Of a DNA stretch of 64,000 nucleotides, positions 1 to 64,000 are shown one piece after another. The stretch spans positions 1,836,089-1,900,088 of the forward strand of contig CAJNDT010006135.1 in assembly GCA_905221615.1 (NCBI GenBank). The letters run 5' to 3'. This DNA comes from Symbiodinium sp. CCMP2592 (taxonomy: Eukaryota > Sar > Dinophyceae > Suessiales > Symbiodiniaceae). Within the stretch, counting starts at the first letter, position 1. Each line of letters starts with the position of its first letter. The notes under the pieces were generated by a model that saw nothing but the letters and a program-made list of their open reading frames with translations, was not told the DNA's origin and did not search any database. The translations under genes and the position numbers were made by a program.

Positions 1-401
1 CCTAGGGTTTGTCTCAAAGGGCTCCTTTAGGGGCCCTTTAAAGGGATCCTTTAAGGGTGCCCCTTTCAAGGGAGCTAGAAGGGTTCTATAAAGGGGCTTA
101 GGGTTTCAGGGTTTCGGGTTCTGCGGTTTAGGGTTGCGGGTTTGTCGCGTGCAGGGGCCTTTATAGTTAGACCCGGGCTTGAGGATGTCGGGTTCTACAA
201 GACGAGCTCAATAGTTTGACTATGAGGGTTCAGTGTCGGTGCCGAAGAAAGTGGAACCTTTTTTTGGGGGGTAGATTATTAACCCTAAACCCTAAACCCT
301 GAACCCTAAACCCTAAGAAGGCACCCGACAGAAATATGTTGGCACTTACTGAGGAGTCGGTATGGACATTGCACGGGATGCTTGTTGTGGTTGTAAAGGT
401 T
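1..401. other. Telomere-like repeat landscape
   Basis: No gene seen. Degenerate TTTAGGG-type repeats, with a short perfect CCCTAAA run near 280-315, are mixed with runs of the form 'ctttaagggatc'. Both orientations are present, so this is interstitial repeat rather than a chromosome end. Confidence 0.6.
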
Positions 402-510
402 CCCTAAGGGTCCAAGTACCCAAATAGTAGGGTTTCAAGGTCCAAAAACCATTCAGAGTATGGATTTGGGGACCTGAAACCCTACTATTTGGCTACTTGG
501 ACCCTCTGGG
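402..510. mobile_element. MITE-like palindrome, family G
   Basis: Inverted ends CCCTAAGGGTCCAAGTACC and GGCTACTTGGACCCTCTGGG enclose a second inverted pair that includes 'agtagggttt'. It matches the copy at 46785-46893. No ORF. Confidence 0.6.
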
Positions 511-554
511 GTTTATATTTCGTTACTCAGGGCTCCCGGAAAATCAATATCTTA

Positions 555-657
555 GAAGCTGCCCCCACCCTGTAATAGTGACTATAAGGATTATATTAGG
601 GCCCTATTATATTCCTATCATACCACTATTACAGGGTGGGGGCCCCTTCAAATCAAC
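555..657. mobile_element. MITE-like palindrome, family H
   Basis: Arms GCCCCCACCCTGTAATAGTG and CACTATTACAGGGTGGGGGC enclose an AT-rich centre. Close relatives lie at 49531-49622 and 63713-63812. Confidence 0.65.
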
Positions 658-1018
658 ATCACTTCACTCTTGAAGGATCTCTTGAGACAGCATCCCCACC
701 ACCCCAAAGCCTAAATTAAGGAATCCAGGTATCCCCGAAACCCAAAGCCCCAAACCCAAACCACTAGGCCCCTAAACCCTAACAGCTCTAAACCAGCCTA
801 AACCCTCTAAATGAAGGACCGGCTTGCCGGAAGGCTCTGGATCATGTAAACTATAGTTCCCTCTAGGCTTCGGGGTCTAAAGCTTAACAAGTCTTCAGTA
901 TCTGGGGCCAGGGTTTCCCAGGGAGACCTTTAAAGAAATGCGGAACTCCATCGAGAAGGCATCGTCATCCCTGCAGGAGGCAGGGCTACATGACTGGTTC
1001 CTTGCAACGTGGACCCTG

Positions 1019-1150
1019 CTTGGAGGGTCGGGGGACTTAGTAACTGGTAATTTTGGGGACTTATAAGTACCATAACACCAATTAGGGTCCCCTTTAGGGT
1101 ACTTATAAGTCTACTTACTACCTACTTACGAAGTCCCCCGACCCTCCAAG
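1019..1150. mobile_element. MITE-like palindrome, family A
   Basis: CTTGGAGGGTCGGGGGACTT at the left mirrors AAGTCCCCCGACCCTCCAAG at the right; 132 bp. The centre holds inverted 'acttataagt' motifs. It is the same length as the copies at 2873, 48235 and 63329. Confidence 0.7.
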
Positions 1151-1508
1151 TGATATTAGCAAGCCCATTTCTTTAAGGGTCTTGGATATCGGGTTCCCGA
1201 ATAATTACGCCCTGCTGAAGTATGGGGTTCGCTAAACAATAATTTGGAACCCTTCAGCGGCCTTCAGCAGGAAACCTTAACCCTTGAATCCCAATAGCTA
1301 CCCAAAGGCTCCGAAAGGGATCATGGGATCTCTGGGGGAGGGTTGGGCTTTGGGGGCTAAGGTTTCGGATGTCACTACGAGGGTCCAGGAGCCTTAGGGT
1401 AAACACCCTAAAACCTATAAAGCCAAGCCACCATGGTCCGCGCACCAATGGAACGAGGCGCTTGAGAACAGTCATCCATGAGTCAGGATGCGCCATCCCG
1501 TAATACTT

Positions 1509-1626
1509 AAAGGACCATGGGACTTAGTAACTAGGGTTATAAATAAGGTAACTATACTCATAATTACTTATAACACCAACAAGGGTACTTATAACCCTCC
1601 TTGCTAAGTCCCCTGATCCTCCAAAT
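1509..1626. mobile_element. Degenerate family A palindrome
   Basis: 'GGGACTTAGTAAC' at the left mirrors 'CTAAGTCCC' at the right around AT-rich 'acttataa' motifs. Arms are more diverged than in other A copies. Confidence 0.5.
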
Positions 1627-1860
1627 AGGGCTTTGGGTCAAGGGGTTTAGGGGTTGAGGGCTTTAGGGCTACCCATAGGCTCCATAGTAGTTCCTTCTTG
1701 GGATTACCTTATAGGGTTCTAAATATGAAACCCCAAAGGAACTACTTTGGGGCCCCATGGTAATGGTGGTTCTCGGGCAAACAATGACAAGGGTGCTTGT
1801 CATCATCATGGACTACTATTGCCTATGGGTAGGGCTAAGAACTAAGGAAACCCAAATCAT

Positions 1861-2860
1861 ATAATAGAGACCTTCAGTCATAGGATCCTGTGCGCAAGCG
1901 AGCACAAATTATAATGGTATGCCTGTGTGCTCGAAACTCAGGCTGTGTTGTTTGACAGTGAGCTTTGTTCATCGACGTGAACTCGAGTCTTGAATCTCTA
2001 ATGTTTGCATACAAGCCTTAACTATAAGGAGGATGATTGAATGGAATACGGTGTCAATGTATGCCCTCTCGGGAACCGGATCCAGAACACCTAATGCACT
2101 TCTGCAACTATGTGACATGAGGGGACACTAAGCCCCAAACCCTGCACTCCAGATTCGCTATATACGGGGCCTTAATAATTAGAATAGGGTTTTGGGGCCC
2201 TTTTTGCTGCAAATGTATCATAAGGACCCCCCCCAACAATAGTATTGGTAATTCTTTAGGCCCCTGTGGTAGACACTTTAATCTGTTTGGGGGCCTCTCC
2301 TTTGCTCCCAGTGGACAAAGCATTTTAAAGGATGTTGCAAGAGCTGGAGAGCCATACGGCTTCGCGCCGGAGGTTGTCACAGCTTTGTAGATTTGATGCT
2401 GCCAGAGAATCCTGAGAAATTGTGCTTTGGGATTGTAGAAGCAGGTCACTTCGAATCGCCACCAACATGCGGAACGGAAGCAAATGCATATGCAGTTCTA
2501 GATACATTCGATGCACTCATAATCACTCACACCTGCCTCAAATGTAAACGAGACATGCGAGCGAACATGTCTGCGAGCCCTAGCCTGTAGTGCTTCAAAG
2601 AGTGTCGTTGACGGTCTGAGCGGAAGAAATCTGTGCACTCCCCTCAACCCTACGCAATAGCCTCCTTAGAGCCAGAATAAGACGGATACACGGTAACAGC
2701 TGCTCTTCAGCTCTTTAGACTTAGAACCGATAACAAGCCCTGTTGGTACTTCGGAAACTTGTGGTTTCTTGTTCAGACGGCTCTTGCCATCTCAAGACCT
2801 ATCAATTCTGAGAACCCCAGCTGACGAAAGAACCGACTACCCACGAGAACTCCACATCGA
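1861..2860. other. About 1 kb of mostly unique sequence
   Basis: This is one of the longest stretches here without telomere-like repeats or obvious palindromes. Short open frames occur on both strands (113 codons minus at 2108-2449, 65 codons plus at 2393-2590) but none matches a family I recognise. It could hold exons or a decayed insertion. Confidence 0.4.
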
Positions 2861-2872
2861 AACCGCTTCCTA

Positions 2873-3004
2873 CTTGGAGGGTCGGGGGACTTAGTAATTG
2901 GATATTTTAAGGACTTATAAGTACCATAACCCCAATTAGGGTCCCTTTTAGGGTACTTATAAGTCTACTTACTACCTACTTACTAAGTCCCCCGACCCTC
3001 CAAG
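2873..3004. mobile_element. MITE-like palindrome, family A, TA-flanked
   Basis: 132 bp with ends CTTGGAGGGTCGGGGG and CCCCCGACCCTCCAAG. Direct TA dinucleotides sit at 2871-2872 and 3005-3006, as expected for a 2-bp target duplication. Confidence 0.75.
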
Positions 3005-3517
3005 TAATACCTACTGAAAAGTATCCTAACCCCAAACATCTGCGTGGCTGCATGGTCCAAGGCCGCGTCGCCCGGATCAGGCAGGAACTTACCTGCTTGA
3101 GGAACTCCCGATGCTGCCTGGTAGGGTTTGAAAGAGTGCAGGGTTTAGGGTCTAGGTTTCAGATGCTCTGTAAGGCTATTATGAAATTCGGTCCCAAAAG
3201 ACCATCCGTACGATGGCTTTAGGGACCAAAGTCCATAATGGTATATACTATATATGGGGTCTCTGTGCAAGGCGATGATAAGTCTACATCACCCCAAGGG
3301 TCCAAGTACCTAATATTCGTATACTCTCCAAAACCCTAACCTACATAACTGCTACCCCAAAACCGAGTGCCTAATTATTAGGCCCCTATTTTTTGGAACC
3401 CTTATAGTAGCCATTATAGTAGCCCCTTATAGAGCCCTTTATAGGAGCCTAATTCTTGGATCCTTTGGGCCTTTGAGGATCACATGAAAGTGCCCAGGTT
3501 GCAATTCCGGAGGGCCA

Positions 3518-3600
3518 ACGGTTTAGGGTTTAGGGTTTAGGGGTTTAGGGGTTTAGGGTTTAGTTAGGATTCACACGGTTTAGGGTTTACCCTAGCTAGG
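3518..3600. repeat. Interstitial TTTAGGG tract
   Basis: About eight imperfect TTTAGGG or TTTAGGGG units in plus orientation. The region that follows, to about 3900, holds a degenerate family M-like palindrome (about 3590-3710) and 'tatagatcccttta' repeats. Confidence 0.65.
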
Positions 3601-3924
3601 ATACCCAGTAACCTAAGAATAAAAAGGCCTCTCTTTTTTTGGTATTGGGTAACTTTATAAGGAACCTAGGACTACCAAAAGGGAATAAGGGTACTACTGG
3701 GCATCCTAGGCCCTAATTTTCGGAAACCCTAAACCCTTTTATAGAACCCTTATAGATCCCTTTAAGGAACCCTTATAGATCCCTTTAAAAAGGGTCTCCA
3801 TTGTAGGGAAGCAACCTTGGCTCCGCACACCAAACCCTAACGTCGACCTGAACCCCAAGGCTCTGGAAATCTCTATACGCCCTTTAAACCGCCGCAGTGC
3901 CTGTCAGCCTATTCCATGCAAAAG

Positions 3925-4018
3925 CCCTAAACCCTAAACCCAAAACCCAAAACCCAAAACCCTAAACCCTAAACCCTAAAACCCTAAACCCCTAAACCCT
4001 AAACCCTAAACCCTAAAT
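3925..4018. repeat. Interstitial CCCTAAA tract
   Basis: About twelve units of CCCTAAA with CCCAAAA and CCCCTAAA variants, opposite in orientation to the tract at 3518. Confidence 0.7.
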
Positions 4019-4138
4019 ATAGCCCACGAAAGCCCACCGATCTTTCGAGGTTCAGCTGTGCCCCGACAGCTCAGCCCCAGGCCATAAACCCCCAAACCCC
4101 AAACCATAAAGCCCCGGGCCGCAAACATTTATGTAAGC

Positions 4139-4248
4139 CCTTTACTACACTGAACTTAGAACCCTAGCAAAAATTATAATTTTAGCTGTTTCTTAGGGAT
4201 CATAATAACCAAAAATTAAAAATTATTTCTAAGTACCCCTAAGTTTAT
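4139..4248. mobile_element. MITE-like element, family L, copy 1
   Basis: AT-rich element with near-inverted halves around 'aaaattataatttt' and 'aaaaattaaaaatta'; outer arms read AACTTAG and CTAAGTT. It is almost identical over about 107 bp to 8801-8910. Confidence 0.65.
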
Positions 4249-4858
4249 GGAACCTTTGAAGGGAACCCTTAAAGGACGCCTCTTTAAAAACCCTAAACAA
4301 CCCTAAGCCCTCTACCCTAAATCCTGCACCCTGAATCCTACATCCTAAACCCTGAACCTCAACCCTAAACCCCAAACCCTAAATCCCTTTATAAAACCCT
4401 TAATAGATCCCTTTAAAACAGGAACCCTATACAGCCCGAAGCCGTTGCCGCCTTTCATATTCCGGGAGATCTTCCGACTGGAATACTTCGGCCTTCTTGC
4501 ACGCCAGAAAAAGGCGTTCTTTTTTTAATGAGGGTGTTTGTTTAGGGGGGGTCTTTGAAAGGGATCTACGTGGGATCTGTAAAGGGGTTTTGCGGTTTAG
4601 GGTTCAGGGCTTGGGGTTTAGGGGTTTAGGGTTTAGGGCGGCGATTTCTGAGGGTTGTTAGCGTTTAGGGTAAAGGGTTTAGGGTTCAGGCCTGAACTAG
4701 ACTTGATATTTACTTAAGACTGTTACGGTTCATGGTTTAGGGTTTAATGAAGGTTCGGCTCTAATGAGTTTAAGGCTTACCTCAACCCCAAATAGCCTAC
4801 CTTGTTGAGGACTTATAGAAGAAATCATAATAGGGAGTCAACAAAGGAAGGTTTTATA

Positions 4859-4979
4859 CTTGGAGGGTCAGGGGACTTAGTGAGTAAGGTTATAGGTAGG
4901 GTTATAATTAGAGTATCTCCATTAAGGGTACTTATAACTCTACTTATAACCCACTTACTAAGTCCCCTGCCCTTCCAAG
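4859..4979. mobile_element. MITE-like palindrome, family A2, TA-flanked
   Basis: Shorter relative of family A: CTTGGAGGGTCAGGGGACTT mirrors AAGTCCCCTGCCCTTCCAAG. TA at 4857-4858 and 4980-4981. Confidence 0.75.
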
Positions 4980-5129
4980 TACCGAGCCCGTGAGTCTCTT
5001 TGGAGCCTCAAACTTACTGGAGATATTTGGGCAGTTGTCAAAAAATGTGCCCCCTTTTTGGGCGTGCCCTGCATATGAGGTGCCGTATTATGATAAGGAC
5101 CCCCGAAAAGGGACGCGAATTTTGACCAC

Positions 5130-5520
5130 CACCGATTTGAGGGTCCCCAAAATCTCAGGACCCAGGACCGCTAAGGCAGTTTTAGGATTTTCTTAGAGGC
5201 CGAAGTTGTAGACAAAACTAAACACAGCCCCAAATTGCAGTTCTGGGTTTTACTGAGAGCATAAGGGTTTTTGCCTGCCACAGGTTCATGTAGGCAGTTG
5301 GTGCGAGCGGGCATATTAAAGATCGGGTCACGAGGAACTTTAGCTAGCTGGATTGCACGACACCGAAATTGACTGACGCCGACATGTCGTTGGAAAAGAC
5401 GAGCTCCAATCAGAAACCACATTTCAGGGTTTGTTGGTGGGCTAGGCGGAGTAGTAGTGTTGATCAGATCCACCATGGAAACAAGACAAGAAACTAAAAC
5501 TCGAAACCTTTATGAGCCGT
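5130..5520. other. Unique stretch with a 101-codon minus ORF
   Basis: The minus frame 5171-5476 is open for 101 codons but has no recognised motif. The preceding stretch, 5029-5128, carries weak family E-like 'gttgtcaaaa' arms. It may be an exon or chance. Confidence 0.3.
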
Positions 5521-5767
5521 ATGAGCCCGGAACCCCACACCCAGGACCTGACTCAACCGTGAATACTAAACCCTAAACTCCCAACTCACTAAACACCGTT
5601 TCTATAGATTTCTATAAGGGTAGTATAAGCGTTTCTATACGTAACAAAAAGGGTAAACCCTAAACTCCAAACTCAAATCCTAACCACGAACGCCCCATGA
5701 GTCAACACCATCCTCGAAGATTTCTTGCTTTGACCTCCCTGACCTTAAAGGCTCCACCTCTACAAAT

Positions 5768-6000
5768 CTAGACCTAAGAGTAACCTAGGCATAACAATGT
5801 TGCCCTTTTCGGTTTAAAGGGAGTTATAATCATAGGGATCCTTAGGGGTGTAGGGGGGAGGGGTGTAGGGGACTATATTTCCTTAAATAGGCCTTATTAG
5901 TCCTTATTATGGGCCTTAAGGCCCCCTACCCCCCCTCCCCCTGCACCCCTAAGGATCCCTATGATATAAGGGAACCTGGACCCTGGAAAAGGGAATAGGG
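5768..6000. mobile_element. Family M palindrome split by a family N insertion
   Basis: The left half (5768-5828) starts CTAGACCTAAGAGTAACCTAG. The right half (5966-6000) ends in GGGCCTACTCTGGGTCCTAG. Together they match the intact M copies at 22871 and 43523. The break falls at the 'cttataagg' core of M. Confidence 0.65.
5829..5965. mobile_element. Family N palindrome nested in family M
   Basis: Perfect ends ATCATAGGGATCCTTAGGGG and CCCCTAAGGATCCCTATGAT, with a G-rich then C-rich interior. ATA is repeated at both edges (5826-5828 and 5966-5968), which fits a short target duplication inside M. Confidence 0.7.
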
Positions 6001-6519
6001 GCCTACTCTGGGTCCTAGACATAATACCTACATTCCCTGGGGATCCAAGGACTCATATATTAACGCTTTTGGGCCCAAAGACCATACTATTTAAGGCTTT
6101 TGGGCTATTTTGATCCCTAGGGATTGGGGTCTAGAGACTATAGAGAGCTACTTTGGGCTATTTGGAGTCTTACGGTAAAACCTTAACTTGAAGCCTCTCA
6201 GCCTAAATACTATCCTAAGATAACCTTGAAAGCATTCTTAAAGGAACCCTTTGAGGAACCCTTTGTGGGGACCCAACCCTTAACACGGCCTTGGACATCA
6301 GGTAGATTTCAACATACCTTCCAGGAGCCGCCAAAGGCAATCTCTCTTATTGTTTAATTTAATTCCAGGGAGGGTATGGATTTTGGATAATTTTGTACTT
6401 TTTTTGGTTAATATAGAGCCCAAATTATAGATGATTTGGGGGACTGTTGAAATCGACACCTAGTATTCTATGGGCAGTGCTGTAACTCGCCTTGCTGCAC
6501 TATCCCTCATACACTTTGC

Positions 6520-6710
6520 CCTAAACCCTAAACCCTAAACCCTAAACCCTACGATTCTGTGTTTGGAGGGGTTGGGGTTGGGTATATCCAGGCGTGCCTA
6601 GCGCGTTGGGAGGGCCTGCTAACCCAGGGTTTAGGGTTTAGGGTTTAGGTTTTAGGGTTTAGTTTTAGGGTTTAGGGTTTAGGTTTAGGGTTTAGGGTTT
6701 AGGGTCCCGC
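6520..6710. repeat. Facing telomere-like tracts
   Basis: A CCCTAAA run (6520-6553) and a TTTAGGG run (6625-6706) face each other across about 70 bp of unique sequence. They are arranged as an inverted pair. Confidence 0.65.
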
Positions 6711-6780
6711 AAGACCATCCTTACTATGTCTTTGGGGACCTAATTGCCTGATGGGAGTGAATACCCTGCAGAACCCTTAA

Positions 6781-6903
6781 TCCAAGGGTAAAAGGAGGGA
6801 CCCTTAATAAGGACCCCTAGGTATATACTCTTTATATCCCCATTATATAGCCCATTATAGGCTAAGTGTCCCCATTAAAGGTCCCTCCTTTTCCCCTTTG
6901 ACA
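6781..6903. mobile_element. MITE-like palindrome, family K
   Basis: Left arm AAGGGTAAAAGGAGGGACCC mirrors right arm GGTCCCTCCTTTTCCCCTTT, with 'ctaggtatatac' and 'ttatatagcccattata' inside. It is an intact reference for the K copy split at 26244/42722. Confidence 0.7.
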
Positions 6904-7014
6904 GAAAGGAACCTTTAAGGATCCGGATCCTGCGTGAACAGGAGGTCGAAGTCCCCTCTGCCTGGTGCCAACGCCGAAGTTGCAACCTAAACTGCTGAAG
7001 AGCCCTCAACCCTA

Positions 7015-7132
7015 CTTGGAAGGGCAGGGGACTAAGTAAGTAGGTTATAAGTAGAGAGTTATAAGTACCCTAAATGGAGTTACCCCAATTATAACCCTAC
7101 TTATAACCTACTTACTAAGTCCCCTGCCCCTC
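7015..7132. mobile_element. Family A2 palindrome, right end eroded
   Basis: CTTGGAAGGGCAGGGGACT mirrors AGTCCCCTGCCCCTC. TA precedes the left end (7013-7014), but the last right-hand bases are replaced by CCCTAAA repeats. Confidence 0.65.
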
Positions 7133-7410
7133 AACCCTAAACCCTCAACTCCTAAACCCTAACCCCTGAACCCTTAGTAGGGCTGAGGGCTTAGGGGCTT
7201 TGGATTTAGGCTTTACCCTAATGCTCCTGGACCCTCGTAGTGAGATCTCAAACCCTAGCCCCTAAAGCCCAAACCCTTCCCCCAGAGATTCCATGACCCT
7301 CTTGGGAGCAATAGGGTAGGGTCGAGCGTGTAAAGTTGAGGGTTTGGGGCTTACGGATTAGAGTTTAAGGTCCTACGTACCTGCATGGGGGGAAACTTAC
7401 CAAAGCCATA

Positions 7411-7519
7411 CCCAGACCTTCCAAAACCCCTTAATTAAGGAATATACTTTAAATTATAGTAGGATCCTTAATGTGACTTAAGGGATATTCCTTAATGGAA
7501 GGATTTTGGAAGGTCTGGG
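7411..7519. mobile_element. MITE-like palindrome, family J, TA-flanked
   Basis: CCCAGACCTTCCAAAACCCC mirrors GATTTTGGAAGGTCTGGG. TA at 7409-7410 and 7520-7521. The centre contains 'aattatagtaggatcc'. Confidence 0.75.
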
Positions 7520-7996
7520 TAATTGCAAATCCTACAAGCGAATGCCTACATTCTACTATATAGGTACTTCGGACTCTTTGGGGAGTACGTGAACAACCCT
7601 CAACCCTCACATAACAACCCACATCTAACCCAACTAACCAACCTTGCTAGGTCAGTCCCTACCTAGAGTATCATATCCGACCTCCTTTCAGGGCACCGCG
7701 TTTTCATATAACAGCTGCTACGCAAGAAACTTGGCACCCGTAGCAAGGGCAGAGTATAAAACCCTAAACCCTGTTCCGAAGGGTCCACAGGACCTAAAAA
7801 TCAGGTACTTGGGTTTAGGATAGATGTTTTGTAGGATAGTATTCTTGGCTCTTAAGTAACCAGGGAGAAAAAAGTATAAACTTTCATTTCATAAGGGTTC
7901 CTTTCAGAAAAAAGTATTAAAGTATAGTATTCCAAAGCCCACTATTTGGGACAGTCAAAGTCGGAGGAAGCTCACCCCGCAACTTCCCGCAAGCCC

Positions 7997-8092
7997 AACC
8001 TTAACCTACCAAAACCTACAGAAAAGTAGGGTCCCTCGAAATTCCATATTAGGGTTTAGAATAGGACCCTACTTGTTTGGTAGGTTAAGGAA
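7997..8092. mobile_element. MITE-like palindrome, family Q
   Basis: CCTTAACCTACCAAAACCTA and TTTGGTAGGTTAAGG form the arms, enclosing an inverted 'agtagggtccc' and 'ggaccctact'. A second copy is at 46487-46598 and a half copy near 17485-17560. Confidence 0.6.
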
Positions 8093-8159
8093 GGGTTTAG
8101 GGCTTGGGGTTTACGGCTTAAAGTTCAAGTTCAGGGCTTTGGTGTAATTTTCTTATAGG

Positions 8160-8440
8160 ACTCAAGTGCCCTCAGACTTCGCGATGCCTGCGGCCCACTT
8201 GTGACCAGTTCAAGGCCATTTGCGCTTTTTCTGCGATTTCCTGCTGGACCAGGGCTTCAGTGAAGCAGTTTATGCCACTTAGGCTTCCAGTACCGAGGAA
8301 GTTAATCGAACACGGAAAGGGCTTACACTTGTATCTCATATGACGTCTATATTCTACGGCAGAGAGCATCATATAGTCCAGAAGTCTAAACCCAAAACCA
8401 AGTGCAAAAAACACAAAAAACAGGACCAACCAACACGCGC
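8160..8440. other. Unique island with an 85-codon minus ORF
   Basis: Free of telomere-like repeat. The minus frame 8172-8429 is open for 85 codons with a hydrophobic, phenylalanine-rich start and a polar helical-looking end. No family was recognised; a single exon or chance are both possible. Confidence 0.3.
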
Positions 8441-8538
8441 ACCCTAAAACCTAAACCCTAAGACCCAAACATCTCCAAACCCGAAATCCCAAACCGTCCG
8501 GTGGCTTAGGCGTCAGTTCTCCGTATCATGGCATCTAT

Positions 8539-8632
8539 CCAGACCTTCCAAAATCCCCTAATGAAGGAATATACCTTAAATCATATTCGGGATCCGATTA
8601 TAATCCAAGGTATATTCCTTAATTAAGGGGTA
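8539..8632. mobile_element. Degenerate family J palindrome
   Basis: Begins CCAGACCTTCCAAAATCCCC and ends in AAGGGGTATTAGAATCG. Internal 'ggaatatacctt' and 'aaggtatattcc' remain paired, but the outer right arm is lost. Confidence 0.55.
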
Positions 8633-8800
8633 TTAGAATCGCCTAAACCCTAAACCCTATAGATCCCTTTAAGGATCCCTTTAAAGGAACCCTAAGGTTA
8701 AGTTGAAGGATCAGGGTATCGGTTGCCGTCATCCCAGATCCTCAGCCCGTTGAGGCTTTGGGATTTGGGGGTCTTGAGGATTTGGGATTTGGGGGGGGTC

Positions 8801-8910
8801 CTTTAACTACACTGAACTTAGAACCCTAGCAAAAATTATAATTTTAGCTGTTTCTTAGGGATCATAATAACCAAAAATTAAAAATTATTTCTAAATACCC
8901 CTAAGTTAAG
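8801..8910. mobile_element. MITE-like element, family L, copy 2
   Basis: Near-exact duplicate of 4139-4248. The copies differ by a few single-base changes and one extra A near the left end. Confidence 0.65.
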
Positions 8911-9209
8911 GGGTCTACAAGGGTTTAGGGTTTGGGATTCTGGGCGTACGATTTGGGATTTGGGGATTTGGGCTTCGGGGTTTGGGGTTGGGGTCGAGGC
9001 TCCACAATTTTAACATCTCGGGCGGGTTTAGAGCTTAGGGGTTTAGGGTTTGGGGTTTAGGAATTTGGGCTTATTGCCAAGACCGTACGATTCAGGACTT
9101 TTGGGCTATGTTGTATCCGAGGGGTTGCAAGGATCCTTTACCGCAAGGTCTATATATGAGAGGAACTTTGCAGGTTAATCTTTGAGGAAGCATATGGGAG
9201 TTGATACTA

Positions 9210-9310
9210 CGGTTGATGATATAAACCCTGCATTACCTTAAGGACCCTAAACTATGGGAATTATGGTATATTCTTTATTATGGGTAATGCAGGATTTATA
9301 TCATCAATCG
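9210..9310. mobile_element. MITE-like palindrome, family B
   Basis: CGGTTGATGATATAAACCC mirrors GGATTTATATCATCAATCG, with 'ctgcattacc' and 'gggtaatgcag' just inside. TA precedes the left end (9208-9209). Confidence 0.7.
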
Positions 9311-9329
9311 GAACCTCTCTTGCTACTAT

Positions 9330-9900
9330 CCGCTGTCAAGGACTCTTTTGAACTTTTGTTGCGGAACTTCTCAGCTTAGAGGTTAAATTCTTAATCTTTC
9401 AGTTTCGAAGGGAGACAGATTTCACCAACGAAGTTTAAAGTCTGCTAGGTCAGCTACCAAAGTTTTCAAGGGGCCTATACGTTTCCGATGTTGGAAGCTC
9501 CGGGCAACCAGTCCAACCGTACTGCTTGGGGGCTTAGACCACTTAGTCAACTACCGACAGAGTATAGGAAACCACAAGGTCTTCGCACAACATCACGAAA
9601 ACACTTGAACGACTTCAAGAAAAGGGCACGTCTCTCCCTGCATGCAAACACATACATAGCCCAAACACCCTTTATAACCTATACTTATACAGTATACATA
9701 TCTATATATATATATATACTCAACCTTATGTTGATGCTTATGTGTTATTTTACTAACAGAGAAAAGAGTGATCCCCCTATACCACTCCGAGGACACCTCT
9801 GGCCTGTAACAATGGCAAGAACTAGAACCCAATCTCTGAACCCAGAGTCGCGTCCTGGCTGGTGCATTTCACTCGGGCCTGCAACGGCGCTGTAGGGCTT
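9330..9900. other. Unique stretch with a TA-rich core
   Basis: Includes 'tatacatatctatatatatatatata' near 9690-9720. A plus ORF of 135 codons (9488-9895) runs through this low-complexity core and shows no domain, so I do not call it a gene. Confidence 0.4.
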
Positions 9901-10289
9901 GCCTTATTTGTGAAGGACCTACCTTTGTAAGGACCTATATAAGGCAATGATAATAAGAAACCCTAACAAAGTAGGATATTCAGGGTTAAGGTGGGGGTTT
10001 AGTACCAGGATTTATGTAAGGTCTCAGCCTAGAGTTAAGGCTTAAACCCTTAAACCCTAAACCCGGGCTTTACTTACCTTTGCTTAGTAGGGAATGGGGG
10101 AATGGTAGGAATAGTAGATATAAGTGTACCCCCTTCCTCCATTCCTTACTAACCAAAAGTAAGTATGTAGGCCAGCCTAGCCCCTGAACCATGGACCCTA
10201 AATCCTAAACCCTAAACTACCCCTAAAGGACCCCCTACAGATCCCTTTAAAGGAAGCCTTGTAGATCCCTTGAAAGGAGCCCTGAACCC

Positions 10290-10475
10290 TGGTGATGCTA
10301 CAGGAAAGGTCGTTTCCTTGCAAGTCGGCAGCTCCCAAGGAGGAGTGCCCTTGGTCTTTGTAAAGTCTCAAAAGTCCGAGTCTTGTGAGGGTTTAGGGTT
10401 TAGGGTTTAAAGGTTTAGGGGTTTAGGGTTTGGGGTTTAGGGGTTAGGGGTTTAGGGGTTTAGGGTTTATAGGGG
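10290..10475. other. Unique island joined to a TTTAGGG tract
   Basis: About 100 bp (10290-10388) of non-repeat sequence is open for 30 or more codons on both strands and runs directly into GGTTTAGGG repeats (10388-10475). If transcribed in plus, the tract start could serve as a GT splice donor. Strand and coding status are unresolved. Confidence 0.3.
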
Positions 10476-10811
10476 TTTAGGAGGGTCAAAATGGCAACCA
10501 ATGTTATGTACGGCTCTCACTACTGGAGCTTGTTTGCAAACACCACTACGGCTCCTTTGCGAAATCGCGCGTTAATAGAAGTACCATAAACTATGGAACG
10601 TATGGTAGGTTCCATTGCAGGTAATGCAGGTTTTGGACCATCAGCAAACTAGTTCCGTGCTCAGTGCTTGATGAAGCATCCGCCACAGCTGTGTTTGACT
10701 CAATCAGGGCTGGGGAGGGGCTTCTTTTCATGATCTGTGACATACTCCTGAATGCGACTCCCAATACCCAACACCCGAGGACAAAGAAAGACGCTTATAA
10801 CATACTAAAAA

Positions 10812-10920
10812 CCCTAAGGGTCCATCTACCCACATAGCATATACTTTGGGCCCAATGTACCTATATAGGGAGTACTTTAAGGCCAATGTATATACTATAT
10901 GAGTACTTGAACCCTTAGGG
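10812..10920. mobile_element. MITE-like palindrome, family F
   Basis: CCCTAAGGGTCCATCTACCC mirrors GAGTACTTGAACCCTTAGGG; inner motifs 'agtatatact' and 'tatatactat' pair. Confidence 0.6.
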
Positions 10921-10992
10921 AACCTGGAAACCTAGATGATCGAAGCTGGACCTCCCGCAGCCGCAAACAGAAGCTACGTTATTAGGGTCCGA

Positions 10993-11093
10993 CGGTTGAT
11001 GATATAAAACCTGCATTACCTTAAGGACCTTAAACTATGGGAGTTATGGGATACTCCTTATTATGGGTAATGCAGGGTTTATATCATCAACCG
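10993..11093. mobile_element. MITE-like palindrome, family B
   Basis: CGGTTGATGATATAAAACC mirrors GGGTTTATATCATCAACCG almost perfectly over about 30 bp. TA follows the right end (11094-11095). Confidence 0.75.
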
Positions 11094-11813
11094 TATAATC
11101 ACAAGAAATTCATCCGAACATTGCAATTACTGTATTTTGGGGGTCTAAGGAAAGCAGCTAGACCATACCTGAAATTTTACCCCAAAGTCCCTCAATGCAT
11201 TGCTTTTCAGATTTCCCGTTTAGGGTTCACGCTTACGGGTTTGGGGGCATATCGAGACATGGACGTCCCCAGTTGGGACGTTCCGAAAATAGGGACCCTG
11301 ATCGCAGTACCCTAAATAGTAGGGTCCTTATTATTATATGGACCCCCCAAAATCAGGTACCCCCAATTTTCGGAAAATCCCAGTTGTCAACCCAGAAATC
11401 TAAAGGAATAAACCGGCCTCACCATTCATACAGCCTCTGTAACAGCCACGTCGGTGCATACCCAGCGTAACGTCGTCCTCCCAAGGTCGTGGCTTAAGGT
11501 CGCTTGCCTAGATCCCCCAACTCCTCTCTAATATACCCCAAAATACCCACTATTCAGGACCATATGTGTAAGGGCTCTCTTAAACGGCACTTGGGGGGGT
11601 CCTGGTATAGATCCCTTAAGGCTTTAGGGTTCAGGGCTTTAGGGCTTTAGGGCCTTAGGGCCTCCTAAGGTCGTGGGCTAAAGTCCCAAAGTTGTGATCC
11701 TGGGGGCTGATGGGGTAGGTGGGGCTTAGGGGTTGAGCATCTGGGGTTGCCTCCTGAACAGGGGTTAAGGGTCCCTTTAAAGGGATCTTTATATAGGGTT
11801 TACGGCTAAGGTG

Positions 11814-11836
11814 CGTATATATATATATATATATAT

Positions 11837-11871
<35 letters not shown>
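11814..11871. repeat. (TA)n microsatellite
   Basis: Nearly pure TA alternation over 58 bp with one 'ttaca' interruption. Short 'gggtttacggc' and 'gggtttacggg' sequences flank both sides in direct orientation. Confidence 0.85.
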
Positions 11872-11874
<3 letters not shown>

Positions 11875-11989
11875 TTACGGGCATAGGGGCTACACTAAGG
11901 TTCTCAAAGGGGTCATGGGCTTTCTGGGGTAAGGGTTTGGGCTTTGGGGGCTAGAATTGGGATTTCACTTCGAGGGTCCAGGAGCCTTA

Positions 11990-12540
11990 GGGTGGGGTTG
12001 CCTTCAAGGACCAAGCACCCCAAGAGCTCAGGTTTGAAACCAACTACAGGAAGAATGTTGAGCTGGACTTTGCATTGAAGCAAAATGAAGTAAGGGAAGA
12101 CTATGTGAGGTAAAATCAAGTAAGCAAGGGGAGTCATACTGGCTCCTTTAAGAAACAGGTCCGAAACAAAGCATTCAACTATGGTACTCCAAAACTCAGT
12201 GAAGGTCCTACGACGAAGAAGACATGAGGACTCCGCACCTGGAGGTGCACCGATCATCCAGATACATTGCCTTTACTAGACTTTGAAGTAAGCAGGGGCA
12301 AAACGTATTCGAGTATGGCACAAAGATGCATCGGCTATTCTAGGAGGACCCTGTACACCTCCATGACTCATCAGGAAGCCCATGTGCCACTGTAGCTCAC
12401 GAAACAGTGAGTGACCCCGCACCATGTACGCCACAGAGAAACAACGACGACCCGGAGCACCACCACCCCGAAACAAGCATCCAGTAATCGAAGCCAGTAA
12501 ACCTCAGCCAGCACTTCACCGTAGAAACTAAACCCATTAT
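11990..12540. other. Unique stretch with minus ORFs of 114 and 66 codons
   Basis: Non-repeat sequence with open minus frames 11913-12257 and 12276-12476. The segment near 12150-12210 resembles the tandem repeat at 46598-46784 ('caggtcc...ctatggtactccaaaac'), so part is repeat-derived. No protein family recognised. Confidence 0.3.
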
Positions 12541-12580
12541 GAACCCTAAACCCTAAACCCTAAAGCGTAAATCCTAAAGC

Positions 12581-12651
12581 CTGAAGAAATGAGCTCCGGC
12601 GCCTTGGTAACACCGTAGTCTTGAAAAATCTCAGCAACCTCGGCGGGACAT
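12581..12651 (-). other. Possible 71-bp exon (unique island)
   Basis: On the minus strand the island lies between an AG and a GC-type donor context (TCTTCAG then GCTTTAGG). It is open throughout, with a helical-looking translation that begins CPAEVAEIFQDYGV. Flanking CCCTAAA repeats would be intronic. No family recognised. Confidence 0.25.
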
Positions 12652-12810
12652 CTTAGTGTAGGGGCCTTACCACTATGGGCTCTTAGACCCTAAAGATCCC
12701 TATTAGGACCCTATTAAGGGTAGATTACGGTACCCATAAGGTCTAATAGCCCATAGTGGTAATGATTCGCTATAATGAGGAACCCCCAAGATAGTACTGG
12801 TAATTATTTA

Positions 12811-12920
12811 CCCAGAGGCTCCATATATAGTACCATTATGGAACTAGGTCCCCAAATCCATAATATGGATGGTCTTTTGGGACCTAATTCCATACTGGTG
12901 CTATAGCTGGAGCCTCTGGG
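12811..12920. mobile_element. MITE-like palindrome, family C, TTA-flanked
   Basis: CCCAGAGGCTCCATATATAG mirrors GCTATAGCTGGAGCCTCTGGG. TTA stands on both sides (12808-12810 and 12921-12923). The interior pairs 'aggtccccaaa' with 'tttgggacct'. Confidence 0.75.
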
Positions 12921-13017
12921 TTAAGCCCCTATATGAGCGTTTCACGCCGGAGGCTTCTGAGCGTGTTGGTCATCATGATGCAGGGATGATGAGACCGGGA
13001 GGACGTTTGCTCTACAG

Positions 13018-13229
13018 TAGGGTTTAGGGCTCAGGGTTTAGGGTTTAGGGGTTTAGGGTTTAGGGGTTTAGGGTTTAGGAGTTCGGGGCTGAGAATTTGG
13101 TTCTGAATCTCTACAGTAGAAGCCAACAAGTTGGAAACCCCAAAGCCTCAATCCCGAAGAGTAATGTAGAGGGAATCCCAGCGCTATTTGGCCGTTATGC
13201 AGTTTCCAACTTTATGGAGTTTACTGTAC
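13018..13229. mobile_element. TTTAGGG tract then family I palindrome
   Basis: 13018-13082 is a TTTAGGG tract. 13111-13229 is an I-type palindrome with CTACAGTAGAAGCC and 'agttggaaa' at the left and 'gtttccaact' and 'tttactgtac' at the right. Confidence 0.55.
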
Positions 13230-13416
13230 TCCTCTGAGAAGATACCCAAAGCGATATTTCTTGGGAGGTCACTGTAGAAGGAAAGGAGTCATAACTGCAG
13301 AATAACGAAAACAAGCAAAACATTTAACCAAGAGCCTTGTATTTACAGAACCCTTATGAAGGGTTGCCGGTTAGGGTTTAGGCTTGTTTGGGCCCTAAAC
13401 CCTAAACCCCAGAGTT

Positions 13417-13725
13417 GTGGGGAAAACGTTTAGGGGCCAGGGTCTACACATGAAGGTTTACGGCCACGTTTGGGGTCTTACGATGTTTTCTAAGGCTGTA
13501 AGGACTCATATGTCATATATGAAGGCTTTTAAAGAAGGAGCTCAACGACCATACTCTAACAGGCTTCTGGGCTGTTTTCTGAGCCTTAGGGATTTAACTT
13601 CGAGCCGGCTTCCAAGATTCTAGAAATTCTATCTGCAGTACACCAGGCCTACAACGTTCAACTTTACGTATATGGGAGTTTCCCAAAGGTACCCTTTTTT
13701 GGGAACCTTGTAATATAAGGATCCT
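13417..13725. other. Mostly unique, no gene supported
   Basis: A 68-codon plus frame (13417-13623) starts in telomere-like sequence and has no recognised motif. 'aaggactcatatgtcatatatgaaggctttt' resembles the 'aaggactcatatattaaggcttttggg' repeat seen near 6050, 17025 and 17415. Confidence 0.35.
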
Positions 13726-13729
13726 ACTA

Positions 13730-13829
13730 CGGTTGATGATATAAATCCTGCATTACCCATAATAAGGAATATGTGGGAATTATGGTCTATTCCTTATTAT
13801 GGGTCATGCAGGATGCATATCATCAACAG
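13730..13829. mobile_element. MITE-like palindrome, family B, TA-flanked
   Basis: CGGTTGATGATATAAATCC mirrors GGATGCATATCATCAACAG. TA at 13728-13729 and 13830-13831. Confidence 0.75.
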
Positions 13830-14030
13830 TATTTAGGGTGTATGTATATATATATATACACATGTATGTATGTGTCTATATATACATATATTAGGGTCCC
13901 GCCATTTTCGGAGACTCCCGAAAATGCACAACCCCCATAATTGGTCCAGACCTTCCAAAACCCCTGAATTTAAGGAAGATACCTTGAATTATAGTAGGAT
14001 CCCTAATAAGATTCAAGGCTGGGTTAACAA

Positions 14031-14138
14031 CTGGGAGCTTCCGAAAGTTGGGGGGTACCTTATTTGGGGGTCCCTAGAATGAGGATCCTACTATTTGGGA
14101 TACTGTATTAGGGTCCCCTAATTTTCGGAAACTCCCAA
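14031..14138. mobile_element. MITE-like palindrome, family D
   Basis: CTGGGAGCTTCCGAAA mirrors TTTTCGGAAACTCCCAAT, with 'aaggatcctac' type motifs at the centre. It follows a truncated family J copy (13952-14025) that lacks its right half. Confidence 0.65.
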
Positions 14139-14153
14139 TTGGTGGGGGATTAA

Positions 14154-14354
14154 CCCAAACCCCCGGGAGGATCCAAAAAGCAGAGCCCTTAATGTGGGTT
14201 CCTATAAAGTACCCTTAGTAGTATAGGGCCCCAAATTATGGGATCTACTGTCTACCCAGAGGCACTTTTTGGTGTTACTTTAAAGGAGAAAAAATATGAG
14301 CCCTAAAAAGGAACTACCATGGAGCCTCTGGGTAGATCCTGCCGGGGGTCTGGG
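14154..14354. mobile_element. Family O palindrome split by a family C/P element
   Basis: Left CCCCCGGGAGGATCCAAAAA mirrors right GATCCTGCCGGGGGTCTGGG. Intact copies are at 60396-60517 and 61721-61831. The continuity 'gggatctacttTCTAGATCCT' seen in those copies is broken here exactly by 14255-14332. Confidence 0.7.
14255..14332. mobile_element. 78-bp palindrome nested in family O, TA duplication
   Basis: CCCAGAGGCACTTTTTGG mirrors CCATGGAGCCTCTGGG. TA at 14253-14254 and 14333-14334; removing one TA plus the insert restores the O consensus. Ends match family C. Confidence 0.75.
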
Positions 14355-14489
14355 AAGCTTGCAGGTTTAGGTATGCGGGATGTGGAGACATAAGCCTGCC
14401 CAGTATGCATCATACATGGAGCCTTATACCCTAAACCTTATAGAACGCTCGAAGGGGCCTTATCATGATGGTATATATGATGCAGGGCT

Positions 14490-15110
14490 GCCACACCCCC
14501 CCTCCCCCCCCCACCCCATGGTGTCCTCCCCCCTTCCCCCCGCCCCCCCTGTGGTGTGGGGCCTGTGGTGGTACTCTTTTTGCCGCGATGTTCTTATGTG
14601 TTACTCCTTGTCTTCCCTCTTGCTGCGGCACCGGTGATACTGCTCATGATGTTGTGCTGCCCTAGACCGGGACATGAGTCGACAATCAGACCATGCTCAA
14701 CATCATCCTTGTCGTCGTCATCTTCATCATTAATACCTTCCTCGAAAATCTGCCACCATCACCATCGCCATACAACCCTCATAATTCAGCATTGCCATTC
14801 ATGTCAGATGCTGGAAACTACTGAGCCGATTGCCGCTTTCCGCACACGGCAGGGCATAGCGCGACACTCCCGATCCGCGCACAAGGCCCAGGAGCAGGCA
14901 AGGTGCGGGCCGGGCGGCACGCCAGCAGGGGGGGGATACCATGGGGGGGGGGGGGGGTGGCGGCCCGGGACCCGAGAGCATATATGGCCCCTCTGGGAAC
15001 CTTGGACAAACTGCTCTGCGATCTTTGGATGGGACTTCAGACATTTCGCGGTAGCAAAACCCAAGCTCTGGTCCAGGGTCCCCTGCACCGAAGTCGGGAT
15101 CTTTATGTAT
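14490..15110. other. GC-rich stretch with C and G homopolymers
   Basis: C-rich run 14491-14550 and G runs 14926-14960 flank a unique GC-rich interval. Several long open frames cross it on both strands, as expected from low stop frequency. None has a recognised domain, so no gene is called. Confidence 0.45.
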
Positions 15111-15153
15111 CCAAATGGGGGTTACTATAAGGGTTCTATAGGGGTTTAGGGTT

Positions 15154-15263
15154 TAAGGGTCCATGTACCCAAATAGTATATACTTTGGGCCCAGTGTACC
15201 TATTTAGGGAGTACTTTAAGGCCAATGTATGTATTTACTATATGAGTACATGGACCCTTAGGG
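15154..15263. mobile_element. MITE-like palindrome, family F
   Basis: TAAGGGTCCATGTACCC mirrors GAGTACATGGACCCTTA. Very similar to 10812-10920. Confidence 0.65.
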
Positions 15264-15269
15264 CTAGTT

Positions 15270-15640
15270 CATGCTGGGATCCCAGATTCTGGGACTCCCA
15301 CATGCCCCGGCCCAAGCACCCATGAACCCATGTAGAATATATTTCGGTTCGACATATAATAAGCAAAGTCCTTTTAAAGCCCAGTAGGTGCATACAATAT
15401 GATCCAAAACCGCTGTGCAACAACCAACGCACTCAGTAAACACCCATGAAGACGTTTACGAAATGCCTGAGCGATTGACTTGTAAGCGCATAGATTCGAC
15501 CCCTAGGACTCGCACCCAGCAAAAAGGCTCACGGTCAAGAGCCTCTTTTCCGCTGACATTCGTCGCGGCGCAAAGCCGAACTGCGCTTGCTAAGGAAACA
15601 GGGTCCGAAGAGAGCGGTGTAGAGTTCAGGTAAAGGGGTT
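15270..15640 (+). other. Unique stretch, possible plus-strand exon end
   Basis: The plus frame 15415-15633 is open for 72 codons, rich in R, T, S and E. Just before its stop it reads TTCAG then GTAAAGGGG, which would be a good splice donor near 15632. No domain recognised. Confidence 0.3.
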
Positions 15641-15936
15641 AGGGTCCTGCACGAATAAACAAGTTGGACCATAGTCAAATACGAGGCATACAGATACCAA
15701 CAATCATCCGGAGAAAAGTCTCTAATTTGTATGCGCTCGGACCGTTTGGGTAAGTAGGTCAGTAAAGGAAAAACAACCCTTACACACCAAGGGTGCCCAT
15801 TGTCTACTTCTGAAGCACCGGAACACCTATACCACTGTGCTTCTTGGAGTGCCAGCCAGAGTTACCGGAGAAATCATAAACCTTCAAAGCCCTAAGCCGG
15901 AAAGCACAAACAAAACCCTGGACATGAACTGGGAGA

Positions 15937-16005
15937 AAACCCCTAAACCCCTAAAACCCTAAACCCTAAAACCCTAAGCCCCTAAACTCTAAACCCTAAA
16001 CCTTT
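15937..16005. repeat. Interstitial CCCTAAA tract
   Basis: About nine CCCTAAA or CCCCTAAAA units. Confidence 0.7.
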
Positions 16006-16111
16006 CAGAACCACCCCCCCCCTTCGGACCCTGCGACCTTGACAGCCTCGTTTAAGATGCAGCCACGGAGGTCCCAGCATGTTAGTGTTGCAAGCACAGG
16101 GGCTGGTAGGT

Positions 16112-16220
16112 CCCTAAGGCTCCATGTACCCATATAGTATATACTTAGGCCTTCAAGTACCTATATAGGGACCCCTTTAAGGCCTAAGTATCTACTATAA
16201 AGGTACATGGAGCCTATGGG
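16112..16220. mobile_element. MITE-like palindrome, family F
   Basis: CCCTAAGGCTCCATGTACCC mirrors GGTACATGGAGCCTATGGG. It is the best intact reference for the F copy split at 43877/45116. Confidence 0.7.
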
Positions 16221-16287
16221 GTTGTTATGGTGCTTCCTTCGTCCTACGGTTACATGCAGTCTTTCTGCTATGCAAGGAGCGCATCAG

Positions 16288-16551
16288 GTGGGAGTTTCCG
16301 AAAATAGGGGTACTTTATTTAGGGGTCCTTGTAGTAAGGATCCTACTATTTAGGGTATGAAATTCGGGTCCCACTATTTTCGGAAACCCCTATGTATTGA
16401 TCAGTGCCAGAAGCTTCGCGAAGGAATACATCTGCAACTCCAACACAGGAAAGCTACTTGGAGGCCCAGGGGATGTAGCAAGTCGGTTATAAATAGGTAC
16501 CTCCTTTAACTCTACTTATGACCTCCTTACTAAGAACCCTGGGCCTCTAAG
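16288..16551. mobile_element. Family D then family A2 palindromes
   Basis: 16288-16391 is a D palindrome (GGTGGGAGTTTCCGAAAA and TTTTCGGAAACCCC). 16457-16551 is a short A2 palindrome (CTTGGAGGCCCAGG and CCTGGGCCTCTAAG) flanked by TA at 16455-16456 and 16552-16553. Confidence 0.65.
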
Positions 16552-17216
16552 TAGGATACGGCGTAATGTCTAGGATCAAGGTCCTCTTGGATCCTGGGAC
16601 CACCGAGACTCTCCGGAACCCCTTAGAGTTAAGAGTTTAGGGCTTAGGGGTTTAGGGGTGTCGGGTTTAGGGCAATTTGTGGTTTAACCAAATGCACGGT
16701 TCTACTTGAACTCATATTGACAACGCCTGTTATGACTTAGGATCCACAAATTAACCCTTGCTAAAACCTGAATGGCGTATAAAGACCAGAGTTCCGGACG
16801 AATTTCCTATTCCATGACTCCCCCAAACAAAAACCCTATGTGCTGATATAGTAGAATGTAGGGTTTCCATATTAGGAACTGCTATAATGATGTAGGGAAG
16901 TATCCCCCATAACAGTACATGTGGCCATGGCATCTTGGAACCCCCTGAACTCAACAACTCGAGGCGTAGGGCCAAGAGAGCCCGAATAGATCCCTATATC
17001 GAAAATCTCTAGGGATCTAAGGACTCATATATTAAGGCTGATGGGCCCAACGGCCATACCATATAAGGCTTTTGGTCTATATTGATCCCTAAATCCAAAA
17101 AGAAACCGATACGGAACATCTATTGGTCGCCGAGGTCACCGGCCCCCCAAAAAGCTCAACCTTTTCGATGCTTTGACGTTGAAGATCTATGGTACGACTA
17201 CACAGACCTCAAACAA

Positions 17217-17316
17217 CGGCTGCCGATATAAATCCTGCATTACCCAAAATAGGGAATCTACAATAATTCCCATAGTTTAGGATCCGTCAAGTACTGCAGG
17301 ATTTCTATCATCAACC
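17217..17316. mobile_element. MITE-like palindrome, family B
   Basis: CGGCTGCCGATATAAATCC mirrors GGATTTCTATCATCAACCG. The left tip has diverged. Confidence 0.65.
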
Positions 17317-17559
17317 GAATCAAACTAAAGATTACCTACTCAGCTAATAAGAACCTGCCACAGTGTTCGAGTCCCTGCGATTGCCTTGCGAAAACACTCT
17401 TAGGATCTAAGGACTCATACTTTAAGGCTTTTGGGCCCAAAGACCATACTATATTAAGGCTTTTGGGCTATGTTAAGCCTTACTTTAATTTAAACTACCA
17501 AACCCTACTTTTTTTGTAGGTTCTTATTATAAGCCCTAATATGGAATTTATAGGGACTA

Positions 17560-17670
17560 CCCCAGAGGCTCCATATATAGTACCATTTATCAAGTAGGTC
17601 CTCAAATCCATAATACGGATGGTCTTTTGGGACCTAATCCCATACTGGTGCTATAGCTGGGGCCTCCGGG
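17560..17670. mobile_element. MITE-like palindrome, family C, TA-flanked
   Basis: CCCCAGAGGCTCCATATATAG mirrors GCTATAGCTGGGGCCTCCGGG. TA at 17558-17559 and 17671-17672. It closely matches 12811-12920. Confidence 0.7.
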
Positions 17671-17861
17671 TACTCTAACCCTAGAGGGGTTTCGGAGTCC
17701 TAAGGCCTTAAAATAGACACCTTGAGACACCAAGTAGCCCAAACTGAGCACTATCTAAAGACTTTAGACCCCAGCGTAGGTGCTGTTTGTATAGGTTCAG
17801 TCTGAGGGAAACCCTACTCTAATCCTTCAGGGGTTTGAGAGTCCTAAAGCCCAAGCCCTAA

Positions 17862-18030
17862 ACCCCATACCCTAAAACCCTAAAACCCTAAACCCTAAAA
17901 CCCTGAACCCTAAAACCCTGAACCCTGAACCCTGAGCCCTAAACCCTAAACCCTAAAACCTAAACCCTGAACCCTGAGCCCTAAACCCTAAACCCTAAAA
18001 CGCTGAACCCTAAACCCTCAATCCTGAAGC
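17862..18030. repeat. Long CCCTAAA tract
   Basis: About 22 units of CCCTAAA with CCCTAAAA and CCCTGAA variants, one of the longest telomere-like tracts in the window. Confidence 0.8.
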
Positions 18031-18044
18031 CTAAGCCCGACATA

Positions 18045-18147
18045 CGGTTGATGATAGAAATCTTGCAGTACCCATAATAAGGAATATACCAAAAATCCCA
18101 TACAGTTTAGGGTCCTCAAGGTAATGCAGGATTTCTATCATCAATCG
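18045..18147. mobile_element. MITE-like palindrome, family B, TA-flanked
   Basis: CGGTTGATGATAGAAATC mirrors GGATTTCTATCATCAATCG. TA at 18043-18044 and 18148-18149. Confidence 0.7.
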
Positions 18148-18149
18148 TA

Positions 18150-18340
18150 ACCTACTCTAATCCTTACGAGGTTTTGGAGTCCTTGGGACTTTTCCGCGGC
18201 GAGCTCGGCGATTTCGGCTTCGGCTTCGGCGGCAGCGGCGGGTCGGAGCCGGTGTCCACGCGAAACCTCACCGATCCCACCTGAAGGGCTCAGGCTTAAA
18301 GGCTCCCAAAACAATTCCTTAGGTGCCGAGTTCATAAGCC
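18150..18340. other. GC-rich island, possible minus-strand exon
   Basis: The 18178-18260 core is GC-rich, unlike its surroundings. On the minus strand it reads as an alanine/glutamate-rich helix within a 64-codon open frame (18141-18335). No family recognised. Confidence 0.3.
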
Positions 18341-18889
18341 AAAAAAAGTTTAAACTTTCAGTTTTAAGAGGGTTTCATTATCCCAAAAAGTTTAAAGTTC
18401 ATAAACTCAGCTACTAAGATTCTAGACCCAAAAGTAACCTAGGAAGAAAAAGGGTGTTAAAGGGGCTTATACGGGAACCTGAACCCTAAAAAAGGGATTA
18501 AGGGCCTACTCTAGGTCCTAGAATTTAGTGTAGGGGCCTTAATTACCTAGACCCCCCAACTCCTCTCTAATATACCCCTAAATACCCACTATTAAGGACC
18601 ATAAGGGCTCTCTTAAGTCCCTGTTAAGCTAAACCATATGCCGTAGGGTTGTTATTTAAGGGTTTTGGGACCTCGCGGCTTAACAGGTCTCAATGGGCCT
18701 AAAGATACTTAAATTGGTATTCCTCAGGGTTCTTTAACTTTACCACAACTGTTGTAGCACAATACATTGCAAAACCGGAGTCTCATTCTCTCGGCCGCGA
18801 CATGAACATAAGGATCCCGTTTTCGTCAAAGGGTTCTGGTCTTTGGGCCCTTTTTGAGGATTTAGGGTAAGGCTGTTTTAGCAAGGGCT

Positions 18890-19110
18890 CCTTATCTTAT
18901 GCTTCAGGATCCCTCGTAGAATCCTCGGAGCAGAGGGCTTGCAGTGGTTCCAAAGGTTCCAACACTTCATCTACATTCACGCACTCTTCCCAGATGCTAA
19001 CCTACGTTACTCCTATCCCAAGCCGAAGTACCTGATTCAGCCGAGTTCTCGTCACTGTAGACTCCGAGGGTGCAGCGCTCCCTCTGCGTTGTTGAGATCC
19101 ATACTAGAAT
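18890..19110. other. Unique island, possible plus-strand coding fragment
   Basis: The plus frame 18939-19166 is open for 75 codons with a mixed aromatic composition. It runs into a family F half-palindrome near 19115-19170. No domain recognised. Confidence 0.3.
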
Positions 19111-19380
19111 CCTCAGGCATGTACCCAAGTAGTATATACCTTGGCCTTAAAGTGGTAGCTATATAGGTACTTGGGGGCCGTTGTATACACTACAGGGCAC
19201 ATTTCCCCCTAAACCCGAAACCTTGAAGCCCTTATAGAACGCTTAAAGCAAACCTTACTAACCCTAAAAGGAATCCGAATCGAAAAGCATCCTATTTGGG
19301 CACATGGACCCCTAGGCGTGAGAAAAGCCCTTGGGACGCCCCTTTGTTCAGGGCTTGGGGTCCCTAAACCCTAAACCCTA

Positions 19381-19480
19381 CGGTTGATGATATAAATCCT
19401 GCATGACCCATAATAAGGAATATATAGGTATCATGGTATATTCCATATTATGGGTAATGCAGGATTTATATCATCAACCG
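19381..19480. mobile_element. MITE-like palindrome, family B, TA-flanked, near perfect
   Basis: CGGTTGATGATATAAATCC mirrors GGATTTATATCATCAACCG, and pairing continues through GCATGACCCATAATAAGGAATATA. TA at 19379-19380 and 19481-19482. Confidence 0.8.
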
Positions 19481-19844
19481 TAGTAACAAGCCCTTAAGGA
19501 CCCTTCAAGCGATCGAAGATGCCACCAATAGCAACAAACCCTACAATCTACACAGTAGATTCCGGGCCCATACCACCATTTCTCCAGAGGGTTTGAGTTG
19601 GGTGGACTGCCATGGCCCTGAACGTGGTTGACAGTTAATTAGATCCCCAGCTACGTCTTGCTCCCAGAAACATAAGAGTAAACCCAGAAAAACAAAAAGT
19701 CTGCATACCCACAAATCCGAAACCCCACAAGATCTCAAAACCGAAACCCCAAACCCTCTACAACCCCCAACCCTAAAGCGCCCTAAACCCTAAACCCCTA
19801 GTTACACTCCTGAACCCTCAACCCCAAACCCTGAAGCGCTGAAT

Positions 19845-20065
19845 CCCTTAAAGGAACCTCCAAAAGAATCTCTTAAAGGAACCTCGAAAGGAATCCCTTA
19901 CAGGAACCCCAAAAAGGACTTCCTTAAAGGAACCCCAAAAGGAATCCCTTACAGGAACCCCATCAGGAATCCCTTAAAGGAACCCCAAAAGGAATCCCTT
20001 AAAGGAGCCCCAAGCGGAACCCCTTAAAAGGAGCCCCAAAAGGACTCCCTTAAAGGAACCCCCAA
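19845..20065. repeat. Tandem repeat, about 24-bp unit
   Basis: Eight or nine units of the form 'cccttaaaggaaccccaaaaggaat' in direct orientation with small changes. Similar 'ttaaaggaacc' units recur singly across the window. Confidence 0.75.
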
Positions 20066-20108
20066 GAAGCGCGCCTTACTCCCAAACGCCCTCAACCCAA
20101 AAAGCCTT

Positions 20109-20220
20109 TCAACCCCAAACCCCTAAACCCTAAACCCCTAAACCCTAAACCCCTACACCCCTAACCCCTACTAAAACCCCTAAACCCTTAAACCCTAAAC
20201 CCCAAAACCCCTAAACCCTC
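20109..20220. repeat. Interstitial CCCCTAAA tract
   Basis: About fifteen CCCCTAAACCCTAAA units. The tract ends at 20216, against a GC-rich island (20217-20292) that is open on the minus strand. Confidence 0.7.
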
Positions 20221-20299
20221 AAAATCAGCACGCCTTGCTCCCCGAAGGGTGAGGCCCATGGCCACAGGCGCGAAGGGCATTGGAGCCTCGGCTCGGGAA

Positions 20300-20760
20300 T
20301 TTTTGGGAAGACGTTGGGTTCTTTCGGGGTTTTGGGGCTTAGGGCTCCCTTTAAAGGGATCTATATGGGCGGGTTTCTTAAAGGGGTCTACAAGGGTACT
20401 GTAGGGGCTTATAGGGTTTAGGGTTTAAGGTTTAAGGGCTTAGGGCTTTGGGATCTATATGGGCGGGTTTCTTAATAGGGTCTACAAGGGTACTGTAGGG
20501 GCTTGGGTCCCTCCTTTTCCCCTTTGACATGAGGAAACCCATGACGATACATATCGAACCCCCGGCCCGCCATTTGGGTACCCCGGACGGCTAAGGGAAA
20601 AAGATACCTTAGTTATATAGCCCATTATAGGATAGGGGTCCCCATTAAGGGTCTCTCCTTTGACATTAGGAAACCCATGACGATTTGGGTACCGGACGGC
20701 TAAGGGAAAAAGATACCTTAGATCCATTCAAAGGGCCTCTAAGACCCTGTGAGGGTTTAA
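20300..20760. repeat. Rearranged repeats with partial K palindromes
   Basis: 'ctatatgggcgggtttcttaa...ggtctacaagggtactgtaggggctt' occurs twice (20360-20413 and 20452-20503). K-type 'gggtcccTCCTTTTCCCCTTTGACAT' arms occur at 20509 and 20650 with a repeated 'aggaaacccatgacgat' between. It looks like a locally duplicated K element. Confidence 0.5.
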
Positions 20761-20779
20761 GGCCCAGGGGTGTAGGGTT

Positions 20780-20915
20780 TAGGGACCCTTACCTACTGTT
20801 TGCTTAAGAAATTTCAAAAAAATAAAAAATATATTCCTTATAGGGATAATATATGGATTATATTTTTTGAATTTTTTGGGGGTTCTTAAGCAAATAGTAG
20901 TTACGGGGATCTTTC
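20780..20915. mobile_element. AT-rich palindrome
   Basis: 'CTACTGTTTGCTTAAGAA...tcaaaaaaataaaaaatatattcctta' mirrors 'tatattttttgaattttttggggGTTCTTAAGCAAATAGTAG'. A second copy is at 50502-50602. Confidence 0.65.
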
Positions 20916-20950
20916 TAGATCCCTTTGGGGAAAACGATATAACACCCGAC

Positions 20951-21052
20951 CTCTCCCGAGGCACATCTCTTGGAGAGCTCTTGCTTCAGCAGCATCGCTT
21001 GCTGGAGTGATCGCTCCTTCTGATATCCCAAAGCAATCAAAACATCGAAGCC
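20951..21052 (-). other. Possible 102-bp exon (unique island)
   Basis: The minus strand reads ATGAG then GGCTTCGAT at the left edge and GGAGAG then GTCGGG at the right, a plausible AG/G to AG/GT exon of exactly 34 codons. Its translation looks like an amphipathic helix (LIALGYQKERSLQQAMLLKQ). No family recognised. Confidence 0.3.
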
Positions 21053-21089
21053 CTCATAGAATGGTCTTTCTTAGCATATATTTACATGT

Positions 21090-21320
21090 CATATGCATGT
21101 ACATATGCACATATGTATGTATACATAAATATGTGTGTGTGTGTATGCATATAAACACATACATATACATATTTACACACATATGTATATCTGGTACATA
21201 CATACATACCTACATACCTACATACCTACCTACATACATACATACATATATACATACATACATATGTATCATAACATATCTTTTTATCATATCATTTACA
21301 TATCATTCATACATACTGGT
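21090..21320. repeat. CATA/CCTA microsatellite region
   Basis: Imperfect 'catacata', 'cctacata' and 'tgtgtgtgtatgcata' runs. Long plus frames here (YIHTYLHTYIPTYIHTYI-like) are translation of the repeat, not genes. Confidence 0.8.
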
Positions 21321-21565
21321 AGGATCCCTCAACCCTTGTACTAAAGGCCTGAGCGCGTCCTGTGCGTCGGCAGCCGGCCTCGCTGAAGAGAAGACCTCAA
21401 TGACGATGGGCAAGCGAGGAGACCTGGGTTAATTGTTTAGGGTTTAGGGGTTTAGGGTTTAGGGTTTAGGGCTTTGGGCTTAGGTTTGGGGTGTTAGGGT
21501 GCTAGGGTTTAGGGGTTTGGTGGGATCCCCCCAAAACCTGCTAAATTTCAGCAGGTCTTGTTATC

Positions 21566-21703
21566 CAAGGGTAAAACAAAAGGAAGGACCCTTAATAAGG
21601 ACCCCTAGGTATATACCCTTAATACGGCTATTATATACCCATTATATAGCCCATTTTGTGTTAGGGGTCCCCATTAAGGGTCCGTCCTTTTCCCCTTTGA
21701 TGT
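21566..21703. mobile_element. MITE-like palindrome, family K
   Basis: CCAAGGGTAAAACAAAAGG mirrors GTCCGTCCTTTTCCCCTTTG; the centre reads 'ctaggtatatacccttaatacggctattatatacccatt', the reference for the split copy around the LTR element. Confidence 0.7.
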
Positions 21704-21861
21704 TAAACTTACGCGCACCGGCCGGTTAAAGCCGAAATCTGTTAAATGTAGCCGCCCCACCCGATTAAAGCCCTTAGAAGGTTTCGAAAGGGTTCGGCTT
21801 TTCGCACTAGGAAACCGTGTGGACCCCGATGAGAAACCTTTGGTTTCCTGAGATTCCCCTA

Positions 21862-21981
21862 CTCGGAGGATCATGGGACTTAGTAAGTAGGTTATAATTG
21901 GGGTTATAGGTCCCCTTGGTGGGGTTATCCTAATTATAACCTACTTAGAACCTTACATACTAAGTCCCATGAGCCTTCAAG
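21862..21981. mobile_element. MITE-like palindrome, family A2, TA-flanked
   Basis: CTCGGAGGATCATGGGACTT mirrors AAGTCCCATGAGCCTTCAAG. TA at 21860-21861 and 21982-21983. Confidence 0.75.
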
Positions 21982-22195
21982 TAAGGGTCCATGTGCCTCC
22001 TATTAGGGCTAGTAAGGGCTATACTAAGGGTTCTATATAAGGGCTCTATAAAGGCTCTTTCGGAGGATGATATTTGGGCATTCCTTTCAGCCAAACCCTA
22101 AACACTGAATGGAACCCTTTGAGTTCGTTACAGGAACCCTGAAAGAACCCCTACGGCTCTGTTAAGCCCAAAAATATATGTGGTTAAGCTTCAAC

Positions 22196-22330
22196 CCTAA
22201 ACCCCTCATCTCTAAACCCTAAACCCCTGAACCCTTAAACCTCTAAACCCTCAACCCAAAACCCTAAATCCCTAGATCCCTAAACCCTAAATCCCTAAAC
22301 CCTAATCCCTAACCCTAAACCCCAAAAACT
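22196..22330. repeat. Interstitial CCCTAAA tract
   Basis: About fifteen CCCTAAA units with CCCTCATCTCTAAA and CCCTAAATC variants. Confidence 0.7.
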
Positions 22331-22559
22331 CCTGAACCCCTGCCAAAGGCAGCCCAAGGCTCTTTCGGAGGATGGATTTACAAAACCCCTTAAAGAACCC
22401 CTAAACCCTAAATCCTGAAAAGAAGCCTCAAAGGAACCCCTAAAGCCTAAACCCTTAAAAGAACCCCTTAAAAAGAACCCCTACACCCGAAATCCTTAAA
22501 AGGACCCCTTAAAAGAACCCCTAAATCCTAAACCCGAGGGCCCCTTAAAGGAACCCCTA

Positions 22560-22785
22560 CTTGAAGGCTCATGGGACTTAGTAAGTAAGGCTATAAGTAG
22601 GCTATAAGTAGGATAACCCCACTTAGGGGACTTATAAACCCATTTATAACCTAAGAACTAAGTCCCATGATCCTCTAAGTCGACCCTAAACCCTAAACCC
22701 CATAGATCCCCCTTAAGGAACCCTATAGATCCCTTTAAGGAGCCCTTTAAGAACCCTTACTAAGTCCCCTGATCCTCTACACCCT
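22560..22785. mobile_element. Family A2 palindrome plus a fragment found again at 62805
   Basis: 22560-22679 is an A2 palindrome (left TA at 22558-22559). It is followed by 'accctaaaccccatagatccc...ccctttaagaaccc' and a second A2 right end ('ttactaagtcccctgatcctc'). The same composite order recurs at 62805-62913. Confidence 0.6.
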
Positions 22786-22870
22786 GGAACCCGATCGTCG
22801 GAGATTCTTCTTCGATGGCTCTTGGAGTCCCTAAACCCTAACCCTACACCCTAAACCCCTAAATCTTAAC

Positions 22871-22983
22871 CTAGACCCAAGAGTAACCTAGGAACAAAAA
22901 GGGTGCCCTTTTTGGTTTAAAGGGGCTTATAAGGGGACCTGAACCCTAAAAAAAGGGAATAAGGGCCTACTCCAGGTTTTAGT
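22871..22983. mobile_element. Family M element, identical to 43523-43635
   Basis: 113 bp starting CTAGACCCAAGAGTAACCTA and ending TCCAGGTTTTAGT. All 113 bases match the copy 20.6 kb away. Confidence 0.75.
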
Positions 22984-23022
22984 AACCCTAAAGCCTAAAC
23001 CCCTACATCTTAAACCCTACAC

Positions 23023-23119
23023 CTAAGGCACTTTTCAACCCAAGGGTCTTTCGGAGGATGGCGGAGGCTTGGCCCAGGACGTCCAAGGTGGACCTCTCCA
23101 GCTTCGCGGCGGCATCCTC
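23023..23119 (-). other. Possible 97-bp exon (unique island)
   Basis: The minus strand reads CTCCTAAG then GAGGATGCC, and CCTTAG then GTGTAGGG at the other side. The 32-codon translation is helical (KLERSTLDVLGQASAILRK). The segment 'ctttcggaggatgg' within it is repeated near 22055 and 22360, as if the exon had been partly duplicated. Confidence 0.3.
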
Positions 23120-23394
23120 CTTAGGAGCTACGGGGGCTTTAAGGGCTCCCTTTAAGGGATCTATGCTTCTATAAGGGCTACCTTAGGAGCTACGGTTGAT
23201 GATACCTTACTCCCCCAATAAGCCACAGAAGCAGAAGGTTAAACTTTCCGATTCCTACTAAACTATAAGAACTAGCATCTTCCTTGGGAGCTCGGGTGCT
23301 TTAAGGGGTCGCTTTAAGGGATCCTTTAAGGGATCCTTCAAGGGAGCTTCTATAAGAGCTACCTTAGGAGCTACGGTTGATGATGCTTTAGGGG

Positions 23395-23450
23395 TAGGGT
23401 TTAGGGTTTAGGGTTTAGGGGTTTAGGGTTTAGGGTTTAGGAGTTCCTTA
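23395..23450. repeat. Interstitial TTTAGGG tract
   Basis: About seven TTTAGGG(G) units. Confidence 0.65.
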
Positions 23451-23599
23451 AAGGGTTCCTTTAAGGGATCTATGAGGGTTTAGGGTTTAGGGATGGGAGT
23501 GATGGTATATTCCTTACTGTGGGCATCGTCCTTTAGGAGCTCCGAACCTTTAAGGGGTCCCTTTACGCTGTCCTTTTAGGGTTTAGGGCTTCAGGGGCT

Positions 23600-23717
23600 T
23601 ATAGTAGAAGCCAGAAAGTTGGAACATGGTCTTAGGAGGATTAGTGCTAGGATCCCTTATGCTTTGCCTTAAGGGCATGGGGATAATGATGTTCCAACTT
23701 TCCGGCTTCTACTATAG
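23600..23717. mobile_element. MITE-like palindrome, family I
   Basis: TAGTAGAAGCCAGAAAGTTGG mirrors CCAACTTTCCGGCTTCTACTA. The interior appears in the opposite orientation at 50640-50751. Confidence 0.7.
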
Positions 23718-23850
23718 GGGGCTTCGGGTCCCTTTAAAGGTCCTTGAAAGGGCTCCTATAAGGGCTACATAAGAGTTCTCTGAGGAGCTAGAGCTTAGGG
23801 TTTCTTTTACGGTGTCCTGCTGGTTCAGGCCTACATTCGTGTTTCAGATC

Positions 23851-23960
23851 ATATGGGTGGTTGTCAACATTATGGTCCCTTTCTGAGTACCCTAAATAAT
23901 CGGTGCCGAATTATATTAAGGACCCAAAAAGGGACCCTGATTTTGACAACCACCCATATG
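23851..23960. mobile_element. MITE-like palindrome, family E
   Basis: ATATGGGTGGTTGTCAACAT mirrors TTTTGACAACCACCCATAT. Inner 'tccctttctgagtacccta' and 'aaaaagggacc' pair. Confidence 0.7.
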
Positions 23961-24399
23961 TCTTTATAGCATTATAGAAGTATTCATCCAGGGTCCTGGA
24001 TACCTACGTGCAGAATGTAGTTTCCATATGAGGAGTTACTGCGACGGGTTGTGTAAGTATCCCCCACATAATAGGGTTGATGATATAAATCCTGCATTAC
24101 CCATAATAATAAGGCACATAACATAAATCCAACGTTTTTAAGATTTGGGCTTCAGGTCGTTTTGGGTCACGGGGTTTGGGGTTTAGCTATGAATCATCAA
24201 TGCCTTGGGAGGCCTGAAAGCCTCTTTTTGGGGACTCAGTAGTTAGACTTCAGGATTTCGAGGGCTATGGCGGTAAATCAATATCAATTTCCCTGACTGT
24301 TCTCAGCTCTAAACAATAACTCCAAAGCCTAAACCAAAAGCGTAGGCCCACAATCAAAGCCGTAAGCCCTATATACCCTAAAACTTGGGTACGGCCCCC

Positions 24400-24485
24400 A
24401 CTCAGTAATAGTTGAATAATACTCATAATATAGATGTAGTAGGACCTTAATAGTAGCCCTATTATCGACTCTTACTGTATGGGGC
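24400..24485. mobile_element. Diverged family H-like palindrome
   Basis: 'TACGGCCCCCACTCAGTAATAGT' mirrors 'actcttactgtatggggcccgta' around an AT-rich centre. Confidence 0.5.
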
Positions 24486-24489
24486 CCGT

Positions 24490-24960
24490 ACCTAACCTCA
24501 AACCCTAAATTCAGACCTCACTCATGCTCTTGTGGCTGAGAGGCTGCGGGGAAAGGAATGGCTTTGAGGTTCTCGAGCGATTCCTGGCCACGCAACATTC
24601 GAGAGTGCAATCTTTGCCCATTACCCATAAGAACGCACAGAATCTAGAGAACATTTCTGAATAAGTGAACTTTTAAGGGGGTATCAGGTAGCGATACCTC
24701 TTACACCTCAAACCGCCATAGACATTCCCAAAATTAACAGACACCCCAGAATAACCTGCACAATCTGTTGTAGAACCTTACTAGGGTCGCTGTAAAGCAA
24801 TCCTGTTCGAGGTGAGTGGGCGTTGATTGATCAGGGTCGATTCCTGAATTTGTTGATATCTGGGCTTTTGTTAAGGAAGTTAGTTCAACCTACCATAATA
24901 GGGACCTATCGTAAGTAATGTCGTGTCTTTCTTATGGCAACTTTTATTACTTCCTATACC
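24490..24960. other. Unique stretch with possible minus-strand exons
   Basis: Little repeat content. On the minus strand 24535-24615 is open and cysteine-containing, and 24714-24776 encodes a hydrophobic segment (separate entry). A 'ggtatcgctacctgatacc' inverted repeat lies near 24683. Confidence 0.35.
24714..24776 (-). other. Possible 63-bp exon coding a membrane helix
   Basis: On the minus strand TAAG then GTTCTACAA opens 21 codons that end at GCG before GTTTGAGG. The residues (QIVQVILGCLLILGMSM) could form one membrane helix. Phase is zero at both ends. No family recognised. Confidence 0.3.
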
Positions 24961-25109
24961 CTTAAAGGAGCGATTATAGATCCCTCAAAGGAACCCTTGT
25001 AGATTTGTATCAAACAAGAGCCCAGGTATTGGAAGCCCGGGGCTGTGTCGGAATACTCCGGGGACTTCCTGCTGCGCTTATTGCGTCCTTAAGGGAGGGT
25101 GGTTCGAGG

Positions 25110-25200
25110 GGGGGAGGTTCAGGGTTTAGGGTTTAGGGGTTTAGGGTTCAGGGTTTAGGGGTTTAGGGTTTCAGGTTTAGACGTTTACGGTTTAGGGTAC
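25110..25200. repeat. Interstitial TTTAGGG tract
   Basis: About ten imperfect TTTAGGG units in plus orientation. Confidence 0.65.
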
Positions 25201-25438
25201 AAGGGACCGTTAGGGAACCTTAAGGGAACCTTTCGGGGGCACTAGAGAGAACTGGGGATTAGTAGGTTATCTACCCCCCTTGGAGCCCCCTCCCGTAAGG
25301 ATACTGTAATGCGCCTGGCACCGCTGGACAAGCTCTCGAAGATGTGGAATCCTGGTTCCCACGGTTGATGAAAAGGGATCTATAAGGGTACCTAGAATAA
25401 GGATTCCTTTAAGGGATCTATAGGGTTTTAGGGTTTAG

Positions 25439-25543
25439 GTTGATGATATCTATCAAACCTGCATTACCCATATAATTAGGAACAAGCCATAATTCCTACC
25501 GTCTAGGGTCATTCAAGTAATGCAGGATTTATATCATCAACCG
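25439..25543. mobile_element. MITE-like palindrome, family B
   Basis: GGTTGATGATATCTATCAAACC mirrors GGATTTATATCATCAACCG. The left edge runs into a TTTAGGTT repeat, so no target duplication is visible. Confidence 0.65.
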
Positions 25544-25642
25544 CAGGAACGTCCACGCAGTTCCACAAATAAACATGGAAACTGGAAATCCCAAATTCTA
25601 AACCTTGAGCCCTGAAAGCAAATTTTGAACCCTACACCGGGC

Positions 25643-25692
25643 CCTTGGTAGACGACTCGCCCAAACTTTATGTGCAGCTTCACAAGTTCCAC
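25643..25692 (-). other. Possible 50-bp exon (unique island)
   Basis: The minus strand reads CATAG then GTGGAACTT and, after 16 codons, CCAAGG then GCCCGG (GC donor). The translation is VELVKLHIKFGRVVYQ. No family recognised; neighbouring frames on the plus strand are also open. Confidence 0.25.
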
Positions 25693-25951
25693 CTATGATG
25701 GGGGCAGAGCATTCTCCGAGTTGCCACTACCCTTTACTTCGGGACTGCTCATCAAAACTGCGGTAGGAATCTTGCAGCTTACCCCCAAAAGCCCTGTTCG
25801 CATTCTTGGTCCCCTGTATTGCAACACATTTTGGCCCTCTGCCTGTATTACAGCACACTTTTGCCCTCTGCCCCTAAGAAATACTCCACATGGATTTCAT
25901 TTGGGTACTTTACAAAGCATTCCCGACCTTGTTTATTAACCCTCAAAGAGA

Positions 25952-26047
25952 GTGGTTGTCAAAACTATGGTCCCTTTTTGGGTCCCTACTATCATATGGC
26001 ACCTATTCTTTAGGGTACCCAAAAAGGGACCTTAATGTTGACAAATA
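25952..26047. mobile_element. Family E palindrome with 10-bp direct flanks
   Basis: GTGGTTGTCAAAACTATGG mirrors 'ttaatGTTGACAAATA'. CTCAAAGAGA occurs exactly on each side (25942-25951 and 26048-26057), which could be a long target duplication. Confidence 0.6.
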
Positions 26048-26181
26048 CTCAAAGAGAACTTCTCTTCAGCCCGGCGTCTCAGCGACGGCGTTGTCCACAG
26101 CCGCACTCTCGTACGACCTGCTCACTGGCCCAAAACTCAAGGAAATGAGAGTTGAAACTTTCAGAATCGACCACCTTATAT

Positions 26182-26244
26182 CCAAGGGTAAAAGGAGGGA
26201 CCCTTAATAAGGACCGCTAGGTATATACCCTTAATATAGCTATT
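26182..26244. mobile_element. Left half of a split family K palindrome
   Basis: Runs from CCAAGGGTAAAAGGAGGGACC to 'ttaatatagcTATT', then stops abruptly at GC-rich sequence. The missing half is at 42722-42795. TATT is present on both sides of the break. Confidence 0.75.
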
Positions 26245-26405
26245 CGCCTCGGCCCCGGCCGACAAAATCATGGCCCACTGCCCCCCCCCCCCCCTAAAAA
26301 ATGGAAACGTGTCGATGAGCCCCAAGGTCCGGCGGTGAATTCTCGCCTTCTCCAATGGATCCCGCTCCTCCTCCCCACCCCCTTCCCCCCTCCCCCCCTC
26401 CCCCC
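26245..26405. mobile_element. Left part of a GC-rich insert in the K element
   Basis: Begins CGCCTCGGCCC, contains a C15 run near 26281, and ends in a C/T-rich tract where the LTR element has entered. GGGCCGAGGCG, the exact inverse of its first 11 bases, lies near the far end of the right part (42689-42699). No ORF supported. Confidence 0.55.
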
Positions 26406-26653
26406 TGTGCCGATACACCCCCAAGGAATACTCCTTGTGAGGAGGTGTATGACCAGTTATTCCCTAAGGATCAAAGGGCAGCGCCCTGCACACGGACAGT
26501 AGTTGTTTTGTCTTGCTACGCAAGGAGAGCTTGTCTTGTCTCAATATGGTAAAACCACTGTGAGCCAATGGGCAGCGGAATGTATATGTATGAGCATGCA
26601 GCCATTGCTGTAGGTACCTGTTAGAGCTACCCCTTTAGAGGTTTATGGTTTCA
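26406..26653 (-). repeat. 3' LTR
   Basis: 248 bp, identical to 42062-42309. On the minus strand it starts TGAAACCATAAACC and ends TCGGCACA. It contains a TTTT motif (plus 26550-26553) that could act as a dinoflagellate-type promoter box, and CCATTGG (CCAAT type). No functional evidence beyond sequence. Confidence 0.95.
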
Positions 26654-26661
26654 AACAGACA

Positions 26662-26676
26662 CTAATTTTCTTTTAC
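26662..26676 (-). promoter_or_regulatory. Possible polypurine tract
   Basis: The minus strand reads AAAAGAAAA about 12 bases before the 3' LTR. Its distance from the LTR is unusual, so plus-strand priming here is only a guess. Confidence 0.3.
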
Positions 26677-26953
26677 CGGAAGCATGGCCGCACATTCACA
26701 CATATACTATTATGCCCACTGTCACAGTTGCGGAGTTTTGGACTCATGATAAAAACAGCATATTGTTTATGCTAGGTAGCACTGAAGTACACTGCTGAGG
26801 ACACTCCTTTTGCACACACTCATGCATGTTGGTCAGAGAGATCGTCTGTACAAGATCATGTCTGGTGATATTTTCTACATCGAATTATGCAGCCCTTCAC
26901 TTTGCTCTTGTTAGAGCTTTGTGAGTCACTGTTGTGAAACTCTGAGATTTTCC

Positions 26954-29900
26954 TTATCTCAGATTTGGATCCAGGTTTGGATCATAGGCTCGAGCGTAGA
27001 CGTTCGGATGTGGCTCATCCGGGTCTGAGTGATCTTCTTCGGAACTTGAATAAATTCCGAGTAGTCTGTTCTCAGCCCTGGTGAAGGCGGCGTCTGCAGT
27101 ATCATATCCATGGTTGGATGTTGTCGCCTTTGGCTCGGCCTTTGGCGCAGCTTGTGAGCTGACTGGAGTTGCCTTGGCTTTAGCCGGTTGTGGCTGCTTA
27201 GCCTTTGCCCGTTCAGCCCTTCTTCTTTCAAGCTGTCCGTCTGAGGACGCCCATGATCTTTCACTTTCATCTCCTGAAGGAGATAAGGCGTGGGCATAAA
27301 GGCTATTCCAGTACTGTGCTGCAGAAGGAGTTAGGACTTCTTCATTGTCAGATTCTGACTGGTCTTCCTCAGAGCTTTGGTCGTCAAAGAGTGTCTCGAG
27401 GACATTTTTGAGATTGTTATTTCTTCGCTCTATCTCTAGTGAGGAATGGACCAATTGGTTAAAGACTGTCCTTGAGTCCTTCAGTGCTGTTAGAAGGATT
27501 TCCACTCTGGATAGAGTATCTTGGATGGTGTCAAGATGTTCCTTCCTTTCCTCCTTGTCTCTCTGGATAGAGCTTCGCAATGATTGTGCGATTCTGAGGA
27601 GGTCTGTGTATTTCGTAAGAGGCATAGTTACCGTTTGATTGTCATGTATGACAGTTGTTTCGTCGCCGCTTAAGTTCCTGAATAGGACTTCCACGACTGG
27701 TAGAAACTCCGTGCTCCACGGTTCCTCTTCATCATATGTTTCTACGTGCTGTAGCACGCGTTGTGTAAACTGATCGGCTGCTTCTACCGTTGCATCGATA
27801 GAGCTGACGTGTCTTGCTGCCATGTTTCGGCACGTAATGTTAATTGCCTGGCCTTGATTGGCTTCGTTAAGTGCAGCGTCTGCATAGGTGCAGAGTCCAC
27901 TGTTGTGGGCTTCTCTGGCTGCCTTTCGTTGAATGCGCCGATTTTGACCTCCTCTTCTGGTAGGACCTTTTGGTCTCGGAGGATCTGAAGGTACTGTTCC
28001 TTTCGCCTTTGGCGGAGGACTCTTAGGTGGAGGTGACATGTTTGCCTTGTTAGGCACTGGTGGCATTGCCTTGGGCGCTGACGACGATGCGGCACTTGAG
28101 AGTGCAGATGTACCTTTGGCTTTTGCCGAGGATCCCTTGGGGATCGATGTATAGGTAATCTGCATGGCTTCTTCGGCCATTTGTGCATGCAATGCATCTT
28201 TGAATAATTGCGTCATATGAGGAGTGGTACTTGCATCATCGTAGGTCTGGAAGCGCTCAATGTCTCTTTCGGTGCCACGTGGACGTGTATCACCTCTTTG
28301 AAAAGGATCGTTCCTGCGAATCTCCGCAACTTGTACTGCATGGAGGCAGTTTTTGCACAGCACCTTCCTGCAAACATCTCTTGCTTGCTTGAGCTGATAA
28401 CAGCTGTCTGAGAGATGGTAGACTTCGCTTCGGGAAGTATGCCAGATAGGTCGTAGATCAGTTGTTTCTCCGGAATTGACCCTGTTGGGTCCTAAAGGTT
28501 CACGCGTCTGCGGTTCATCCTCGGGTTCGAGGAATGGAACTCTTTGGTTCGCTGCTGCTTTTGATTTTGGTTGTTGGCGCTCCATACATCTGATAGGAGG
28601 CCTGGTAATCTGCTTCCACATCCAGTGTAAGCCCATTAGCAGCAGAAACACATTCCACGCGATGCTGAAGACGGAGAAGTCCTGCTCACTGGTTAGTGAG
28701 TTTGGAAGTGAAGTTTCATCAGTCTTGATAGACTCTGCGTTCGCTCCACCTCGGTTGCGGTGTCCGAACCAGCCCGACAACCCCGCTGCTGTAGCAGCTG
28801 TTCTGAGTGCCTTGCCGCTCGGAGCAGACGGTGGACGCGATGCCTTCCTTCTTCTTCTCCGGCTGGAGGATTCGTCCTCTTGTTCCTCTTCATCTCTCTG
28901 AGCAGACATCAAGTTTGATGTTTCTCTTTCGTGTTCTTCGATGTCACTTTTTGTTGGTGACGGTTCTTCTTCTAGTCCATCCAGCTCTTCCAAAGACATG
29001 TTGAGCTTGTCAACAATATTGGTTCTTTGAGGCCTGGACCTTGATCTTGGTAGATCTTGTTGTGAAGAGGACGATGATTCCTGGTTCCTTCTTGGAGGAG
29101 GACCTTCAGGCTCGCTGGGACGTTCAGGCTGTGGCCATTCCCAGAATCTTCCGTATCTGTGATGGCTACCTGATGGTTGCGATCTGTCGTACCAGCTGTT
29201 GCCGGATGAGTAAACGAATGAATCTTTGTAACCCCAGTATTCAGCATTACGCTGCTTGAAAGCCTTTCGCTTGTCAGCGATCTTCTGAACCTGGGCATCT
29301 GACCGGTTGTGTTTCCCTTTTGTAAGGATTGGTTGTATCGTGAAGCCCAAAGGGCTGTGCCAATCTTTGTCAGAGGGACTCAACCATAGGTCAAGGTTAG
29401 AAAAAGTTGAATAGTACTGCTTGACTGAGACAAACAGACGGATATCAATATCCCTGTTATTGTTCATGTCCTGCCACATATCTGAGATTCGCTCCCAGTA
29501 TGTTCTTTCGGCGGCAGGTGTAACATCTCTTGGACTAGGTGACGCCGTGTGCGGCGTTTTACTCCAGTCAAGGATATAACTGTTGATACAGTCAAGGTCA
29601 GCAACTTTCTTCGCCGGGTCCGCCGGTAGACGATCTGCACGTGCCAGTCTGTGCTGGTCGGAGTTGTTCAAGCAAAGATGTCGCACTTGTGAGTGCCTTC
29701 CTGCTATTTTGTTGAATGCTGCAAGTTTCTTCTCCAGGTATAGAGAAAACAAACTGTTTCGCGGGTGAACGTCTCCACCTTTTAAGGTGAGCCTCGACGC
29801 AATATTATTGAGATCTCCCGCTATTACATCCGGTTTAAAAGGGAGAATCTCGTTGAGGAACGCGTTCACCAGTTCGCGTCTCTGTTCTTCCTTATGAGTC

Positions 29901-30106
29901 ATGAATGAGTTGAAATGGACGATCGCGATGGTGATGACCTTGTAAGGCCCTTTTGTACACCACATCTCGTCAAGATCGTTCGATGCTTCTTGTGAGAAGA
30001 TCTCTGCGTATGACTCAAAGTCTTCCTCTGGTGGCTCATCACCCTCGACATGGCCGTTCCATTCACAGAGAACCGGCGAGGGGTCGAGGTCGACAGTGTC
30101 AGGCAA
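26954..30106 (-). CDS. Accessory ORF4: second half of EEP domain, membrane segment, coiled coil
   Basis: Fourth ORF of the LTR element. The listed first codon is TTG; the frame is open from about 30133, and I see no ATG at the start, so it is probably reached from ORF3 by a -1 frame change. Residues about 55-100 contain IVHFNSFMTHKEEQRREL and DVIAGDLNN, like the central and GD-N motifs of endonuclease/exonuclease/phosphatase proteins. WLSPSDKDWHSPLGF near 245 resembles the closing D/H motif. After an S/R/E-rich stretch, one hydrophobic helix (about 475-495, SVFSIAWNVFLLLMGLHWMW) could span a membrane. A VYHL..C....C..C motif near 560-588 may bind metal. A coiled coil lies at about 830-900. 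ORF3 carries the missing first half of the EEP fold. EEP domains are usual in LINEs, not in copia elements. Confidence 0.75.
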   Translation of the reverse strand: MPDTVDLDPSPVLCEWNGHVEGDEPPEEDFESYAEIFSQEASNDLDEMWCTKGPYKVITIAIVHFNSFMTHKEEQRRELVNAFLNEILPFKPDVIAGDLNNIASRLTLKGGDVHPRNSLFSLYLEKKLAAFNKIAGRHSQVRHLCLNNSDQHRLARADRLPADPAKKVADLDCINSYILDWSKTPHTASPSPRDVTPAAERTYWERISDMWQDMNNNRDIDIRLFVSVKQYYSTFSNLDLWLSPSDKDWHSPLGFTIQPILTKGKHNRSDAQVQKIADKRKAFKQRNAEYWGYKDSFVYSSGNSWYDRSQPSGSHHRYGRFWEWPQPERPSEPEGPPPRRNQESSSSSQQDLPRSRSRPQRTNIVDKLNMSLEELDGLEEEPSPTKSDIEEHERETSNLMSAQRDEEEQEDESSSRRRRRKASRPPSAPSGKALRTAATAAGLSGWFGHRNRGGANAESIKTDETSLPNSLTSEQDFSVFSIAWNVFLLLMGLHWMWKQITRPPIRCMERQQPKSKAAANQRVPFLEPEDEPQTREPLGPNRVNSGETTDLRPIWHTSRSEVYHLSDSCYQLKQARDVCRKVLCKNCLHAVQVAEIRRNDPFQRGDTRPRGTERDIERFQTYDDASTTPHMTQLFKDALHAQMAEEAMQITYTSIPKGSSAKAKGTSALSSAASSSAPKAMPPVPNKANMSPPPKSPPPKAKGTVPSDPPRPKGPTRRGGQNRRIQRKAAREAHNSGLCTYADAALNEANQGQAINITCRNMAARHVSSIDATVEAADQFTQRVLQHVETYDEEEPWSTEFLPVVEVLFRNLSGDETTVIHDNQTVTMPLTKYTDLLRIAQSLRSSIQRDKEERKEHLDTIQDTLSRVEILLTALKDSRTVFNQLVHSSLEIERRNNNLKNVLETLFDDQSSEEDQSESDNEEVLTPSAAQYWNSLYAHALSPSGDESERSWASSDGQLERRRAERAKAKQPQPAKAKATPVSSQAAPKAEPKATTSNHGYDTADAAFTRAENRLLGIYSSSEEDHSDPDEPHPNVYARAYDPNLDPNLR

Positions 30107-33100
30107 GCCTCTGGTGAGAGGTAAGAGCCATCAGTGGGTCCATCCTTGTCAGGATTTTTGCCCTTGAGTGGGTCATATCCGATAATCTGCATGAACTCGT
30201 CTCTCGTCATCCTTTGGCCAGAATATGGGTGGACCCATTCTTTTGCCTCTGGGATGGTACTGTGGTACCCAAAGGTGAGGCGGCATACCGCACCGTGGCA
30301 TGCCCACAGTCGCTTCTTGGGACCACCATTCTTAGGCTTCATTGTTCGATGACGGTAAAAGTGGTGGACGAGAGCGATGTCTGTCGTTGGGTCACCCTTG
30401 ACTCCAATATACATCGAGGGTGCCTCAGGCTCCTTGGGAGGAGAATGGATTAGCATCCCCCTGTATTCATGTTGTCGCATGGTTGCGATCGAATACTCTG
30501 ACGCAAGTGCTCCTGCCTCGAGTACGAGGGTAATATGAGCTGAATTGTTGAAGCACATGTCAATAAGAGGGTGATAATCGAATCCCTTCTCAGGTTTGAG
30601 CTTCTTTTTGGGATTCCCTGCGGGCACCGGCGCTCGATCCATATTTCCCCAGTTGAATACCACTAGGTTTAGCGATACGCTGTCTGGGTTTGAGCCTTCA
30701 ATGTATTCTCTCTTCTCGTTAACACCGGCCATCCTATTGCGAACTATCTCGTAATGTGCGTCGAGCACCAGTTTGTCTTCGTAGCCAGTAAGAGAGAGAA
30801 AAGAAGCCGGGTGGCTTGTTCTAGAGTCCTTGATATTGATGTGACTCTTGTTAATGCTCTTGTATTCCTCCAGGGTTGGAGCCTCTGTGGAGCTGTCATA
30901 CGTATTCGGAGGATTGTTCCTAATATCATCAAGGCTGCATGGATCAACGCCTGGATGGTCCTTTTCGAACAGATTTCTTGCGTGGTCGCAATACATGTTG
31001 ATTTTCTGGACTGCCAAATCTACGTCCTCATGTGTGAGGATGGCCTCGTATAAAAACTGACGCTCTTCTGAGGTCATTCCTGCTCTCACTTTAGAGGTCT
31101 CGAGGCAATCGATTGGCAAGACGCACTCGCACATCCGTTGTTTACCCTGTGGGGTAAGTCGACAGTCTGCACATACAATCGTACCACAGGAATAGCAAAA
31201 ATAGCCTGTAGGCTGTTTGCAGAGATCGCAGAGAGGATTGTCTGGTCGAGGCAACATCCGTATCCTTTGGTTAAGGCTCATGGCTGTCCTGCGTACTCCT
31301 ACAAATCTCTCCTTGGTAGGAGGTGCAGAGGAGGAAGATGCAGACTCTCTGGGTCTGTCCCACTCCTCTTCGTCAGGAGCCTCAGAATCTTTGATCATGA
31401 GTGGACTTCGGATTTTTCGATTCCATCGACTAACCCAGATTCTCTCTTGCATTTCCTGTTGCATAGCCGGGTTAGATGATGACTTCGAGATTCGGTGCTT
31501 GCGATTTTCTTGAATTCGAGCGCTGATGCGCTCTTGTTCTCTTATGAGGTCTTCCTCATCAGCAGGCTCCTCGTATTCGAGGTTGAGCTTGCTTCTGTTG
31601 ACTCGATAATAAGTTTCCGTTTCAGGATCGAAGAGAACTAGGAATTTTTCCTTCTCCTTTTTAGGAGATTTTGGTTTCCTTGGCTCTTCGTCTGAACTCT
31701 GAACATATTCTGTTTCAGGCTTTGGTTGGTCAAGTTTGACCTTCTCAAGTTTCTCTGTGATCTCTTCCGTGGGAGATTCTTTCTTCTCCTCTGACGCTGC
31801 AGGTGCAGAGTTCGTCTTGTGAGACGGATTAACATCAACTCGGAGTTCTGAGGATGACGAAGATTTTGAGCTCTTTTCGCTCTTTTCGCTTGATGCCGAC
31901 TCAACGTCTGATTCTTCGTCACAATCCTGGTTAGGATCTGGTTCCTCAGGTTCCGTCTCTGTTCCAGAAGATTCTTCCTTGGGAGGAACTACGTTGGCAG
32001 AAGTATCCTGAACAGGTTCTGGAGGTTTGTGACCTGTCGTTATCTTAAGAACTTCAGTGGAGCTTCTGGTGCCGTCGGAGTTCCAGAGCTGTCCCATAAG
32101 ACTGTCCGGATCCTTATCTGCCTCGGCCTGACGGGCGAGCTTGGATCTCGGATGGATGTCCTTTGTAGTAGTCTCCGTTTTCGGAGGTACCTCACCTGCG
32201 GAAGCGGTTTGCTCCAGGTTTGGAGCTGTGTCAGTCTCTGTATTTGGCAGAGAGAAAGACTTCTTGTGAGAAGATCTAGCCTTGGGAGGCTCTGGAGGCA
32301 GATTTCGCTTTGACACCTTCCGAAGTGTCGATTCGATCTCTTGGCCGTAATTTGCGCACCATTTCTTCGACTCGTAAGTCGCTGACGGCATCTGTTCGGA
32401 GCAGTGGTCTGCCCACCATGGTCCGATGCTCTTGAGCTCATCGTATTGCGATGATACCCAGAGTGGTTCAGAGGGTGCGAATACGGCGCTAAGAGTACGG
32501 GCATGCACTACCTCTGGTGTAGCAAACATCCCTGCTTGCGACTGCCACATGTTTGTGACTTCGTTCACTACGTTATTTGCGTCGAATACTAGAAGCAGTG
32601 CCTTGTTGGCACGCAACATGGTCGGATTAGGATTCGCCAGGTCTAGCGTTGAAAACTGAACAGTGTCCCTGTTGGAACGACTGTTTTCGTTCACGAGAGC
32701 TTGAAGACCTGGTGATGTAACCACCTGCGATAGGAGGTTTGATGGTACCAGACCGTGCCTCAGGATTGAGGATAATGCCTGTAGGTCCGTGGCATGCATG
32801 ATGTAACAAGGGTTGTTCTGTCGAACAAAATCCTCCATGCCTACGGGTCTCGGCGCGTTAGTGGAGAGACGCTGTGCACGGGACTGCACTGGATTGCTGC
32901 CCGTTGCCATGAAGTCTGAGATGGTCATGTGTGACCTTGGCCTCTCTTCTTCAGGATCTGGTTCTTCAACTCTTGGTAGAGTTCGTCGTGAACCGTGTCC
33001 TCCCACTGCCGAGAGGAAAACTTTGGTCATGGTCAGCACATTTGCATCCGGTGGGATGGTAACGGCGGCATCTGTGGTTTCGGCCTTGCCATCCTGGTTA

Positions 33101-33867
33101 TAAACCATAGTGACCACGAACCTGGACTTAGTGTTGAGGAGGACACCAAGCGCGATCTCTTGTGGTGTATACTGTGCGAGCTCTGCATCGGCCAACTTGG
33201 ACATGTCCAGAAGATAATTGTGTTGGCCAGCAAAGAGATCTGGGCGCTGGTTCTGAAGGTGTCTTGTTGAGTGTGCTAACCACCTTCCGACTCTGTTGGT
33301 CTTGGAAAGAATGTGGAAGCACATCTCTGGTGAGAGACCTGTTACCTCTGCCAGTCTTGGCACTGAGGAGGAATAGTCATATTCTCCAGATGCATCAAGA
33401 CTCACACATTGTTTTACCTCCGGTGGGAGGCCTGTCTGAAGGTGATGTGCAAGCATCGTACAAAACTGGCGTGGATCACGAGCGTGATTACCCACGTTGT
33501 TATCCCAGTATAAAAGGGGACTGTTGTCCCATGGTCCTTGAAGGACTCCTTCGTAGAGCCTGACTCCATGTCTGGAGATTGGAGTGAGCCTTGCTCGACT
33601 CGCATGGCCACATCGTGAGATCAGTTCAGCAAGATCTCTTGGATGCGGATTGAACACCTGTTGGTGACCCATGTAAATGTATGGAGGCTCGTGATTTTTC
33701 TCACGTTTGTGAAATCGGTGTCCACCGTGTTCGGTGTGTCGACGTGATGCTTCCCGACGAGACTCGGGGTACGAGCTATCCATGTGTGGATGTCGCTCAT
33801 GGTACGCCTGTACTGCCCTGGGTAGGGCGTGTCCATCACGGCTACGGAAGTTTGATCGTGTGCTCAT
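29899..33867 (-). CDS. Accessory ORF3: Tpt1/KptA-like segment, zinc module, first half of EEP domain
   Basis: Third ORF, starting at an ATG (33865-33867) 224 bases after ORF2 stops. Residues about 350-470 hold HATDLQALSSILRHGLVPSN and LLLVFDANNV. The H-x-T...I...GL pattern recalls the ADP-ribosyltransferase-like fold of RNA 2'-phosphotransferases (Tpt1/KptA), though the usual later H-H motif is not evident. About 560-780 is E/S/K-rich and probably disordered. About 877-910 has CDLCKQ...CYSCGTIVCADC...CEC, a compact zinc-binding module. From about 1060, LNLVVFNWGNMD and LVLEAGALASEYS resemble the first EEP motifs (N and catalytic E). The last about 75 residues, after about 1245, look like out-of-frame translation, because the overlapping ORF4 frame continues the EEP fold. 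Distant copia relatives may encode the pair as one protein. Confidence 0.75.
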   Translation of the reverse strand: MSTRSNFRSRDGHALPRAVQAYHERHPHMDSSYPESRREASRRHTEHGGHRFHKREKNHEPPYIYMGHQQVFNPHPRDLAELISRCGHASRARLTPISRHGVRLYEGVLQGPWDNSPLLYWDNNVGNHARDPRQFCTMLAHHLQTGLPPEVKQCVSLDASGEYDYSSSVPRLAEVTGLSPEMCFHILSKTNRVGRWLAHSTRHLQNQRPDLFAGQHNYLLDMSKLADAELAQYTPQEIALGVLLNTKSRFVVTMVYNQDGKAETTDAAVTIPPDANVLTMTKVFLSAVGGHGSRRTLPRVEEPDPEEERPRSHMTISDFMATGSNPVQSRAQRLSTNAPRPVGMEDFVRQNNPCYIMHATDLQALSSILRHGLVPSNLLSQVVTSPGLQALVNENSRSNRDTVQFSTLDLANPNPTMLRANKALLLVFDANNVVNEVTNMWQSQAGMFATPEVVHARTLSAVFAPSEPLWVSSQYDELKSIGPWWADHCSEQMPSATYESKKWCANYGQEIESTLRKVSKRNLPPEPPKARSSHKKSFSLPNTETDTAPNLEQTASAGEVPPKTETTTKDIHPRSKLARQAEADKDPDSLMGQLWNSDGTRSSTEVLKITTGHKPPEPVQDTSANVVPPKEESSGTETEPEEPDPNQDCDEESDVESASSEKSEKSSKSSSSSELRVDVNPSHKTNSAPAASEEKKESPTEEITEKLEKVKLDQPKPETEYVQSSDEEPRKPKSPKKEKEKFLVLFDPETETYYRVNRSKLNLEYEEPADEEDLIREQERISARIQENRKHRISKSSSNPAMQQEMQERIWVSRWNRKIRSPLMIKDSEAPDEEEWDRPRESASSSSAPPTKERFVGVRRTAMSLNQRIRMLPRPDNPLCDLCKQPTGYFCYSCGTIVCADCRLTPQGKQRMCECVLPIDCLETSKVRAGMTSEERQFLYEAILTHEDVDLAVQKINMYCDHARNLFEKDHPGVDPCSLDDIRNNPPNTYDSSTEAPTLEEYKSINKSHINIKDSRTSHPASFLSLTGYEDKLVLDAHYEIVRNRMAGVNEKREYIEGSNPDSVSLNLVVFNWGNMDRAPVPAGNPKKKLKPEKGFDYHPLIDMCFNNSAHITLVLEAGALASEYSIATMRQHEYRGMLIHSPPKEPEAPSMYIGVKGDPTTDIALVHHFYRHRTMKPKNGGPKKRLWACHGAVCRLTFGYHSTIPEAKEWVHPYSGQRMTRDEFMQIIGYDPLKGKNPDKDGPTDGSYLSPEACLTLSTSTPRRFSVNGTAMSRVMSHQRKTLSHTQRSSHKKHRTILTRCGVQKGLTRSSPSRSSISTHS

Positions 33868-34091
33868 TACGGCACGATGACCAAACAGGATCAGGAATGC
33901 TTGGTTAGCTCAAAAGGCTGATTGCTGTGAGGCTCGAGGCTGAAAGCGGCTGCGGATGATACAGAACATATAGTTCTCATGAACATGTCCGATCTTGATG
34001 AAAACGCAGCCTGCAGACACAAATTTTCTTTTAGACGGAAAACAGTCTAAATAGAAAATCCAGCACATGGTTGTGCTGCCAGCAAACAAGA
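33868..34091 (-). other. Spacer between ORF2 and ORF3 with two small hairpins
   Basis: 224 bases between the ORF2 stop (TAG) and the ORF3 ATG. Two perfect 7-bp stems are close together: CAGCACA/TGTGCTG (plus 34061-34078, 4-base loop) and TTTAGAC/GTCTAAA (34030-34051, 8-base loop). They might help re-initiation or mark an RNA-processing point between the two polyproteins. I see no direct evidence for either. Confidence 0.5.
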
Positions 34092-37000
34092 CTACCACCA
34101 TGTTCCTTGGCAATAAAATAATCGGTAAATCTCTGTTGAGACATCAATTCCAAGGAAGGCTACCGCTGTAGCGGCATTCTTAAGGTTGTCTATGATCCAC
34201 CGAACAGTGAAAGCTTTATGTTGAAGAAGTTCACGGAAGGGTGGATGAATGTCTGTTTCTGGTAAATTTCCTGTTTCCAGAGCCTTGATAAGCTCATCAG
34301 GTTGCGCCGAATGCTTTGTTAATGCATCAGCTAGGCAGTACTTCGAGCTTACATGAGCTAGGTCATCTAAAGATCCAGAGTTGGATTCCTTACGAAGCAT
34401 CTGTATAAGATGGTGAGTTTCCTTCTGCTCTGGAAGGTGTGTCGTGCCTGCTGTTGTCACAAGATTGTTCGCATCTGTTCTGATATGTATAGGTACGGTC
34501 TCTGATGAGAGATCTGCCCAAAGTCCCTTGAGGAACAGGCAGGTACCAAAGCAACGCATCAGTGCGTTAAGCTCTGCCACTGTTGTGGACATTGTGGTTG
34601 TCGTAATCTTGTGAGACTCATAATCCACCAGGCTACCTCTCGAGGATGTTTCCTTAATAGAGGATTCAGAGAAATCGTTCTTCTTGGAAGAAGCAGCTGC
34701 TGCTGATTGTTTCATTCCCTTTAGCTTTGGATTTCGATCTTCAGCAAGGAAAATAACATGTGCTCTCTGAGATGATTTGTCATCATTGTTCCTGTAGGAA
34801 GCATCAGGGTAACCGAGGATTCTGAGATTTCCTTTCAGCGGCCAAAAACGCAATTCTACTTCGGTAGACTTCAAAATCCTAACAAGCTTGTTCAATTCTC
34901 GAATATCACCGATAGTAGGCTTGGCAGCCTTGCTCGCACACCGACTGAAGCGATAACAGATGTGAGCTTGAGTCCGGCTTTGTAGCCAGTTGATCTGTCC
35001 TAAAACACTTCTATAAGCAGTGTGCTGCTGTGGTGTGCATTGTTGCTCATTGTTGAGCTTCTTATCAAAAACAATTTCTTCTAGAGCTTCAACAGCTAGG
35101 TTCTGATTTACTGAGATATGTGCTGGCACTGATGCTGTAGCATCCTTCCAGACTAATCTCTGTCCTACAAACATGATATCATTCGTGTCTTCAGAACCTA
35201 CTGCAAACTCCTTTTTGATCGATTCAATCACGGCCTTACGAAAGGTGTCATCACCGGCCATGCACAGGTCATCTACATGCAAACAGACTACTCCATGTAC
35301 CTGTCTACCCTTGGCATTGTTGCCTGCTATGGGATCTAGGAGATAGTCAATCGCTGATTCCATGGTCTTTGGCTGAGACTTCTTGAGCTCAGCATCTGCT
35401 GTTGCAGACTTCTTACCATACAGAACATATGTACAGCGATCCGCACGGGTTGGCACCAGGCCATAAGACAGGAGTGCCTTATCAACGATGTTCCACCATC
35501 TTCGAGGTGCATCGTTAAGTCCATAAGCGGGTTTCTTCATCCTCGCTGCAATGTAGGAAGGATAACCTGCTTCAGGAGGAATCTGACAGATTATGTCTCT
35601 CGACTCATCATAGGCTTCACCCTGCAGGAAAGCAGTCTTTAGGTCGATGTGTGTCAGATTCCACAGCTTGTTAGCTGCTAGTTGAATCGCTAAGCGGAAA
35701 CCTGGGCGACTCGCAGCAGGACTATCAGTTTGCTGAATGTCCTTCTGTCGATCCTGGAAACCTCTCAGGACCCATCGGGCCTTGCACTTAAGGAAGTTTC
35801 CGTCCTTGTCTCTTTTTAGAGTCAGGACCCATCGACCAGTGACATAATTTCGGATGTTTCCGAGTTTCCGTGTATCGACGAGCTCAAAGACATCATTGTC
35901 TAGCCAGCTCTGATATTCTGCTGCTTTCGCTTCATCAAACTGTTTCTTCATCTCACGCTTTTCCTTGGCGGTTGCCTCCTTCCGTTGTGCCTTCTGGGTC
36001 AGATTCGCTGAGTTCCTGGGGGAACTTAGGGATAAGGCCTTGTCCTCTTCCGTGAGAAGATCGTACTCTTCACGAATGTCAGATCGGAACCTTTTGGTGG
36101 GTTTATACCGTGTTCGGTCTGACCTCACTCTTGATGTTACCTCTCTGATGTCTACGGGTCCGCCATGCATGTACCGAGGCATGGAGAAAGAACCTGTGTT
36201 ACTGCACAGTTTCTGTTCTTCTGTGAGAAGGACCCAGTCCTTCTCATCTACGACCAGGTCACCTTCCTCATCAGAGTAATACCTTGTGTTTTCTGACTCG
36301 GCATCGCTCTCCGGTTCTGGTGAACCAGAAGTGTGAGGAGGAGCGGACGGTTGTCCGGGGTCGTCTGGGACCAGTTCTTCTTCAGTGTCTTCTTCATCTT
36401 GTTGTAACGGAAGAATGGGTCCCTGTGGATGTGCCTTCGGTTTAGGTTTTGGTGTCGGCACCTGTGAAGGTGATTTCTGTTTGTGCGGCGAAACTTTCCT
36501 TTCCGATGAAGACCTTGGCGACACATCACCCCCCAGACGCCGAGGAGACGGAACGCGAGGAGGCGGATGCACGCGAGGCTTAGCCCGAGCAGGAGCCACG
36601 GGCTCATCGGAGGAAACGGCCGGTAGTCGCGGTGGAGGTATGGGAGGAGGAGGACGCGACGGCGGCGTGCCGGGAGGCATCGGCTGATCTGGTTCCGGCA
36701 TAGAGACATCGTCAGATGTGATCCGTGAGCGATTAGTGCTCATTGGTTCTGACGGGTCTGACGGCGAAACCTCTTCGTCCGACATGATTACATCCGGCGG
36801 TGTTCGCACGGACGGTGAAGTCTTGCCGCCTGTCATCTGGAATAGCACCCCCGAGAAGGTTGATGGGTGTACCTTGTTCCAGGAAACCTGGTGCGGCAAG
36901 CAACACGTCATAGTCGAATTGGGCTTCTTCTTGTTCCAAAAGACAAGAACGCCATCAGTTACACTGGTGAGTGCTTTGACTGTTCCAAATGTACCTCTGT

Positions 37001-37784
37001 ATAGAGTACACTGTTCGAAACCAGACCCTGGTAAGAGTCTTGATCTAAGGCGAGTAATGTCTGACACCAAGGCATCAAGGGACGGTGATGGTTTGGAATG
37101 ATGCAATGGTAATTCAGTTTTACTCGATAAGGAATTTACTCTAGCAACAAGTGATCTGATTTTTGGATCTTGCAGGAGTTTTGAATCCTTGAGAGGATTT
37201 GTTGTCAAAAGTGAATACTCCTGATCAAGAAGTTCCGAAAGTCCCTGGAGGCATTCATCTCCAGAGTATTCTAGTATGTCTGTGACCAAAGACAGATGAG
37301 ATGCATACGCATCTCGCTTCAGGAATCTTGCCAAACACGAGGCAAAGGTCTCACAGAATTCATAAGGATACACTTGTGCGAGTTTCGTTTTAAGACCGTA
37401 GCCTTGAATACCCTTTTCGTCTCCTGGTGGAGATGTTGGAGATTTCGTTTTGGCAGAATGCCTCTGGAGAGGAATTAAAACTTGCGGTGGCAAGTTGTGC
37501 ATAAAAATCGAGGATTTCGATTCATAGTATCCTGTTGGATCTTTCATGCCATAGGCCTGTAGGTTACAGACCTCATAGCTGATCTTATGATTAGAAAACA
37601 GGCGTTTTGCTTCTGGTGAAGACCAGAGCCTGCTGTAGTATGGGTTCTCAAGAACAAAGTAACGTCCGAGCTTCATTTGGTGGTCTGCGACCGATTCACA
37701 GAATTTTAAAACAGAAAGTCTCTTGGCAGAGCCTTTCTTCCACTGTGAGTACCAGCTAGACCACTGAGAATGGTCCGGTGACAT
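34092..37784 (-). CDS. ORF2: methyltransferase-like segment, copia reverse transcriptase, RNase H
   Basis: Second ORF, ATG at 37782-37784, overlapping ORF1 by 79 bases in the -1 frame; the frame is open from about 37815. Residues 1-60 (MSPDHSQWSSW, then QMKLGRYFVLENPYYSRLW) look like the later motifs of a cytosine-methyltransferase-type fold, with SPDH where SPPC would be expected. About 350-500 is proline-rich. The reverse transcriptase follows: ARWVLRGFQ, IDLKTAFLQGEA (about 711, first catalytic D), KPAYGLNDAPRRWW and LHVDDLCMAGDD (about 836, catalytic DD). RNase H follows: GYPDASYRNNDDKSS (about 991), TTVAELNALMRC, RTDANNLV and KYCLADALTKHS (about 1150). All key copia motifs are intact, so the enzyme could be active if ORF2 is translated. 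Confidence 0.93.
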   Translation of the reverse strand: MSPDHSQWSSWYSQWKKGSAKRLSVLKFCESVADHQMKLGRYFVLENPYYSRLWSSPEAKRLFSNHKISYEVCNLQAYGMKDPTGYYESKSSIFMHNLPPQVLIPLQRHSAKTKSPTSPPGDEKGIQGYGLKTKLAQVYPYEFCETFASCLARFLKRDAYASHLSLVTDILEYSGDECLQGLSELLDQEYSLLTTNPLKDSKLLQDPKIRSLVARVNSLSSKTELPLHHSKPSPSLDALVSDITRLRSRLLPGSGFEQCTLYRGTFGTVKALTSVTDGVLVFWNKKKPNSTMTCCLPHQVSWNKVHPSTFSGVLFQMTGGKTSPSVRTPPDVIMSDEEVSPSDPSEPMSTNRSRITSDDVSMPEPDQPMPPGTPPSRPPPPIPPPRLPAVSSDEPVAPARAKPRVHPPPRVPSPRRLGGDVSPRSSSERKVSPHKQKSPSQVPTPKPKPKAHPQGPILPLQQDEEDTEEELVPDDPGQPSAPPHTSGSPEPESDAESENTRYYSDEEGDLVVDEKDWVLLTEEQKLCSNTGSFSMPRYMHGGPVDIREVTSRVRSDRTRYKPTKRFRSDIREEYDLLTEEDKALSLSSPRNSANLTQKAQRKEATAKEKREMKKQFDEAKAAEYQSWLDNDVFELVDTRKLGNIRNYVTGRWVLTLKRDKDGNFLKCKARWVLRGFQDRQKDIQQTDSPAASRPGFRLAIQLAANKLWNLTHIDLKTAFLQGEAYDESRDIICQIPPEAGYPSYIAARMKKPAYGLNDAPRRWWNIVDKALLSYGLVPTRADRCTYVLYGKKSATADAELKKSQPKTMESAIDYLLDPIAGNNAKGRQVHGVVCLHVDDLCMAGDDTFRKAVIESIKKEFAVGSEDTNDIMFVGQRLVWKDATASVPAHISVNQNLAVEALEEIVFDKKLNNEQQCTPQQHTAYRSVLGQINWLQSRTQAHICYRFSRCASKAAKPTIGDIRELNKLVRILKSTEVELRFWPLKGNLRILGYPDASYRNNDDKSSQRAHVIFLAEDRNPKLKGMKQSAAAASSKKNDFSESSIKETSSRGSLVDYESHKITTTTMSTTVAELNALMRCFGTCLFLKGLWADLSSETVPIHIRTDANNLVTTAGTTHLPEQKETHHLIQMLRKESNSGSLDDLAHVSSKYCLADALTKHSAQPDELIKALETGNLPETDIHPPFRELLQHKAFTVRWIIDNLKNAATAVAFLGIDVSTEIYRLFYCQGTWW

Positions 37785-40700
37785 AACAATAATAGTAGGT
37801 TCTTGTTCCTTGATGATCTAAGAAGATTGGAGCGACCTTGCGGTTGCTCAAGATCTAGACCGCTACGCAAATCGACTGGCTGACCTACTCGCAGACCTGA
37901 CAGGGCAGCCTTGTGACTCATGCGGGGAGATCCGCCGTAGAGTTCTAGGAAGTCAATCTTCCCAGTGCTGGTGACCTGCCAGTGACACTCTTGATGTGGA
38001 ACCGTTAGGTCTGTCGACTGCAGGGAAGCATCGAAGGTGACCATGCAACTTGCGTGGTCAGAACCTTCTGACGTCAGAGTTTCCTCATCAGGCGCGAGAG
38101 GAATCTCCACATCAGATGTTATGTCATAATTTTTCCTCAGTTTTGAGATATTGACGCGGACGATGCGTGTTCCAAGATCCACACCTACCATGGATCCTCC
38201 GAGTTCGGAGATCACCTTTCCTTTTAGCCAAGATCCATGTTTGGACCCAGTGGATCCAATCTTAGACTTATCTTCTGACCAGTAGAAAACCTTATCTCCC
38301 AAAGAGAAAGGTCCTTGGGTCATTGACAGTCTGGCTGCAAGATCTCTACGCAGATCATCAGATTGGCGTGCCTCTTGGTAAGCCCTGTTGGCAAGCTCCT
38401 TAATGGCTCTCGCAGTGACTTCCGTATCAGTTGGATTACCTGTCAACTGATTGGGATCAGCGTTCTCTGGTGTTATAACATCTCGAGGACGCCTTCCAAA
38501 GGCCATTTCTAAAGGAGTAACTCCTCCGTAGGTAATCGAAGAGTTTCTTGCCAAACATGCTTGGCGAACGAGGTTGCCATACTTCATGGTGATTCCGTTA
38601 TACTGCGGGTCACCATCCTTCAGGATCTGAAGTATGAGCTTAATCTGATGCTTCAGCAATCTTACAGCAGCTTCGGCCCTGTTGGGCCATGGTGTTCCAG
38701 GTCCTGTTGCCACAGGCTTGATATTCTGCCGATTGTAATAAGCCTCCATTTTTGGAGTCATGAATGCTTGATCTCCAACTACAACCTTTGGGTTGATCTG
38801 AAATTTCTCAAAGTAGTCATTCATAATCGACATTGTAGTATGTTCTTCTTTATCCTGGACTACTTCGGCAGTCAACAAGTTTGTTGCTCCATCATAGAGA
38901 ATAAGAAATACTAAGCGACTATCCTTGCCGGGAATTGGAAGCTCACCGTGATCTACGAAGGTGAGATCACCGAAAGTCTCTGATCTTAAACCAGAAATCT
39001 TCGCTCTTGAAGGAGCTCTCACATGTTCCTGGCAGGCTGAACACTTTTTGACCAGTTGGTCATATAGCTCGTATATCTCCTTTGGGATCTGTAAGGCTTT
39101 TGTGCGTCGCTTGAACTGATCCGTACTCATATGACGGTGCTTAAGGTGAAGCTTATAGAGTTCTACAGGGTCCTTAAGCTTCTCATGAATCCTGCGAAGA
39201 GCAATGGGAAGAGATGGCGATGGTTCTGCGACAATCTCTTCACCTGTAGGTGAGTCTGTACCAGGAGCCGGGTATTCTCTTGACTCAAGTGGTCTTACCT
39301 CCGTCCCGTCATCAGCTCCTGGGACCTTAGACTTCTCTTCAACAGGAGGTTTAACCGCATATTTGCGGGATTTCTTCAGAAGGTTTTTAAGACCCTTTGG
39401 AGTCTTTATCTTCGCAGGTGGGACCTCAAGTCTTTCTTCTTCTGGAGGTTCATGTGGTGCAGAGGATTCTGCAGGTTTGTCCCTAGAGCCTGATGATGGT
39501 TCCGATGGTCCGGAAGGCTCAGGAGCATCACCAGATGGTTCTGGTGGATCAAGTTTCTTGGCAGATGATTCTGCCGGATCAGATGGAAGAGGCTTCTTTT
39601 TACCTGAAATCCTCTTCGGTGGTGGATCAGCTGCTCCCTCAGGTGCTTTGTCGCAACCCTTGAGGTACGTGTGAGCCCTTTTCTGTCCGGCACAGGCTGG
39701 ACAGCGACCTTCCGGTATCCTAGTATAAGGCTTATTGGCTCCTAGAGCAGTCTCCGTCGCACTGAACGACGTACCTGACTTAGGGAGATACTTCCTGGTG
39801 GAAGTGAAGCCTAGAAGGTCCAATACCAAATGGTTATTGGTACTAATCGGAAGAGGGGTTTTATACAAACCGAAAGCTTCACACGTTGCTAGGTCAGCTG
39901 TGGGACTACACTCGAGAGTCATTCTTAAATTCCTCATCTGTTCGATGGAGAACAAAATGGGAACTCTCCCCTGATCCAAAACTTCTATGGTTGTATCTCT
40001 TCTTGGAGTTGTGTTGAACCATAGAGTTACACGCTCCTTGATAAGAGCTGTTTCACTATCTGCGAAAGAGAACTTCGTGTTCGAAGGTGAAAAAGTGAAA
40101 TCAATCATGCCTGGGGCACGTTGCTTCACGGCCTTGATAAGCCTGTTCACCGCATAGCGGGAACCCATAGCCCTAGTACAACCAGAGTCAAGTATGACAA
40201 AGGTAGGGCTCTTATCAAGATTGATCCGCTCTGTGAGAGCAGATAGGACGGTGTGCTGCAACGGAAACACCGCTGTTGCAGTTTCAACACCTTGCCCCTC
40301 GGATGGTTCAAAGACCTGGGGCACGTAACTCACTGATGAGTTGAACACGGGTTCTTGGTGCGCGCTCGGATCTGTGCCTCTACCTGATGATCCTGCTTGA
40401 TTTCTTCTCTTCTTTCTCCGTGTTTTTCTTCGTGAGGCTTGTGATGCATAGTATGTATAAGACGTTTGATCGTCATAAGCGGCATAATTCCAACTGGAGT
40501 CAGTATAATAACTGTCCTCATACCATGAATCCCAGCTCGGTGCGGTGGAACTTTCATAGGCCTGTGGAGATCCAGTTTGGTCTCCTTGTAAGGAGGCAGA
40601 CTTAGCTGTATCCTTACCTTTGCCTTTTGCCTTTGTACCTTTGAAGGAGCTTCCTTTATCTCCTTTGTCCTTTCCTTTTCCTTTGCCTTTTCCACCTTTT

Positions 40701-41959
40701 CCTTTTTCCTTTCCTTTACCTTTACCGAAATAGCTGGAATCAGTTGGATCATGTTCTGCCTGGTTGGCTCTCCCTTTTCCGCGGTATGACCTAAAACGGC
40801 CACGTCCTTTTCGCTTGCCACCCTTTGCTCTTCCCGGTGATCCGGGACGCATTCTTGGTCTTCTTCCCTTTTTGAATCTCCTTGCAACGAAGGCCTCATG
40901 GTCGTCAACTGTCCAGAAGACAGCTTCTTCATCCTCGGCGGCAAGAAAGCCTTCCTCAAGGGTGTCTTCGTCTTGGAGCCAGAATCCATCGACTCCGTCG
41001 TATTCACCCTGATCGAGGATGAGGAAGTTTCGACCTCCGCGTTTGCGGCGTTGGTCTCTCCTTCCATGGCGGTCCTTCTTGTGAGAAGAGTGCCGAATGT
41101 TGGGATCCTGCAGACCAGTTCTGGTCGTTGAGAACTGATCGAACATGGTCTGCCGTACCACAGGGTACGTATAGGTCTCAATTCGGTGACCTTGGTTGGT
41201 CAATGCTGTTACCAACCTCTCACGTTGCATCTCATTTAGGTCGGACTGCACTAGGAAGAGGAGAGCTAGGAGATTATCATTTAGAGGAAACGCTCTTCGA
41301 TGATTATCAAGGCGTTCCTTGTTCCATGTTTCGAAGAAACGTGCGGCGTATGTGTCTCTCTCGGTTGCATCCTGTAGGCGCAAGAAGGTTTGATCTGCCT
41401 GCACAGCTTGCATGAAATCTGGATGGGCATCTTCCAGAGCTATCTCTGGTAAGAGATCCATCCATGAGTTTTTCACGCGCTGTAGCACGATCTCAAACTT
41501 AGCAATCCAAGTCACAAAGTCTTGGTTGCCCTTCCATGCCTTGAATAGGCCGAGGAAACGCCACAGGAAAACGTACTGTTCTCCTTTCACGAAAAATGGA
41601 CGCATCTTCTTCTTGAAGTAATCTACTCCATCTGGGGCTGCAAGCCTTTCTCGGTTAAGTGATTCTTTTTGTACTGCGGCCAATCCGGAGAGCCTCGTCT
41701 TGAGAGACGGACCTCTTTTGGTGTCATCCAGCGTTGTTATGTCGCACCAGTCGTCAATCAACTGTTCATACTCAAACCACGAGGTGGTGCCATCATAGGC
41801 AGGCGCGATCTTGGGCGTTATGCCTAATGATGCAAGCATGCGGTCAGATGTTGCATATGACTGTGCGACATAAGTGGCTGGACCTTGGGAGGTCTCTTCG
41901 TTCTCATATCCCCCGGAGGATTGGGAACTGCCGTCGGCTTCGCTATGCGAGCTCGACAT
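37706..41959 (-). CDS. ORF1: Gag, aspartic protease, integrase, start of methyltransferase-like segment
   Basis: First ORF, ATG at 41957-41959, about 100 bases inside the 5' LTR. Residues about 30-300 form the helical Gag region. No CCHC knuckle is visible; instead about 370-460 is a basic glycine/lysine stretch (GKGKGKEKGKGGKGKGKGK). Protease: VILDSGCTRAMGSRY at about 588, with DSG as the catalytic triplet. Integrase: zinc motif HLKHRHMST...CSACQEH (about 936-972), then D (FVDHGELP, about 1001), D (VVGDQAF, about 1060) and E (WPNRAEAAVRLLKH, about 1094), a complete D-D-E. Near the end IDFLELYGGSPRMSHKAALS resembles S-adenosylmethionine-binding motif I of methyltransferases. The last about 35 residues look out of frame, because ORF2 continues the fold from -1. 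The frame ends at TAA (37706-37708). Confidence 0.93.
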   Translation of the reverse strand: MSSSHSEADGSSQSSGGYENEETSQGPATYVAQSYATSDRMLASLGITPKIAPAYDGTTSWFEYEQLIDDWCDITTLDDTKRGPSLKTRLSGLAAVQKESLNRERLAAPDGVDYFKKKMRPFFVKGEQYVFLWRFLGLFKAWKGNQDFVTWIAKFEIVLQRVKNSWMDLLPEIALEDAHPDFMQAVQADQTFLRLQDATERDTYAARFFETWNKERLDNHRRAFPLNDNLLALLFLVQSDLNEMQRERLVTALTNQGHRIETYTYPVVRQTMFDQFSTTRTGLQDPNIRHSSHKKDRHGRRDQRRKRGGRNFLILDQGEYDGVDGFWLQDEDTLEEGFLAAEDEEAVFWTVDDHEAFVARRFKKGRRPRMRPGSPGRAKGGKRKGRGRFRSYRGKGRANQAEHDPTDSSYFGKGKGKEKGKGGKGKGKGKDKGDKGSSFKGTKAKGKGKDTAKSASLQGDQTGSPQAYESSTAPSWDSWYEDSYYTDSSWNYAAYDDQTSYTYYASQASRRKTRRKKRRNQAGSSGRGTDPSAHQEPVFNSSVSYVPQVFEPSEGQGVETATAVFPLQHTVLSALTERINLDKSPTFVILDSGCTRAMGSRYAVNRLIKAVKQRAPGMIDFTFSPSNTKFSFADSETALIKERVTLWFNTTPRRDTTIEVLDQGRVPILFSIEQMRNLRMTLECSPTADLATCEAFGLYKTPLPISTNNHLVLDLLGFTSTRKYLPKSGTSFSATETALGANKPYTRIPEGRCPACAGQKRAHTYLKGCDKAPEGAADPPPKRISGKKKPLPSDPAESSAKKLDPPEPSGDAPEPSGPSEPSSGSRDKPAESSAPHEPPEEERLEVPPAKIKTPKGLKNLLKKSRKYAVKPPVEEKSKVPGADDGTEVRPLESREYPAPGTDSPTGEEIVAEPSPSLPIALRRIHEKLKDPVELYKLHLKHRHMSTDQFKRRTKALQIPKEIYELYDQLVKKCSACQEHVRAPSRAKISGLRSETFGDLTFVDHGELPIPGKDSRLVFLILYDGATNLLTAEVVQDKEEHTTMSIMNDYFEKFQINPKVVVGDQAFMTPKMEAYYNRQNIKPVATGPGTPWPNRAEAAVRLLKHQIKLILQILKDGDPQYNGITMKYGNLVRQACLARNSSITYGGVTPLEMAFGRRPRDVITPENADPNQLTGNPTDTEVTARAIKELANRAYQEARQSDDLRRDLAARLSMTQGPFSLGDKVFYWSEDKSKIGSTGSKHGSWLKGKVISELGGSMVGVDLGTRIVRVNISKLRKNYDITSDVEIPLAPDEETLTSEGSDHASCMVTFDASLQSTDLTVPHQECHWQVTSTGKIDFLELYGGSPRMSHKAALSGLRVGQPVDLRSGLDLEQPQGRSNLLRSSRNKNLLLLLCHRTILSGLAGTHSGRKALPRDFLF

Positions 41960-42043
41960 TGTGCTGCCTCTTATCCGCTTGGTTAAGCGTTCGGCGAGGC
42001 CGACCGCTGTAGCGGACTTTGTGAGGCGGGCGGCCCTTTCCGG

Positions 42044-42055
42044 GCTCCGCTACCA
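42044..42055 (-). promoter_or_regulatory. Primer-binding site, initiator tRNA type
   Basis: The minus strand reads TGGTAGCGGAGC, six bases inside the 5' LTR. It would pair with a tRNA 3' end GCTCCGCTACCA, close to the TGGTA-start sites used by Ty1/copia elements with initiator methionine tRNA. The host tRNA is not known. Confidence 0.75.
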
Positions 42056-42061
42056 GAAAAC

Positions 42062-42309
42062 TGTGCCGATACACCCCCAAGGAATACTCCTTGTGAGGAG
42101 GTGTATGACCAGTTATTCCCTAAGGATCAAAGGGCAGCGCCCTGCACACGGACAGTAGTTGTTTTGTCTTGCTACGCAAGGAGAGCTTGTCTTGTCTCAA
42201 TATGGTAAAACCACTGTGAGCCAATGGGCAGCGGAATGTATATGTATGAGCATGCAGCCATTGCTGTAGGTACCTGTTAGAGCTACCCCTTTAGAGGTTT
42301 ATGGTTTCA
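42062..42309 (-). repeat. 5' LTR
   Basis: Identical to 26406-26653 at all 248 positions. Read on the minus strand, transcription of the element would start within it and proceed toward lower coordinates. Confidence 0.95.
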
Positions 42310-42721
42310 CCCCCCCCCCCTCCCCCCTTCCCTCCCGCCCCTCCTCCGCTCGCTGACAGGTGCGAGCTTTCTGGAGTTTTCGACGACACGGGACTGCAAT
42401 GTAGCATCTTTATGTGTTGGGGCTCGCTTTAAAGGTTGTAGTACCAAGCGAGTTTCAAACCTGAATTCCTAACCCTACACCCTGACCCCAGGCTGAAAAA
42501 TTGGGGCTCGCCTGTAAGGCTGCAGTACCAAGGGAGTTTCAAACCTGAATTTCTAATCCTACACCCTAACCCCAGCCTGAAAAACTTTCAAAGCCCGGAC
42601 AACACCTGCACCCGAAAGCACGACGCCCCCCTCTCCCTCCTGCATCCCCGCTTCCCCTCGTAGCCACTCGCCGCATGAGCGTACAGCCGGGCCGAGGCGG
42701 ACGACGCGCAGCGTTTCAAAT
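42310..42721. mobile_element. Right part of the GC-rich insert in the K element
   Basis: Begins with a C/T tract that continues the one at 26350-26405. Includes a tandem duplication (42417-42584) and GGGCCGAGGCG near the end. With 26245-26405 it makes a roughly 570-bp insert whose family I do not recognise. Confidence 0.55.
42417..42584. repeat. Two tandem 84-bp units
   Basis: TTGGGGCTCGC starts at 42417 and again at 42501. Both units continue through 'agtaccaag.gagtttcaaacctgaatt.ctaa.cctacaccct.accccag.ctgaaaaa' with few differences. Confidence 0.8.
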
Positions 42722-42795
42722 TATTATATACCCATTAAATAGCCCATTATAGGGTAGGGGTCCCCATTAAGGGTCCCTCCTTTTCCCCTTTGATT
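42722..42795. mobile_element. Right half of the split family K palindrome
   Basis: Resumes at TATTATATACCCATT and ends GGTCCCTCCTTTTCCCCTTT. Joined to 26182-26244 with one TATT, it reproduces the K consensus seen at 21566-21703. Confidence 0.75.
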
Positions 42796-42830
42796 ATAAG
42801 GACCCCAAAACGAATGCTCGGACACACATA

Positions 42831-42933
42831 GGTAGTTGTCAAAATTAGGGTCCCTTTTTGGGTACCCTAAATAATAGGTGCCGTACTATATAATCGGGAC
42901 CCAAAAAAGGGACCTTAATTTTGACAACCACCC
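42831..42933. mobile_element. MITE-like palindrome, family E
   Basis: GGTAGTTGTCAAAATTAGGG mirrors CCTTAATTTTGACAACCACC. Centre 'gtaccctaaataataggtgccgtac'. Confidence 0.7.
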
Positions 42934-42939
42934 ATATGG

Positions 42940-43345
42940 GCCCCAAGTCCACGCTGTGTCAGGCTTCTGGCCTAGGTTGAGACTTAGGGTTAAGGTTTGA
43001 AAACCCTTAAACGCTCAACACCAAACCCCTGTTGAGATTCTATGAACGTAAGGACTGCTCTGCAAGGGCGCCTAAACCCTCGTAACCCCAAAACCGTGAA
43101 CCCTATACCCTCGAATTGAGAGAGGCAATCCCAAACCCGTAAACCCGAAACCCTAAACCCTAAACTCTATAAACCCAAACCCCAAATCCCTAAACCCGAA
43201 ACCGAAGGAACCTCTCCCGCCAAAGCTTCAAGTGCCGTTCCATTTCGGCCAGCCTTGGGCGATGCTTTCTGGAGACTGGTCTTGACTATAACACCCTTAG
43301 AACCATAATAAACATCATAATAGTTTAATGTTCTCTTGGGTGCTA
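42940..43345. other. CCCTAAA repeats with short unique islands
   Basis: Islands at 43030-43075 and 43215-43290 are open on the minus strand next to AG and GT contexts (for example MERHLKLWRER near 43220), but they are too short to call as exons with confidence. Confidence 0.35.
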
Positions 43346-43453
43346 TATGGGAGTTTCCGAGAATTGGGGGTCCTTAAGTTGGGGTCCTTATAATAAGGAT
43401 CCTACTATTTAGGGTACTATATTAGGGTCCCCTATTTTCGGAAACTCCCATAT
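43346..43453. mobile_element. MITE-like palindrome, family D
   Basis: ATATGGGAGTTTCCGA mirrors TCGGAAACTCCCATAT. The centre is 'aaggatcctactatttagggtac'. Confidence 0.7.
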
Positions 43454-43522
43454 GAACAAAATAAAACAATTCCTAAGGAGACAATAGTTGCAGGAAGGTA
43501 ACGTTCAGGGTTCAGGGATTAT

Positions 43523-43717
43523 CTAGACCCAAGAGTAACCTAGGAACAAAAAGGGTGCCCTTTTTGGTTTAAAGGGGCTTATAAGGGGACCTGAACCCTA
43601 AAAAAAGGGAATAAGGGCCTACTCCAGGTTTTAGTTATGGTGTCTAGGCCCAGACCTTCCAAAACCCCTTAATTAAGGAATAGACCCTTAATTAAGGGAT
43701 TTTGGAAGGTCTGGGGG
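43523..43717. mobile_element. Family M (identical to 22871) then short family J
   Basis: 43523-43635 is an exact 113-bp copy of 22871-22983. 43649-43717 is a compact J palindrome: CCCAGACCTTCCAAAACCCC mirrors GGATTTTGGAAGGTCTGGG, with only 'aattaaggaatagacccttaatt' between. Confidence 0.7.
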
Positions 43718-43877
43718 GCTTCAAGGTTGAGGCTTTGGGGTTCAGGGCTAAGGGTTTAGGAACGTCATGTCGGGTGTGGGATGTAGTCCCTAAGGCTCCA
43801 TGTACCCTTGTAGTAAATACTTAGGCCTTAAAGTACCTATATAGGGACTACTTTGGGGCTTAAGTATCTACTATAAG

Positions 43878-45115
43878 AACCCACTGTTTAAGAACCAGAG
43901 CCCCTACCCAAGGCGGAATTCACCAGATTCAAATTGCCTCAATGTTAAGAACCTTAGGGTACCCTAGTTTTTTGGGTCAGGTTCTTAATTTTTTGAGTGC
44001 TTTCCCTCACCAAAGAAATTTAGAATCGAAAACTAAATTTCCGAACCCTCCACATCAAGAAGCCCTCTGCCCGAACATAATGAACGTATGATGGCTGGGC
44101 AACAGCAGGCATGCCACAGCGCAGTGGTTGTGCATGAGTTCTGGAGACAAGAGATCTTGTTTCGAACGCCATTGGTGTCATGCACTGAAAATTTAGAATT
44201 GAAATCTAAATTTTCCAAACCTCCAGCATCCTGCCTGTGCTTCCATGATTCCAAGGCACCAGGAAATTCAGAATTGAAAAATCGTTTTTCCACAACAGCC
44301 TCCTACTGGCCCTGTGGTTCCAGGCCCAAGGCTTCGACCCACACCGACGGCGTCAGGAAACTTAGAATCCAAAAATAAATTTCCAGCTCTTCCTCCCAAC
44401 CCCCAAAAACCCCTCGCCCACAAAGGAAGGACACTGACCGAGCCGAGGACAGCACTGCGACAGCACCCCCTAGCGCAGTGGTTCCGCGTAGGCCCCTATG
44501 CGGAAAGCCTTTGTTTCAATCCCCAGTGGTGTCATGCCGCTGCGGGAAGCTTGCCCGCAGCTCGTATTCCACCGAAACAGAGCCCCTTGCCACCAAACCG
44601 TGGAAATTTAGAATTCAAAAATAGACTTTCCACACCAGCCTCCTCCTGGCCCTGTGGTCCTTGGCCCAAGCCACACCCCCGGCACCAGGAAATTTAGAAT
44701 CCAAAAGTAAATTTTCTGGAGGGCTGCGGAAATTTAGAATTGAAAACAAAATTTTCCAGACCCCCGTAGCCCACCGAACCCCCACCAGGAAATTTAGAAT
44801 CCAAAAATAAATTTTCTGGAGGGCCCCTGGCCGTGCCCTCCGCCCCGAGTCCTTTCGACGAGCTGTGGAAACTTAGAATTGAAAATTAAATTTTCCAGAC
44901 CCCCATGGCCCACCGCCCCCCACCAGGAAATTTAGAATCCAAAAGTAAATTTCCTGAGAGCCCTTGGTCCATTGGTCAAGGTACCGGATAAGAACGTGGT
45001 TAAGAACCTGAGCCTACCCTAGCTGCTCGAACGGCAAAATCACATGTAATGGAAATTAAGAACCTTAGGGTACCCTACTCTCGCCGAACGGGGTTCTTAT
45101 ACAGGGTTTTCACTG
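43878..45115. mobile_element. 1238-bp TIR element nested in family F
   Basis: Flanked by TATAAG duplications. The ends are related as inverted repeats: left AACCCACTGTTTAAGAACC, right (reverse complement) AACCCTGTATAAGAACCCC. Just inside, 'gttaagaaccttagggtaccctag' at the left and 'attaagaaccttagggtaccctac' at the right lie in direct orientation. The interior carries ten short palindromes. No transposase ORF is visible, so it is probably non-autonomous. The transposon superfamily is not assigned. Confidence 0.7.
44015..44955. repeat. Array of ten short palindromes
   Basis: Ten about 30-bp imperfect palindromes of the form GGAAATTTAGAAT...AAATTTTCC, at about 44015, 44187, 44262, 44356, 44602, 44688, 44728, 44788, 44867 and 44926. 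Two core types occur, AGAATTGAAAA and AGAATCCAAAA. Spacing is irregular (about 40-250 bp), with GC-rich unique sequence between them, including a repeated 'cctcct.ctggccctgtggt'. Confidence 0.8.
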
Positions 45116-45223
45116 TATAAGGGTACATGAAGCCTTTGGGAGTGCTGGAAAGATGGCGAAAGGCTGGGAATGTGCGGACCGCTCAGAGCTCCGAGCCACT
45201 GTAGTTTCGGATCTTTGGTGCTA

Positions 45224-45324
45224 CTGCTGATGGACAAAATCCTGCATTAGCCATTAGAAGGAATATACTATAGTTCCCATAGTTTAGAGTCCTTAGGGTC
45301 ATGCAGGATTTTGTCCATCAGCAG
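45224..45324. mobile_element. Family B palindrome, second subtype, TA-flanked
   Basis: CTGCTGATGGACAAAATCC mirrors GGATTTTGTCCATCAGCAG. TA at 45222-45223 and 45325-45326. It shares the 'ctgcatta...gcaggat' interior with the CGGTTGATGATA subtype. Confidence 0.75.
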
Positions 45325-45459
45325 TATCACAATGGCAGGAGTGTGGCTTATAATAGGACAACCTGACACCCCTAAACCCTAAACCCTCAAGTCCAGGCCA
45401 ACGTGTTCATGGAAAGGTCCTGCTGGGTTTCCTGAACCCTAAACCCTATAAATCCTAAA

Positions 45460-45550
45460 CCCCATAGATCCCTTTAAGGAACCCCATAGATCCCTTTAAG
45501 GAACCCTATAGATCCCGTTAAGGAACCCTATAGATCCCGTTAAGGAACCC
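45460..45550. repeat. Tandem repeat, about 23-bp unit
   Basis: Four units of 'aaccctatagatcccgttaagg' in direct orientation with small changes. Confidence 0.7.
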
Positions 45551-45709
45551 TAAACCCTATAGCTTCAGGGTTTAGCGATCAAGCGGCTTGGCTTTCGAGC
45601 CCTTAGCCCGAAAATCAAAACTGTCAAAACAAAAACACCACTCTAAGCCCTAGAATCAGCAAAGCACAAACCTCAAACCATCAAAACTCTGATGGAAACC
45701 CACTTATTC

Positions 45710-45798
45710 CCAAAGGGTCCAAGTATCATTATCGTCTATACTTACAGGGCATTTTGGGGGTCTAAGTATATACCATAATGATACTTGGACCCTTTGGG
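45710..45798. mobile_element. MITE-like palindrome, family F/G relative
   Basis: CCCAAAGGGTCCAAGTATC mirrors GATACTTGGACCCTTTGGG and pairing continues through ATTATCG/CATAATG. Only 89 bp. Confidence 0.7.
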
Positions 45799-45999
45799 AT
45801 TGGGGCCCTTAACGGGACCGATACCACAAGGAACCTCGCGGTCGGGTGAAAGCCCCAACCCAAAACCCCGGGAGGACCTGGACCCAGACAATTTAAGGCT
45901 TTGGGTTTACGGTTCAGGTCAGGGTTTAAGTGGTTTAGGGTTTAGGATTTAGGGTCTACCTTAATCCCAAATAACCTATCTTTTCAGGCCTTATATAAA

Positions 46000-46090
46000 T
46001 ATGGGACTCTATATTAGTACCCCAAATCGTAGGATCCTCGTTATCAGGACCCCTAAATAAGGTACCCCTAATTTTCGGAAAGTCCCATAT
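46000..46090. mobile_element. MITE-like palindrome, family D, short
   Basis: TATGGGACTCTATATTAG mirrors 'aattttcggaaAGTCCCATA'. The left inner arm has diverged. Confidence 0.55.
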
Positions 46091-46365
46091 AAAGAATTCA
46101 GAATCCGAAACCCAAAAAACTTCGGTTCTTTGGGGTCCAGGTAGTGTTTAGGGCTTGGTGGGGAGTTGGAGTTTGAAGTTTGTCGCGACTTCCCTGGTTT
46201 TGAGGCTTCTTTGAGGCTGTGGGGCCGGGAACCCTGAACCCTAAACCTTAAAATTCCCTAAACCCTATAGAACCCTGAAAGGAACCCTTAAAGGAGCCCT
46301 TAAAGGAGCCCTGAAAGTGTATATGCTCTGGGAACCCTAAACCCTAAACATGGGATTCAGCTCGT

Positions 46366-46450
46366 GGGTTTAGGGCTTAGGGTTTAGGGGTTTAGGGGTT
46401 TGGGGTTTAGGGGTTTAGGGTTTAGGGTTTAGGGTTTAGGGTTTAGGGTT
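46366..46450. repeat. Interstitial TTTAGGG tract
   Basis: About eleven TTTAGGG units in plus orientation, several perfect. Confidence 0.75.
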
Positions 46451-46486
46451 AACGGGCTTTGAAGTAACCAGGAGGGATGAAAACAT

Positions 46487-46598
46487 ACCTTAACCTACCC
46501 AACCCGTACTTTTTTGTAGGGTCCCTATAACTCCATCTTAGGGTTCATAATAAGAATAATAAGAACCTACAGAAAAGTAGGGCTTGGTAGGCTAAGGT
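46487..46598. mobile_element. MITE-like palindrome, family Q
   Basis: ACCTTAACCTACCCAACCC mirrors GGCTTGGTAGGCTAAGGT; inner 'gtacttttttgtaggg' and 'cctacagaaaagtaggg' pair. Confidence 0.6.
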
Positions 46599-46784
46599 AG
46601 ACTGAAATTTGTTCATAACTGCAAGTAACAGGTCCCAAAAGAGGTTTAACGTATGGTACTGCAGACCCAGGTACCCAGGAGGAAAACATAGACTGAAACG
46701 TGTTCATAATGGTTCAAAATTTGTAACAGGCCCTAAAGGAGGTTTGAAGTGTGCTACTCCAAAACCCAGCTCAGAGTCCAGAAA
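46598..46784. repeat. Two tandem units of about 91 bp
   Basis: 'TAGACTGAAA.{2}TGTTCATAA' starts at 46598 and 46689. Both units run through 'gtaacaggccc.aaa.gaggttt' and 'gt.ctactccaaaacccag'-like sequence. A diverged single unit lies near 12150. Confidence 0.7.
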
Positions 46785-46893
46785 CCCAGAGGGTCCAAGT
46801 ACCCAAATAGTAGGGTTTTAGGTCCCAAAATCCATACTCCGAATGGTCTTTGGACCTTGAAACCCTCCTATTTGGGTACTTGCACCCTTAGGG
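46785..46893. mobile_element. MITE-like palindrome, family G
   Basis: CCCAGAGGGTCCAAGTACCC mirrors GGGTACTTGCACCCTTAGGG. The interior 'aaatagtagggtttt' and 'aaaccctcctattt' pair. Confidence 0.65.
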
Positions 46894-46913
46894 CATGGCT
46901 TCAACTCGACTAC

Positions 46914-47063
46914 CTGACGTCCAAACTCTCGCTTCGGCTGCCATTCGGGCTTGTGGTTCATGTCCGGCTTAATTATACCCCAGAAAGGTACGCTTGGAAG
47001 ACAAATGGCTGGAACATGTCCGCGCATTGAAGGACGAGATGCTCAAGCTCCTCCAAGTTTAGG
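46914..47063 (-). other. Unique island, possible coding fragment with frame change
   Basis: On the minus strand 47063-46979 is open (LEELEHLVLQCADMFQPFVF) and 46967-46914 is open in another frame (PDMNHKPEWQPKREFGRQ). The 11 bases between are too few for an intron, so this may be a decayed coding fragment. No family recognised. Confidence 0.3.
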
Positions 47064-47194
47064 CTTGGGGTAGGGGTTTAGGGGTTTAGGGAATTTGGGG
47101 TTTAGGGTTTAAGGGTTCGGGGTTTGGGGTTTCAGGGCTTGGGGTTTGGAGTTTGGGAGTTGAGGGGCTGAGTACCTTAGGCCAAAAATGGTTA

Positions 47195-47305
47195 CCTATA
47201 GTCTCCATTGTAGTTCCTTTTTTCTGTTTTTCCAGTTTTATGGTTAGGATCCTATAATGGAGATTCTGGTTAACCCAAAAAAGGAACTACAATGGAGACT
47301 ATAGG
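47195..47305. mobile_element. Palindrome with CCTATAGTCTCC ends, TA-flanked
   Basis: CCTATAGTCTCCATTGTAGTTCC mirrors GGAACTACAATGGAGACTATAGG. TA at 47193-47194 and 47306-47307. A relative of family C/P by its 'tagttcctttttt' interior. Confidence 0.7.
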
Positions 47306-47333
47306 TATAACCTTTGTAATTACAGTGGGATTT

Positions 47334-47433
47334 GGGTGGTTGTCAAGCCTAGGGTGCCTTTTTGGATCCTTATCATAATACGGCACCTAATATTAGGGTA
47401 CCCAATAAGGGGCCATAATTTTGACAACGACCC
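47334..47433. mobile_element. MITE-like palindrome, family E
   Basis: GGGTGGTTGTCAAGCC mirrors 'aattTTGACAACGACCC'; centre 'tcataatacggcacctaatattagg'. Confidence 0.65.
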
Positions 47434-47663
47434 ATACATTACCATAATGGGATAAGGTCCCAAAGGACCGCTCTTCTTAAGGGTGCTAGGGATATGATTC
47501 CATAATGGTAGTATATGTGGAACCTCTGGGATACCCTTTAACCATAAACCCTAAAATAGTATCCTAAGGTACCCTTAAAGGAACCCTTATGAAAACCTGC
47601 TAAGGGACCCCTGACAGTATGAGCCCAATACTCCAAATAGGGGTTGAGGCTGAGATTTTCTCA

Positions 47664-47808
47664 GCCCCAAACCCTAAACCCTAAACCCTAAACCCCTAAA
47701 CCCTAAACCCTAAACCCCCTAAACCCCCTAAACCCCCTAAACCCTAAACCCTAAACCCTAAACCCCCTAAACCCCCTAAACCCTAAACCCTAAACCCTAA
47801 ACCCTAAA
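47664..47808. repeat. Longest regular CCCTAAA tract
   Basis: About twenty units, mostly perfect CCCTAAA with some CCCCCTAAA. It abuts a unique 52-bp island at 47810. Confidence 0.85.
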
Positions 47809-47809
47809 C

Positions 47810-47861
47810 CGTGGTTACCGATTCAGCCTCCAAGTTTGAGGCTCCCTCAAGCTTGCACTCC
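47810..47861 (-). other. Possible 52-bp exon between telomere-like tracts
   Basis: The minus strand reads GTTTAG then GGAGTGCAAG at one edge, and ACCACG then GTTTAGGG at the other. The 17-codon frame reads ECKLEGASNLEAESVTT. Both putative splice sites fall in telomere-like sequence. Confidence 0.3.
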
Positions 47862-47879
47862 CTAAACTCGGTTGGTGAC

Positions 47880-48144
47880 ATAAACTAGCGTAAGGATCCT
47901 AAACTGTGGGAATTATGGTATATTCCTTATTATGGGTGGTGCAGGATTTATATCATCAACCGTTCGAAGCCCCAAACCCCTACACAAATTTAGGGATTTA
48001 GGACGTTTAACGGTCGCACAGTTCAGGGTCGTTATCGGTCGTACTGTTGATGGACCAAATCCTGCATGACCCTAAGGACTCTAAACTATGGGACTTATGG
48101 TATATTCCTTATAATGGGTAACGCAGGATTTTGTCCGTCAGCAG
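47880..48144. mobile_element. Two family B palindromes
   Basis: 47880-47962 is a left-truncated B copy ending GGATTTATATCATCAACCG. 48044-48144 is the second subtype (CTGTTGATGGACCAAATCC and GGATTTTGTCCGTCAGCAG) with TA at 48042-48043 and 48145-48146. Confidence 0.7.
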
Positions 48145-48234
48145 TACCTTTAAAAAAAAACAAACCATAAAACAGCGCGCTTAGTACGATGTCCTTGCGT
48201 TGAATTTGGCTGCAAAACTCATCATAGGATACTA

Positions 48235-48366
48235 CTTGGAGGGTCGGGGGACTTAGTAACTGGTTATTTTAGGGACTTATAAGTACCATAGCCCCAATTA
48301 GGGTCCCTTTTAGGGTACTTATAAGTATACTTACTAACTACTTACTAAGTCCCCCGACCCCCCAAG
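48235..48366. mobile_element. MITE-like palindrome, family A, TA-flanked, recent
   Basis: 132 bp. It differs from 63329-63460 at only one position that I can find. TA at 48233-48234 and 48367-48368. Confidence 0.8.
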
Positions 48367-48397
48367 TATGGGGGCCCGAAGGTCTACATCTTAAGAC

Positions 48398-48443
48398 CCT
48401 TGTCTGAGTCGAGGCGAAAGTTGGTCTCGTAGAATCTCAGATC
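48398..48443 (-). other. Possible 46-bp exon
   Basis: The minus strand reads TTCGAG then GATCTGAGA and, 15 codons later, GACAAGG then GTCTTAAG. The frame reads DLRFYETNFRLDSDK. No family recognised. Confidence 0.25.
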
Positions 48444-48539
48444 CTCGAACCCCCTCCCCCAAAAGCCCAGGAACCGCCAAGCCCAAACTTTAATCCTGAG
48501 ATCCTAAACCTTAAACCCTAAACCCTAAACCCTAAACCA

Positions 48540-48825
48540 AAGGAGTCTTCCATGACAAGTTGAAGTAGCCCAGCATTCAGGGCAGGGTGGGAGCATTACA
48601 GCGGTGCGGCCATGCATCGATGTCGAACAACCACAAGGCCTGCCTCTCGGCATGACTGCCAGGGTAGGTGCCCAGCTGGACGCAGTCGAAGATATCAGGC
48701 TCCACGACATGCAAGCTGTACCCATTATCAAGAGCTTCCCGGCCAGGCCCGGTGTGCTCTCGCAGCGAGCGGTGATCGCGTCTATTGCGGTGCTTGTGCA
48801 AGCATGCCGTCACACCTGTAAACCC
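48540..48825 (-). other. 286-bp unique island with an 87-codon minus ORF
   Basis: Bounded by CCCTAAA repeats on both sides. The minus frame 48577-48840 ends with a stop; the part after a TTTACAG acceptor-like site (about 48820) looks protein-like (SLHVVEPDIFDCVQLGTYPG). The plus frame 48604-48828 is also open. It may be a terminal exon or a decayed gene fragment. No family recognised. Confidence 0.35.
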
Positions 48826-48907
48826 TAAACCCGAAACCATACACCCAAAACCCCTAAACCCCTAAACCCTAAACCCTATCACAGATGACTATAATTAAAG
48901 AGGAATC

Positions 48908-48999
48908 CTCAAGTGGGATATTGGCAACTGTTCAAGCTTCTTGAATAGTTCCTCCCAGCGAGCCCCCATGCAGCTGATGTCTCTTGGGACTCTTCGACC
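48908..48999 (-). other. Possible 92-bp exon
   Basis: The minus strand reads TTTTAG then GGTCGAAGA and, after 30 codons, CACTTGAG then GATTCC (a GA-type donor). The frame includes ISCMGARWEELFKKLEQLP. The other minus frames and the plus strand are less open. No family recognised. Confidence 0.3.
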
Positions 49000-49530
49000 C
49001 TAAAACCCCCTAAACCCGCAAACTTCCGAAAGCCCCTAAACCCTAAACCCCTAAACCCTAAATCCTAAACCCTAAACCCTATTTAGTAAGTCCCCCGAAA
49101 CCGAAGTCAACCCTCCGCTTAGGGCTTAGGGCTTACAGGGGTTTAGGGTTCATAAGGGTTTACGGTTTACATGGGCCTATAGGGTTCATGATGCTTAAAG
49201 GTTTTGGGCTCTCGACAGAATCGCAGATGAAGCTAATACCCTTTGGTGTTTGAACTTTCAGCTCCTGGGCATCTTTGACGCCGTAGGCTTCGGCAAGCAG
49301 CGCCTCATCCTTGATGTCGCTGTTTTGCAAGATCCAAAGCTTTCAACTATAGCTAGCGAAACAATTGCGGGTTTTATAAGGGGCCTTCTATACCGAGCGT
49401 TCTGTTTCTTGGGGGGCTGGGCTTGGGGTTTTGAGGGTCGGAGGGCTTTGAGGATTTAGGGCTCAAGGGTCCAAGGAGTCGCTGAATTTCAGGTTGTTGG
49501 CAAATGGCTCCGGCAAAGGGGATAAACCTT

Positions 49531-49622
49531 AGAAGCTGCCCCCACCCTGTAATAGTGACTATAACGATTATAGTGGGGGCCTATTCTATTCCTATTATAG
49601 CACTATTACAGGGTGGGGGCAA
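49531..49622. mobile_element. MITE-like palindrome, family H
   Basis: AGAAGCTGCCCCCACCCTG mirrors CAGGGTGGGGGC. Very similar to 555-657. Confidence 0.7.
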
Positions 49623-49639
49623 CCCCCGGCCACACAACC

Positions 49640-50026
49640 CAGGAATGAGAAAGATTAACAAAGAACAAGCGATGGCTCTGGTCTGGACCCAGACAGAAAG
49701 CGGCGCCAGAGTGCCCCTGAAGGCTCGGAATGCCCAGGCGAAGGCTGGTCCGCTGTGGCGCAGCCGAACGTCTTTTGAGCCAATGGCGACTGAAGGCGGT
49801 GACCATGCACATCACGTGCAAGAGAGCTCGAAGGCATATATGCTTGCTCTGGTTGCGATTCGTCCCCCGAGTCTGGTGAGACGGTGCGATCCCGGTCCAG
49901 AATAGCCTGCGGGATCGAAAAATGTACCAGCCTCTGCGGAAAAAGTGTCCTGCTGCAGACGGTCATCCGCCATCGCAGTATTCTAAGATAAACCCTAAAC
50001 CCTAAACCCCTCTCTTTCAGCTCCAA
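49640..50026 (-). other. Unique stretch with a 123-codon minus ORF
   Basis: The minus frame 49655-50026 is open for 123 codons, P/S-rich in its second half. A second minus frame from the ATG near 49960 is also open for about 55 codons. No domain recognised, and low stop frequency from GC content can explain part of this. Confidence 0.35.
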
Positions 50027-50107
50027 AGCTCAAACAGCTCGTCGGTCTGGGGTTTAGGCTAAGGGCTATAAGAAACGCAGACCAATGTAAAGTAAACTGT
50101 GCAGACC

Positions 50108-50308
50108 CCTGTCTTATATGCCTCTAAGGGGCTAGAGTGGCTAGAGGTGCCAGCATGGTTTTCTTCTGATTCACGCAGCTTTTCAAACAAAGCTTTGCTG
50201 TCGAATTCAACTAGTTAAACCCAACCCTAAGTCCCTATCTATAAGCCTCAGACCAGCAATATCTTCTTGTGCACTAATTTTCGGTGCTATGAACGGGTAA
50301 ACCAAATC
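50108..50308 (-). other. Two unique islands, possible exons
   Basis: 50247-50308 (20 codons, DLVYPFIAPKISAQEDIAGL) and 50108-50210 (33 codons, FDSKALFEKLRESEENHAG) are open on the minus strand between AG and GC/GG contexts. Their phases do not join, so at least one boundary must be wrong if they belong to one gene. Confidence 0.3.
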
Positions 50309-50430
50309 CTTGCTGCGGACAACCACAAAAACTGCAAACAGATTGCAAACATGGAGCTGCATACTTAGATCAAAACTGCGCCAAAACCCTAAGCCCTAAA
50401 CCCCTAAACCTTGCAACCCAAACTCGAAAC

Positions 50431-50483
50431 CATAATTCCCAGGATGTCGGGCTCATAAGGTTGTAGAGCTGTAGAGTCGCAAC
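50431..50483 (-). other. Possible 53-bp exon
   Basis: The minus strand reads ATTGAG then GTTGCGACT and, 17 codons later, AATTATG then GTTTCGAG. The frame reads VATLQLYNLMSPTSWEL. Confidence 0.25.
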
Positions 50484-50501
50484 CTCAATCCCAAATACTA
50501 C

Positions 50502-50602
50502 TATTTGCTTAAGAACCCCCAAAAAATAAAAAATATATTCCTTATGGTGGTAATATTTGGATTATTATTTTGATTTTTTGAGGTTTCTTAAGCAAATAGT
50601 AG
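50502..50602. mobile_element. AT-rich palindrome, second copy
   Basis: CTACTATTTGCTTAAGAACC mirrors GGTTTCTTAAGCAAATAGTAG, with 'aaaaaataaaaaatatattcctta' inside. Matches 20780-20915. Confidence 0.7.
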
Positions 50603-50639
50603 AATACCAGAATCCCTGAGTCGTCCTTCTGTTGATATC

Positions 50640-50751
50640 GTAGAAGCCAGAAAGTTGGAACATTAGTGTCCTCATGTCCCTAAAGTAAAGCATAAGGGAT
50701 CCTAGCACTAATCCTCCTAAACCCATGTTCCAACTTTCGGGCTTCTACTGT
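50640..50751. mobile_element. MITE-like palindrome, family I
   Basis: GTAGAAGCCAGAAAGTTGG mirrors CCAACTTTCGGGCTTCTAC. The interior is inverted relative to 23600-23717. Confidence 0.7.
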
Positions 50752-50889
50752 ACACAAAACTGACGAAAACGTTTGCTTGTGCAACACCCCACTGAAGAAC
50801 TTCATGAAACTCGAAAGGACAAATCACATACCCTAAACCCAAAACTTTCCTGAACCCTCATGTCCATGTTGGCTTTCGCTGTTCACGAC

Positions 50890-51003
50890 CGTCCCCCTAA
50901 ACCCTGAACCCTAAACCCTCAAACCCTAGACCCTAAACCTCTAAACCCTGAACCCTAAACCCTAAACCGTCAACCCTAAACCCTAAACCCGAAACCCTAA
51001 ACC
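50890..51003. repeat. Interstitial CCCTAAA tract
   Basis: About fifteen CCCTAAA or CCCTGAA units. It abuts a GC-rich island (51004-51090) that is open on the minus strand (LQELQEAYDEAVAAGVDALS). Confidence 0.7.
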
Positions 51004-51249
51004 CTCGGACAAAGCGTCGACGCCAGCCGCGACGGCCTCGTCATAGGCCTCCTGCAATTCCTGGAGGCCTCCTGACTGCGTGCCAGGGACAGGGGCTTTA
51101 GGGGTTTAGGAGTTGAGGGTTTAGGGGGTTTAGGGTTTAGGGGCTTTAGGGTTTCATCCAAAGCACACCCGAGTGGAGCCCTCGGCGATGCCAAACCCTG
51201 AACCCTTGAAGTTCCTAGATCTTCCAAACCTCCTCAATTTAGGAAGATA

Positions 51250-51346
51250 CTGCTGACAAAATCCTGCATGACCTTAAGAACTCCAAGCTATGGGAACTAT
51301 GATACATTCCTTATAATGGGTAATGCAGGATTTTGTCCATCAGCAG
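51250..51346. mobile_element. Family B palindrome, second subtype, TA-flanked
   Basis: CTGCTGACAAAATCC mirrors GGATTTTGTCCATCAGCAG. TA at 51248-51249 and 51347-51348. It sits inside a family J fragment that starts at 51218 and resumes as 'ctcaaatcatactccgggtcctac'. Confidence 0.7.
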
Positions 51347-51628
51347 TACCTCAAATCATACTCCGGGTCCTACTATGGGTTAACCTGGACCCTGAGTAAC
51401 CTAGCTTTTGAAGGCCTTTTATGTGGACATCACAATGAGAGCCCATGAAACGGTTGGTTCTCGATGGTCCAGGTAAGGTATACTCGTTCACTCCTGGGTG
51501 CTTGGGTAGCTCTTTCATAATAAGGGTATCCCTTTTTCCTAGTATTCGGGTTTAATAACGGGGCCCTAACCCAGAGGCTCCACATACACTACCATTTGGG
51601 ACCTTATTCCATATATAATGATCGTGTG

Positions 51629-51739
51629 TATTGAGTTTCCGAAAATAGGGGACCCTAATATTATAGTACCCTAAAAAGTAGGATCCTTATGATAGGGACC
51701 CCCAAAACAAGGTACACCCATTTTCGGAAACTCCCATAT
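51629..51739. mobile_element. MITE-like palindrome, family D
   Basis: ATTGAGTTTCCGAAAATAGG mirrors 'CCATTTTCGGAAACTCCCAT'. A truncated family C copy lies just upstream (51578-51625). Confidence 0.65.
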
Positions 51740-51929
51740 GGACCCTCTAAAAATAAAAACTGCAAAAGGGTATACTACTTAGGAGAATCGATTCGGGGAT
51801 TTTCGAAGATCTGTGTTGGGTTCTAGGGTTTATAGGGCTTAAGGATGAGTGAGGGTTGAAGGTCTGGGGTTATAGGGTTTAGGGGTTTGAGGCTTAGTCT
51901 AGGGTTATAGGGTATAGCGGTTTAGGGTC

Positions 51930-52120
51930 TGGGATGCTCGAATCCTCCGTGGTCCAAGGCGGCTTCCAGGCGCTTGTGGGCAGCGGACCTGCCCAAGCGA
52001 ACAGTGTTTTCATGCGTTCCAAGTACACAAATAAAAGTTCTTTTCGGTACTGCGCCAAAAACCATTCAGAGTATGGAATGTCGGACCTCAAGCCTTGCAA
52101 TTTGGGTAGTACGTAGTTGT
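51930..52120. other. Unique GC-rich island joined to a family G half
   Basis: 51935-52015 is GC-rich and open on the minus strand (AAHKRLEAALDHGGFEHP). From 52018 it continues into a diverged family G palindrome fragment. Confidence 0.3.
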
Positions 52121-52277
52121 TCCTTGAGAGTTCTACTTGGGTTCTGCAGGCAGTCTATTGAACCAGTTTAAAGCAAAGTTCCTGATTGGAGTTAAGGTTC
52201 GCGGTTAAAGGAGACTGGGGCGTGGCCGTTTGAGGTGTTAAGAGGTTTAGGGTGTGGGTACTTCTGCATTAGGTCTA

Positions 52278-52386
52278 CCTGGAAGGGCAGGGGTCTTAGA
52301 AAGTAGGTTATAAGTAGAGTTATAGGTAGTTCCCCCAATTACAACCCTACTTGTAACCTACTTACTAAGTCCCCTGCCCCTCCAAG
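52278..52386. mobile_element. MITE-like palindrome, family A2
   Basis: CCTGGAAGGGCAGGGG mirrors CCCCTGCCCCTCCAAG. TA precedes it (52276-52277); the right side is followed by GTGGG and a fragment of family E. Confidence 0.65.
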
Positions 52387-52504
52387 TGGGTGTTGATCAA
52401 AATTATGGGCCCTCTTGGGGTCTTTCTCATAATCTAATTATTCCTTATACTGTTTAGGGGACCAAAATGACCAACCCCTCCAAGTAGGTCTAATGTTCTT
52501 TTTC

Positions 52505-52718
52505 CTAAACCCTAAAACCCCTAAACCCCAAACCCTAAATCCTAAACCCCTTAAAAACCCTGAACCCTAAACCCTAAATCCTAAACCCCTTAAAAACCCT
52601 AAACCCCAAACCCTAAATCCTAAACCCCTTAAAAACCCTAAACCCTAAACCCTAAATCCTAAACCCCTTAAAAACCCTAAACCCTAAACCCTAAATCCTA
52701 AACCCCTAAAAACCCTAC
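52505..52718. repeat. 39-bp higher-order CCCTAAA tandem repeat
   Basis: Five units with period 39 bp, starting at 52531, 52570, 52609 and so on. Each contains AACCCTAAATCCTAAACCCC followed by TTAAAAACCCT. A short TTTAGGG run (52757-52790) faces it. Confidence 0.75.
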
Positions 52719-52851
52719 TTGTAGAGGTTTTGGGGCCCCGCAAGTTTGGATTCACTGTTTTAGGGTTTAGGGTTTAGGGTTTAGGGTTTAAGACAGCGGC
52801 CAGATGATCAATCCAAAACAGTATTTCCGTAATGGAATTTAAGCCGTTTAA

Positions 52852-52961
52852 CCCAGAGGGTCCATAGATGCCAGCATTATGGGTATAGGTCCCTTAGAAC
52901 CATCATAAGGATGGTCTTTCGGGACTTACTTCTTTGACGTAATACACATGAACCCTCTGGG
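52852..52961. mobile_element. MITE-like palindrome, family C
   Basis: CCCAGAGGGTCCATAGATG mirrors 'catgAACCCTCTGGG'. TTA precedes the left end and ATA follows the right. Confidence 0.6.
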
Positions 52962-53593
52962 ATAACCTTTCGAACCTTAACCTTCAAATAATATAGAACT
53001 CTTATAAGCAAAACCTACAAAACTACTACCCTAAACCCGTGTAAAAAGGCAGGCAAAAAGGCTACAATGATCGTTGCGGAGGTGATGTCTTCAGAAACCT
53101 AAAGCCGTGTTCTCTAAGACCACAAGCCTCCAACAACAGACACCCTGAAACTTCTATACGGTTAGGGCTTAGGCGGTTTAGGGTTTAGAGGTTTAGGCTT
53201 AAAGGATTTAAGGCAAATTTAAGGCTTAGAGGGGTGTAGAGTTTAGGGTTCAGAACCCCTTGAAGGCCTAAGTGTATACCATATGAGCACATGGAGCCTT
53301 GGGGTCTACTCCTGTCTCAAAGCCGTAAACACCGAATTCCCAGACACGACCACCCCTGTAGATTCCTTTGCGGTGCCCTCATAGGAACCCTTATAGATCC
53401 CTTAAAGGAACCCTTAAGGATGCCTTAAAGGAACCCTCAAGGCCCTCGGCCTAGGGGGTCCAAGCACCTCATCACCGAAAACTCTCCCAAGTAGTAACCT
53501 GCATAATTACTACTGGGGTTCCTTTAACGGGATCTATAGGGGGTACCTTTAAGGGGCCCCTTTAAGGGATCTATAAGAGGGTTTAGGGTTTAG

Positions 53594-53692
53594 GGTGATG
53601 ATATAAATCCTGCATTACCCATAATAAGGACTATACCATAATTCCCATAGTCTACGGTCCTTAAGGTTATGCAGGATTTATATCAGCATTCG
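53594..53692. mobile_element. MITE-like palindrome, family B, left end diverged
   Basis: GGTGATGATATAAATCC mirrors GGATTTATATCAGCATTCG. The left edge merges with a TTTAGGG repeat. Confidence 0.6.
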
Positions 53693-53929
53693 TAATTACT
53701 ATCATAAACCCAAGTACCTTATTATTGGGTCCTTTGAACTCTGAACCCTGAAAAAATGCTTATAAAGCAAGCGCAAGCCTCTGCAGTTGCTGCTTCGCAT
53801 CCTTTACGGCTCCATGTCGCCTGGGCTACCGAACTGCTCAGGGTCTAAAGTTTGGGTTCAGGATTAGACAGTAACTATAAATACAGGCGCAGAAGTGCAT
53901 TCTTCAGACACGTCCTTGCATACAGGCCG

Positions 53930-53995
53930 CTGTGCACACATACATACATACTTACTTACATACGTACATACACACATACATACACATGTGCACAA
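53930..53995. repeat. CATA/ACAT microsatellite
   Basis: Imperfect 'acatacatacttacttacatacgtacatacacacatacatacac'. The plus frame HTYIHTYLHTYIHTYIH is repeat translation. Confidence 0.85.
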
Positions 53996-54060
53996 AACTC
54001 ATGTCTAGCATAGGTATTTTAAAAATTATGTATGTCTATTTGTTTCTGCAATTAGGACAC

Positions 54061-54125
54061 GAGATTAAGTTGCTGGTGAGCCGCATGCCGGCTCGTTGCG
54101 CCTCTTCGATAAACACCGGGAGTTC
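54061..54125 (-). other. Possible 65-bp exon
   Basis: The minus strand reads TGCCAG then GAACTCCCG and, 21 codons later, AATCTC then GTGTCC. The frame reads ELPVFIEEAQRAGMRLTSNL. It is one of the better islands by splice-site look. Confidence 0.3.
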
Positions 54126-54149
54126 CTGGCATAAACGCACCGTGGGTTT

Positions 54150-54257
54150 CCCTAAGGCTCCATGTGCCCATATAGTAGGTACTTAGGCCTTAAAGGGGTC
54201 CCTATATGGGTACTTCAAGGCCTATGTACCTACAATATGGGTACATGGAGCCTTTCG
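54150..54257. mobile_element. MITE-like palindrome, family F
   Basis: CCCTAAGGCTCCATGTGCCC mirrors GGGTACATGGAGCCTTTCGG. Confidence 0.65.
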
Positions 54258-54428
54258 GTTTAGACTTTGTAGTAAAGGGGCCTTCAGAGTTGCTTGGGGT
54301 TTAGGGTTCCTCTTGAAGGGATCCATAAGGGTCCTATAAGGGGGTTTAAAGTTTAGGATGGTTTAGGGCTAGGGGGTGAGCAGCAAGAATAGGTTTCTAT
54401 AAAGAGTTGCTGCTAGAAAGTTAAGAGT

Positions 54429-54534
54429 TGGGAGTTTCCGAAAATAGGGGACCCTAATTACTAATATAGTACCCCAAATATTAGGATCCTTATTATAAGG
54501 ACCCCAAAACCCTAATTGTCGGAAACCCCCAGTT
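54429..54534. mobile_element. MITE-like palindrome, family D
   Basis: TTGGGAGTTTCCGAAAATAGG mirrors 'ccctaatTGTCGGAAACCCCCA'. Confidence 0.65.
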
Positions 54535-54763
54535 GTGTTAGAAGCTTAAGGCGCATAGTACTGGCCTAAACGAAAAGCGCACGAGATAGCTTTAGGATAA
54601 TACCGAACAACGTCACCTGACGTGCAAACAAGAAAGGTCTAGACCCAAACCCTAGGCCCTAAACCCTAAACCCCCAAAACCCTAAACCCGCCTAAACGCT
54701 AAACCCCTAAACCCTAAACCCCAGAACCCAACCCCTCGATTCACTATACCCCCAACCCTAAAC

Positions 54764-54837
54764 CTCGGTACAAGTGCCTCGAGGACTTGTGTGTGCCGAG
54801 CAGACTTCGCCATGACTTCTTTCAGCTTGTCGCCCAC
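54764..54837 (-). other. Possible 74-bp exon
   Basis: The minus strand reads TTGCGAG then GTGGGCGAC and, 24 codons later, GTACCGAG then GTTTAGGG. The frame reads DKLKEVMAKSARHTQVLEAL. The putative donor is a telomere-like unit. Confidence 0.3.
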
Positions 54838-55042
54838 CTCGCAACTTGCGGGTTTCGGCGTTTAGGGTTTAGGATTAGGGTTTATAAGCGTTCCTTTTGA
54901 AGGGATCTATAAGGGTTCCTTTAAAGAGATCTATAAAGGGGGTTCTATAAAGGGGTCTTCGGCTTATAGGGTTTAGGATTGGGGTTTAGGGTTTAGCAAC
55001 TGGGATTAGGGTTTAGGGTTTGGGGTGTAGGGGTCTAGGGTT

Positions 55043-55138
55043 TACAGTAGAAGCCAGAAAGTTGGAATATCATTATCGTAACCCCTTTAAGGTAAACTAT
55101 AGGGGATCCTACCATGAAACCATATTCCAACTTTCTGG
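55043..55138. mobile_element. MITE-like palindrome, family I
   Basis: TTACAGTAGAAGCCAGAAAG mirrors 'ttccaaCTTTCTGGAG'. It lies directly upstream of the LINE open frame. Confidence 0.65.
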
Positions 55139-55150
55139 AGTTCCCTTTAG

Positions 55151-56269
55151 GGCTTCGTACACGGACCTTACGAATCAGAACATGGTTCGCATAAGGTCGC
55201 AGCTGGCACCAGGGATGAGCACCAGGGTAAGCTTAAACTCCAACCAAGGGCCAATAACAATAACAAGAATTTCAATAATCAGCTGAGTGTCGTTGAGGAG
55301 GCGTTTCATATGCCGTCATTGCCTGACATTGTGCAGGCTTGTCGGAGCATGCAAGACGGTAGAGCTTCAGGTTTATTCGGTATCCCAGCCGAAGCTTTCA
55401 AATTTGCTCCCCTTCATGCTTCCCGTTGCTTGCTGCCACTTTCCATCAAGATGTTCAGCATTGGCGAATGTCCTTTGGCGGCTCGTCGCACCTTTACTGC
55501 TGCCATACCCAAAAAGGGTCACGGTAGTCCTGCGGCCTGGAGAGCTATTGCTTTGCAGGAGCCGTCCATGAAAATCATTGCCAGGGCGGCTAGAAAAAAG
55601 CTCGTCAAATTCTTTGTTCCTGCACTTCGTACTGGCCAGTCTGGGGCCATACCGGGTGTCGGCATGGAAATGGCACAGTTGCTGGTTAGATCTCATCTGC
55701 GACGATTGCAACAAGAAAAGATTTCAGGCGCCGTCATTTACGTAGATGGAGTTGCTGCTTTCTATGCGACTTTGCGCCATTTCCTCTTCGATGGGAGTTT
55801 CAACGCGGGCGATCAGCAGGGGCTCATCAAAGTGCTTGAGCTCATATGCCCAGAGCCGCAGCGACAGGAACAGCTGTTCGCTGTGTTGTGTGGAAAATCC
55901 ATCTTGGAAGCTTCGGACACTCCGCCGGTTTTACGAAGGTACGTTACTTCCATGTTGCAATCGACTTGCTTCACGATGCAGTGGCAGGGAGAACGAGTTA
56001 TTGCTACTCGTTCCGGCACATGCCCTGGTACTCCTCTTGCTGATCTTATGTTTCAAGGAGTATTTGCGTCGTGTTTGGCGGAGTTGGAGGGTTTCATCAA
56101 TGACGAGCTGCTTCTCGTGCCAAGTCCTGTCGTTTCGAGCTTGCCCACTGTTTCGGCTCCATCGGCTACTTGGCTTGATGATGTTGCGTTGTTGGTCAGA
56201 GTTCCCAATGCAGCCTTGCTCCCGGATGTCACCAAGGATATTATACGCCAAGTGGGTCTGTCCGAATAG
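55151..56269 (+). CDS. LINE reverse transcriptase, first part
   Basis: The frame is open from 55151; the first ATG with clear homology after it is at 55310. RT-like sequence starts near 55280. Recognisable parts are RASGLFGIPAEAF, PKKGHGSPAAWRAIALQEP, FVPALRTGQSGAIPG, VIYVDGVAAFYATLR (motif A, catalytic D), GTCPGTPLADLMFQ (motif B) and TWLDDVALLV (motif C, catalytic DD). No endonuclease precedes it, so the element is 5'-truncated, as is common for LINEs. The frame ends at TAG (56267-56269) just after an insertion begins at about 56254. It is a non-LTR reverse transcriptase, unrelated to the copia element upstream. Confidence 0.85.
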   Translation, partial: GFVHGPYESEHGSHKVAAGTRDEHQGKLKLQPRANNNNKNFNNQLSVVEEAFHMPSLPDIVQACRSMQDGRASGLFGIPAEAFKFAPLHASRCLLPLSIKMFSIGECPLAARRTFTAAIPKKGHGSPAAWRAIALQEPSMKIIARAARKKLVKFFVPALRTGQSGAIPGVGMEMAQLLVRSHLRRLQQEKISGAVIYVDGVAAFYATLRHFLFDGSFNAGDQQGLIKVLELICPEPQRQEQLFAVLCGKSILEASDTPPVLRRYVTSMLQSTCFTMQWQGERVIATRSGTCPGTPLADLMFQGVFASCLAELEGFINDELLLVPSPVVSSLPTVSAPSATWLDDVALLVRVPNAALLPDVTKDIIRQVGLSE

Positions 56270-56295
56270 GGGGCGCCCTACCAGGAGTGTTGGGA

Positions 56296-56375
56296 TCGGG
56301 GTATGTTTCGCGGGTATGTTTCAGGGTATGTTTCGGGGTGTGTTTCGGGGTATGTTTGGGGGTGTGTTTCGCGCA
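56296..56375. repeat. 11-bp GGTATGTTTCG repeats, cluster 1
   Basis: About seven units (GGTATGTTTCG, GGTATGTTTCA, GGTGTGTTTCG), ending GGGGTGTGTTTCGCGCA. The same ending closes cluster 3 at 56884-56962; a shorter cluster is at 56760-56805. Confidence 0.8.
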
Positions 56376-56396
56376 GACTCTGAGTTGTGGCAATAG

Positions 56397-56492
56397 AAGT
56401 AGTAGTAGCAGCAGCAGCAGGAGTAGGAGTAGAACTAGGCGTAGGAGTAGGAGTAGGAGTAGGAGTAGGAGTAGGGGTAGGAGTAGGAGTAG

Positions 56493-56555
<63 letters not shown>

Positions 56556-56635
56556 TAGCAGGAGTAGTAGCAGTAGCAGTAACAGTTAGCAGTAGCAGTA
56601 GCAGTAGTAGTGGTGGTAGTAGTAGTAGTAGTCGA
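56397..56635. repeat. AGT/AGG/AGC microsatellite
   Basis: Pure (AGT)n runs about 56490-56548 and (AGTAGG)n about 56430-56485. Long open frames here (S-, V- or T-rich) are repeat translation. Confidence 0.9.
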
Positions 56636-57013
56636 GACAATAGCTGCCGTAGTGGTACAGGCATCGTTGTGGGCTGCAGGTCTGGAAGGTCCCGACTTGT
56701 CAGGCGGTTAGTATCGCTTCGAAGCGGAAAAGGCCAACGGGCCACTTGGAGCAAATCCAAGTATGTTTCGGGTATGTTTCAGGTATGTTACGGGTATGTT
56801 ACGGGAAACCTTTCCTGACCTGTGTTGAGCTACTCTAGACCTTCGCCCGCTGCTAACTTCATCCAAACGAGTTGGATAACGCGGGGGTATGTTTCAGGGG
56901 TATGTTTCGGGGTATGTTTCAGGGTATGTTTCGGGGTATGTTTCGGGGTGTGTTTCGCGCAAGGACAACACTCCTCCAAGACTACAAATTCAACCCCCCA
57001 AAAAAAGACAGAC

Positions 57014-58601
57014 CCAAGTAGACAAGGCCATGAGAGGTGTTGGAATTGCCACCAACTTCGAGGATCGTAAGACCGAGGTGTTATTTGCCTTCCATGGTCA
57101 TGGGAGTCAGAGTATCCGTAGAGAATGGCTTGGCGTGCAGAAGCCATCGCTTCCAGTTGAGTTGTGTGACGGTACCACTGTTTCAGTCAATATCGTTGAT
57201 CAGTACATTCACCTTGGCTCCGTGACACACTTCTCTGGATCGGACATTCTTGATGTGAGACGACGTAGATCCGGTGCGCAGTTGTTGATGGTTCCTCTGA
57301 GGAAAAAGTTGTTGCATAATCCTCATCTCCCTACGGTCACCAAGCGTTGCCTCGTGTTTGCCATGCCCATGAAGAAGTTTCTGTACGGTTCTGGTGGGTG
57401 GAGTCTTTCCACTGTTCAAGAGCAGAGACTTTTTGCGTCGACTTACATGTCGTTCTTGCGGCAGGCTTGTAGGGGCATAACAGGCCTCAGCAGTGCTGGT
57501 CTCAGTGACGTTCAGCTTTGCACATTGCTTCAGGCGCTTCTTCCCACTGAAGCTCTGATGATTGAGAGGGTGCGGTTCTTGTGCAGTGCTGTCTCCCACG
57601 ATGCTGGATACTTGAAGCGCGTCGTAGCTGTTGACAACGAGTGGTTCCCGCAGGTTCTTGATGCCTTCGCCACTTTGAAAGCTGTTTGCTGGAATGCCCT
57701 TGTCATTCCTGACAAAAATGACCCTAAAGAGCTTGTGGCTTTCCTTGATGGCTTGTGTTGTCGACGACAGGCGCTTCGCAACAAGCTCAGGCTGTTCCGA
57801 AAATGCATGGTTGAAGGAAGGAAAGATAACATTGCTCAGTGCCAGCGGCTCGCCTGGGCTCACAATGAAGCTGAAAAGCTTGGAGTTGCTGTTTGTAACT
57901 TCAAATGCCAGAGTGACAGTGGACATCACGCTTGTGAAACATGCGGCAAGGTTTTTGCTAGGCTGAGTGACATGCGAGCCCATGCTCGACAGGCTCACGG
58001 TGAAGTTGCTGCTCTCACGACTGCTTCCGGAGGGACTGTATGTCAAGTTTGCATGGTGTGTTATCGCACGAGTCGTAGGCTGAAGGCTCATCTGGCTAGC
58101 GTTAAAGCTTGCAGGCAAGTGTACCTGTCGGCGGATCTTGGTGACACAGGATCAAGTGTCAAAGGCAGTCAGAGGGCCTGGCAGCCGCCTGTTGCTGTGC
58201 ATGGGCCAAGGCCGTGGTGGTCGTTGCTTAGACCGGATCCCGCAGTTGAGGATTCAGGCGAAAGGAGCCAGATTCAACCGATTGCAGTGCTACAGGGCAT
58301 TCTCGACGGGGCAAATGACACGTGCCAAGGGAGAGAGCTTGCCACCTTCCTTCTCAAGCTTCATCGGGGCCTCTCCTCTGACGGGATATGTTTTGCCAGT
58401 GCGATCAGAGTCTTTCATAGTTTATCTGAGAATCCACTTGCCGAGCTCGGTGCTGAAGCGGTTAGGTTTCTTTCTGCTAGGGTTGGTTCGCATTCGGGGC
58501 GTTTCCAGGGCGCATTGTTGTTCGGCATTTGGAAAGGGCCTAAAGCTGTTGTCGGCAAACATGCCGACTCTGTTGCGGCCCTGGCCTCTGAGTTTCTCTG
58601 A
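57014..58601 (+). CDS. LINE reverse transcriptase, second part, with C2H2 zinc fingers
   Basis: Continues the LINE after the insertion; the frame is open from 56889, but its first about 40 codons come from the insert. AMRGVGIATNFEDRKTEVLF and YIHLGSVTHFSGSD match the region after the catalytic motif and the thumb of LINE reverse transcriptases. Near residues 345-375 is a C2H2 finger (CETCGKVFARLSDMRAHARQ, C-x2-C-x12-H-x4-H), followed by CQVCMVCYRTSRRLKAHLAS, which ends in a cysteine instead of the second histidine. Such fingers occur in several LINE families and help bind nucleic acid. It ends at TGA, 48 bases before an A-tract. No internal stop is seen apart from the insertion. Confidence 0.85.
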
Positions 58602-58648
58602 CAGTGCATTGCGAATTCAACGGACGCTTGATGCTTTGGCAAAGTCGC

Positions 58649-58660
58649 AAAAAAAAAAAT
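58649..58660 (+). other. LINE 3' poly(A) tail
   Basis: Run of 11 A residues right after the LINE, consistent with target-primed insertion. Directly after it is a half family K palindrome (58662-58722). Confidence 0.75.
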
Positions 58661-58661
58661 A

Positions 58662-58722
58662 TTAAGGGTATATACCTAGGGGTCCTTATTAGGGGTCCCT
58701 CCTTTTACCCTTTGACATGAAG
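58662..58722. mobile_element. Half family K palindrome after the LINE
   Basis: TATTAAGGGTATATACCTAGG to CCCTCCTTTTACCCTTTG matches one K arm. The other arm is not next to the LINE 5' end, so the LINE did not simply split a K copy. Confidence 0.6.
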
Positions 58723-58749
58723 GTGCAGGGTTCAAGGAATTAGCTCTGG

Positions 58750-58855
58750 ACCGCAGAGGGCCCATATATACTATCATCATGGAGTTAGGTCCCCAAAGAC
58801 AGGTGTTTAGGGACCTCGTTTCATGATAATGGTAGTGTATATGGACCCTCTCGGG
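58750..58855. mobile_element. MITE-like palindrome, family C relative
   Basis: 'ccgCAGAGGGCCCATATATACTA' mirrors 'tagtgtatatggaccctctcggg'; 'aggtccccaaa' faces 'tttagggacct'. Confidence 0.6.
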
Positions 58856-58954
58856 ACACTGGGAATTAGGGATAAGCTTGCTTTTCTCAAGGACACCTAT
58901 TCAAAGGTTTAGTCTCCTGGGCAACCGCCGCAGGACCCCAAAAACTCAACTCTA

Positions 58955-59078
58955 CTTAAAGGATCGTTGGACTTAGTAAATAGGGTCATGAATAAAGTAG
59001 CTCTGTTTAGAAATGCTTATATCTCTACGTAAGGTAGCTATAACCATACTTACTGTACTAAGTCCCATGATGCCCCCC
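58955..59078. mobile_element. Degenerate family A2 palindrome
   Basis: 'CTTAAAGGATCGTTGGACTTAGTAAA' faces 'tactaagtcccatgatgcc'. TA precedes it. Confidence 0.5.
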
Positions 59079-59107
59079 CAAAAAGGAACCCTTATAGATC
59101 CCTTGAA

Positions 59108-59290
59108 AAGGAACTCCTACAAGCCCTAATCCCTAAGCCCTAAACCCCTAAACCCTAAACCTTAAACCCCTAAACCCCTAAACCCCTAAACCCTAAACCC
59201 CTAAACCCTAAACCCCTAAACCCCTAAGCCCTAAACGCCTAACCCCCTAAGCACTAAACCCTAAACCCCTAAACCCTAAACCCTAAACCC
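59108..59290. repeat. Long CCCCTAAA tract
   Basis: About 24 CCCTAAA or CCCCTAAA units. It abuts a unique island (59291-59345) that is open on the minus strand (LQKRLTRAEEQEQALLCM). Confidence 0.8.
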
Positions 59291-59399
59291 ATGCAGAGCA
59301 GAGCCTGCTCCTGCTCTTCAGCGCGAGTGAGGCGCTTCTGAAGTCTCTCTACGTACCTCAGAAGCGGTTCCTTAAGGGTCCCAAGTACTCCCTGTTATG

Positions 59400-59732
59400 G
59401 GGCTTTGGGGGCATTTTTGGTTCTTTTAAGGACTTATAAGTACCATAACCCCAATTAGGGTCCCTTTTAGGGTGCTTATAAGTCTACTTCCTACCTACTT
59501 ACTAAGTCCCCCGACCCTCCAAGCAGAAGCGGTTTATTTGAAGGGGCAGACGACTTGGTACGTGTTCTTCAAGGGCTCCTTGAAGGGATCTATAGGGAGG
59601 GATCTATGGGGTTTAGGGTCTCGGGTCTGCTTGGAGGGGCAGGGGGCTTAGCAAATAGGCTATAAGTAGAGTCATAAGTACCCTTAACGGAGTTACCCCA
59701 GTTATAACCCTGTCTTATAACCTACTTACTCC
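59400..59732. mobile_element. Two damaged family A palindromes
   Basis: 59400-59523 keeps the family A right arm (CCCCCGACCCTCCAAG) but its left arm has diverged. 59630-59732 is an A2 copy starting CTTGGAGGGGCAGGGG that lacks its right tip. Confidence 0.6.
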
Positions 59733-59815
59733 AACTGCAGGTGTCGCGAGAAGTCCTTACCAGGAAGAGCTTAGGGTTGGGGCCTCGGTGTTGAACCTTT
59801 AGGGTTTACCTGCAT

Positions 59816-59905
59816 CCGAAAAGACCTACCTTGTAGGGGTCCGTATTAGGGTTGCTGTATATATATATATATATATATATATAGTTCCTTAAGTAGGTCT
59901 TTTGG
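59816..59905. mobile_element. Palindrome with a (TA)n core
   Basis: AAAAGACCTACCTTGTAGG faces 'ttaaGTAGGTCTTTT', enclosing a 26-bp TA run (59857-59882). Confidence 0.65.
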
Positions 59906-60054
59906 GCCGCCGGTAGGGTTAGGATTTAGGGTTTGCGGATTAGCATGCAGGATGGCTTTAGGGACTAGGATGGCTTAGGGCTTTGGGGTTTAATACGGGC
60001 TTTGGCGACATTCCTAAGATAGCACTGCAAGTATATGAGCTCCCAACCTGCGAT

Positions 60055-60170
60055 CCATATGGGAGTTTCCGAAAATTAGGGGTACCTTAGTTTGGGGTCC
60101 TTATAATAAGGATCCTACTATTTAGGGTACTATATTATAGGGTCCCCTATTTTCGGAAACTCCCATATGG
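60055..60170. mobile_element. MITE-like palindrome, family D, near perfect
   Basis: CCATATGGGAGTTTCCGAAAA mirrors TTTTCGGAAACTCCCATATGG. Confidence 0.75.
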
Positions 60171-60249
60171 GTGCCTCAAAAGCAAGGGACGCACAATGAT
60201 CACAGATTTGGGCGCCTCTGTCAGGTCCAAGGTTCAGGGGTCTGTAATC

Positions 60250-60305
60250 ATGGTTTAGGGTTTAGGGTTTAGGGGGTTTAGGTTTTAGGGTTTAGGGTTT
60301 CGGGT
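60250..60305. repeat. Interstitial TTTAGGG tract
   Basis: About seven TTTAGGG units. The unique island after it (60310-60395) is open on both strands. Confidence 0.65.
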
Positions 60306-60395
60306 TACTGTAATCACAGTATCCGCTACTCGGGCTGCACAGCTCTCAAGGTTATCTCGTCACGCAATCTCACTGGCCTCCCACGAACTCACAGT

Positions 60396-60517
60396 CCCAG
60401 ACCCCCCAAAAGGTCTAGAAAGTGGATCCCCTAATTTCGGGCCCTATACTACTAAGGCTACTTGAAAGTAACCCCCCATTGAGGGATCTACTTTTTGGAT
60501 CCTCCCGGGGGTCTGGG
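60396..60517. mobile_element. MITE-like palindrome, family O
   Basis: CCCAGACCCCCCAAAAGG faces 'CCTCCCGGGGGTCTGGG'; inner 'tctagaaagtggatcccc' and 'gggatctactttttgga' pair. Confidence 0.65.
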
Positions 60518-60589
60518 GTAGGATATTGGATTATCTAAGCCCCAAAGTTCACAGGTGATCTACTAATGATCAACCCCTAAGTTATGAAG

Positions 60590-61140
60590 CCTCTACCCTA
60601 CCCTAAGGCTCCGAAAGGGGTCATGGGCTTTCTGGGGAAAGGGTTTGGGCTTTGGGGGCTAAGGTTTGGGATCTCACAACGAGGGTCCAGGAGCCTTAGG
60701 GTAGACCCTAAACCAACCATGAACTCTGAACCCTAAGCTAACCCTGAACCCTAAACCAACCATAAGACCTAAACCCTAAAGCAGCCCTTACTATGTATGC
60801 TTAGGGGCTGAGTACCCTGGCCGAAAGAATGTTAAGCTTTTCAACCATAGTCAGGTCATATAGGCCCAAAAAGGTTATGTATAGGCCTCTAGGTCAAGAT
60901 CCCAATATCCCTGAACTGAGGAGTATACCTGAAATTAAAGAGGTCTTAACATTATGGTTTCAAGTATAGTCCGTAATTAAGGGGTATTGGGGTTTCTTAA
61001 ACCCTAAACCCTATAAACCCTCTCGATCCCTTATAGATCCCTTAAAGGGCCCCTTAAGGATCCCTTTTATAGGAACCCTAGCTATTCCTTAATTAAGGGG
61101 TCTTCCTAAACCCTAAACCGTAAACCCTAAACCCAACGGT
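60590..61140. repeat. Mixed repeats, no gene seen
   Basis: Holds 'ctaaggctccgaaaggggtcatgggctttctgggg' palindrome fragments (also at 1300 and 11900), a family J-like palindrome (60898-60992: CCCAATATCCCTGAA and AATTAAGGGGTATTGGGG), and CCCTAAA units. Confidence 0.45.
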
Positions 61141-61243
61141 CAAGAGAAGCAAAGGTTTCGTCCGAATTGCAAGGCGATGACCGGGCTTTCCGCGCGAACG
61201 CCGGAGGCCAAAATGCGGCGCAAGACCTGGCACGGTTTAGGGT

Positions 61244-61480
61244 TTAGGGTTTAGGGTAGGGTTTAGGGTTTAGGGACGGCGTTCTATAGAGTTCAAGGTT
61301 TCGGGTTTCTACAGGGTTCTATAGGGTTCAAGGTTTAGGGTATCTAAAGGGCTCTATAGAGTTCAAGGTTTCGGGTTTCTATAGGGTTCTATAGGGTTCA
61401 AAGTGTAGGGTATCTATAGGGCTCTATAAGGTTCAAGGTTTAGGGGTTTTATAGGGTTCAAGGTTTAGATTAGGGTTTCT
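61244..61480. repeat. Tandem 'ctatagggttcaaggtttaggg' repeats
   Basis: Six or more direct units of about 35 bp that mix 'ctatagggttc' with 'aaggtttaggg'; the unit probably grew from TTTAGGG repeats. Confidence 0.7.
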
Positions 61481-61720
61481 ATAGGGTTCCAAGGTTGTAT
61501 GGAAATCCCAATATCCGTGACTTAGGGAATATAGACCTTAAATGACCGGGGCCTTAATAGTATGGCTTAAGTATATTCCCGATTAGATTTCTCTGGTTCT
61601 ACAGGGTTCTATAGGGTGAGCCTGCAGCTCATCATGGAGCACCTCCGCCTACTCATGGAGGGGCCGGGACGGCCAGGGCCAGTAGCAGGAGCAACTTGAG
61701 GTTCGCCTGTTCGTTCCATA

Positions 61721-61943
61721 CCCAAATTCTTGGGAGGATCCAAAAAGTAGATGGGTTACTATAAAGTAGCCTTAGTAGTATAGGGCCCCAAATTAAGGGA
61801 TCTACTTTCTAGATCCTCCCGGGGGTCTGGGTATGTGGATGGTTGTCAAAATTAGGATGCTTTTTGGGTCCCTATTGTAATACGGCACCTATATTTAGGG
61901 TAACCCAAAACAGGGACCATAATTTTGACAAGTGCCCATATGT
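61721..61943. mobile_element. Adjacent family O and family E palindromes
   Basis: 61721-61831 is O (CCCAAATTCTTGGGAGGATCC and GGATC/CTCCCGGGGGTCTGGG) with TA at 61719-61720 and 61832-61833. 61834-61943 is E (TGTGGATGGTTGTCAAAATT and AATTTTGACAAGTGCCCATA). Confidence 0.7.
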
Positions 61944-62039
61944 AGTATAGAGTCTAAGGTTTAGGGATTTGGGCTAAAGGTTTAGGGTTTTGCAGACGTT
62001 AAGTGTAGTTGGGGTCAATGACCTAGGGCTTGAAACCAT

Positions 62040-62470
62040 TCAAAGTGTTGCTAGTACTTCGTTTGCTATCTTCTGCTGAAACTTTGTCAGAGGATACGTG
62101 ATACAGCCAATCCCGATCCATGACCTTAGCCACACGACCGGGCAAGCGTTTGGAGCCAACGCCCAGGTCAGGAAGAGGGAGGCAGACCTCTTTGTTAGTG
62201 CAGCAGCCGAGCTCGCAAAAGTGGGGCGGATCTCGGGGCGATTGATGCCGCTCGAAACCAATACAACGATGTGCCGCCGCTTGTGTTTATCTTTTCTCCA
62301 CAGGTCTGAGAACTCCTTCAATCGGAAGCGTGCTTCGGATACTCATTCGCCTCCACTGGCGGCTGACCCTAAACCCTTAACCCTATGATTTCGAAGTCAT
62401 CGAACAGCACGGAGATCAAGGCATCTCGAAGTTTCTTCACAGAGCTTTTCGTCATGCTGGCTTTACAGAG
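62040..62470. other. Unique stretch with open frames on both strands
   Basis: About 330 bp without repeats. The plus frame 62098-62388 (96 codons; ANAQVRKREADLFVSAAAEL) and the minus frame 62040-62321 (93 codons) are both open. On the minus strand 62385-62455 also looks exon-like (KLRDALISVLFDDFEI before GGGTTAAGGG). No family recognised. Confidence 0.35.
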
Positions 62471-62691
62471 TTCTACAGGGTTTTGTATGGCTCAAATTAC
62501 AATGACTTAAAGGGCTCTATCGGGGGGAGCCAGGAGTTTTATGTGTGAGGTTGTATCGAGTCTGATAGGGTCTTACAGGGTTTGACATGACTTTTTAGAT
62601 AAGGTTTGTTCAGTGGTTTGTAGGGTTGGGGTGTTGAGTAATTTAGGGTGGGTGTATGTTAAGCAAAAGATGTCTATAAGGCATTTCTTAC

Positions 62692-62913
62692 TTGAAGGGC
62701 CAGGGGACGTAGTAAGTGGGTTATAAATAGGGTTATACTTGGGATAACTCCATGTAGGGAACTTATAACTGCACTTATTACCTACTTGCTAAGAAGTAGA
62801 CCCTGAACCCTAAACCCCATAGATCCCTTTAGGGAACCCTATAGATCCCTTTAAGGAACCCTTTAAGAACCGGTTTTATAACTCTACTTACCAGGTCCCC
62901 TGGACCTCTAAGC
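62692..62913. mobile_element. Family A2 palindrome plus composite tail
   Basis: 62692-62795 is an A2 copy without its right tip. It is followed by the same 'accctaaaccccatagatccct...aaggaaccctttaagaacc' and A2 right end found at 22684-22785. Confidence 0.55.
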
Positions 62914-62972
62914 AGGGCTTATTTCGGAAGTCAAGGGTTTAGGGGTTTAGCGTGGGGGTTTAGGGTTGCCCC

Positions 62973-63076
62973 AAGGGTCCAAAGGACCCAATAATTAGTA
63001 CCGCTTTTAGGATAGTAGTTATGTAGGTTGGGTATTTGGAGAGTGTATGATTATGAGGTACTTGGACCCTTGGGGT
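62973..63076. mobile_element. Palindrome, family F/G relative
   Basis: 'GCCCCAAGGGTCCAAAGGACC' faces 'GTACTTGGACCCTTGGGGTT'. A matching diverged copy is near 3295-3400. Confidence 0.6.
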
Positions 63077-63141
63077 TGGAAAGCTTTCAACAGACCCTGT
63101 AAAAAAGGTCCATCAACAAACTGCAGAAAACACTGATCATA

Positions 63142-63238
63142 CGGTTGATGATCTAAATCCTACCCATAATCGGGAATACACAATGATTCCCATAGTTTAG
63201 GGTCCTTAAGGTAATGCAGGATTTATATCATCAGCCCG
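63142..63238. mobile_element. MITE-like palindrome, family B
   Basis: CGGTTGATGATCTAAATCC faces GGATTTATATCATCAGCCCG. TA precedes it. Confidence 0.65.
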
Positions 63239-63328
63239 AACAACCTAAAACCCACTAGATCTTTTACATGAACCCCTTACAGGTGCCCTTATAGATCCCC
63301 TTTTTAGGAAGCCCGTAAAGGTACCCCA

Positions 63329-63460
63329 CTTGGAGGGTCGGGGGACTTAGTAACTGGTTATTTTAGGGACTTATAAGTACCATAGCCCCAATTAGGGTCC
63401 CTTTTAGGGTACTTATAAGTCTACTTACTAACTACTTACTAAGTCCCCCGACCCCCCAAG
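63329..63460. mobile_element. MITE-like palindrome, family A, recent
   Basis: 132 bp, essentially identical to 48235-48366 (one A/C difference in 'ataagtmtacttac'). Confidence 0.8.
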
Positions 63461-63545
63461 TATAGATCCCCTGATAGATCCCTTTAAAGGAGCCCTTATA
63501 GATCCCTTTAAAGGTATCCCATCAATCATACTCCCGCCCGTAGAC

Positions 63546-63634
63546 ATGAAAAGGCGCCTCTCGCATCCGCGCGAGGTCTTGCTCTCGGAGCGCTTCGGAG
63601 AGGGCACGGACCACCACCCGAAGCTTCCTCAGCT
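63546..63634 (-). other. Possible exon in a GC-rich island
   Basis: The minus strand is open after CTGAG (KLRVVVRALSEALREQDLAR). 'acccgaagcttcctcagctca' at its 5' edge is repeated at 63919-63939, with the same following 'ggggattta', so the edge has been duplicated. Confidence 0.3.
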
Positions 63635-63712
63635 CAGGGTCTGGGGATTTAAGGTTTAATTAGGGTTTAGGGTTTAAGGTTTAGGATTTAGGGTTTAGGA
63701 TTTAATTTAGGT

Positions 63713-63812
63713 TAGAAGGGGCCCCCACCCTGTAATAGCGACTATAAGGATTCTATTAAGGCCCTATAATACTCCTACTATACCACTATTACAGGCTGGG
63801 GGCCCCTTCTAA
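63713..63812. mobile_element. MITE-like palindrome, family H
   Basis: TTAGAAGGGGCCCCCACCCTG faces CAGGCTGGGGGCCCCTTCTAA, near perfect over about 25 bp. Confidence 0.75.
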
Positions 63813-63835
63813 GGTTTAGGGTTTAGGGAGCTAAG

Positions 63836-64000
63836 CCAGTGGCTCCATATACTCTACCATTATGGAACGAGGTCCCCAAAGCCATGACATGGATGGTCGT
63901 TTGGGATCTAATTCCATTACCCGAAGCTTCCTCAGCTCATGGTTTGGGGATTTAGGGCTTTTGGGCGGTAGGGTTTAGGATTTGGGGTTTAAGCTTCAAG
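63836..64000. other. Truncated family C palindrome and repeats
   Basis: 'GTGGCTCCATATACTCTACC...tggatggtcgtttgggatctaattccatta' is a C copy cut off at 63918, where the duplicated 'acccgaagcttcctcagctca' begins. TTTAGGG-like units follow to the window end. Confidence 0.5.

Follow-up and report, generated by a model that had tools for sequence, protein, structure and literature searches.

The window, the whole 64,000-nucleotide stretch of DNA analysed here, contains a Ty1/copia-type element that, on balance, we take with reasonable confidence to represent a recently active, high-copy family (probably of the coral-symbiont alga Symbiodinium, the genus of its named close relatives) with two polyproteins, the second of which, an accessory ORF, would serve the element's replication. 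A gag-protease-integrase-reverse transcriptase-RNase H frame and a separate accessory ORF of about 2,300 codons occur together in every copy tested, and both show low pN/pS.

Structure and copies of the element

The element occupies positions 26406-42309 (15,904 bp) and is coded on the minus strand. Its two LTRs, at 42062..42309 (5' LTR) and 26406..26653 (3' LTR) in the minus-strand sense of the element, are 248 bp each, 100% identical and bounded by TG...CA, and the coordinates of the element given in a first-pass annotation proved exact. The same annotation regarded the insertion as young and of copia type, and both views are borne out. LTR differences number 0 of 248 in the window and in the copies C1846 and C224, and 1 in C1; in these four copies with both LTRs, the LTRs lie 15,656-15,676 bp apart from start to start. 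A genome search with the LTR, in which the best 40 of 972 candidates were scored, gave the top score of 448 bits for 32 of the 40 matches (the window's two included), and a reverse transcriptase search, with 40 of 760 candidates scored, reached its highest score, 1085 bits across 601 bp, in 23 of 40, the window included. C724 was rejected on inspection as a full-length LTR pair and left out of the full-length count because its two LTR matches both proved to be left ends sharing one flank, and because the first copy is cut off, with Ns in L032; its accessory ORF (L028) was included in the pN/pS counts.

In the window, the gag-pol region is read as two ORFs on the minus strand. ORF1 (37706..42049) encodes gag, protease, integrase and the start of a methyltransferase-like stretch, as judged from the ORF list, Pfam and motifs. 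Within it are a probable protease motif (ILDSGCTRAMG, 40163-40195), a probable integrase His/Cys zinc motif (39148-39029) and the probable integrase catalytic residues D (38956-38936), D (38782-38762) and E (38686-38663); the integrase profile rve matched at 0.016 only. ORF2 (34092..37817) carries the reverse transcriptase, with HVDD at 35282-35253 and a match to PF07727 (RVT_2) at 1.2e-17 (64.8 bits versus a cut-off of 31.6), and RNase H at 34583-34314. The integrase motifs thus lie upstream of the reverse transcriptase, in the copia order, and ORF2 continues ORF1 in a single frame through the junction in the C1846 and C1 copies. In the stretches fetched from two other copies, L031 and L033, this single gag-pol frame stays open to the end of the sequence (2,534 and 2,544 codons, respectively), with the final ~100 RNase H codons falling beyond. 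Pol has a pN/pS of 0.048-0.089 in five copies, and of 0.28 in the C724 copy, which is truncated.

A likely primer-binding site, TGGTAGCGGAG in the sense orientation, lies 6 nt inside the 5' LTR (42045..42055, minus strand) and is a candidate match to the acceptor end of an initiator-Met tRNA, which it resembles. Beside the 3' LTR, 2 nt inside it, a 20-nt sequence containing the polypurine-like AAAAGAAAA (26656..26675, minus strand) is repeated with 19 of 20 identities in the stretch that separates gag-pol from the accessory ORF (34014..34033, minus strand), and this repeat pair is present in all five copies inspected.

A second polyprotein under purifying selection

The first-pass annotation described about 7 kb of additional coding sequence downstream of RNase H, forming an extra polyprotein divided between ORF3 and ORF4. 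The additional coding and the second polyprotein stand, but the division does not. The first part of the accessory ORF (ORF3 from MSTRSNF, 29899..33867, in a stop-to-stop frame that opens at 33909) and the second (ORF4, 26954..30130, from the ORF list, relatives and the C1846 copy), both on the minus strand, form one uninterrupted ORF in the C1846 copy (L027), with 2,320 codons open and 2,306 from the first Met, which rules out two separate accessory proteins. Because ORF1/2 and ORF3/4 are single frames in other copies, the family has two polyproteins, each interrupted by a single frame break in the window; the two splits belong to this copy. Programmed frameshifts at both breaks are disfavoured, as other copies read through them and break elsewhere.

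The accessory module is shared and is found at the same expected offset in all 20 further reverse transcriptase copies read, which rules out a one-off capture. The annotation had named as its refuting case LTR-family members that lack ORF3/ORF4. None was seen among these 20, and same-contig LTR spacing among the 40 scored LTR matches likewise revealed no copy without the module. The pN/pS of the accessory ORF is 0.228, 0.323, 0.200 and 0.196 in four near-complete copies and 0.272 in a 523-codon piece, and purifying selection acts on this ORF. Distant relatives still encode it, as long proteins of 54-61% identity in the ENA/Logan sets, and gene models of S. microadriaticum and KB8 match parts of it at 62-69% identity. 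No relatives were found in the viral contigs scanned, PHROGs gave no match, and a search of the PDB by sequence and profile returned nothing useful.

These data bear on whether the accessory ORF is a passenger, taken up from the host or a virus and of no use to the element. The ORF evolves faster than pol, and the 20-nt repeat may be a trace left by an earlier capture, both of which would fit such an origin. The low pN/pS in the four near-complete copies, the retention of the module in every copy read and the long relatives disfavour it, however, and we consider it improbable.

Within the accessory ORF, a Tpt1/KptA-like region was recognized at 32569..33270 (minus strand) by PF01885 and hhalign, with the motifs STRH (33259-33270), KSRF (33118-33132), HAT (32749-32802), NRDTVQFS (32650-32673) and LRANK (32569-32616); the string NRDTVQFS was not found as such in the C724 copy. 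All four cut-out members match PF01885 (PTS_2-RNA), the best at 1.3e-4, below the gathering score (19.3 bits for the window member versus 26 bits). The profile gave 0.032 on the whole of ORF3 and 0.025 on P0001, and P0002 in full length did not match PTS_2-RNA up to E 1. An hhalign comparison with KptA scored 38.8, against a maximum of 27.0 among 200 column shuffles, and the Tpt1 N-lobe alone gave no support. PMC6333775 describes an Arg-His-Arg-Arg tetrad used by the Tpt1/KptA RNA 2'-phosphotransferase. Candidate R-H, R and R residues are invariant in the four rows of alignment A2, the last Arg being placed by hhalign, the middle Arg by the Pfam range and R-H by eye (spacing 47 versus 48). The region resembles Tpt1/KptA in its NAD lobe and in these candidate residues (PMC6333775), but differs in being embedded in a retrotransposon polyprotein and in having similarity below the Pfam cut-off.

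Further downstream on the minus strand are a B-box-like zinc finger (31162..31230; PF00643 at 1.4e-4, 22.4 bits versus a cut-off of 24.1), whose last Cys is missing in P0001, and an EEP-nuclease-like region (29582..30657) that spans the ORF3/ORF4 frame break. The EEP-like assignment is weakly supported. Five motifs (FNWGN, LVLEA, VHFNS, GDLNN and DLDCIN) were read in order by eye, and the hhalign score of 28.5 was exceeded by none of 200 column shuffles (maximum 23.4), a lenient null. An unrelated fold with look-alike motifs, rather than a nuclease, is nonetheless a substantial possibility, if a somewhat less likely one: five members gave no Pfam EEP family match up to E 5, hhalign probabilities against three EEP sets were 1.7%, 3.5% and 5.8%, the last motif (SDH) was not found by eye at its usual spacing, and constraint is weak. 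With a pN/pS of 0.338 (12 N, 10 S sites) versus 0.264 for the whole accessory ORF, the region is among its least constrained parts. The hhalign cross-checks gave 0.1-0.4% for A2 against the EEP sets and 0.7% for A4 against KptA, and AlphaFold models of the Tpt1-like and EEP-like regions had mean pLDDT values of 39.9 and 31.8, so that neither fold is confirmed. The most hydrophobic accessory segment, by hydropathy a probable transmembrane helix, lies at 28616..28678, and a putative Cys/His motif noted by eye at 28346..28423, both on the minus strand, resembles an Ada-type zinc site.

A separate ORF downstream of RNase H with one hydrophobic segment could also be envelope-like, aiding cell-to-cell or vesicle transfer. 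We think this improbable, given that the ORF is very large, that the segment is internal (by hydropathy only) and that an enzyme-like region is present. Under the replication model that we prefer, the accessory ORF would be read from a putative downstream or trans-spliced message. The Tpt1-like part is predicted to perform NAD-dependent chemistry on RNA phosphates and the EEP-like part to act as a phosphodiesterase, the two together handling RNA and nucleic-acid ends; the zinc finger and hydrophobic segment may anchor the protein to a membrane or within a complex, and these activities would serve the element's replication.

Insertions at C/G-type tracts

The window element is flanked by C-rich sequence on the left (26361..26405) and right (42310..42350). 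CCCCC is present on both sides, but within the C-tract, and a 5-bp target-site duplication is unreadable because the insertion sits in a homopolymer. Among the best 40 of 972 LTR candidates, chosen by LTR similarity alone and from this LTR family only, all 40 ends have a C-type or G-type outer flank, 35 C and 5 G relative to the window's plus strand; after merging of sites, the orientations number 24-27 versus 4. Orientation is strongly biased in the sites sampled, which suggests that the element inserts into poly(dC).poly(dG) in a preferred orientation; we infer that the association reflects targeting.

The association could instead arise from survival (insertions elsewhere being lost), from sampling or from end addition (C-runs added during integration), which we regard as possible but distinctly less likely. 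At several sites a pure C-run of 8-12 directly abuts the end and then gives way to other sequence, and the scored set is only the best 40 of 972. However, most flanks stay rich in C over 30 bp, and these tracts look pre-existing because their interruptions vary between sites; the sample was selected on LTR similarity alone, and survival would not be expected to yield an orientation bias. A symmetric integrase alone would not give such targeting an orientation. In one speculative scheme, to which we give rather little credence, the element integrates into poly(dC).poly(dG) in a strand-oriented way; the accessory polyprotein, through its EEP-like nuclease and zinc finger, serves as targeting or nicking factor, and its Tpt1-like part processes the ends of RNA or DNA. 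The element would then combine LTR-type copying with a LINE-like choice of target.

Relation to known elements

The family resembles Ty1/copia elements (Pseudoviridae) in its LTRs, its PR-INT-RT-RH order and its single gag-pol frame, but differs in being about three times the usual size (~5 kb according to the first-pass annotation), in its second ORF of ~2,300 codons and in its insertions at C/G-type tracts, which are biased in orientation. Sireviruses, the env-like copia elements of plants, also have an additional ORF following RNase H; that of the present family is much larger and contains Tpt1-like and zinc-finger-like regions. Among Symbiodinium retrotransposons with acquired accessory enzymes, PMC5890265 describes SymbioLINE-Dnmt and SymbioDIRS-Dnmt3; unlike the window's copia element, these carry cytosine methyltransferases and belong to the LINE and DIRS elements, and the same paper reports the Copia superfamily in Symbiodinium to be without any DNMT domain. 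The Ty1-copia elements that heat activates in S. microadriaticum (Chen et al. 2018, as cited in PMC11453091) are comparable in being young, of copia type and from the same genus. Among the open-licence papers searched, titles and the beginnings of abstracts mention no copia element that carries a comparable module or sits in C-tracts.

If upheld, these findings would add a copia family that is high-copy, has been active recently and keeps a second polyprotein under selection. The orientation bias raises the question of how an LTR element distinguishes its two ends at the target, which is testable because many near-identical copies are present in one assembly and can be compared with sister strains.

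Structure and reading frames of the element

The copia-type element occupies positions 26406-42309 of the window (15,904 bp), with an LTR at each end and its coding sequence on the minus strand. Its two 248-bp LTRs start with TG, end with CA and are identical, and the pairs of the three other copies in which both LTRs were found (contigs C1846, C1 and C224) differ by 0, 1 and 0, in agreement with the young insertion proposed in the first-pass annotation. All four copies measure 15,656–15,676 bp from LTR start to LTR start. The copia-type enzyme set also stands: ORF2 matches the copia reverse transcriptase (RT) family at 1.2e-17 in a profile search, and motifs that we take to be protease, zinc, D-D-E, HVDD and RNase H follow one another in copia order from ORF1 to ORF2, although the integrase profile match of ORF1 is weak (0.016). 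A likely primer-binding site lies at 42045-42055, 6 nt inward of the 5' LTR. Close to the 3' LTR, 2 nt from its inner edge, stands a 20-nt sequence that occurs again, with 19/20 matches, between gag-pol and the accessory ORF, and this seam repeat was present in 5/5 copies inspected; one guess is that a past capture left it as a footprint, another that it primes the plus strand at a second site.

The four long ORFs annotated earlier all exist in the window copy, but the family has two, as seen in the frames of the C1846 and C1 copies. The accessory frame of C1846 runs for 2,320 codons without a stop (2,306 when counted from the first Met), which rules out ORF3 and ORF4 as separate genes. The gag-pol frame in C1846 and C1 passes the ORF1/ORF2 junction and stays open to the end of the fetched stretches, which stop short of the last ~100 codons. 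In other copies, the accessory frame breaks elsewhere, through a stop in C724 and one frame change each in C1 and C224, and the gag-pol frame is broken in C724 and C224 too. Because the break sites differ among copies, the breaks are private to single copies, arising from mutation or sequencing error. By eye, a methyltransferase-like stretch runs on across the frame break at the ORF1/ORF2 junction (37632-37948, minus strand); its motifs read LELYGG, followed by SPDHSQWS and LENP.

Copies and relatives

We searched the window's assembly (1.098 Gb, 5,383 contigs) with the LTR and with a 601-bp RT stretch. The LTR query gave 972 candidates, the best 40 of which, including the window's own two, were scored (32 reached the top score and 8 came one step lower); the RT query gave 760, and 23 of the 40 scored, window included, had the top score. 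For 20 of these 40 RT matches (19 with the top score and one slightly lower), 451 bp were read at the expected offset, and all 20 carried the accessory ORF with 97.3–99.8% match, a count that covers close copies only, drawn from the 40 scored of 760 candidates. Among the other 20 scored RT matches, the window, C1846 and C224 copies carry it according to their own sequences. Since all RT copies read are close copies, older lineages fall outside the sample. Two scored LTRs lie on each of seven contigs, spaced 15.66, 15.66, 15.67, 15.68, 16.0, 24.1 and 27.2 kb apart; none of the seven spacings among the 40 scored matches is close to the 8 kb that an element lacking the accessory module would measure. 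Copies of the LTR family lacking ORF3/ORF4 would have pointed to a one-off capture; none appeared among the 20 RT copies or the seven spacings, and the module thus behaves as a family trait. Stretches L035–L038, L024/L025 (C5112) and L070/L071 (C84) include rearranged or nested copies, in which the LTRs of a pair are separated by 24.1 kb in one case and by 27.2 kb in the other.

Among named proteins, the nearest relatives come from Symbiodinium sp. CCMP2592 itself (93–96% for parts of ORF3 and 98.6% for a part of ORF1), followed by S. microadriaticum and Symbiodinium sp. KB8, whose gene models match at 62–69% over 11–18% of an ORF. Predicted proteins P0001, P0002 and P0008 (ENA) and P0009 (Logan) show 54–61% identity to the window ORFs, and P0001, P0002, P0004 and P0009 are continuous through the ORF3/ORF4 boundary. 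Pol and accessory pieces are joined in the same order in P0010 and in the S. microadriaticum and KB8 gene models; in these gene models spurious introns are possible. One further relative, P0011, came from a search with the alignment of the EEP-nuclease-like (EEP-like) region. The CCMP2592 gene model P0003, named BSL3, joins element pieces to a phosphatase (PF00149), a fusion that is probably an annotation artefact.

Selection on and content of the accessory protein

Both ORFs show pN/pS below one in pairwise comparisons, which share branches and hence are not independent. Against C1846, accessory values were 0.228 (window), 0.323 (C724), 0.200 (C1), 0.196 (C224) and 0.272 (a 523-codon piece of C5112). 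Against C1, gag-pol values were 0.048 (window), 0.082 (C1846), 0.085 (C224), 0.089 (C5112) and 0.053 (C84), with 0.28 for the truncated C724 copy. With every variable site entered a single time, pN/pS over the full accessory ORF was 0.264 (101 N, 111 S). Nine regions within it, with approximate bounds ('TM+' and 'Ada-Zn' labels are displaced from the actual motifs) and few sites each, ranged from 0.07 to 0.35. The Tpt1-like region stood at 0.23; the EEP-like region, which spans the ORF3/ORF4 break, was among the highest at 0.338 and is therefore not singled out by selection.

A Tpt1-like assignment of part of the accessory protein has moderate support from sequence comparison. PF01885 (Tpt1/KptA) was found in 4/4 members cut out of the four-row alignment A2 (best 1.3e-4, under the curated cut-off) and in whole ORF3 (0.032) and P0001 (0.025), with no match up to E 1 in whole P0002. 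The Tpt1-like profile scored 38.8 against five KptA sequences (hhalign probability 66%), the maximum of 200 column shuffles being 27.0; the N-lobe alone had no support in profile comparison. PMC6333775 describes a Tpt1/KptA residue tetrad, and candidate residues for it, partly aligned by eye, are invariant in A2. The NRDTVQFS string of this region is altered in the C724 copy. The EEP-like assignment is weak: motifs are present, yet a Pfam search of the region returned no EEP family, and hhalign probabilities against three EEP sets were 1.7%, 3.5% and 5.8%, although the score against the largest set exceeded 200/200 column shuffles, a lenient null. Structure prediction gave no usable fold for the Tpt1-like or EEP-like region. 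A B-box-like zinc finger reaches 1.4e-4 in the window, just under the cut-off, and is weaker in P0011 (0.018) and P0002 (0.17); P0001 has no profile match listed and its last Cys is replaced. The protein also has one hydrophobic segment.

Insertion at C/G tracts

The strongest unexpected result, from this LTR family alone, is insertion at C/G tracts. Outer flanks were read at all 40 scored LTR ends (best 40 of 972) and classed by the 12 nt adjoining the LTR in element-fixed orientation; on the window plus strand, 35 were C-type and 5 G-type. In four of the 35 C-type flanks (L047, L049, L051, L060), C makes up <50% of the 30 bp owing to a short C-run at the junction, and in L051 G exceeds C over that length. 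As background, the window without the element yields 47,820 overlapping 30-mers, of which 25 are at least 70% C and 17 at least 70% G. When the LTRs belonging to the same element and repeated flanks were combined by eye, 27 C-type versus 4 G-type sites remained (binomial 3.4e-5); a script that joined flanks of ≥90% identity, and probably joins too many in sequence this simple, left 24 versus 4 (1.8e-4). In these counts, ends on separate contigs may still share one site. At the C724 and C206 sites, the U5 end retains nucleotides located between the LTR and the primer-binding site, as if untrimmed.

Around the element, an identical 113-bp sequence (100%) lies on both sides (22871-22983 and 43523-43635), and TTTAGGG-like and CCCTAAA-like arrays are scattered through the flanks at many places in the window. 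A non-LTR element remnant lies at 55151-58601 (plus strand): its segment 55151-56269 matches RVT_1 weakly (0.002), and 56880-58601 matches a C2H2 zinc finger (4.3e-5).

In the portions of the literature available to us, PMC5890265 reports that LINE and DIRS elements of Symbiodinium carry DNMTs and that the Copia superfamily there has none, PMC6338049 discusses accessory domains of retrotransposons without naming Tpt1, and PMC11453091 cites heat-activated copia elements of S. microadriaticum. Searches for LTR elements linked to Tpt1 or inserted at C-tracts gave nothing on point, judging from titles and summaries. In conclusion, the function of the accessory protein stays at candidate level, Tpt1-like with moderate and EEP-like with weak support, and the element represents a genuine copia family with two polyproteins that is young, shared among copies and under selection.
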